DNA of 38,145 nucleotides from Meiothermus rufus DSM 22234 (lineage in GTDB: Bacteria; Deinococcota; Deinococci; Deinococcales; Thermaceae): NCBI RefSeq assembly GCF_000423425.1, contig NZ_AUHY01000024.1, positions 1 to 38,145 of the forward strand, in the 5' to 3' direction. The position numbers and the translations under genes are program-made. Below the pieces are notes generated by a model, which was not told where the DNA came from, did no database searches, and was given only the letters and a program-made list of their open reading frames with translations. Shown piece by piece: positions 1-38,145 of this stretch (positions within the stretch are counted from its first letter, which is position 1; every line of letters begins with the position of its first letter).

Positions 1-262
1 GCTTAGGGCGGCGGGAGCGGGGTTTGAGTCCGGCCAGGCCCTTTTCTTTTAGGGCTTTTTTCCAGCGGTGGTAGGTGGCCCGGCTGATCCCGACCAGGTC
101 CTGGATCTCCTTCCAGCTCTTTTTACTTTCACGCAGGGCTTTGACCAGTCGGAGCTTGCGCAGACGTTCCTTGACCTCTGGGTCGCCTGCTTTGGCCTCG
201 GCCAGCCTCTGTGCTTGTCTAGCGCCTTGCCATATCTCTCGGCCAACGGTGGTAAACTGCAC
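1..262 (-). CDS. IS481-like transposase, N-terminal part (truncated by window edge)
   Basis: The visible part is 87 codons from a GTG at 262, preceded by a strong ribosome site (AAGAAAGGAGG, 6 nt before the start). The protein begins VQFTTVGREIW, then has a basic helical region and a helix-turn-helix with the pattern KSWKEIQDLVGISRATYHRW, followed by a basic linker (KPRSRRPK). This is the usual layout of the DNA-binding half of IS481/IS3-type transposases, which binds the terminal repeats. The catalytic DDE domain is off the window; a catalytic C-terminus of the expected type is seen at 37852-38145 in another copy. The frame continues open to base 1. Confidence 0.75.
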   Translation of the reverse strand, partial: MQFTTVGREIWQGARQAQRLAEAKAGDPEVKERLRKLRLVKALRESKKSWKEIQDLVGISRATYHRWKKALKEKGLAGLKPRSRRPK

Positions 263-264
263 CT

Positions 265-293
265 GGGGAACCTCCTTTCTTGGTTGGTTCCCC
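265..293 (-). promoter_or_regulatory. Hairpin covering the transposase ribosome site
   Basis: On the minus strand GGGGAACC (293-286) can pair perfectly with GGTTCCCC (272-265) across a 13-nt loop. The ribosome site AAGAAAGGAGG sits in the loop and the 3' arm, and the GTG start follows 2 nt later. Such structures in many IS elements keep transposase translation low. The regulatory role here is inferred. Confidence 0.45.
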
Positions 294-381
294 TCTTTTT
301 ATCCCAGCTTAGAGTCTCACATGTGTCCGTCCAGGTTCAGCCAGGGGGCAGAGGCGCGACAGCAAATGTGGATCACCTGCG

Positions 382-410
382 TTGACGCCACCTGCAACAG
401 CTTCTATACT
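382..410 (+). promoter_or_regulatory. Sigma-70-type promoter of the TetR gene
   Basis: TTGACG at 382-387 and TATACT at 405-410 are separated by 17 bp, a near-consensus housekeeping promoter. The GTG start at 422 is 11 nt after the -10 box, so the mRNA would have a leader of only a few bases. The IS end at about 326 lies roughly 55 bp upstream and does not touch the core promoter. I see no clear palindromic operator. Confidence 0.7.
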
Positions 411-421
411 CATGGGCCAAG

Positions 422-1036
422 GTGTCGAACAACCGTTCGTTTGAAGATGGCAAGTTAGAGAAGCCCACCCGTCGTGACGAAATCCTCGATGCAGCCGGGC
501 AGTTGTTTAGCCGCCAGGGGTTTCATGCCACCTCCATGCGCGACCTAGCCCGGGCGGTTAAGCTACAAGGGGGCAGCCTATACGCCCACATCCAGTCGAA
601 GGAAGAGGTGTTGTTTGAGCTAGTCAACCGGGCTGCTGACGAGTTTTTGGAGAGCGCTACCTCCATCCCAGCCCACCTTCCACCTCAAAAACAGCTCGAG
701 CGCCTGATCTGCGGCCACCTCGAGGTTATCGCCCGCGAGCTGAATAACGCCACGGTCTTCTTCCACGAGTGGAAGTTCCTCACCCCCGAACTACAAAACC
801 AGATAAAGGCCCGCCGCGACGCCTACGAGGCCCACTTCAAGCGGGTGATCGAGGCAGGGGTAAAGGCCGGGGTCTTCCGGGTAGAAGATGCACGGTTGGC
901 GGCCATCTTCGTCCTGTCGGCGCTCAACTGGACTTACCACTGGTACCGCCCTGGAGGCAAGCTAAGCCTCGAGGCGCTATCGCAGCACTACCAAAAGCTA
1001 ATCTTCCGCGCCCTGGGATACACTCCTGAGGGCTAA
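422..1036 (+). CDS. TetR/AcrR family transcriptional regulator
   Basis: The protein has 204 residues, normal for TetR repressors. Residues about 18-64 form the TetR helix-turn-helix: RRDEILDAAGQLFSRQGFH, then TSMRDLARAV and the recognition-helix end SLYAHIQSKEEVLFELV. The C-terminal half is the helical ligand-binding and dimer domain. In Thermus, TetR proteins of this general look (FadR, PaaR, PfmR) control fatty-acid and phenylacetate breakdown, but no target genes are nearby, so ligand and regulon are unknown. The GTG start is chosen because no in-frame ATG precedes the conserved region and a promoter lies just upstream. The stop overlaps the end of the convergent hydrolase gene by 4 bp. 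Confidence 0.9.
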   Translation: MSNNRSFEDGKLEKPTRRDEILDAAGQLFSRQGFHATSMRDLARAVKLQGGSLYAHIQSKEEVLFELVNRAADEFLESATSIPAHLPPQKQLERLICGHLEVIARELNNATVFFHEWKFLTPELQNQIKARRDAYEAHFKRVIEAGVKAGVFRVEDARLAAIFVLSALNWTYHWYRPGGKLSLEALSQHYQKLIFRALGYTPEG

Positions 1037-1896
1037 TAAACGTCCTGCAAAACGCTTTGCAGGGCTTCCTCGAAGGCATAGGGCTGGTCGATCCAGGGGT
1101 AGTGCCCAGCCCCCTCAATCAACTCTAGCCGCCCCCCGGTCAGGTCGGCCACGCTCTGGGCCTCGGGGTAGCTGCTGGCGTCCAAAAGGCCCAACAGCAC
1201 GGCAGTCGGGGTCTGTACGTCTAGCAGATAGGGGGTGTAGTCTAGGTGCCAGAGCCCATTGTGCACGAACATACGGCCCGGCGCATCGTCGCCCAGAATC
1301 ATCCCCCCTTCGGCAATCCACTCCAACTCCATGCGGCTGTGCGGGCTGGGGAAAAGCAACTTGTCGAAAAGGAGCTTGGGTTCTAAATGGGCAAAAGCCT
1401 CCTGCAAAAGGAGGGTGGGGTCTTGCAGCACAGCCTCGGCCGCTTCCAAACCCCGAAGCTCGAGGGAAGCCCGGTAAAGCTGACCGGCTAGCCAGGGGAA
1501 GTTTACCCAGGGGTTGATGGTCAGTACCTGCTGCACAGCCTGGGGAAAACGCCGGGCATACTCCAAGGCTAGCAGCCCACCAAAACCATGCCCCAGCAGG
1601 GTCCAGGTATCCAGGCCCAGATATTCACGCAAACGGGCCAGGTCATCTACCAACGCATCCAGGGTAAAAAGCGTAGGGTCCTCCGGCAGGGCTGGGCTAC
1701 GGCCACTGCCCCGTTGATCGAGGTAGAGCACCCGGAAGCTTTCCAGGTAATCGGCTAGCCCTTCCCGCAAAGCATAGCTGCTTCCCCCAGGCCCCCCATG
1801 CAATACCAAAAGGGTGGGGGCCTCCAGTGGGCCGGTATCCTCCAGGTAGACCTCCACCCCCTGGGCCAGGGGGATCCAGTTGATTTCTTCACGCAT
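1033..1896 (-). CDS. Proline iminopeptidase-like alpha/beta hydrolase lacking the nucleophilic serine
   Basis: This 287-residue alpha/beta-hydrolase resembles proline iminopeptidases: oxyanion-hole motif HGGPGG at residues 33-38, DQRGSGRS at 60-67, and a late histidine in GAGHYPWID. The nucleophile elbow, normally GxSxGG, reads GHGFGG, with Gly104 (codon GGT at 1587-1585) where the catalytic serine should be. From memory, the Thermus thermophilus homologue TTHA1809 (solved structure) also lacks this serine, so the change may be old and conserved. Peptidase activity by the usual mechanism is therefore unlikely. The ATG at 1896 is chosen because homologues begin MREEI and AGAGG lies 6 nt upstream; a GTG at 1923 overlapping the previous stop is possible. 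It is last in the rpoB operon. Confidence 0.85.
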   Translation of the reverse strand: MREEINWIPLAQGVEVYLEDTGPLEAPTLLVLHGGPGGSSYALREGLADYLESFRVLYLDQRGSGRSPALPEDPTLFTLDALVDDLARLREYLGLDTWTLLGHGFGGLLALEYARRFPQAVQQVLTINPWVNFPWLAGQLYRASLELRGLEAAEAVLQDPTLLLQEAFAHLEPKLLFDKLLFPSPHSRMELEWIAEGGMILGDDAPGRMFVHNGLWHLDYTPYLLDVQTPTAVLLGLLDASSYPEAQSVADLTGGRLELIEGAGHYPWIDQPYAFEEALQSVLQDVY

Positions 1897-1919
1897 GGTG
1901 GGCCTCTTTGTAAATCTTT

Positions 1920-2183
1920 TCACGATTTCTCTTCGTAAAAAGATTCTTCGCCAAACCTCGAGCTTTGGGAAACCCAGCCTTCCTCCAACAGGGCAAAGCT
2001 CCAGTAGCGTACCCCGGGCAAAGCAGCCGCTTGGGCCTCAATCCCTGGGGCGTAGGCCCAGACCTCCAGGAGGTATAGGCCCTGTTCCGCGCGGTAAAGC
2101 AGCCGATAGGGGTAGGGCCAGCCCCGGGCTAAAGCCCGCAGGGCCTCGCCGTCTTTGCCCTCAATAAACATGACCTGCACCAC
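1920..2183 (-). CDS. Small conserved-looking protein of unknown function
   Basis: This 87-residue protein has no motif I recognise. It is rich in aromatic and leucine residues (WPYPYRLLYRAEQGLYLLEVW), suggests a small alpha/beta fold, and has no signal peptide or membrane segment. It lies between the aldolase gene (10 nt upstream) and the hydrolase gene, which it overlaps by 4 bp if the hydrolase starts at GTG 1923, so it is very probably in the rpoBC operon. Start choice is uncertain: GTG at 2183 or 2180 after AGGGGGAA, or ATG at 2171. The tail is acidic (EESFYEEKS). Confidence 0.65.
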   Translation of the reverse strand: MVQVMFIEGKDGEALRALARGWPYPYRLLYRAEQGLYLLEVWAYAPGIEAQAAALPGVRYWSFALLEEGWVSQSSRFGEESFYEEKS

Positions 2184-2193
2184 TTCCCCCTAT

Positions 2194-2790
2194 CTAGTCC
2201 GGCTGAGCCAGGCTGCGCCATAGGCGTTCTAGAAACAAGACCTGGCAGGCCTCTTCTAGGCTGGTCATTCGGGCATAGGCCTGCAGCAATGCTTCCTCTG
2301 GAGTAGCTCCGGTACCCCTGACAAAAGCGCCATGGCCGCGCACTACACAGGCCGGATGGTGCTGTAGGGCCTGGGCCACGGCCTGGGCAACCTCCGGGGT
2401 CGCTGAGAGGCTCTGGGGGGCCACCACCGGTATTTGCTCAAAGTAGTAGCGTCCCTCGAGGTCAATGGGCACAATGCGCTCCATATGAAAGGAAAGGGCA
2501 ATGGCATAGCGCGGGTGGGCGTGCACCAGCGCCATAGCCTCGGTGGAACCATAGACCGCCCGATGCACCCCCCGCTCCACCGAGGCTCCCTGGTCGCGTG
2601 TGGGATCGGGCTTTAGGGGAAGCCACAGTAAATCCTCAGGGGTAAGGTGGGCTTTCTGCACCCCAGAGCGGGTAATCCAGAAGCCCTGCCCATCCCGCAC
2701 CGAGAAATTGCCTGAGGTAGCCGAGGCCAGACCAGCAGTAAACAGGTCGGCCCCGACTTGCTGAAAGGTAATGTAGAGTTTAGCCTTCAT
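2194..2790 (-). CDS. Class II aldolase (L-fuculose-1-phosphate aldolase-like)
   Basis: The protein has 198 residues, typical of the class II aldolase/adducin family, which splits sugar phosphates such as fuculose 1-phosphate using a bound zinc ion. Expected active-site residues are present: SGNFSVR with the phosphate loop near 27-32, RSGVQK near 41-46, the catalytic glutamate E72, and zinc ligands H90, H92 (HAHP) and H153 (RGHGAF). It resembles the Thermus thermophilus protein of known structure labelled fuculose-1-phosphate aldolase. The true substrate is unproven, and no fucose genes are nearby. It starts 41 nt after rpoC with AGGGGA just before the ATG, so it is probably co-transcribed with rpoBC. 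Confidence 0.85.
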   Translation of the reverse strand: MKAKLYITFQQVGADLFTAGLASATSGNFSVRDGQGFWITRSGVQKAHLTPEDLLWLPLKPDPTRDQGASVERGVHRAVYGSTEAMALVHAHPRYAIALSFHMERIVPIDLEGRYYFEQIPVVAPQSLSATPEVAQAVAQALQHHPACVVRGHGAFVRGTGATPEEALLQAYARMTSLEEACQVLFLERLWRSLAQPD

Positions 2791-2831
2791 TCCCCTGCAC
2801 CCGGCGGGGATCCCTTTCGCTGGCCTGCCAG

Positions 2832-7415
<4,584 letters not shown>

Positions 7416-7460
7416 TCGCTCACTCCATGAGAAGGGGGATAAACCGGCCTCCCCTAGCGG

Positions 7461-10835
<3,375 letters not shown>

Positions 10836-10861
10836 CCAAACACCTCGTAACCCTGTGGACA

Positions 10862-10963
10862 CGTTTTCGCGCGACAGCCGCACGAAAACGGCTGGCTTGG
10901 GGTCGCTGTGGGGGTTTTCCGTAAGCTAACAGGGTTCTTCCGCAGGCGAGAGGCTCCCTGCGG
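10862..10963 (-). promoter_or_regulatory. Structured 5' leader of rpoB (two hairpins)
   Basis: Two strong inverted repeats lie in the untranslated leader. The first pairs CCGCAGG (10963-10957) with CCTGCGG (10946-10940), with a smaller GAG/CTC pairing in its loop. The second pairs 10890-10879 with 10873-10862: 12 bp in RNA including one G-U pair, around the loop GCUGU. It ends 26 nt before the rpoB ATG. Neither is followed by a U run, so they do not look like terminators. A role in stability, processing or autoregulation is inference. Confidence 0.5.
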
Positions 10964-11024
10964 CGGCTGGCTCTTACGCTTTTTGTGGGTTACGCCCTAG
11001 GGGCTGGCCACAAAACACAAAAAA

Positions 11025-11054
11025 AGAATAGCACAACCGTGCGCACCAATGCAA
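11025..11054 (-). promoter_or_regulatory. Probable rpoB operon promoter
   Basis: On the minus strand TTGCAT (11054-11049) and TATTCT (11030-11025) are 18 bp apart. Transcription would begin near 11018, giving a leader of about 180 nt before rpoB. This is the best promoter-like pair between rpoB and hemW. The 309-bp gap (10836-11144) otherwise holds the leader hairpins and an A/T-rich tract. I found no convincing plus-strand promoter for hemW in it. Confidence 0.5.
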
Positions 11055-11144
11055 TATGCACCTCGAAGGTTCAAGCTGCTGGGCCAAAGTGTAGCACAGG
11101 GGGGGTTGGCCTACAAGGGGTGGACGCCAAGGTGGCTTAGAACC

Positions 11145-12290
11145 ATGATGGGGAAAGAGGAGAAGGCTTTGCTAGGCTTGTACGTTCACGTCCCCTTCTG
11201 CCCCACCCTTTGCCCCTACTGCGACTTCCACGTCGTCCGGCGGCAGGGCGGGGTGGTGGAGGCTTATCTAAAGCGTCTGGCCGAGGAAGCCGCAGCCCTT
11301 TACGAGCGCTTTCCAGGCCCGCTAAAGACGCTCTACTTCGGCGGGGGCACGCCAAGTTTCCTCCGTGCAGGCGAACTCGAGCGCCTCTTCGCCCTCCTCC
11401 CCTGGCCGCTTCAGCCCGACGCAGAGGTGACCCTGGAGGCCAACCCCGGCACCCTCAACCCCGAGCGGCTGGCCCTGTTCAAACACCTGGGGGTGAACCG
11501 GCTCTCCCTCGGCGTACAGAGTTTTCAGGAAAGCGTGCTCAAAACCCTGGGCCGGGCCCATGGGCGTAAAGGGGCCTTACGGGCAGTGGAGCTAAGCTTA
11601 GAGGCTGGTTTGCGCACCTCGATAGACCTGATTCTGGGCCTACCCGGCCAGGACTTCGAGGCCGACCTGGGCGAAGCGGTGGCCCTAGGGGTAGGGCATG
11701 TCTCGGCCTACACCCTGCAAATCGAACCCGGCACTCCCTTTGCCCTGCAGGGCATCCGGCTGGAGGAAGAGCTGGAAGCCGCCGCCCTCGAGCAGGCCGA
11801 GGAAACCCTAGGGGCAGCCGGGCTTTTGCGCTACGAGGTCTCCAACTTTGCCCGGCCTGGCGAAGAGAGCCAGCACAACCGCCTGTACTGGCAGGCTGGG
11901 TTCTGGGGTGCGCTGGGGCCTTCGGCGGTGGGCCACTATCCGGGGAACAACGGAACCTACAGCCTCCGCCTCACCCACCCCCCGCTCCCGCGCTGGCTGG
12001 CGGGAGAGGCGCCCTCGCTCGAGGCGATCAGCCCGCTCGAGCACGCCAAAGAAGCCCTGATGCTGGGGCTAAGGTTACAGGAAGGGGTGGATGTGGGCGC
12101 CCTCGAGGCCCGCACCGGCCTACCCCTTTGGGCTTGGCTAAAGCCGGTGGTGCAGGGGCTGGAGGCCGAAGGCGCCCTACAGGTGGAGGGCCAGCGGCTG
12201 CGGGCCACCTGGCGCAACACCCTGCACCCGCTCATCCTAAGGCTGTGGGAGGGGCTCGAGCTTATAGGAAGCGGGCGAACACCCGGCTAA
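11145..12290 (+). CDS. hemW: Radical SAM heme chaperone HemW (formerly HemN-like)
   Basis: This 381-residue radical SAM protein has the iron-sulfur motif CPTLCPYC at C19, C23 and C26, followed by DF. HemW hallmarks follow: YFGGGTPS, EANPGTLN, RLSLGVQSF, DLILGLPGQ, VSAYTLQIEPGTPF, and the C-terminal HNRLYW with GPSAVG. HemW binds heme and is thought to deliver it to proteins; it lacks the extra N-terminal features of coproporphyrinogen dehydrogenase HemN. The frame extends upstream to 11049, but ATG 11145 is preferred because conserved sequence begins soon after and AAGGTGG lies about 9 nt upstream. ATG 11148 is equally possible. Its 3' end overlaps the convergent HEPN gene by 29 bp. Confidence 0.9.
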   Translation: MMGKEEKALLGLYVHVPFCPTLCPYCDFHVVRRQGGVVEAYLKRLAEEAAALYERFPGPLKTLYFGGGTPSFLRAGELERLFALLPWPLQPDAEVTLEANPGTLNPERLALFKHLGVNRLSLGVQSFQESVLKTLGRAHGRKGALRAVELSLEAGLRTSIDLILGLPGQDFEADLGEAVALGVGHVSAYTLQIEPGTPFALQGIRLEEELEAAALEQAEETLGAAGLLRYEVSNFARPGEESQHNRLYWQAGFWGALGPSAVGHYPGNNGTYSLRLTHPPLPRWLAGEAPSLEAISPLEHAKEALMLGLRLQEGVDVGALEARTGLPLWAWLKPVVQGLEAEGALQVEGQRLRATWRNTLHPLILRLWEGLELIGSGRTPG

Positions 12291-12675
12291 GGGCCTCGAG
12301 GTCATCTGGATTCTCCTGCAAAACCCCATAAACCCTCCGCCGGTCGATCTCCAGATACTCGCGCACTAACAGGTTACGAAACCCGATCATGCGCAACCAC
12401 CGCTCAGCCAGAGCCTCGCCCACCAAACCCCACGCGCGAAAGATGTAAACCAAATCCCTAGCACGCTCGAAACTCCCCCAATTCTCGTCCGCGGCCAGAT
12501 GGGCAGCCATGTCGCTGATGGCCTCGATAGATAGTTGCAAAAACCGCTCCGTTGCACCATAGCGCTCGGGGTTAGCTAAGAACTCCTCAGGAGTGGAGCG
12601 GGCCAGCCCCCGCAACACCCTCAAGCACGCCTCCAAATGCGCAAGCCGCCGCCGCAACACCTCAGGCCGGGTCAC
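12262..12675 (-). CDS. hepT: HepT-like HEPN domain protein (type VII toxin-like)
   Basis: This all-helical protein of 137 residues belongs to the HepT (DUF86) group of HEPN domains. HepT toxins are RNases paired with MntA, which neutralises them by adding AMP to the tyrosine of the RxxxxHxY motif. Here the motif reads RNLLVREY (residues 100-107): the arginine and tyrosine remain, but the histidine is Arg105 (codon CGC, one base from CAC). RNase activity may be lost or changed. It overlaps the upstream nucleotidyltransferase gene by 14 bp, the normal arrangement of the module, and is convergent with hemW. Confidence 0.85.
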   Translation of the reverse strand: MTRPEVLRRRLAHLEACLRVLRGLARSTPEEFLANPERYGATERFLQLSIEAISDMAAHLAADENWGSFERARDLVYIFRAWGLVGEALAERWLRMIGFRNLLVREYLEIDRRRVYGVLQENPDDLEALSRVFARFL

Positions 12676-13060
12676 CGAGCCACCGCCTCTTCATCGCCTC
12701 CCGCTGCACCCGCAGGAGGGGCTCCAAATCCCAGTACTCGCGCACTACCCGTGAAACATAGCAGCCCAGGCAGAAACCAGCCCGTTGGTAGACGACCCGG
12801 TTGGCCCGCACCACCTCGAAGGCCAGCACCAGCGGGGCATGGTTCAAAACCAGCAGGTCTACCCGCTCGAAACCCGCCTTCACTAAATCGGTGAGCAGAT
12901 CTAGCGTAGGGTCGGGCTCTGGGGGTTCTAGGTACACCGCCAAGTCCCAATCGCTAGCCGCTCGAGCCTGGCCACGGGCGCGCGAACCGAACAAAAAAGC
13001 CGCCTGCACCTGGGGATAGCGGGCAAACAGCACGCCGAGCGGTTGGGAAGATCTCCCCAT
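12662..13060 (-). CDS. mntA: MntA-like minimal nucleotidyltransferase (antitoxin-like)
   Basis: The protein has 132 residues from the ATG at 13060. It carries the polymerase-beta-fold motif GSx10DxD as GSRARGQARAASDWD (residues 25-40), the metal and nucleotide site of minimal nucleotidyltransferases, and a possible third acidic residue in ERVDLLVLN. In known type VII modules this enzyme adds AMP groups to HepT to silence it. The C-terminal end is basic and extends beyond the domain (REAMKRRWLGDPA). The frame is open to a GTG at 13126, but ATG 13060 is preferred because TACCCT lies 6 nt upstream, the leaderless spacing seen elsewhere in the window. Confidence 0.8.
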   Translation of the reverse strand: MGRSSQPLGVLFARYPQVQAAFLFGSRARGQARAASDWDLAVYLEPPEPDPTLDLLTDLVKAGFERVDLLVLNHAPLVLAFEVVRANRVVYQRAGFCLGCYVSRVVREYWDLEPLLRVQREAMKRRWLGDPA

Positions 13061-13066
13061 ACCCTT

Positions 13067-13072
13067 AGGGTA
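13067..13072 (-). promoter_or_regulatory. -10 box of the mntA-hepT module
   Basis: TACCCT on the minus strand ends 6 nt before the ATG at 13060, predicting a leaderless transcript. No clear -35 box is seen. Confidence 0.4.
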
Positions 13073-13170
13073 GCGCAACCGGACGTGGCCCCTGGGCGCT
13101 GGCGCAAAAGGGCCTCGAGGCGGCACGGCAGAAGGGCGTTCATCCTTGAAATTCCGACATTGCGATGCTT

Positions 13171-13201
13171 AAAAAGCAAAAGGGCCGCCTGGCAGCGGCC
13201 C
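13171..13201 (-). terminator. Intrinsic terminator downstream of mfd and the gene stump
   Basis: On the minus strand GGGCCGC (13201-13195), a 6-nt loop and GCGGCCC (13188-13182) are followed by TTTTGCTTTTT. It lies 18 nt after the stop codon of the gene stump and probably ends transcripts coming from mfd. It was presumably the terminator of the lost gene. Confidence 0.75.
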
Positions 13202-13218
13202 CCTGGGGTGCGAAAGCC

Positions 13219-13349
13219 CTAGCGCTCCACTGCCCCAATATCGCAGGCCGAACCCCGGGGCCGGCTCACCCCGCGGGCGTCGGTAGAGAGCGGGTTGTTG
13301 CTCAGGTCGGTGCAGCTAGCCGCCGGCACCTTATCCAGGCTGCTCGGCC
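13219..13349 (-). pseudogene. C-terminal stump of a surface protein (choice-of-anchor Q / CSLREA-like)
   Basis: Immediately after the mfd stop, one frame reads SSLDKVPAASCTDLSNNP, then LSTDARGVSRPRGSACDIGAVER and a TAG at 13221-13219. The pattern TDxRG-RP-ACDIGAxE with a preceding conserved cysteine is the characteristic C-terminal end of secreted repeat proteins with a parallel beta-helix and a choice-of-anchor or CSLREA domain. No start codon or upstream part of such a protein is present; homology stops within a few codons of the mfd stop, and the frame then runs into mfd sequence. I infer a deletion that removed the bulk of the gene and joined its tail, still with its terminator, to mfd. 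The family assignment rests on motif memory. Confidence 0.65.
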
Positions 13350-16310
13350 CTATTCCACCAGGTAGAGCACCTCCAAGAGCGCCCCAAGGTAGCCCTCGGG
13401 AGAGAGGCCCTTTTTGACCAGGCGAAAGCCCGGGGGGTACTGGGTGGCCTCCACCCGGAAGGGCAAAGCCCGCAGGGCACGGGCGTCGTAGTCCAGGCGG
13501 GGCGTCTGGAAAGCGATCTGCAAGTACAGCATATCCTCGGTGATGGAGACCACCCCTTTGGCCTGGGCCACCAGGCGCAGCTTGGTCAGGGCCAGGAAGT
13601 TTTCCACCTCCTGGGGGGCCGGGCCGTAGCGCTCCTTTAGCTCCCGCACCAGGCGGGCCAGCTGGGCCAGGCTCTTACACTCGGCCAGGCGGCCATAGTA
13701 GCGGCTGCGGGCCGCAGGGCTGGGGATGTACTCCGGGGTCAGCCGGGCCGAAAGCTGCACATCCAGGGTGACATGGCGCTCGGGCTCTATGGCTTCCCCT
13801 TTGAGCTTGCGGATGGCCTCGGAGAGTAGCTCGGTGTAGATCTCCAGGCTCACCGACCGGATGTGCCCATGCTGCTCGGGGCCCAGGAGGTTGCCCACCC
13901 CGCGGATCTCCATATCTTTTTCGGCCAGGAGGTGGCCCGAGCCCAGGTCGGAAAGGTCGGCAATGGCGGCCAGACGGCGCTCGGCCCCCTCACTCAGGCG
14001 CAGGGGGTGGAAGAGGTAAGCCCAGGCTTCCTTATCGCGCCGGCCCACCCGGCCCCTGAGCTGGTAGAGCGCCGCCAGGCCCAGCCGGTCGGCCCGCTCC
14101 ACAATCAGGGTGTTGGCCTCGGGGATATCCAGGCCGCTCTCGATGATGGTGGTGGCCAGCAGCACGTCAAAAGCCCCTTCGGCAAAAGCCTGCATGGTCT
14201 CTTCAATCTCGGCCTCGTTCATCTGGCCGTGCACCATCCCGATGCGGGCCTCGGGGATGAGGGCCTCCAGGTACTGGCGGCGGGCCGGCAGGCTGGCCAC
14301 CCGGTCGTGCACGTAGAAGACCTTGCCTTCGCGCTCGAGCTCATCCATTACGGCCTGGCGCACCAGACTGGGGTCGAAGGGGGCCAGCACGGTGCGGATG
14401 GGCTTGCGGCCCGGGGGAGGGGTTTGGATGCTGGAAAGGTCGCGCAGGCCCACCAGCGCGCTGTAGAGGCTGCGGGGGATGGGGGTGGCCGAGAGGTAGA
14501 GGGTGTCCAAGGCCGCGCTCAGCTCGCGGATGCGCTCCTTCTGGGCCACCCCGAAGCGGTGCTCCTCGTCGATGATCAAAAGCCCCAGGTCGCGGAAGCG
14601 CACGTCGGGAGAAAGCAGCCGGTGGGTACCGATGACAATGTCTATCTGCCCTTGGGCTAACCCTTCCAGAATGGCCCGCTCCTCTCGCTCTGAAGTAAAG
14701 CGGGAAAGCCCGGCCACCCGTACCGGTAGGCCGGCTAGGCGCTGGCGGAAGGTTTGCCAATGCTGTTCGGCCAGCAAGGTGGTGGGCACCAGCAAGGCCA
14801 CCTGGGCCCCATGCCCCACCACCCGGTGGGCGGCCCGCAGGGCCACCTCGGTTTTGCCAAAGCCCACATCCCCCGAGATGAGCCGATCCATGGGCCGGGG
14901 GGCCTCGAGGTCGCGCAAAACCTCCTCTAAAGCCTTGGCCTGGTCGGGGGTGAGAGTGTGGGGGAAGTTGGCCGCCACCAGGGCATCCCACTCCGGCAGG
15001 GGGCCAAAGGCCCGGCCTGGGGTGGCCTCGCGCCTAGCATGCAGCACCAACAGGCGCTGGGCCAGCTCTTCCGCGTCTTTCTGGGCCTTCTCTTTAGCCC
15101 GTTTCCACTCCCCCTTGCCCAAGGAGGAAAGGGCCGGGGGGTCGTCGGTGGTGCCGGGGTGGCGCTTGAGCAGGGGTAGCTGCTCCACCGGCAGGTACAG
15201 CCGCCCTTCGCCCGCGTAACGCAGTACCAGATAGTCGCGCTTGGCCCCCAGCACCTCGCGGGTCTCTAGGCCCAGGTACTGCCCGATGCCATGCTCGGGG
15301 TGAATCAGGTAGTCGCCTTCTGCCAAAGCCCCGGGGTCTTCTACCCCGGTGCCCACTACCCGCCGGCCCCGCAGAGCCTCCGCCGACCCAAAAGCGTAGA
15401 GATGGGCCTCGCTTAGGTAGACCACCCTGGCTGCCTCATCCAACACGCCCCCTTCAAAGGGGGCCGGCACCAAGGTCAGCCGGCCCGCAGAAGGGGTACC
15501 AACCTGGGCTGCACTCTGGATGGGCAGGCCCTCTAGCTTGCCCAAAAGGTAGGCCCGGCTTTTGGGATGGCGGTAGAAGAAGACCACCGCGTAGCCCTGG
15601 GCCAACCAGGCCTGCACATCCTCCACAAAACGGGAGAGGCGGGCCCGGTAAGGGGGCAGGGGGTGGTAGGGTAACGCGCACACCGAAAGCTCCGGCCCCC
15701 CCAGGCCAAAGGCCACCCGATCGCGCCCCTGCAAAAGGGGCCATAGCGCTTCCGGAGCCAAGGCGGGGGTGTCGAGGTAGACCGGGCCGGGGAAGTGCTC
15801 GAGCTTGGTTGAACTCCAGGCCTCCGCCTTGCCCTCGCGGGCCACCAGAACGTAGCGCCCCTGGGGCTGGCCTTCCACCCACAGCCTCTCTAGCTCGTCG
15901 CCGAAGAACTCCAGCCGCAGCTTGGCTGGGTAAAGCTCGAGCACCTCGCCTTGCACCCTATAGTCTTCATCCCGCCCATAGCCCAGGCAATCCAGCCGCT
16001 TTAGCAGTTCGGAGCGCAAGTAGCGCTGCCCTACCCCCAGCACCAACCGCCAGTCCTGGGGCTCTTGGGGGAAGGGGGCCAGAGCCTCGGCATAGCTCAT
16101 GACCACCACCTGGGCCTCCCCCCAGGCCTCGAGGCCAGGGTTTACATAGGCTGTAACCCCTAGGCTGGCCAGGTCGGCGTACAGCGGCAGGCGCTCCTCG
16201 GGGCACAAAAGCACCCGCGGCCCCTGGGCTTGGGCAAAAAGCAGGGCCCGCGCCACCTGGGGCAGGCCGGGTAGGTAATGGTTGAGGATGGGCTTTAGCG
16301 TTGGGTTCAT
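13350..16310 (-). CDS. mfd: Transcription-repair coupling factor Mfd
   Basis: The protein has 986 residues, shorter than E. coli Mfd (1148) but near Thermus length. The order of domains is: UvrB-homology region (about 1-320) without an intact ATPase; CarD-like RNA-polymerase interaction domain starting near YLIHPEHGIGQYL (about 331); RecG-like helicase with Walker A GDVGFGKTE (about 477), DEEH (about 578), SATPIPRS, and motif VI QLRGRVGR; and the C-terminal D7 regulatory domain. Mfd removes stalled RNA polymerase at DNA damage and recruits UvrA. The start is ambiguous: ATG 16310, or GTG 16319, which has AAGGGG 7 nt upstream. It is divergent from pcp and followed by a foreign gene stump and a terminator. 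Confidence 0.97.
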   Translation of the reverse strand: MNPTLKPILNHYLPGLPQVARALLFAQAQGPRVLLCPEERLPLYADLASLGVTAYVNPGLEAWGEAQVVVMSYAEALAPFPQEPQDWRLVLGVGQRYLRSELLKRLDCLGYGRDEDYRVQGEVLELYPAKLRLEFFGDELERLWVEGQPQGRYVLVAREGKAEAWSSTKLEHFPGPVYLDTPALAPEALWPLLQGRDRVAFGLGGPELSVCALPYHPLPPYRARLSRFVEDVQAWLAQGYAVVFFYRHPKSRAYLLGKLEGLPIQSAAQVGTPSAGRLTLVPAPFEGGVLDEAARVVYLSEAHLYAFGSAEALRGRRVVGTGVEDPGALAEGDYLIHPEHGIGQYLGLETREVLGAKRDYLVLRYAGEGRLYLPVEQLPLLKRHPGTTDDPPALSSLGKGEWKRAKEKAQKDAEELAQRLLVLHARREATPGRAFGPLPEWDALVAANFPHTLTPDQAKALEEVLRDLEAPRPMDRLISGDVGFGKTEVALRAAHRVVGHGAQVALLVPTTLLAEQHWQTFRQRLAGLPVRVAGLSRFTSEREERAILEGLAQGQIDIVIGTHRLLSPDVRFRDLGLLIIDEEHRFGVAQKERIRELSAALDTLYLSATPIPRSLYSALVGLRDLSSIQTPPPGRKPIRTVLAPFDPSLVRQAVMDELEREGKVFYVHDRVASLPARRQYLEALIPEARIGMVHGQMNEAEIEETMQAFAEGAFDVLLATTIIESGLDIPEANTLIVERADRLGLAALYQLRGRVGRRDKEAWAYLFHPLRLSEGAERRLAAIADLSDLGSGHLLAEKDMEIRGVGNLLGPEQHGHIRSVSLEIYTELLSEAIRKLKGEAIEPERHVTLDVQLSARLTPEYIPSPAARSRYYGRLAECKSLAQLARLVRELKERYGPAPQEVENFLALTKLRLVAQAKGVVSITEDMLYLQIAFQTPRLDYDARALRALPFRVEATQYPPGFRLVKKGLSPEGYLGALLEVLYLVE

Positions 16311-16361
16311 GGCCCGCACAACAACACCCCTTCTACCAGAGCAGACCCGGTAGAGCAACCC

Positions 16362-16367
16362 AGTCTA
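16362..16367 (-). promoter_or_regulatory. Probable -10 box of mfd
   Basis: TAGACT on the minus strand (16367-16362) would start transcription near 16355, about 36-45 nt before the candidate mfd starts, with AAGGGG as ribosome site for GTG 16319. The -35 region (TTTCCG, 18 bp upstream) is weak. Confidence 0.35.
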
Positions 16368-16417
16368 CCGCGCTTTGCCCTGGCGCGGAAACCGGCCCCA
16401 ACCAGGCCGCGGCTTGC

Positions 16418-16423
16418 TAAACT
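16418..16423 (+). promoter_or_regulatory. -10 box of pcp, leaderless spacing
   Basis: TAAACT ends 6 nt before the GTG start at 16430 and there is no ribosome site, so the transcript probably begins at or next to the start codon. Confidence 0.5.
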
Positions 16424-16429
16424 GGCGGG

Positions 16430-17029
16430 GTGAAGGTTTTGGTTACCGGCTTTGAACCCTTTGCCGGCTTGGCACACAACCCCAGCCAGGCCCTGCTGGC
16501 CCACCTGCCCCCGCGCATAAGAGGGACAGAAGTTGTTTCAGCCTGCCTCCCCGTGAACGCCCAGCAGGCCCCAGCAGCGCTAAAAGCCCTCTACCAGACT
16601 CACACCCCCCGGCTGGCCCTGCACCTGGGGTTGGCCCAAAACCGCCCTTTGCTCAGCCTCGAGCGCCTGGCGGTGAACCTGCTCGACTTTGACATCCCCG
16701 ACAACGGCGGGCACCACCCCAAAGACGCCCCCATTCTGCCCGGGGGCCCACTGGCCCTGCTTAGCCGGCTGCCCCTTCGCATAATCCAGGCCCGCTGGGC
16801 CCAGGCTGGCATTCCCAGCACGCTGAGCAACAGCGCGGGGCTTTACCTGTGCAATCAGGTAATGTACCTGGCCCTTTCCTGGCTGCCCCCCGAGGTGCCC
16901 GCCGGCTTCATCCACCTCCCGCCGGATGAAACCCTGGCTGCCCAACGCCCCCAGGCCTACGTACCCCTGAAGACCCAGGCCCAGGCCATCCTCCTGGCGC
17001 TGGAGACCTGCCTCGAGGCCCTGGCATGA
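16430..17029 (+). CDS. pcp: Pyroglutamyl-peptidase I (pyrrolidone-carboxylate peptidase)
   Basis: The protein has 199 residues, within the C15 cysteine peptidase family range. It removes N-terminal pyroglutamate from peptides in the cytoplasm. The catalytic triad is visible: E78 in SLERLAVN, C141 in SNSAGLYLCNQ, and H162 in GFIHLPP. The N-terminus MKVLVTGFEPFAG is typical. The GTG start lies 6 nt after a TAAACT box and has no ribosome site. Its TGA overlaps the ATG of the next gene by 4 bp, so the two are translationally coupled, although no functional link to glycosyltransferases is obvious. Confidence 0.93.
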   Translation: MKVLVTGFEPFAGLAHNPSQALLAHLPPRIRGTEVVSACLPVNAQQAPAALKALYQTHTPRLALHLGLAQNRPLLSLERLAVNLLDFDIPDNGGHHPKDAPILPGGPLALLSRLPLRIIQARWAQAGIPSTLSNSAGLYLCNQVMYLALSWLPPEVPAGFIHLPPDETLAAQRPQAYVPLKTQAQAILLALETCLEALA

Positions 17030-18213
17030 ACGACCTGCTGGTAATTTCCGGGGGCAACGCCGAGGATTTGATCGGGGCCACGCTATGCGACCACCTGAGC
17101 GGGCTTTCGCTGTGGGCTTTGCCGCTGGTGGGGGCCGGCTGGCGCTACGAGGGCCGGGTTGAGCAGATCCTAGGCCCCCGTACCCAGATGCCCTCCGGTG
17201 GCTTTCCTTTCAACAGCCTGGAGAACCTGCTGGCCGACTTGCGGGCCGGTTTGGCCACGGAAATCTTCAGCCAAATACGGGCGGCCCAGGTCGCTCGCCG
17301 AAGGATTCGCGCGGTAGCCGCGGTGGGCGACGCCTACACCCTGGCGGTAGCCTGTGTGGCCTCGGACTGGGGCCGGCTGCCGCTATTTCACCTCCAGCCG
17401 CAAATTTCCCACTACTACTGGGCTGGGCGCAGCACCTGGGAGCGCCTGAAACAGCTAAACCAGTTTGGCGCCGAAGACTATCTGTTCTACGAGCGCTGGA
17501 TGCACCGCTTCGTGCGGGCGGTATATGTGCGGGACCGGCTGAGCGAAGAACGGGCCCATCGGTTAGGTATGCACAAGGCCCGCTTTGTGGGCAGCATGGC
17601 CATGGACACCCTGGGCCCCCCTGAGCGCGACCTAGAGAGCCTGCTGGATGGCCGGCCAGTGCTGGTGCTGCTCCCGGGCACCCGAGGCGATGTGCGGTTT
17701 AGCCTGCCCCTCATGCTGCAAAGCGCCGCCCTGCTCCCGGAGATGCAGGCTTTGGTGGCCTGGGCTGGCGATTTTGCCCAGGTGCCCCTGGCCCAGGGCT
17801 GGTCGCTCAGCGTGCTGGATGAACAAACCGCTATTGCCCAGCAAGGCCCACAGCGGGTCTGGCTCTTGCGAGGGGCTTTCTCGGCCATTTTGCACGTGGG
17901 TCAGGTGGTCATCGGCACCGCCGGCACCGCCAACGAGCAGGCCGCTGGGATGGGCCTCCCGGTGGTGGCCTTTCCCACGCCGGGGCCGCAGTACACCTAT
18001 CCAAACGCCTTGCGACAAAGCCGCCTCCTGGGCAAGGCCCTGGCGCTGGTCGAGGCCCACCCCACCCAGGTGGCCGAGGCGGTGCGCGAACGCCTGCACA
18101 ACCCCCGCCTGCGGGAGGAGGCCCGGCGGGATGGCCTCGAGCGCAACGGGCCCCCGGGGGCACTGCCCCAGATTGCCCATGAGATTCGCCAGACTTTGGC
18201 CTCGTCTGGGTAG
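17026..18213 (+). CDS. Lipid-A-disaccharide-synthase-related glycosyltransferase (TIGR03492-like)
   Basis: This 395-residue protein resembles the LpxB-related family found in cyanobacteria and Deinococcota, organisms whose lipid A pathway is absent or incomplete. Features are the N-terminal ISGGNAEDLIGA, a first Rossmann-like half, and a C-terminal GT-B half with LVLLPGTRGDVRFSLPLML and the donor-site stretch VIGTAGTANEQAAGMGLPVVAFPTPGPQYTY, here noted in pieces (VIGTAGTANEQ, AAGMGLPVVAF). Acceptor and sugar are unknown. It overlaps pcp by 4 bp and is followed after 5 nt by another glycosyltransferase, which suggests a role in envelope glycolipids. Confidence 0.8.
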   Translation: MNDLLVISGGNAEDLIGATLCDHLSGLSLWALPLVGAGWRYEGRVEQILGPRTQMPSGGFPFNSLENLLADLRAGLATEIFSQIRAAQVARRRIRAVAAVGDAYTLAVACVASDWGRLPLFHLQPQISHYYWAGRSTWERLKQLNQFGAEDYLFYERWMHRFVRAVYVRDRLSEERAHRLGMHKARFVGSMAMDTLGPPERDLESLLDGRPVLVLLPGTRGDVRFSLPLMLQSAALLPEMQALVAWAGDFAQVPLAQGWSLSVLDEQTAIAQQGPQRVWLLRGAFSAILHVGQVVIGTAGTANEQAAGMGLPVVAFPTPGPQYTYPNALRQSRLLGKALALVEAHPTQVAEAVRERLHNPRLREEARRDGLERNGPPGALPQIAHEIRQTLASSG

Positions 18214-18218
18214 CGCTT

Positions 18219-19091
18219 ATGGAAAAAGTTTTGGCTCTGGTTGTCACCCATAACCGCAAGGCCCTATTAGAGGAATGCTTGGCCGCCCTGAGCCGGCAAA
18301 CCTACCCACCCGCCCACATCCTGGTGGTGGACAACGCCTCCAGCGATGGCACCGCTGAGCTGTTGGCGGGCTATCCCCAGGTAGAGCACCTACGTTTGGA
18401 AAAAAACCTGGGGGCGGCAGGGGGCTTCCACCACGGCCTGCGGGTGGCGCGAGAAAGGCCTTTTGACTGGATATGGCTCCTCGACGACGACGCCCACCCC
18501 GAGCCGCAGAGCCTGCAAAAACTGATGGACGGGCTGGAGCGGGCCCGCCGGCTGGGCATCGAACCCAACCTGCTGCTCAGCCGCCTGGTCTGGACCGACG
18601 GGCGCATCCACCCCATGGGCCTCCCCTGGCCCGACCTGCGGCGGCCTTGGCTCTGGCTAAAGAGTCGGCCTTTGCAGCTGGTACCGGTACGCTTCGGCAC
18701 CTATGCTTCCATGCTGGTCAGCCGCCGAGCGGCCCAGGTGCACCCCCTGCCCACCCAAGCCTACTTTCTCTGGAACGACGACCTCGAGTACAGCGGTCGG
18801 CTGCTGCGCCGAGGGGTGGGCTTCTTGGTGCCACAGAGCGTGGTGGTACACAAAACCCGCGACCCCTATAGCTCAGCCCTTCAAACCAGCGACGAGCAGT
18901 TTTACCTCGAGGCCCGCAATCGGGCCTGGTTAGTGCGCTCCGATGCTTTTGGTCCCTTGGGCAAAACCTTCTGGACGCTAAACAGCCTGGGGCTTTTCCT
19001 GGATCGCCTACGCCGGCGGGGCTTTTCGGGCCTCGAGGTGATCCTGCGGGGGTGGCTCGAGGGCTGGCGCAACCCTCCGCGAAGTGAGTAG
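18219..19091 (+). CDS. Family 2 glycosyltransferase
   Basis: The protein has 290 residues and a GT-A fold: N-terminal ALVVTHNRKALLEECLAAL, the nucleotide-binding VVDNASSDGT, the metal-binding acidic motif WLLDDDAHPEP (about residues 86-96), and a later FLWNDDLEYSGRL acceptor/base motif. The layout matches rhamnosyl- and galactofuranosyl-transferases (GlfT2-like), but the sugar cannot be assigned. There is no membrane segment. It begins 5 nt after the previous stop without a ribosome site, so it is probably in the pcp operon and coupled to its neighbour. Confidence 0.88.
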   Translation: MEKVLALVVTHNRKALLEECLAALSRQTYPPAHILVVDNASSDGTAELLAGYPQVEHLRLEKNLGAAGGFHHGLRVARERPFDWIWLLDDDAHPEPQSLQKLMDGLERARRLGIEPNLLLSRLVWTDGRIHPMGLPWPDLRRPWLWLKSRPLQLVPVRFGTYASMLVSRRAAQVHPLPTQAYFLWNDDLEYSGRLLRRGVGFLVPQSVVVHKTRDPYSSALQTSDEQFYLEARNRAWLVRSDAFGPLGKTFWTLNSLGLFLDRLRRRGFSGLEVILRGWLEGWRNPPRSE

Positions 19092-19101
19092 GGGGGTATG
19101 C

Positions 19102-19107
19102 TAACAT
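19102..19107 (+). promoter_or_regulatory. -10 box of the family 4 glycosyltransferase gene
   Basis: TAACAT ends 6 nt before the GTG at 19114; an overlapping TATGCT lies at 19097-19102. The spacing predicts a leaderless transcript. Confidence 0.45.
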
Positions 19108-19113
19108 ATCCCC

Positions 19114-20313
19114 GTGCGCCTATATCGCGTCGGCCTATTTACCGACACCTATCTACCGGGGCCCAACGGGGTGGCCACCAGCGTCTACTTGCTCAAGCGC
19201 GAGCTACGCCGCATGGGCCATGAAGCTTGGGTGCTAGCCCCCGAGATGCCCGATGTCGACCCTCGCGAGGAGGGGGTGGTACGGGTGCCCAGCGTACCCT
19301 ACCCCTTCTTTGAAAACCAGCGGCTGGCCATGCCCAGCAGCCGCTACCTTCCCACCGAATTCGAGATTTTCCACACCCATACCCCGCTTTTCATCGGCAT
19401 CTGGGGTGCCCGATTGGCCCAGCGGCAGCACCTACCGCATGTCTCCACCTTCCACACCCACCTGGAAAAATACGCTCACTATATCCCCGGCGTGGCGGCT
19501 ATCAACAAATACGTGGGTATCATGCAGAAGGTCTGCCAAGCCTTCTACAACCGGGCCGATGTGGTCATCGCCCCTACCGAGCCGGTTAAGCGCCTGGCCG
19601 AGAGCTACGAGATCGAGCGGGAGATCCGGGTGGTGCCTACCGGGATCGACCTCGAGCTTTTACAAGCGGCCCCACTGCCGGCCTCGCCCTGGCCTTCTGG
19701 GCAGCGTCGCCTGCTGCACGTGGGCCGGTTGGGCAAGGAGAAAAGCGTGGACGTGGTGATCCGGGCTTTGGCCGAGATACGCCAGGAGCAAGAAGCCCAC
19801 CTAGCCCTCATCGGTATGGGGCCACAGGAGGAAGAGTTGCGGCAATTGGCCCTAGAGCTGGGCCTGCTCGAGCACATCACCTTTGTGGGTGCTGTTCCCT
19901 ACGAGAAAATCGGGGGCTACTACCAGATGGCCGAACTCTTCCTATTCGCTAGCGAAACCGAAACCCAAGGCTTGGTGCTATGGGAGGCCCAGGCCATGGG
20001 CGTCCCCGTGGTGGCAGTGGGCGCTGAGGGCACGCTGCAAGGGGTCGATGAGGGCAAAAGCGGCTACCTGGTTCCCCCGGGCGACCCCCGGGCCTTGGCC
20101 CGGCGGGCCTTGGAACTGCTACAGGATGAGGCCTTGCGCCAGCGCTTCAGCGAAGGAGCCCGCCGCTTCGCCGATCAGCGCACGGCCCGCCGCATTGCTG
20201 AGCAGATTGTCGAGGTCTACGACGAGGCCACCTGGCTGGTGCAGGTCGAGCCGCGCCGGCTCAAGATTCCCTTCCCCCGCCTGCCGCAAAATATCCCGAC
20301 GAGTCCCCGCTGA
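19114..20313 (+). CDS. Family 4 glycosyltransferase (diacylglycerol glucosyltransferase-like)
   Basis: This GT-B protein of 399 residues begins [20 protein letters not shown], the pattern of 1,2-diacylglycerol and sulfolipid glycosyltransferases. HTHTPLFIG and [13 protein letters not shown] are acceptor-side motifs, VPTGID and [12 protein letters not shown] mark the second Rossmann domain, and the donor motif EX7E is present in [13 protein letters not shown]. Thermus and Meiothermus membranes are dominated by glycosyl diacylglycerols, so a role in the first sugar transfer to diacylglycerol is plausible but unproven. Its 3' end overlaps the convergent glycosyltransferase gene by 53 bp. Confidence 0.85.
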
Positions 20314-20944
20314 GGTTGCGCGCATGCTGCCACAGGAAGTGCAGCCAGCCTTTGCTTAGGCGGCGAGCCGAAGTCCGTACTAATGCATCGTGCACGTAGC
20401 GAACCCGGCCCCTTTCTTGCAGCTTCCAGCCCAGTATAACATCCTCTCGAGCCTCCACCATCGGGTAGCCCCCTAGTTCTAGGGCAGTCTGGCGGTGAAA
20501 GGCCATGTTGGCCCCAGCCAGATTGGGCCGGCCCAGCAAGCGCATCAGTTTGAGAAAAACCCCATAGCCTAGCTCGGTTAACTCCTCCTGCCAAACTGGC
20601 AGTCCAAACATGCGCAGCGGGCCATAGAGGGCCACGTGGGTGGGCATGTGCGGCGCCAGCGCGGACAGCCAGCCTGGGGTGGGGCGGCTATCGGCATCGG
20701 TGGTGGCCACCCAGTCACCGGTGGCGGCCTCGAGGCCGGCCTGGCGAGCCTGGGCCACCCCAGGGGTGGGGCAGTGAACCACCCGGGCTCCTAACGCTGC
20801 CGCCAACAAAGCGGTGCGGTCGGTGGAGGCGTTGTCCACCACAATCACCTCGTCCGGTGGGCGGGTCTGGCGCTTTAGCGCCTCTAGGCAGCCGACAATA
20901 AAGGCCTCTTCATTGCGGGCGGGAATCACCACGGAAATTCGCAC
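20261..20944 (-). CDS. Family 2 glycosyltransferase
   Basis: This 227-residue GT-A protein has [14 protein letters not shown] at the N-terminus, [12 protein letters not shown], and the metal-binding TTDADSRP near residues 81-88. [16 protein letters not shown] is the expected late acidic motif. It resembles small polyprenol- or carotenoid-linked GT2 enzymes, but the substrate is not identifiable. GTG 20944 is supported by the immediate conserved N-terminus and by a TAGAGT box 6 nt upstream. Only 16 bp separate it from the divergent MFS gene, and its end overlaps the convergent family 4 enzyme gene by 53 bp. Confidence 0.88.
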
Positions 20945-20945
20945 A

Positions 20946-20956
20946 GGTATACTCTA
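20946..20956. promoter_or_regulatory. Interlocked divergent -10 boxes
   Basis: In the 16 bp between the two start codons the plus strand has TATACT (20948-20953), 7 nt before GTG 20961. The minus strand has TAGAGT (20956-20951), 6 nt before GTG 20944. The two boxes overlap by 3 bp, so both genes would be leaderless and their promoters mutually exclusive. Any -35 contacts would lie inside the opposite coding region. Confidence 0.5.
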
Positions 20957-20960
20957 AGCC

Positions 20961-22136
20961 GTGCGCCTTAAGTTACAACGTCTCTCCCCCTGGCGCCTCA
21001 AAGGATTCTCGGCAGTAGCCCGACTGATTCTGGCCTGGGGATTGCTCGAAGGAGTTCGCAACGGATTCTACGCCGGGTATCTGGCCATCCACGGGGGGAA
21101 CCTGGGCTTCTCTTTAGCGGTCATCGGCACTGCTTGGAGCGTTCACCTGCTTTCCGACAGCTTCAGCAAAACCCTTGGCGGCTACCTCTCGCAAAAGCTG
21201 GGCCTGGGGTGGGTCACCCTGCTGGGCGGAACGATGGGACTTCTGGTTTTGCTTATCGCCCCCTACACCCCCTATCCGCTGGTTTTTTTCACCCTGAGCC
21301 TGCTGTGGGGGGTCTCGCTTTCCGCCATCTTTCCCGGTTTGCTTACCCTGAGCAGCCAGATGGCCCAGCCAGGGCGGGAAGGCCGGGCGGTGACCCTAAC
21401 CAACCTGCTTACGGCCCCCTGGACCGGCCTAGGAGTGCTGGGGGTGGGCTTTCTCACCAAGCTCAACCCGGGCCTGGCCCTGCACGTGCTCGAGGCCGCC
21501 CAGCTCACAGCCATTCTGCTGGGTCTGTCCCTCATCTTCCGCCCCGCCCGGGTACGCCCCCCAAGGCAGGAACTCTACCCCTGGCAACGGCTCTTACTTT
21601 TCATTCCCGCGGCCTTTGGGCAGACCTTTGCCCCCGCTCTGTTCGGCTTCTACATCCTGAAATACGCCCAAAACCTGGGGCTCAGCATGTTCTGGATTGT
21701 GGTCTTGATTGGGGTGGGCGGGGTGGTGTCGGCGGGGCTATTGGTGTGGACCGGGCGACACGCCGACCGCAAAAGCCCTCGAGGGCTCTTGATTGGCGGG
21801 CTGGCCCTGATTGGTCTGGCCATGATCGGCCTGGGCCTCAAGCCCCCCCTGGCCTGGCTCTTTCCCCTGGCCCTGGTGGCCGGGGTGGGCTTTGGCTGCT
21901 TCGGCCCTGGCTGGAACGCTTTAGTGGTACGACTCTTGCCGGAAAACAACCGGGCCGCCGCCTGGGGCACCCTGATGACCGTGGAGGGGCTGGGCTTTGC
22001 CCTGGGCCCGGCAGCCGGTGGCCTGCTGGCCGCAACCATCGCCGATAACGCCCCCTTCTTCCTGGGGGGAAGCATTATGCTCTTGCTGAGTGGGTTTTAC
22101 GTCGTGGCCCTATGGAGACCCTGGTGGAAATCCTGA
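20961..22136 (+). CDS. Major facilitator superfamily transporter
   Basis: The protein has 391 residues and about 11-12 hydrophobic helices through its length, the normal MFS size. Charged loops such as RPARVRPPRQE mark the centre, and GRHADRKSPRG matches the MFS loop motif between helices of the second half. The cargo is unknown. The context (glycosyltransferases and a polysaccharide deacetylase) favours a sugar-, lipid- or drug-exporter type role. GTG 20961 follows a TATACT box by 7 nt. Its last 25 bp overlap the deacetylase gene, implying co-translation. Confidence 0.88.
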   Translation: MRLKLQRLSPWRLKGFSAVARLILAWGLLEGVRNGFYAGYLAIHGGNLGFSLAVIGTAWSVHLLSDSFSKTLGGYLSQKLGLGWVTLLGGTMGLLVLLIAPYTPYPLVFFTLSLLWGVSLSAIFPGLLTLSSQMAQPGREGRAVTLTNLLTAPWTGLGVLGVGFLTKLNPGLALHVLEAAQLTAILLGLSLIFRPARVRPPRQELYPWQRLLLFIPAAFGQTFAPALFGFYILKYAQNLGLSMFWIVVLIGVGGVVSAGLLVWTGRHADRKSPRGLLIGGLALIGLAMIGLGLKPPLAWLFPLALVAGVGFGCFGPGWNALVVRLLPENNRAAAWGTLMTVEGLGFALGPAAGGLLAATIADNAPFFLGGSIMLLLSGFYVVALWRPWWKS

Positions 22137-23266
22137 CTGGAATTGCCTTGCTGTACGGCCTGGCCTGGGTGCTGGGGAGCTGGATGGGCCTGGGCAGCCT
22201 GGCCTGGGGAAGCCGGGCCCAGCCCCAGATAGCCCTTACCTTCGACGATGGGCCATCCCCAAAGACCGAGGCCCTGCTGGCCCTGCTAGACCGCTACGGG
22301 GTGCGGGCCACCTTTTTCCTGACCGGCCAACGCGCCGAGCAGTACCCCCATCTGGTGGAAAAAATCCGCCAGGCGGGGCACCAGATCGAGGCCCACGGCT
22401 ACTGGCACCGGCCCGCCATCCTGATGGCCCCCTGGACCGAGTGGGTGCAGATTGCCCGCAGCCCGGGCCGGCTTTACCGCCCCCCCTGGGGCATCGTCTC
22501 GCCGTTTACTTACTGGTTTGCCCGCTGGCAGGGCAAGCAGGTGGCCTTATGGGACCTCGAGTCCAAGGACTGGCTAGAGCAGCCGCCAGAAGCCCTGGTG
22601 AAGCGGATGCTGTTTTACGTCAAGGGGGGCTCGGTGTTGCTCCTGCACGACGGGCCCGAGCGCACCCTGGCCATCCTCGAGCAGCTTCTGCCTTTGCTTT
22701 TGCAAAACGGCTACCAGCCGGTGCGCATGGACGAACTAGAGCTTGCCCCTTTGGGGCCACGCCAGGCCCTGATCCGGGCCAGCCAGGGAGCGGAAGAGCG
22801 CTACGATCAGCAGAAAGGCTGCCTCAGGGTAAGCTTTCGCTACGACCATATCCTGCGCCTCGAGCTACAAAGCTACCCCGGCCCGGCCCTGCCCGGCTTC
22901 CCCCCGGGCACCCCTTGCGCCCAGATTCACCTGGAGTCGGCCCGTATCGCTGAACTCAGCACCATGCAGGTCATCCGGGCCTTCCGTCAGACCTTTGCTG
23001 AAGTGGCCCGTTTCCTAGAAGCCCACCCCGAGGTGCAATTCCTCTACGGCTACAGCTACCTTGGCCCTGCAGCCAAAACCCTAGGCTTCCAGACCCACCC
23101 CCTCCCTCCCCTGGCCGCGCTAGAGTCCAAGCTGAGTACAGCCTGGTTTACCTGGCTGTACCGGGGGCAGGTGGCCCGCCACCTTTTCAGCAATCCAGCG
23201 GAAATCCTCTACATCACTCGGGAAACCATCCTGAGCCGCTACAAGCCCCTTAAAAACGGAAGTTAA
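22112..23266 (+). CDS. Polysaccharide deacetylase with C-terminal YkoP-like domain
   Basis: The 384 residues start with a membrane anchor (about 7-30), followed by a NodB carbohydrate-esterase-4 domain: TFDDGP with D45 and D46, HGYWHRP supplying H95 and H99, the RPPWG motif near 123-127, and LLLHDG with H179. These residues bind a divalent metal and remove N-acetyl groups from glycans such as peptidoglycan. From about residue 215 a second alpha/beta region resembles the YkoP-like domain attached to some deacetylases. The enzyme probably acts on the outer face of the inner membrane. Its gene overlaps the MFS gene by 25 bp and the convergent tamB-like gene by 17 bp. Confidence 0.88.
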   Translation: METLVEILTGIALLYGLAWVLGSWMGLGSLAWGSRAQPQIALTFDDGPSPKTEALLALLDRYGVRATFFLTGQRAEQYPHLVEKIRQAGHQIEAHGYWHRPAILMAPWTEWVQIARSPGRLYRPPWGIVSPFTYWFARWQGKQVALWDLESKDWLEQPPEALVKRMLFYVKGGSVLLLHDGPERTLAILEQLLPLLLQNGYQPVRMDELELAPLGPRQALIRASQGAEERYDQQKGCLRVSFRYDHILRLELQSYPGPALPGFPPGTPCAQIHLESARIAELSTMQVIRAFRQTFAEVARFLEAHPEVQFLYGYSYLGPAAKTLGFQTHPLPPLAALESKLSTAWFTWLYRGQVARHLFSNPAEILYITRETILSRYKPLKNGS

Positions 23267-26200
23267 AGCCCAGACCGAAGCGAACCCCATCGCTACGCAA
23301 ACCGTCGCCGATACCGGTGGCTAGGTCGAAGGTCAGCTCGGTGCCTGGGCGCAGAGTGTAGCCTAGCGATAGCTCCGGTCTGGGGAGGGGAAAGATATCG
23401 GTGCTGAAGCGGAAGCGGAAGTCGCCTTGCTGGTACTCGGCAAAGATAGTCTGAAAGCCACGTAAGTCCACACTGTAGGCGAAAAACAGCTCGGGCGAGA
23501 GGTAGCGCCCAATGGTGAAGCGGGTCTCCTCCAAGCCTCCCCCGCTCAGGGCGGGGATTTCCACCTTGACTTGATCTAAGCCCAGTACCCTGGCCAGCTC
23601 GCGCTCGAGCTGCCCCACGATGAAGTTTTGCACCGCCGCTTGCAACCCAGTCTGGGCGATGTCGGCTGGCAGGGCCGATAGATCGGAGCGGCCCAGAAGC
23701 AGTAGGGCGTATATCTCGGCATCGGTATAGGGCTCTCCATCGCTTTTGCGGGCCACATCCCCGTTGCTGCGGGCCACAAAGGTGGGGCTTAGGTTGACCT
23801 TAATGCGGCCATTCTGCCTTAAAAAAGCCCCCTTGAGGGTCAGGTTGACCTGAATGCGTCGGTTATCCTGCCCCCGGTCCTGCACCACGGTATCGGCCAC
23901 GATCTGCAGCTCGGGCAGAATACCCTCGGCAGGGCTGAAGCGGGCGTAGCTGCGCTCCTCCGGCGAACGGTCGCGAATGGTAAAGTCGCGATCCCACAGC
24001 TTAAAGCTACCACGCAAGGGCACCACCTCCCCCGAAAGGAAGGGGTTGCTGAAATCGCCATTGAGGTAGAGCTCGCCCGCCAGCTCGCCCTGGGCCAGCG
24101 ACTCCTGGATCAGAATGCCCCGTTCGGCTTTGAGGCGGATGTTGCTGAACTCCACAGGAACCGGAGCGGTGGCTGGGGTTGCCTCAGGAGCGGCGATCGA
24201 GACCTCTCGCACCCCCTCCGGCAGACCCAGCCGGGCCCGGAGCACGTCCACCGAACCCTGGACGATATAGGCCCCGCGCTGATAGCGCAAGAACAGGTTG
24301 GTGTCGAGCAGGCCCTCGAGCAGGTAGTACCGTGGGTAACTGACCGGTACCTGTCCCTGCAAAGCCAGGATGAGCTGAGGGAAAACGATACCCGCCAGAC
24401 GGGCGTTTTGGCGCTCGAGGCGGGCATCGAGGGTGTAGGCGGGATAGCCAAAGGTCAGAACGAAAGGCTCGTTGGCACTCAACAAGGGCAGGTCGGCAGT
24501 TCCCCTAGCCCGCACCACAAAGCGGCGGAGGTCTCCCTCCCCAGATAGCTCGGCCTGGGCAGGGTAGGGGGCAAAGAGCTGCAGGCGGCCCTCGGCACTG
24601 GCACTGTCCCCCACCCGCAACACCGCCCGAGGGGTCTGGCCCCGCACCGGCCCCAAGCGGAAGCTAAAGTCCTCCAAGGTGAGGTCGAAAACCTCGCCAC
24701 TGGAGGAAAGGCGCACCGTTCCGCTACCCTCGGGGGTGAGAGGCTTGAGGTTGGGAATGACTTGCAGTACCGGGGTAAAGGAGGTGTTTTCTAGGTTGAG
24801 CCGCAGGTTGCTGCCCCGCCGCCCATAGTAGCCCGACCCACTCCAAGTGCCCTTGCCTGAAAGCGCCAGCTGATCGATGTAAAGCCGCTCTCGCTCGAAG
24901 CGCAAAGCCGCTTGGCCTACCAGGGTGTCGCCCCCACCCTGGAAGCGTAAGTACTCCCCTACCCAGACACCCTTAGAGGCCCAGGGGTCTTGCAAATCGA
25001 TGTGGAAGGTGGTTCTACCGGTCCAGTAGGCTTGCCCCGCCAGATCGCCAGCCCAAGCAGAAAGCAGCCAGTGTAGGGGAAAGGCGGCTGCTACCGCTTC
25101 CCCACTCAAGCGGCCATTCTCCAACTTGAGCCGGGCCGTAGTGCGGTTGGCGCTTAGGAGCGCACCCCCATCGCTTCGCTCGAGGTCGAGCTCAGCCTGC
25201 CAAGCCCCCCGCTGGTAGCGGCCCCGCAGATGGGTGGCCAGGGCCAGATCGTCCCCCTGAACCCGCAAACCAGGGCTTTGCAGGTCGAATTCCAGCCGAC
25301 CCTGATCGAGGGTCAGAAGGCCGCTGACCCGCCCCTTGAGGAAAGGCAGCCCGCGCTGTACCTGGGGCACTTCCTCCAGGGCCAGGTCGCGAAAACTGGC
25401 CCTGGCTTTCAACGCTGGGGCCAGACGAGCCTCGAGGGCTAAGCGGCCCAACTCACCCGCTAAAAAGCCCTGGGCCCGTAGGGCTTGCTGCCCCTCCAAG
25501 GTTAGCTGCAACTGGCTACCTAGGGGCTCTAGGGGGGCCTCCAGGTGGAGGCGGCCCTGCCAGTCGCCTTGGCCGTTGTAGCGCAGCTCGCCCTGAAGCC
25601 AGGGCCCCTGGGCCTCGAAGTGGGCCTCGAGGAGGCGCCCCTGGGCCTCGAGGCGCTGCCGGGCCTCTGGGTCTTGGTAAGCCAGGCGCCAGGCTCCTTC
25701 GAGGTTGAGCTGTCCCTGCAACCCCCCTTGGCCCCAGGGCAGCCAGGGGGTCTCGGGGTGACGCATCTGTAGCTGAAGCTGCGAACCGGCCCCCTCCAGC
25801 AGCCAGTCCAGCCCAAACACGCTCAGCCGAAGGGCCCCCTCGAGTGCCCCCTGCCACCAGCGCAGAGCACCGCTGCCCAGCTCGGGCGCGCTCAGCTCTA
25901 CGGCCAGGCTCTTTAGGTCCAAAGCGGCCTGCAGGCGCCCCCCAGCCAAAGGGTAAGCCGCCTCCAGCAGCGGCCCCTGGCCCTGCAAGGTGAGGCCCTC
26001 CAGGGCCAGCTCCCCCGAGGCGCTGCGCTCGGCCAGGTTCAGCTCGAGGCCTCCCCCCGGCTCCGCAGCCACCCAAAGCCGCGGGTAGTCCAGGCGCACC
26101 TTTTGCCCCAGCAGCTCCCCGGTCACCACCGGGGTGGTGGGGCCGGAGAACTCAAGGAAGCCCTCGCGCAAGGCCAGCCGGCCCCACCAGGCCCCCGCAT

Positions 26201-29200
26201 ACCCCAGCTCGCCTGCCAGGTCGCCCGCCAGGTGGGCCTGAAGCTGGCCTTGCTGCCAGGTGGCCTGCAGGCTCCCACTGCGCCCCAAAGCCTCCCAGCG
26301 CAAAGCTCCCTCGAGGCTGCTCCAGGCCCCCCCTAGCCGTCCCCCCAGCCGCAGGCCACTCAGGTTGTAGTTTTCCAGCTCGGCCTCGAGGCCCTCTGGG
26401 CTCAGGCGGGCCCGAAGCCCTGGGGCGCTGAGCCCAAGCTGGGCCCCCTGGCCCTCCAGGTTCAGGGTCTGACCGGCCACCTCGTAGCGGCCCACCGCCC
26501 AGCGACCGGGGTAGACTCCCTGGGCCTCGAGGCGGCCCAACCCACGCGGAAGGGCTCCAGCGTATACCCAGCCCACCTGCAAGGGGTTGAGCTCTGCCCG
26601 GAGGAATAAAGGCTCCAGCCCCTCCTGGCCCTGTACCACCACCCCCGCCCCCTGGGCGCGAAGGGCCAGGCTACCCCAGCCTGGGAGGTCTAGCCTTCCC
26701 GCGCCCTCCAGGCTCAGCGGGGCCGCCTCGAGGTCGAAACGGCCCTCCAGAAAAGCCCCCGCCCAGGGCGAGGCCAGGCCAACCTCGAGGGCCCAGCGGG
26801 TAGGCTGTGCCCAGCCCTGCGCCAGCCAGGCCCTCAGGCGGCCTTGCCAGCCCCCCCGCCCTTCCAGCCGAACCTGCCCCTCGGCCAAATCGGCCTCTCC
26901 CACCAGGCTCCCTTGGGGTAGAGGCAGCTCCAGCGCCAGCAGGCCCTGGGGAGGCCCGCCCGCCCAGCGGGCCGTGCCCACGGCGTAGGGGCCTTCCAGC
27001 CGCAGCTCTAGCCCCTGCTGGTAGGCTAGAGCAAAGCGCTGCTCGGCATAGTGCCCGGCCAACTCGAGCTCTAGCCCCGCAGGATAAAGCTGTCCCCTGG
27101 CCTCGAGGTTTTCCCCATACAAGTGCAGGGGCAGGCGCAAGCCCTCCCAGGGGCCCTGGCCTTGGGCTTCCAGACGAAAAGGTAGACCGGTAAAGGGCTT
27201 TAGGTCGCTGTCCACCCGCAGGGCCAAGACCCCATCCTCCAGGCGGGCGGAAAACCCGCTCCCCTCAGCCCGGGCCCAAGGCCCTTCTTTGGCCTGGTAG
27301 CCAAACTGCAAGGCCACCTCAGCCCCTTGGCCCACCAGGCGGCCCTGCCCTTCCAGCTCCGGGGCCCACAGACGACCCAAAAGGGCGGCTTGGGCCTCGA
27401 GCCGGCTAGGGCCCAGGCCCAGGGCATAGCGGGCCTGGCCGCTGAGGCTGCCCTGGCGGTCGGTGCGGGCCTCGAGGTCGGCCTGAAAGACCCGGCCCCG
27501 AGCCCGCAAAACCCTATCCTGCCCCAGAAATTCCAGGGCCACCTGCTCACCCAAAAGCTGCATCCGCCCAGCGAAGCGTTGACCCACCAGGGCCATCTGG
27601 CCCGAAAGGGCCAGGGGGCGCTGGGCCAGCTCAAGCACCCCCTGCCCTGCCAAGAGGAGGCTTTCCAGCTCAACCCCCTGCCCCCCTGCCTCCAGCCGCA
27701 AAGGGGCTGCCCAGGCGAAGCGCCAGCGGGCCCCCTCCCCCTCCAGGCGCAATGCCCCCCCTTGCCGCAGGTACTGCTGGCTTTCCAGCCAGCCGCTGGC
27801 CTGGTAGCGCAGGCCCTGGCTCTGGAGGTTCAGCCGGGCCTGGGCGTAGGGGCTTTGTAGGATGAGCTGGGCCTCTCCCTGGCCTTTGCTCAAGATGTAC
27901 CCCCCCTGAGCCTCTAGGGTGGCCCAGGGGCTATGGGCCTGCACCACTAAGGTGGGTTGCCCTAGAGCCCCTCCTACCTGGGCTTCCAGCTCGAGGCCAC
28001 CCCGGCGGTAGGCCAGCCCGCCCGCTAACTCCGGGCCTATCTCCAAGCGGCCTTCCAACGCACCCGTCCCCGAAAGCTGCACGGGCTGGCCTGGGGCCCA
28101 GGCCAACACCACCCCGGCCTGGTACTGGGGGGAAAAGGCCGAAAGGGATCGGTCTTTGTAGTTTAGCTCAAGGGGCTGCCCGTAAAGCCGCAACGCGCCT
28201 TCTGCCTCGCCTTCGGGCCAAGCCACCCCACCTGTCCCCCACAGCCCCGCCAAGCTCAGCCGGCCCTGCAAGCGGCCCTCTAACCCGAGGTTGAAGAGGC
28301 GAGCCAAAGGGGCCGTCTCGAGGTCGAAAACCAGCCGGGCCTCGGCCAGGCGCACCTGGCCTTCTGGCAAGGTCAGGGTGGCCTGCCAGCGCTCCAGGCT
28401 GGCCCCTTCCGTTTGCAGGCGAGCCCCTAGGGGCAGACCCGCTAGGTCGGTGCGGAGCTGGGCCTCCAGCCTGAGGGCCTCCCCTTCCAGATGGCCTTGC
28501 AGCACACCCCGCTGCTCCAGCAGCCAGTAGGGCCAGTCCAGCCGGCCCCGGTAGGCCAGCCCCCGCCCCTCCAGGGCCAAGGGCCCCTCCAGCCGCCAGG
28601 TCTGGGTCTGTGCCTCGGCCCAGAGGCGCCAAGGGCGGCCTTCCAGGTAGGGAAGGTGGTAGCGGCCCTGGCCCTGGGCCTCGAGGCCACCCCAGGGCCC
28701 CGCCACCTCGAGGGTGCCTTCCAGGTAGGGCAGGTTCAAGTGACCCGAAAGGGCCAGGCCCGCTAACCCTACCGTGCCGCGCATGGTTCCATAAGGGCTT
28801 TGCACCTCTAGCTGCAAAGGCCCCAGCAAGCTCGAGCCGCTGAGCTGAGCCTGAGCGTAGGGGCTATCCAAGCTTAGACGCCCCCCCTGCTCCGACCAGC
28901 GGCCCCATAGGCGGCCCGGCAGGCCCAGACCGCTCAGGTCAAAGCCATTGGCCATGGCCCGCAAACGCAAGCCATCCGTATACCCTCCCGCCAAAGCCAA
29001 CCGGCCCTGCTGAAACTGCCCGGAGAAGTCCAGACGGGCCCCCTGCCCATGGAAGGTTACCCCTCCTTCCAGCCGGGGTACTTGCAGGCGGCCTTGGTAG
29101 GTCAGACTCAACAGGTCAGCCTGGCCTTGCAACGCCCCCGTGTAGCCAGCGTAGGCCAGGCGGCCTTGCAAAGGCAAGCTACGCCAGGCCCCCTCTCCCC

Positions 29201-31481
29201 CTAGAGCCCCATACGGCGTATGCAGTTCTAGCCGGCCCCGCTCCAGGTTGCCCCGGGCGGTTAGGCTGGCCGGCGCCCCATTGACCTGTAGGGGCAGGGT
29301 CCCGCTAAAGGGCAGCCCCGCCTGGAAGGCCACCTGCCCTCCGGGCCAGCGCACCCCACGCCGATCCACCTCCAGCGGCACCTCTGCCACCTTTAGCGGC
29401 CCCGAAAAAGGCAGGGTCAGGCGCCCTTTGAGGCCAAGGTTCGGCCAGAGCGGGCCAGCCAGCCGAGCATAGCCCTGGGCCTCGGCCCATAGCATAGCCC
29501 CGCGCCCTTCCAACCACCCCCGCAACCAAGGGGATTGGAAGCGCACCTGGCCCAGGTAGCGCCCCCCCTGTAGGCCCAGATCGGCCTCCAGGGCAATTTG
29601 CGGACCAAGGGCCAGCGGGCCTTGCAGCCTGAGCCCATCCGCATCGGCAGAGATGCGCAGGGTCTCGAGCCGGGCCTCTACCCCAGAGGCATCGGCCACT
29701 CCGGACAGCGGCAGCACCCGCAAAGGGGTGCGCACCTCGCCCTGGTAGCGGGTGGCCAGCTCAGATAGCTCACCTTGAAGGCTTACCCTCTCGCTTTCCA
29801 GTCGCCAACCGCCAGAAAGCGCCCCTTTGGCGTAGCGCACCTGGCCTGAAAGGCGAAAGGCCTCGAGGATTTGCAAAGGTAGCCCCCACACCCCTAAGGT
29901 GAAGACCCCATCCCGGTAAACCCCCTCGGCCCAGCGGTTGCTTAGGCGCCAGGCCCCGCCGTCCTGCCGCAAGGCGATGGGAAAACGGGCATAGGGGGAG
30001 TCGTACTGCAACGCACCGCTGAAGCGCCCGTTTCTGAGCCGCGCCTGACCGGTAAGCTGACCCACCATCAGCGCCAAAGGCTCCAACCCCAGCCCCAGGT
30101 CGTCCCAGGTGCCGCTTAGTACCACCCCCCCCAGCCGGCCTTGCACCCTGGGACCTTCCCCCACCAGGCTGCCCGAGAGGCTGAAGGGTTTGGCCAGGGG
30201 CAGGCCCACCCCCTCCGAGCGCACCCCTAGCTGCCAGCGGGCCCCCTGGCTGGCAAAGCGCAACCCGGCCTGGCCCAGAAGGGGGCGGGGCCAGACCAGG
30301 GTGCCCTCAGCCTGGGTCTGGGCCCCCTGGCCCTGTAGGCGCAGTTGGCTACCCAGGCTGTCGCGCAGGGCTACGCTGTAGGTATCGCTGCGCAGAGCCG
30401 CGCTGGCCTGGTAGCTGCGGTCGAAAAAGGCCCCCTCTACTACAGCGTCGAGCTGGAATTTCTGGTCGAAGGCCAGCGTCCCTCGGTAGCGCAGAGGCTC
30501 GCCCAAAAGGCGCCCTTCCCCGTTGTAACGCCCCTGGAGTACCAAATTCTGCCAACCCTGGCCTTCCAACCACAAAGGCCCTCCCCCGCTTACCGGCAAA
30601 CGCAGGCCGAAGTGTTGGGCCAGGGCGCTCAGCCTGGGGGTTCCCTCCACCCGGAAGCGATAGTGCTGCTGGGAGAGGTTCACCGTGCCCTCACCACGAA
30701 GGGGGCCTTCCAGGCCTCGAGCCTTCAGGCGGGCCGTCACGACCTCGCCGTCGAAGTCCACGCTGCCAGCAACCTGGTCCAGGGTAAACCCTACCAGCTT
30801 GACCGTGGCGTCTTTTACCTGGTTGCGGCCCAGAATCCCGTTTTTGACCTTGGGGCCAACAATCCAAGTGCCCTCGAGCTCTCCCGCCTCGAGGCCATCG
30901 AACCAGTAGCGCCCCGCGCGCAAGTCGCCTTTGGCCTCAATCCGCCAGGCCTCAAACTCCCGCCCGGTACGCCAGACCGTGGCGCTAAGCTTTCCGTCGG
31001 GCAGCTCGAGCCGAACCTGGTAGGGGCCCTTCCCTCGCACCACGGCCCGCAGGGTGGGCAAGAAAAATTTCTGGCTTTGCGCAATGTGCACCCCCACCCG
31101 ATCCAGCACCAGCTCGTCTACACGCAGCCGAAAAGGGGAAGGGGGGCCTGGCTCGTGCCTTTCCGGGATGATGGCCTCCCAGTGCAGGAAAACCTCACCC
31201 TCCTGGGCCCAAATCCGCAGAGGCAGCTCGCGGCGCAACAAACTCAACAGGTTGTAGCCCACGCGCAGGCGCTGGGCCTCGAGGGCTATCCCCTGCCCCT
31301 CGAGGCGAACCCCTCTGAGCTCGAGGCCGGCCAGCAAGTACCCCCCTACCGCTTGCCACTGCCCCCTAAATTGAGCGGCTTTCAGTCCTTCTTGCAAAAG
31401 GTACTCGGTAAAAGGTGGAAAAGCGGGGAGCGCCACCAGCAGGCCAAGCAAAAATGCCGGAATCCAGCGCCCAAATCGCAC
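23250..31481 (-). CDS. tamB: Giant TamB-like (DUF490) translocation and assembly module protein
   Basis: The protein has 2743 residues, more than twice E. coli TamB (1259). An N-terminal signal anchor (WIPAFLLGLLVALPAF, about 6-21) is followed by a short AsmA/TamB-like start (GLELRGVRLEG). A very long region of short beta-strand repeats rich in Gly, Leu, Gln and Glu follows (recurring LEGQGRL, LEAQGPW). The conserved TamB C-terminal domain covers about 2350-2743, with GSFKLWDRDFTIRD, SDGEPYTDAEIYALLLLG and the terminal GLGFNFRF. TamB-family proteins form a hydrophobic groove across the periplasm and are now thought to carry lipids to the outer membrane. No TamA/BamA gene is adjacent. GTG 31481 is 6 nt after TAGACT. 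The gene is intact over 8.2 kb. Confidence 0.9.
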   Translation of the reverse strand: MRFGRWIPAFLLGLLVALPAFPPFTEYLLQEGLKAAQFRGQWQAVGGYLLAGLELRGVRLEGQGIALEAQRLRVGYNLLSLLRRELPLRIWAQEGEVFLHWEAIIPERHEPGPPSPFRLRVDELVLDRVGVHIAQSQKFFLPTLRAVVRGKGPYQVRLELPDGKLSATVWRTGREFEAWRIEAKGDLRAGRYWFDGLEAGELEGTWIVGPKVKNGILGRNQVKDATVKLVGFTLDQVAGSVDFDGEVVTARLKARGLEGPLRGEGTVNLSQQHYRFRVEGTPRLSALAQHFGLRLPVSGGGPLWLEGQGWQNLVLQGRYNGEGRLLGEPLRYRGTLAFDQKFQLDAVVEGAFFDRSYQASAALRSDTYSVALRDSLGSQLRLQGQGAQTQAEGTLVWPRPLLGQAGLRFASQGARWQLGVRSEGVGLPLAKPFSLSGSLVGEGPRVQGRLGGVVLSGTWDDLGLGLEPLALMVGQLTGQARLRNGRFSGALQYDSPYARFPIALRQDGGAWRLSNRWAEGVYRDGVFTLGVWGLPLQILEAFRLSGQVRYAKGALSGGWRLESERVSLQGELSELATRYQGEVRTPLRVLPLSGVADASGVEARLETLRISADADGLRLQGPLALGPQIALEADLGLQGGRYLGQVRFQSPWLRGWLEGRGAMLWAEAQGYARLAGPLWPNLGLKGRLTLPFSGPLKVAEVPLEVDRRGVRWPGGQVAFQAGLPFSGTLPLQVNGAPASLTARGNLERGRLELHTPYGALGGEGAWRSLPLQGRLAYAGYTGALQGQADLLSLTYQGRLQVPRLEGGVTFHGQGARLDFSGQFQQGRLALAGGYTDGLRLRAMANGFDLSGLGLPGRLWGRWSEQGGRLSLDSPYAQAQLSGSSLLGPLQLEVQSPYGTMRGTVGLAGLALSGHLNLPYLEGTLEVAGPWGGLEAQGQGRYHLPYLEGRPWRLWAEAQTQTWRLEGPLALEGRGLAYRGRLDWPYWLLEQRGVLQGHLEGEALRLEAQLRTDLAGLPLGARLQTEGASLERWQATLTLPEGQVRLAEARLVFDLETAPLARLFNLGLEGRLQGRLSLAGLWGTGGVAWPEGEAEGALRLYGQPLELNYKDRSLSAFSPQYQAGVVLAWAPGQPVQLSGTGALEGRLEIGPELAGGLAYRRGGLELEAQVGGALGQPTLVVQAHSPWATLEAQGGYILSKGQGEAQLILQSPYAQARLNLQSQGLRYQASGWLESQQYLRQGGALRLEGEGARWRFAWAAPLRLEAGGQGVELESLLLAGQGVLELAQRPLALSGQMALVGQRFAGRMQLLGEQVALEFLGQDRVLRARGRVFQADLEARTDRQGSLSGQARYALGLGPSRLEAQAALLGRLWAPELEGQGRLVGQGAEVALQFGYQAKEGPWARAEGSGFSARLEDGVLALRVDSDLKPFTGLPFRLEAQGQGPWEGLRLPLHLYGENLEARGQLYPAGLELELAGHYAEQRFALAYQQGLELRLEGPYAVGTARWAGGPPQGLLALELPLPQGSLVGEADLAEGQVRLEGRGGWQGRLRAWLAQGWAQPTRWALEVGLASPWAGAFLEGRFDLEAAPLSLEGAGRLDLPGWGSLALRAQGAGVVVQGQEGLEPLFLRAELNPLQVGWVYAGALPRGLGRLEAQGVYPGRWAVGRYEVAGQTLNLEGQGAQLGLSAPGLRARLSPEGLEAELENYNLSGLRLGGRLGGAWSSLEGALRWEALGRSGSLQATWQQGQLQAHLAGDLAGELGYAGAWWGRLALREGFLEFSGPTTPVVTGELLGQKVRLDYPRLWVAAEPGGGLELNLAERSASGELALEGLTLQGQGPLLEAAYPLAGGRLQAALDLKSLAVELSAPELGSGALRWWQGALEGALRLSVFGLDWLLEGAGSQLQLQMRHPETPWLPWGQGGLQGQLNLEGAWRLAYQDPEARQRLEAQGRLLEAHFEAQGPWLQGELRYNGQGDWQGRLHLEAPLEPLGSQLQLTLEGQQALRAQGFLAGELGRLALEARLAPALKARASFRDLALEEVPQVQRGLPFLKGRVSGLLTLDQGRLEFDLQSPGLRVQGDDLALATHLRGRYQRGAWQAELDLERSDGGALLSANRTTARLKLENGRLSGEAVAAAFPLHWLLSAWAGDLAGQAYWTGRTTFHIDLQDPWASKGVWVGEYLRFQGGGDTLVGQAALRFERERLYIDQLALSGKGTWSGSGYYGRRGSNLRLNLENTSFTPVLQVIPNLKPLTPEGSGTVRLSSSGEVFDLTLEDFSFRLGPVRGQTPRAVLRVGDSASAEGRLQLFAPYPAQAELSGEGDLRRFVVRARGTADLPLLSANEPFVLTFGYPAYTLDARLERQNARLAGIVFPQLILALQGQVPVSYPRYYLLEGLLDTNLFLRYQRGAYIVQGSVDVLRARLGLPEGVREVSIAAPEATPATAPVPVEFSNIRLKAERGILIQESLAQGELAGELYLNGDFSNPFLSGEVVPLRGSFKLWDRDFTIRDRSPEERSYARFSPAEGILPELQIVADTVVQDRGQDNRRIQVNLTLKGAFLRQNGRIKVNLSPTFVARSNGDVARKSDGEPYTDAEIYALLLLGRSDLSALPADIAQTGLQAAVQNFIVGQLERELARVLGLDQVKVEIPALSGGGLEETRFTIGRYLSPELFFAYSVDLRGFQTIFAEYQQGDFRFRFSTDIFPLPRPELSLGYTLRPGTELTFDLATGIGDGLRSDGVRFGLGFNFRF

Positions 31482-31487
31482 AGGCCC

Positions 31488-31493
31488 AGTCTA
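31488..31493 (-). promoter_or_regulatory. -10 box of the tamB-like gene
   Basis: TAGACT on the minus strand lies 6 nt before GTG 31481, with no ribosome site between: leaderless spacing. Confidence 0.5.
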
Positions 31494-31582
31494 GCCCACA
31501 ACCCTGAGGAGAATCTAGGAAAAAGGCCATTCCGAGCCAATCTAGCCCTCTTTTTTTGCCCACCATTCCTCGAACCCTGCTG

Positions 31583-31588
31583 TAGATT
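31583..31588 (+). promoter_or_regulatory. -10 box of the acylphosphatase gene
   Basis: TAGATT ends 6 nt before ATG 31595. The 113-bp gap between the divergent tamB and acylphosphatase genes holds this box and that of tamB, and nothing else that I recognise. Confidence 0.5.
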
Positions 31589-31594
31589 GAAAAC

Positions 31595-31861
31595 ATGCCG
31601 CGGATTACCGTACTGGTCAGCGGACGGGTGCAGGGGGTGGGCTACCGCTACTTCACCCGCCAGAAGGCCCTGGAGCTTGGCTTAGCCGGTTACGCCGAAA
31701 ACCTCCCGGACGGGCGGGTAGAGGTGGTGGCTGAGGGCGGCAAGGACGAACTCGAGCACCTGATCCACCACCTGCGCCAAGGACCCCGAGGAGCCTGGGT
31801 TGCCCAGGTGGATGTCCAGTGGAGCCAGGCCACCGGCCTCAAGGGGTTTCAAATCTTCTGA
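31595..31861 (+). CDS. acyP: Acylphosphatase
   Basis: The 88-residue cytoplasmic enzyme has the family's standard length and both catalytic residues: R18 in RVQGVGYR, which binds the phosphate, and N36 in [11 protein letters not shown], which positions the attacking water. It hydrolyses acyl phosphates such as acetyl phosphate or 1,3-bisphosphoglycerate. It starts at an ATG 6 nt after TAGATT without a ribosome site. The last 23 bp overlap the end of the convergent hflX gene. Confidence 0.95.
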
Positions 31862-33533
31862 GACCGGGAGCCTCTGGCTGCGCTGCTGGGAACGAAGCCC
31901 AGGCTGCAGGGCGCACCCCCTGGGTCAAAAGCGCCTCAGCCAAAGCGGCCTTAAGCTCGGATAGGCCCTGGCCTTGGGTGGCCGAGACCGGCAAGCCGCC
32001 CAAACGCTCCTTGAGGAACTCCAGGTCGTAGCCGTCGGCCCGGTCAGCCTTGGAGAGCACCAGGATGCGCCGGGCCTCGACCCCTAGCTCGGCCAACAAT
32101 GCCTCCACTACCCGGTACCGTTCCAAAGCCCCCTCCTGTGAGGCATCCAACACGTGCAGCAGCACATCGGCGTCGTGCAACTCTTCCAAAGTAGCCCGGA
32201 AAGCCTCGAGCAAATCGCTGGGCATATGGCGAATGAAGCCCACCGTGTCGGTATAGAGCACCTCGCCCAACCCCGGCAAAAAGCCCCGGCGGGTCAGGGG
32301 GCGCAGGGTGGCAAAGAGTTTGTTCTCGCCTGGCTCACCCTTTTTGGCTAGGGCCTGCATCAGGGTGGTCTTGCCTGCGTTGGTGTAGCCCACCACCGCG
32401 ACGATGGGCAAGCCCGAGCGCTCCCGTTGCCGGCGGGTCTCCTGCCGCCGGGTGGCCATTGCCTCTAGTTTGCGGGTGAGCTCGGCAATGCGGTCTTGCA
32501 GGCGGCGCCGATCCACCTCCAGCTTGGTCTCGCCCGGCCCCCGGGTGCCAATCCCTCCCCCTAAGCGGGATAAGTCCTTGCCCTTACCCACTAGCCGGGG
32601 CAGCAGGTATTTGAGCTGGGCCAGCTCTACTTGCACCTTGGCCTCCGGCGTGCGAGCGTGCTGGGCAAAGATGTCCAGAATGAGCTGGGTTCGGTCGAGC
32701 ACCTTTAGGCCGGTTAGGCTTTCCAACTCCCGGGCCTGGGCTGCGCTTAGCTCGAGGCCAAAGATGAGGGTTCCCGCATTCTGGTGGTAGGCTTGCGAAA
32801 CCAGCTCCTCTACCTTACCCCGGCCCACCGCGTAGCGCGGGTCCAGGCTAGGGCGGAAGACCAGCTCCTGGTGGGCTACCACGGCCCCTGCCGTACGGGC
32901 CAGCTCGGCCAGCTCCGCCAGGTCTACCTCGGCCTGCACCCCCTGGCCCTGATCCACCCCCACCAGTACCGCCCGCTCCCCCGAGCCATCCCGCAGATCA
33001 AGCACCCGGGCCTGGCGGGAAAGCTCCTCTTCCAAGGCGGCCACCGCAGCGGCCAGATCCCACTCGAGGTATTCGTGGTAAGGGCGCGCGGGGAAGATCT
33101 GCCAGTCCTCCTCGATGGCTTTAGGTGGCGAGAGCAGGGCCAAATGCAGCTTACCGGGGAGGCCTTGTTCCACCTCGAGCGCGGCCATGGCGTCTAGGCG
33201 GTGCAAGAAGAGCAGCGAAAGGTCGGGCCGCGAAAGCCCACCCTTAGCCAGATGGGTGTGCAGCACCCGATACCCACAAAGGCGGGTCTCCACCAGGGCC
33301 GCCTCGGGCATGGGCAGCTCTTTGGCATCCCCTACCGCCACCCGGATAACCCGACCTCCCCGGTCGAAGAGCAGGCTGATGGGCTTCTCCAGCTCTTCCG
33401 ACAAAGCCGCCAGCGTACGCGCCAGCTCGGCGGAGAGGAGTCGGTTGGCGCCTACGCGGCGGTTATACAGGTTGGCCAGACGCCTTTTCTCGCTGGGCTT
33501 AAGACCGTTGGTGCGTCCGAAGATTTTCTCCAC
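31839..33533 (-). CDS. hflX: GTPase HflX
   Basis: This 564-residue protein is longer than E. coli HflX (426) because of an N-terminal extension of about 190 residues, as in Thermus. The HflX N-domain follows, with the glycine-rich linker [15 protein letters not shown], then a coiled coil and the GTPase domain: G1 GYTNAGKTT (about 381-389), G3 DTVGFI (about 426), and G4 SKAD (about 491) in place of NKxD. HflX binds the 50S ribosomal subunit and rescues stalled ribosomes under heat or antibiotic stress. The GTG start has AGGTGAG 5 nt upstream. The promoter lies about 90 bp upstream. Its end overlaps acyP by 23 bp. Confidence 0.95.
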
Positions 33534-33577
33534 TAAGGCTCACCTAAGCTGAAAAGACAAGCCAACTCCTCCGCCAT
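33533..33577 (-). CDS. Possible upstream mini-ORF coupled to hflX
   Basis: In the hflX leader, a 14-codon frame begins at ATG 33577 (MAEELACLFSLGEP) and ends in TAG, whose G is the first base of the hflX GTG (TAGTG). Such overlap would allow translational coupling. There is no ribosome site before this ATG and no homologue known to me, so it may be chance. Confidence 0.2.
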   Translation of the reverse strand: MAEELACLFSLGEP

Positions 33578-33619
33578 CTGGTTCGAAGGAGTGCGGCGTG
33601 TACTCTCAACTTGTTCTAA

Positions 33620-33625
33620 AGTATA
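33620..33625 (-). promoter_or_regulatory. Probable -10 box of hflX
   Basis: TATACT on the minus strand would start transcription near 33613, leaving a leader of about 80 nt. The -35 region is A/T-rich but poor (ATTATT, 17 bp upstream). Unlike most genes here, hflX then has a real leader and a ribosome site. The remaining 33626-33731 stretch holds two CTCGAG sites and nothing else that I recognise. Confidence 0.45.
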
Positions 33626-33731
33626 GCATGCTCGAGGCCGAAAATAATAACGCAGCGCACATGCATAAACCTTCAAACCACCAACCCCGCTGTGCTCGAG
33701 GTAGGCCACAGGCCATCTCACCCTGCCGGGG

Positions 33732-33737
33732 TAAGCT
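33732..33737 (+). promoter_or_regulatory. -10 box before the HAD pseudogene
   Basis: TAAGCT lies 7 nt before GTG 33745. The promoter appears to have survived the decay of the gene. Confidence 0.35.
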
Positions 33738-33744
33738 TTGAGAA

Positions 33745-34215
33745 GTGGGGCGATTTAGGGCCATTTTCTTTGATCTAGACGAGACGGTGCTCAAACCTAG
33801 GGAACAAAACCCCCGGGCCGAGTTCAAAAGAAGGCATGGCCTCGAGGAACACCGGCTCATCCTTGAAGCCATCACCCTGCACCCGGCCTTAAAACAGGCC
33901 CAGGTGCTCGATGGGTCTACCCACCGCGCTTCTCACCAACAATCATCGGGCCGCCACCGAACAGGTTTTGCACAAATACAACCTAGCTTTCTCGCTGGTG
34001 CTGACCCGGTAGGCCTGCTGCAACAGGCTCTAGCCCACTTCGGCCTTGCCCCCAAGGAAGCCCTGTACATCGGCGACTCAGAAGGCGATAGGCAGGCCGC
34101 CCAGACCCTGGGCATGCCGGTATGGTTCTTAGCCACGCCGCACAACCCCCATCTCCAGCCTCGCTTTGCCCATCCTGAGGAACTGCTACAGGCTTTGTTA
34201 GTCCATTTGGAGTAG
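33745..34215 (+). pseudogene. Decayed HAD-superfamily hydrolase
   Basis: The first part encodes HAD motif I (RAIFFDLDETVLKP), and the last part, in the same frame, encodes motif IV and surroundings (LAHFGLAPKEALYIGDSEGDRQAA). Between them the reading is broken. From about 33911 the conserved motif II segment (GLPTALLTNNHRAATEQVL) lies in the +1 frame and ends at a TAG (34008-34010). The original frame resumes at DPVGLLQQ. The cap region and the motif III segment (normally a Lys-Pro) are missing. The original frame happens to stay open throughout, giving 156 residues with a nonsense middle. HAD activity is not expected. YdcF follows after 11 nt. Confidence 0.75.
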
Positions 34216-34218
34216 AAT
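34213..34218 (+). promoter_or_regulatory. -10 box of the YdcF-like gene
   Basis: TAGAAT ends 8 nt before ATG 34227; its TAG is also the stop codon of the pseudogene upstream. No ribosome site is seen. Confidence 0.4.
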
Positions 34219-34226
34219 TCCTCATT

Positions 34227-34757
34227 ATGCGCGGGTGGTTGGCAGTAATGCTGGTGGGTCTGGGGCTGCTGGCTTTTAGCCCAAAAGCAGCCAGCGGTCC
34301 GTTGCAAAAAGCTGACTGGATTGTGGTGCTGGGTGCGGCCCAGTACAACGGTGAACCCTCCACCATCTTTCGCAACCGCCTCGAGGCCGCCCTGCGCTTG
34401 TATCGCCAAGGCTACGCCTCCCGCATCGCCGTGACCGGAGGGCGCCGCCCCGGCGACCTGCACAGCGAAGGCGAGGTAGGCTGCCGCTACCTGCAAGAAC
34501 GCGGGGTGCCTCCCCGGGCCCTTTACTGCGAAAAAGAAAGCCGACGCACCTGGGAAAACCTCAGCAACATTGCCCCCGTAGTAGGCCGCTCGCCCATCAT
34601 CGTCGTTACCGACGAACCTCACCTGCCCAGGGCCCTCATCCTGGCAGAGCAAATCGGGCTGAAGGCAACCGGCTTTGCTGTACGGGGGCAGTTCAAGGAG
34701 TCTTACTGGCAGCGCGAGGCCCTGGCTGCCTTGCTGGCCCGGCTGGGGGTGCGCTAA
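34227..34757 (+). CDS. YdcF/SanA-like DUF218 membrane-associated protein
   Basis: The protein has 176 residues: an N-terminal signal or anchor segment (WLAVMLVGLGLLAFS), then the DUF218 fold with WIVVLGAAQYNGEPS, LYRQGYASRIAVTGG, the acidic patch HSEGEVGCRYL, and the ESRRTWENL motif characteristic of the family, followed by IIVVTDEPHLPRA. DUF218 proteins (YdcF, SanA, ElyC) act at the envelope; SanA and ElyC influence vancomycin resistance and peptidoglycan or enterobacterial common antigen balance. The reaction is unknown. The gene ends 1 bp from the convergent divIVA-like gene. Confidence 0.85.
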   Translation: MRGWLAVMLVGLGLLAFSPKAASGPLQKADWIVVLGAAQYNGEPSTIFRNRLEAALRLYRQGYASRIAVTGGRRPGDLHSEGEVGCRYLQERGVPPRALYCEKESRRTWENLSNIAPVVGRSPIIVVTDEPHLPRALILAEQIGLKATGFAVRGQFKESYWQREALAALLARLGVR

Positions 34758-34758
34758 C

Positions 34759-35244
34759 TCAGCGCTTGAAGCGATCCAGCGAGGATAGGTAGCCTTCCAG
34801 CAGGGCCTTGAACTGGCTTATGAACAGGTCGCGCTCGTTACGCACCTGCTCGATGTCGCTTTTGATGCGCTTCATCTGCTCGACGAGTTCCTGCAAAGCT
34901 GCCTGGCGCTCGGCCTCGGTCTCGCGCCGGATGAGTTCGGCCTCGCGCTCGGCCTGGGCCTTAATCTCGCGGGCAATCCGCTCGGCGGCCACCACCGCCC
35001 GCTTGAGTTCGGCCTCGCCCTCACGGGACTTGGCCAGCTCGGCCTCGAGTTCGCGAATACGGCTGCGCAAGCGTTCGTTCTCCTCAATCAGCCCGGTCTG
35101 AAGGTCAGCCACCCGGGCTAAGTATTCCCGCACCTCGGCCACCACGTAGCCCCTTAGCCCCTGGCGAAACTCCTGGTAGCGGATGTCCAGCGGTGTTAGC
35201 TCTGCCCGCTCCATACGAAACTCACCCGTTGCGCGCTCATCCAT
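34759..35244 (-). CDS. DivIVA-like coiled-coil protein
   Basis: The 161 residues contain the DivIVA N-domain pattern LTPLDIRYQEFRQGLRGYVVAEVREYL (about 16-42, the short form of the membrane-curvature-binding head) followed by a long heptad-rich coiled coil rich in Glu, Arg and Ala up to about residue 140. DivIVA proteins sit at negatively curved membrane at poles and septa and recruit division or wall-synthesis proteins. ATG 35244 is preferred because TAGGCT is 6 nt upstream; an internal ATG at 35214 with GGTGAG upstream is the alternative. The start overlaps the end of the nucleotidyltransferase gene by 8 bp. Confidence 0.85.
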   Translation of the reverse strand: MDERATGEFRMERAELTPLDIRYQEFRQGLRGYVVAEVREYLARVADLQTGLIEENERLRSRIRELEAELAKSREGEAELKRAVVAAERIAREIKAQAEREAELIRRETEAERQAALQELVEQMKRIKSDIEQVRNERDLFISQFKALLEGYLSSLDRFKR

Positions 35245-35611
35245 TGTCCCAGCCTACGGCAGGCGGCGGTGGGTTTGTCAAACCCAAGCGCAAAGGACAT
35301 GCGCCTTCCAGCATCCTTGCCAACACGGGCCCCAAAGCCTGAGCCTCTTCCACGGTGTAGGCGTGAAGCTCCAGCGGCAGCCTAGCAAAGGCCTTACGGG
35401 CCAGGCGGTACAGGTCTTCTCGCCGAGGTTCCTGGTAAATCAGCAAGAGATCCACGTCACTATTCGGCAAGGCCCGGCCCTTGGCCCAGGAACCAAACAG
35501 GTAAGCCCGCTGTAGGGGAAGATGCAAGCGTAGGGCCTCAAGCCCCGCTTCAAGAAGCAGAATTAGTTCCTCTTGACTCCAAGGTGGAGAGAAAATCTTT
35601 ACAGTAGGCAT
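35237..35611 (-). CDS. Minimal nucleotidyltransferase (MNT) of a HEPN/MNT pair
   Basis: The protein has 124 residues with the GSx10DxD signature GSWAKGRALPNSDVD and a following LLLIY strand. The later ELHAYTVEE region may hold the third acidic residue. It belongs to the minimal nucleotidyltransferases that pair with HEPN proteins; in characterised pairs the MNT partner modifies or restrains the HEPN protein. ATG 35611 has a strong ribosome site (AAGGAG, 4 nt spacing). The gene overlaps the upstream HEPN gene by 62 bp. Its last bases contain the promoter and start codon of the divIVA-like gene. Confidence 0.85.
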   Translation of the reverse strand: MPTVKIFSPPWSQEELILLLEAGLEALRLHLPLQRAYLFGSWAKGRALPNSDVDLLLIYQEPRREDLYRLARKAFARLPLELHAYTVEEAQALGPVLARMLEGACPLRLGLTNPPPPAVGWDNG

Positions 35612-35969
35612 ATATCTCCTTAGCGTAGCTCAAAAGGCGCTGAGCCTCAGGCCGGCGGTAGCGCTCAAAGGGGGCCCCCTCCGGCAGAGCGTCGGGATAA
35701 CGGCTAGGGATATAAGCCTTGTCCAGCTCACTGGCCCCATCCAAAAGGGCCTCTGGCACCGCGCGGTGCTCCTCTAAAGCTTGAAGCAGCCCGGTGACGG
35801 AGTGCCCCCAGGCGAGCAAACCCATCCGTTGGAAAACCGCCTTCACCGCTTTTTCCGCTGCCTGCTGGGCAGCGAAAGCGGCCCACTCGTAAAACCCTCG
35901 CTCCAAAGCTAGCTGAGCGTGCTCCAGATCGCGCCCAGCCTGGAGGATGAAGTCCCGGCTTCGCTCCAC
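35550..35969 (-). CDS. HEPN domain protein of a HEPN/MNT pair
   Basis: This 139-residue helical protein has the PF05168-type HEPN pattern: EWAAFAAQQAAEKAVKAVF (about 29-47), GHSVTGLL and the late segment ELDKAYIPSRYPDALPEG. HEPN domains of this kind are often RNases or nucleotide-binding partners of minimal nucleotidyltransferases. The HEPN gene comes first here, the reverse of the mntA-hepT order at 12262-13060, so this is a different subtype. GTG 35969 lies 6 nt after TAGGGT. It is probably a two-gene unit with the overlapping nucleotidyltransferase. The toxin role is inferred. Confidence 0.85.
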   Translation of the reverse strand: MERSRDFILQAGRDLEHAQLALERGFYEWAAFAAQQAAEKAVKAVFQRMGLLAWGHSVTGLLQALEEHRAVPEALLDGASELDKAYIPSRYPDALPEGAPFERYRRPEAQRLLSYAKEIYAYCKDFLSTLESRGTNSAS

Positions 35970-35975
35970 CCTAAT

Positions 35976-35981
35976 ACCCTA
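35976..35981 (-). promoter_or_regulatory. -10 box of the HEPN/MNT pair
   Basis: TAGGGT on the minus strand lies 6 nt before GTG 35969: leaderless spacing. It sits in the 16-bp gap after the yggS stop, so yggS transcripts may also read through. Confidence 0.4.
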
Positions 35982-35985
35982 CCAC

Positions 35986-36627
35986 TCAATCGGGCTGAAA
36001 AAGGGCCTGCCCCACCCGCACCAGCGTAGCCCCTTCCTCTATCGCCACCTCAAAATCGCCCGACATGCCCATGCTGCGCTCAGGTAGCTGGTACCGATCG
36101 GCCAACCTCGAGAGCTGGGCAAAAATGGGCCGCACCGCCTGGGGGTCTGAGCTGTAGGGGGCTACCGTCATCAGGCCCTCTACCCGCAGGCCTGGCAAGG
36201 CCTGAATCTGGGCCATGGCCTCGGGCAGTTCTTCCTCCAGGAAGCCGTGCTTTTGCGGCTCGCGCCCCAGGTTGAGCTCGAGCAACACCCGCTGCTGCTT
36301 GCCCGCCTCGGTAGCCTTGCGGGCCACCGCCTCGGCTAGGCGCAAGGAGTCAATGGAGTGGATCAGGTCGAAGCGTACAGCAAACTTAGCCTTGTTGCGC
36401 TGCAAAGGGCCGATAAAGTGCCACTGTGCGGCCAGCTCGGCCATCTTGGGCAAAGCCTCCTGGATGCGCGACTCACCCAGGGGATAGTCCCCAAAAGCCA
36501 GTACCCGCTCGCGAATCTCGGCCACGCTGTGCCCCTTGGTCACCGCCACCAAGCACACCTCCTGGGGGTTGCGCCCGGCGCGGCGGCAGGCCTGCTGGAT
36601 GCGCTCTAAAACCCCCGGAAGGCTCAT
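35986..36627 (-). CDS. YggS family pyridoxal-phosphate homeostasis protein
   Basis: The protein has 213 residues and the alanine-racemase-like barrel of the YggS/PLPBP family. The PLP-binding lysine is in VAVTKGH (about K36). LGESRIQEALPK corresponds to the family GENxxQE motif, and WHFIGPLQRNK and GMSGDFEVAIEEGATLVRVGQALF are hallmark segments. YggS keeps free PLP levels in balance and affects amino-acid metabolism. The frame is open far upstream, but ATG 36627 is chosen because homologues begin there and it overlaps the stop of the phosphorylase gene (ATGA), indicating coupling. Confidence 0.95.
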   Translation of the reverse strand: MSLPGVLERIQQACRRAGRNPQEVCLVAVTKGHSVAEIRERVLAFGDYPLGESRIQEALPKMAELAAQWHFIGPLQRNKAKFAVRFDLIHSIDSLRLAEAVARKATEAGKQQRVLLELNLGREPQKHGFLEEELPEAMAQIQALPGLRVEGLMTVAPYSSDPQAVRPIFAQLSRLADRYQLPERSMGMSGDFEVAIEEGATLVRVGQALFQPD

Positions 36628-37445
36628 AGCGCAGCCAGAATCCCCCGCACGAACTGGCGGAAACGGGCCCCGCTCTGGGCTGCCACCGCCAGCACCTCCG
36701 CCTCGGTGGCGTGGTGGTCGCGCTCGGGCACGGCCATATCGGTAATGGTGGAAAGGCCCAGCACCCGGGCCCCGAGGTGGCGCAGGGCGATCACCTCCGG
36801 CACGGTGGACATCCCAATGGCATCGGCCCCCAGGCCGCGCAGGAGCTTGAGCTCGGCCCGGGTAGCAAACTGCGGCCCCGGCCACCAGGCATACACCCCC
36901 TCGCGCAGTAGGAAATCCTGGGCGCGTGCCACCTTGTGGGCCAGGGTTCGCAGGCCAGGGTCGTAGGCGTCGAAGGTTACCGGAAAGCGCGGCCCCAAGC
37001 GCTCGTCGTTGGGGCCGGTGAGGGGTGAGAGGCCAGCGTAGTTGATGTAATCGCTGTGCAGCATTAGCTCGCCCGCGTTCCAGCCAGGGTTCAGCCCCCC
37101 CGCCGCCGAGGTGACGAAAAAGGTACGGGCCCCCAGGAAGAAGCCCACCCGGTGGGGAAAGACTACCTCCGCCGGGCTATAGCCCTCGTAGCAGTGCACC
37201 CGGCCCTTGTAGGCCAGAACGCGCTTGCCCTCGAGGTGGCCCAGAATGAGCCTCCCTTCGTGCCCCGGGGCGGTGGACTGGGGAAAGTGAGGGAGGGAGG
37301 CATAGGGAAAACTGGCCACCACCTCGATCTCGTCGGCCAAAGGGCCCAGCCCCGAACCCAGCACCAGCCCCACTTCGGGGGAAAAGTCGGTCTGGGAGCG
37401 GATGTGGTCTACGGCTTGCTGAATCTGCTGGTAGGTCGAACCCAT
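36624..37445 (-). CDS. Trimeric-type purine nucleoside phosphorylase with altered base-specificity residues
   Basis: This 273-residue protein of the PNP/MTAP family cleaves purine nucleosides with phosphate for purine salvage. Hallmarks are LGSGLG with the phosphate-binding S31, GRVHCYEG with H84, SAAGGLN, the HSDYINYAGLSPLTGPN segment and GMSTVPEVIALRH. Two positions that read 6-oxopurines in human PNP are changed: Glu201 corresponds to A194 (FAT instead of FET) and Asn243 to D236 (ITD instead of ITN). Aspartate there is linked to 6-aminopurine (adenosine) preference and occurs in MTA phosphorylases. I therefore suspect adenosine or related substrates. ATG 37445 is 7 nt after TAGATT. yggS overlaps its stop by 4 bp. 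Confidence 0.93.
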   Translation of the reverse strand: MGSTYQQIQQAVDHIRSQTDFSPEVGLVLGSGLGPLADEIEVVASFPYASLPHFPQSTAPGHEGRLILGHLEGKRVLAYKGRVHCYEGYSPAEVVFPHRVGFFLGARTFFVTSAAGGLNPGWNAGELMLHSDYINYAGLSPLTGPNDERLGPRFPVTFDAYDPGLRTLAHKVARAQDFLLREGVYAWWPGPQFATRAELKLLRGLGADAIGMSTVPEVIALRHLGARVLGLSTITDMAVPERDHHATEAEVLAVAAQSGARFRQFVRGILAAL

Positions 37446-37452
37446 GCCCTCA

Positions 37453-37458
37453 AATCTA
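37453..37458 (-). promoter_or_regulatory. -10 box of the nucleoside phosphorylase-yggS operon
   Basis: TAGATT on the minus strand ends 7 nt before ATG 37445. A TTGACC lies 19 bp upstream (37483-37478). GAGGG sits in the 7-nt gap, so translation could start on a leaderless or very short-leader message. Confidence 0.5.
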
Positions 37459-37492
37459 CCTTATCCGGTCATAAAAGGGTCAATACACGTGC

Positions 37493-37530
37493 AAAAAAAA
37501 CAAAACCGGAGCCCAAAAGCCCCGGTTTTG
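37493..37530 (-). terminator. Intrinsic terminator of the tRNA operon
   Basis: CAAAACCGG (37501-37509) pairs perfectly with CCGGTTTTG (37522-37530). Reading on the minus strand, the hairpin is followed directly by eight T (37500-37493). It lies 9 bp after the elongator tRNA and ends the tRNA transcript before the phosphorylase promoter. Confidence 0.9.
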
Positions 37531-37539
37531 TGTATTGCT

Positions 37540-37616
37540 TGGTGGCTATGGGCGGACTCGAACCGCCGACACCACGATTATGAGTCGTGTGCTCTAACCG
37601 GCTGAGCTACATAGCC
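37540..37616 (-). tRNA. tRNA-Met (CAT), elongator
   Basis: The 77-nt cloverleaf has acceptor arms GGCTATG/CATAGCC, discriminator A and encoded CCA (37542-37540). The D-arm is GCTC..GAGC, the anticodon stem-loop ACGACTCATAATCGT has anticodon CAT, and the T-arm is GGCGG-TTCGAGT-CCGCC. The sequence closely follows the E. coli elongator Met tRNA, so Met is preferred over lysidine-type Ile2, which also has a CAT anticodon gene. It is 1 nt downstream of the initiator tRNA. Confidence 0.93.
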
Positions 37617-37617
37617 G

Positions 37618-37694
<77 letters not shown>

Positions 37695-37729
37695 ACGAAG
37701 TGGGCCTACGGGCCAAAACCGCAAACTCA

Positions 37730-37758
37730 ATCTTAGGCGGGGAAAGGCGGTAAGTCAA
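37730..37758 (-). promoter_or_regulatory. Promoter of the tRNA-fMet/tRNA-Met operon
   Basis: On the minus strand TTGACT (37758-37753) and TAAGAT (37735-37730) are 17 bp apart, a strong housekeeping promoter. Transcription would start near 37723, about 29 nt before the mature initiator tRNA. The IS end lies only 5 bp upstream of the -35 box, replacing whatever upstream element was there. Confidence 0.8.
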
Positions 37759-37763
37759 GACAG

Positions 37764-37921
37764 TGTAATCGGTCAACACATGTGAGACTGGGGAACCGAC
37801 TCCTCCTGCATCTTAGCTAAATACTCCAAGGGAGCAAGACCCTGTAATCGGTCAACACATGTGAGACTGGGGAACCGACTCCTCCTGCATCTTAGCTAAA
37901 TACTCCAAGGGAGCAAGACCC
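37764..37921. repeat. Exact 79-bp tandem duplication of an IS end
   Basis: Bases 37764-37842 and 37843-37921 are identical. Each unit holds the IS terminus starting TGTAATCGGTCA, the 14-base terminal repeat ACACATGTGAGACT, and the last codons and stop of the transposase gene. The outer unit is thus a truncated IS remnant, and the inner unit belongs to the IS that continues to the right. Insertion of one copy into another, slippage, or assembly error at a contig end could each explain it. Confidence 0.9.
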
Positions 37922-38145
37922 CCCAGGGCCATGTGAGGCCTTCGGCGGTTGTAGTGGTCCAGGGAGGCATCCAGCTCTGCCTGTAGCTCGCTGAGCCGGG
38001 GGGGCAGAGGCCGGGTATAGAGCTCCTCCCTAAAGGTCCGTTGCACCCGCTCCACGTGACCATTGAGTTTAGGACTCCTCGGCGGCAGCACAAACAAGGC
38101 AATCCCCAGAGCACAGCAGGCCTCCTCAAACTCGGCCATGAACTC
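37843..38145 (-). mobile_element. IS481-like insertion sequence, partial (transposase 3' end)
   Basis: This is the downstream end of an IS of the same family and orientation as that at 1-326, judged by the shared ACACATGTGAGACT and GGGGAACC blocks. The transposase stop codon lies inside the terminal repeat region (37854-37852). The element continues past the right edge. The two IS copies flank about 37.4 kb in direct orientation. Confidence 0.8.
37852..38145 (-). CDS. IS481-like transposase, C-terminal part (truncated by window edge)
   Basis: The last 97 codons of a DDE (rve integrase core) transposase are visible. EFMAEFEEACCALGI normally follows the second catalytic aspartate (just off the window). 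PRSPKLNGHVERVQRTFREEL carries the third catalytic residue, the glutamate of HVER. LDHYNRRRPHMALGGLAPLEYL is the conserved IS481/IS3 tail. The reading frame is intact to a TGA in the terminal repeat, so this copy may be active if the rest is intact. Confidence 0.88.
   Translation of the reverse strand, partial: EFMAEFEEACCALGIALFVLPPRSPKLNGHVERVQRTFREELYTRPLPPRLSELQAELDASLDHYNRRRPHMALGGLAPLEYLAKMQEESVPQSHMC

Follow-up and report, generated by a model that had tools for sequence, protein, structure and literature searches.

In the Nod factor pathway of NodC, NodB and NodA, a NodB-type de-N-acetylation is followed by long-chain N-acylation of the glucosamine amine. Lipid A synthesis proceeds by deacetylation through LpxC and N-acylation through LpxD, after which the transferase LpxB acts, and the teicoplanin acyltransferase places a long acyl chain on a glucosamine amine. 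The teicoplanin deacetylase is of the LmbE/PIG-L type, according to the accessible text of PMC4101496.

The glycolipid of T. thermophilus HB8 is given in the accessible part of PMC3398001 as Galf(b1-2)Galp(a1-6)GlcpNacyl(b1-2)Glcp(a1)acyl2Gro, and extracts of PMC3035268 and PMC3035272 describe the lipids of M. ruber and M. silvanus as being of the dihexosyl-N-acylhexosaminyl-hexosyl-DAG kind. The enzymes that provide the third chain in T. thermophilus are stated to be unidentified in the available sections of PMC9636437, which also report PGLN, with an unacetylated glucosamine, in strain HB8. In O. profundus, the accessible text of PMC3111992 reports a PGL-like phospholipid, with glycolipids not detected, while that of PMC3072082 reports glycolipids and phospholipids from Truepera, there without comparison to those of the Thermales.

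The locus described here encodes a 384 aa protein, P0006, which is a fusion of a NodB and a YkoP domain. We infer that it is a fused HexNAc de-N-acetylase and N-acyltransferase, making it a candidate for the third-chain step of Thermus glycolipids. NodB-type deacetylation followed by long-chain N-acylation would liken it to the Nod factor pathway, although P0006 would unite both activities in a single polypeptide, with a membrane glycolipid as its substrate. The teicoplanin deacetylase and acyltransferase would resemble it in taking an acetyl group off and putting a long acyl group on at a glucosamine amine, but they differ in using an LmbE/PIG-L rather than a CE4 deacetylase, in being separate proteins and in acting on another substrate. 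The order of deacetylation, N-acylation and LpxB-family transfer would also recall lipid A, from which the proposed pathway differs in the enzyme families of the first two steps and in its diacylglycerol anchor; moreover, LpxC had no match in any genome of the Thermus-type genus (g4).

Genomes and searches

The window, i.e. the whole 38,145-nucleotide stretch of DNA that was analysed, is contig C22 of genome G000 (genus g1, family f1). It was compared across 111 genomes of the phylum, comprising 50 from f1, the window's own family, which we take as Thermaceae, and 4, 4, 14 and 39 from f2, f3, f4 and f5, respectively. Family f1 includes the genomes matched to M. ruber (G031) and M. silvanus (G023), while G011, of genus g13, is the match for O. 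profundus. The search thresholds were 1e-10 for P0006, 1e-20 for the MFS, 1e-30 for GT2b and 1e-70 for GT4. Synteny was read on 40 loci and later tabulated on 54, which come from every f1 genome except G042 (49 of 50) and from 5 of the 14 genomes of f4. Domain scans with Pfam and NCBIfam covered ten proteins of the window.

Gene content of the locus

The original prediction had placed an LpxB-related protein, two GT2 enzymes, a GT4, an MFS permease, a NodB deacetylase and a giant TamB-like protein in one contiguous stretch. Open reading frames and profile scans recovered every one of these genes, but the stretch is of mixed strands, with GT2b and TamB encoded on the minus strand, and Pcp stands at its start. 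The placement of those two genes rules out reading the window as a single operon. YkoP, the second domain of the NodB protein, was absent from that prediction.

The plus-strand run opens with Pcp, a pyroglutamyl peptidase (16430..17029; PF01470), which in many of the 54 tabulated loci separates Mfd from the cluster and is probably outside the pathway. Next on the plus strand are an LpxB-related glycosyltransferase (17026..18213; TIGR03492 at 323 bits, above the cut-off of 219), the GlfT1-like GT2a (18219..19091; NF050113 at 82.8 bits, below the cut-off of 330) and the core GT4 (19114..20313), whose best NCBIfam match is Mgs, an alpha-monoglucosyl-DAG synthase (NF049988; 131.7 bits, below the cut-off of 400). 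Core GT2b, a proposed beta-(1-2) N-acetylhexosaminyltransferase, occupies 20261..20944 on the minus strand. The plus strand then resumes with the core MFS, P0005 (20961..22136), for which the best NCBIfam match was LtaA (NF047396) at 60.4 bits, below its cut-off of 450, and with P0006. Residues 1-208 of the latter (22112..22735) hold an N-terminal membrane helix and the CE4/NodB domain (PF01522), and residues 209-384 (22736..23266) hold the YkoP domain (PF22790; 32.8 bits, above the gathering threshold of 27). The 2743 aa TamB (23250..31481, minus strand) scored 76.5 bits against PF04357, above the cut-off of 22.4, and 31.1 bits against the NCBIfam equivalog NF047952, below the cut-off of 825. 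Its gene is convergent with that of the NodB protein, and the two overlap by 17 bp.

Several other features of the window were recorded in passing. A promoter-like pattern at 20948 was read off the sequence and picked post hoc, and carries no weight. Two small gene pairs on the minus strand (12262-13126 and 35237-35969) look by eye like HEPN and nucleotidyltransferase (MNT) genes, and a small plus-strand open frame between TamB and HflX (31595-31860), also named by eye, is acylphosphatase-like. Two tandem tRNA-Met(CAT) genes, with one base between them, lie at 37540-37694 on the minus strand.

The NodB-YkoP protein

The NodB half of P0006 scored 82.9 bits against Polysacc_deac_1, well above the cut-off of 23.1. 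Residues D45, D46, H95, H99, R123 and H179, which belong to the CE4 catalytic motifs, were invariant in 16 sequences. A model of the full protein had a mean pLDDT of 80.4, and its top matches among solved folds were CE4 enzymes.

The YkoP domain alone was modelled with AlphaFold2 from 12 sequences (pLDDT 88.5, pTM 0.82); H273, G325 and F326 were invariant in that alignment. A Foldseek search of this model against the PDB returned nothing at E ≤0.001. Its best match was 4q36, an acyltransferase with octanoyl-CoA and teicoplanin (E 0.011), followed by 4mfk, an acyltransferase with decanoyl-CoA (0.018), and 4mfj, an acyltransferase (0.054). We take all three entries to be the teicoplanin acyltransferase, which acylates glucosamine. 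The other matches among those listed were mostly GNAT proteins by title, including FeeM and LasI, apart from two RNase E entries, which are not GNAT. With VIA-align the best Z was 9.2 (7byy), with Z of at least 8 in 7 of 999 chains and a Z of 6.6 at rank 50, against a yardstick by which models without a clear match usually peak at Z 7 to 8 and reach 4 to 5 at rank 50. This supports, without proving, a GNAT-like fold, which is what the model predicts for the YkoP half. A profile search of the PDB sequences with YkoP returned nothing at E values up to 10.

The N-terminal helix of P0006 was compared across 33 rows, namely P0006 itself and those 32 of the 40 loci that scored at least 250 bits, the 8 weaker ones being excluded. 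In all 33 there was no K or R before the helix, and between 1 and 4 within the 15 residues after it. Under the positive-inside rule, by which the positively charged flank of a membrane helix stays inside, this charge pattern suggests that both domains would face the cytoplasm, the site of acyl donors. In the open PMC literature on YkoP and on Thermus glycolipid genes, we found no study assigning the genes described here, although one may exist elsewhere. A B. subtilis Fur study is among the papers that mention YkoP.

A putative glycolipid flippase

The best PDB sequence match of P0005 was 6s7v (E 7.8e-15), whose table entry is titled MFS transporter and which is presumably LtaA; NorA followed at about 1e-4. 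According to the accessible text of PMC8866510, residues E32, R35 and D68 of LtaA are charged pocket positions. They align with E30, R33 and D66 of P0005 (chain offset by 15). Across 26 rows, made up of P0005 plus the 25 loci that scored at least 90 bits, the glutamate and the arginine were each kept in 26 of 26, and the third site held D in 17 and E in 9. P0005 thus resembles S. aureus LtaA in its best PDB sequence match and in the three retained pocket charges, but differs from it in its score of 60 bits, where the equivalog cut-off is 450, and in the two pocket tryptophans, which were not conserved in these 26 rows. On this sequence comparison, we propose that P0005 would act as an LtaA-like glycolipid flippase.

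A contig scan for NodB-YkoP returned at least 80 loci, among which one was from Thermaceae by title and 11 had a YkoP match. In ten Bacillota NodB-YkoP loci among the matches listed, the gene immediately upstream is an LtaA-like MFS in two (at 174.5 and 143.1 bits, below the cut-off of 450) and resembles a diglucosyl-DAG synthase in a third (at 284 bits, below the cut-off of 500). These three loci are L074, L077 and L081. Three others have a divergent YtvI-like gene, and the remaining four are without a resolved neighbour.

Conservation of the core genes

Four genes form the core (GT4, GT2b, the MFS and NodB-YkoP), and they co-occur across f1, including the M. ruber and M. silvanus matches. 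NodB, MFS and GT2b were each found in all 50 f1 genomes and GT4 in 49, the single genome without a GT4 match having a contig that ends beside GT2b. Across the phylum, YkoP was matched in 62, MFS in 64, GT2b in 59 and GT4 in 56 of the 111 genomes. P0006 matches at 1e-10 occur in 78 of 111, a count that takes in other NodB proteins, those of f3 and f5 included. Four f1 genomes (G048, G062, G066 and G069) missed the YkoP threshold, yet their P0006 matches reach residue 380. YkoP, MFS, GT2b and GT4 were matched in none of the 43 genomes of f3 and f5 at the thresholds used, although weaker relatives may exist. Since glycolipids have been reported from Truepera, the absence of the core genes from f5 need not mean the absence of glycolipids.

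In eight genus-mates of the window the MFS is kept although it lies apart from NodB, and there it is still beside the LpxB-related gene, GT2a or slotA. The opposite strand of GT2b, seen in the window and in many relatives, counts against the pathway proposed below. In genus g13, a diverged NodB-YkoP was found in 6 of 6 genomes and the MFS in 5 of 6, with no match for GT4 or GT2b, which indicates that NodB-YkoP and the MFS can serve another lipid.

The upstream transferase slot

Varying transferases fill the stretch between Mfd/Pcp and the core. In the 54 tabulated loci this slot holds an LpxB-related gene in 31 and a GT4 (slotC or slotE) in 17, with neither in the fetched stretch of the other 6. 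An intact LpxB-related gene and an intact slotC or slotE were found together in none of the 54; one locus (G045) pairs an LpxB-related gene with a slotC lacking its N-terminal part. For three of the genomes with neither (G033 and the M. silvanus-type G023 and G024), a gene of this kind is located elsewhere in the genome. The two slot types interchange at least 10 times when mapped onto an Mfd tree (43 rows) and at least 12 times when mapped onto a GT4 tree (41 rows), counts that are rough because both were quick trees with many weak forks. We propose that the LpxB-related protein is a third-sugar transferase, interchangeable with the slotC or slotE GT4, and that GT2a is the fourth-sugar transferase.

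Six loci (G019, G045, G064, G069, G070 and G071) combine a UDP-Gal mutase (GLF), a GT2a-like gene and the core, and five of these have an intact slotC or slotE GT4. A GT2a homologue adjoins UDP-Gal mutase in 18 genomes, comprising these six cluster loci and twelve with the pair elsewhere. The genome of the window has its mutase on a different contig, where no GT2a match adjoins it.

TIGR03492 was matched in 80 and LpxC in 61 of the 111 genomes. The latter include the window genome (G000:C12:29567-30313) and 60 others, spread over 17 of the 18 genomes of the Meiothermus-like genus g1, g2, g3, f3, most of f5, and G009; absence of LpxC from the whole of f1 was considered and ruled out, as Meiothermus-like genomes carry it. 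Most LpxC genomes have an additional LpxB-related copy outside the cluster. A TIGR03492 tree was built on 41 selected rows. Its 20 cluster copies group in a single clade (100/100) with four copies that are not part of a complete cluster, one of which adjoins an MFS. Eight further copies, all from LpxC-bearing genomes, form a separate clade (100/100). Because the cluster clade is separate from the copies of LpxC genomes, we infer that the cluster LpxB-related copy is a recruited paralogue. LpxB chemistry yields a 1-6 linkage, and by analogy we would guess that the LpxB-related enzyme might form one as well.

Proposed pathway and alternative explanations

Taken as a pathway of core and slot genes, the locus quite probably produces the N-acyl-hexosaminyl glycolipids found in Thermaceae. 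Synthesis would take place on the cytoplasmic face. There, an alpha-glucose would be placed on diacylglycerol by the core GT4, and GT2b would then attach a beta-N-acetylhexosamine. The CE4 domain of P0006 would strip the acetyl group from this hexosamine, and its GNAT-like YkoP domain would N-acylate the freed amine with a long chain, the third hydrophobic chain of the lipid. The swappable transferase (LpxB-related in the window, a GT4 elsewhere) would add a third sugar, GT2a or another glycosyltransferase would attach the fourth, and the LtaA-like MFS would finally flip the finished lipid. Gene content, co-occurrence, the conserved catalytic and pocket residues, the predicted GNAT-like fold and the slot swapping were computed, whereas all substrates, the step order, the use of CoA or ACP as acyl donor and the direction in which the lipid is flipped are proposals.

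GT4 enzymes are retaining and GT2 enzymes inverting. The cluster version with slotC GT4, GLF, GT2a and the core would thus provide a transferase of fitting type for every bond of the T. thermophilus HB8 lipid, with two GT4 for its two alpha bonds and two GT2 for its two beta bonds. The M. ruber match has four transferases (LpxB-related, GT2a, GT4 and GT2b) for the four-sugar lipid described in the text available for that species. Gene content agrees with lipid content in the small sample of three species compared: all four core genes are present in the matches to the glycolipid makers M. ruber and M. silvanus, and the O. profundus match keeps NodB-YkoP and the MFS with no match for GT4 or GT2b at the thresholds used.

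Alternatively, P0006 might mainly convert a phosphoglycolipid of the GlcNAc-glyceroyl-alkylamine type, PGL, into the free-amine PGLN, leaving another enzyme to N-acylate the neutral glycolipid. Such a role would suit the unacetylated glucosamine of PGLN in T. thermophilus HB8, as reported in the accessible part of PMC9636437, and the O. profundus match, whose diverged NodB-YkoP and MFS are kept in a species with a PGL-like phospholipid and, by the available account, no glycolipids. We nevertheless regard it as unlikely, given that the P0006 orthologue is clustered with GT4 and GT2b in most f1 loci examined and that it is not evident what an acyltransferase domain would do in producing a free amine. 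It is very unlikely that the cluster instead builds a surface polysaccharide or secondary cell-wall polymer deacetylated by NodB: GT2, GT4 and NodB genes are indeed frequent in polysaccharide loci, but LtaA, the flippase that matches best, acts on glycolipids, none of the ten window proteins scanned is a polymerase, and in both number and type the transferases of one cluster version fit a four-sugar lipid. The O. profundus match also speaks against it, lacking a GT4 or GT2b match in a species reported, in the part of the source available, to be without glycolipids.

Glycolipid synthesis with de-N-acetylation of a hexosamine, as in the original prediction, is well supported by inference from co-occurrence, the UDP-Gal mutase in some cluster versions, the LtaA-like flippase, the predicted N-acyltransferase domain and the lipids of relatives. 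Its further claim that TamB is functionally tied to the cluster as the glycolipid exporter appears distinctly improbable. As a general function, bridge-like transport of lipids is plausible for TamB-type proteins, and TamB carrying lipid from a distant locus would be compatible with the synteny data. However, TamB is found in 106 of the 111 phylum genomes, with and without the core and including f3 and f5, and by coordinates it adjoins the NodB gene in just 6 of the 50 f1 genomes, the window's and those of five relatives (G000, G034, G035, G040, G041 and G042); in G029 a contig edge interrupts the region. G037 carries the same cluster with TamB more than 200 kb away, and in the M. ruber match (L165) TamB has HflX as its neighbour, the 20 kb examined there containing none of the glycolipid genes. 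The link is therefore unsupported, TamB was rejected as a pathway member on synteny, and it is probably a chance neighbour of the cluster.

Implications for the Thermaceae envelope

The glycolipid pathway proposed above supplies a named candidate for the third-chain step, a function for YkoP that can be tested and, for the family as a whole, a correspondence between gene cassettes and sugar structures. On a broader view, to which we give an even chance, NodB-YkoP would be a fused cytoplasmic N-acyl switch, exchanging acetyl for long acyl on a glycolipid amino sugar, and the occurrence of NodB-YkoP in Bacillota would predict N-acyl glycolipids there. The Thermaceae would then have arrived at a three-chain, lipid-A-like envelope lipid from CE4, GNAT and LtaA-type parts and a recruited LpxB paralogue.
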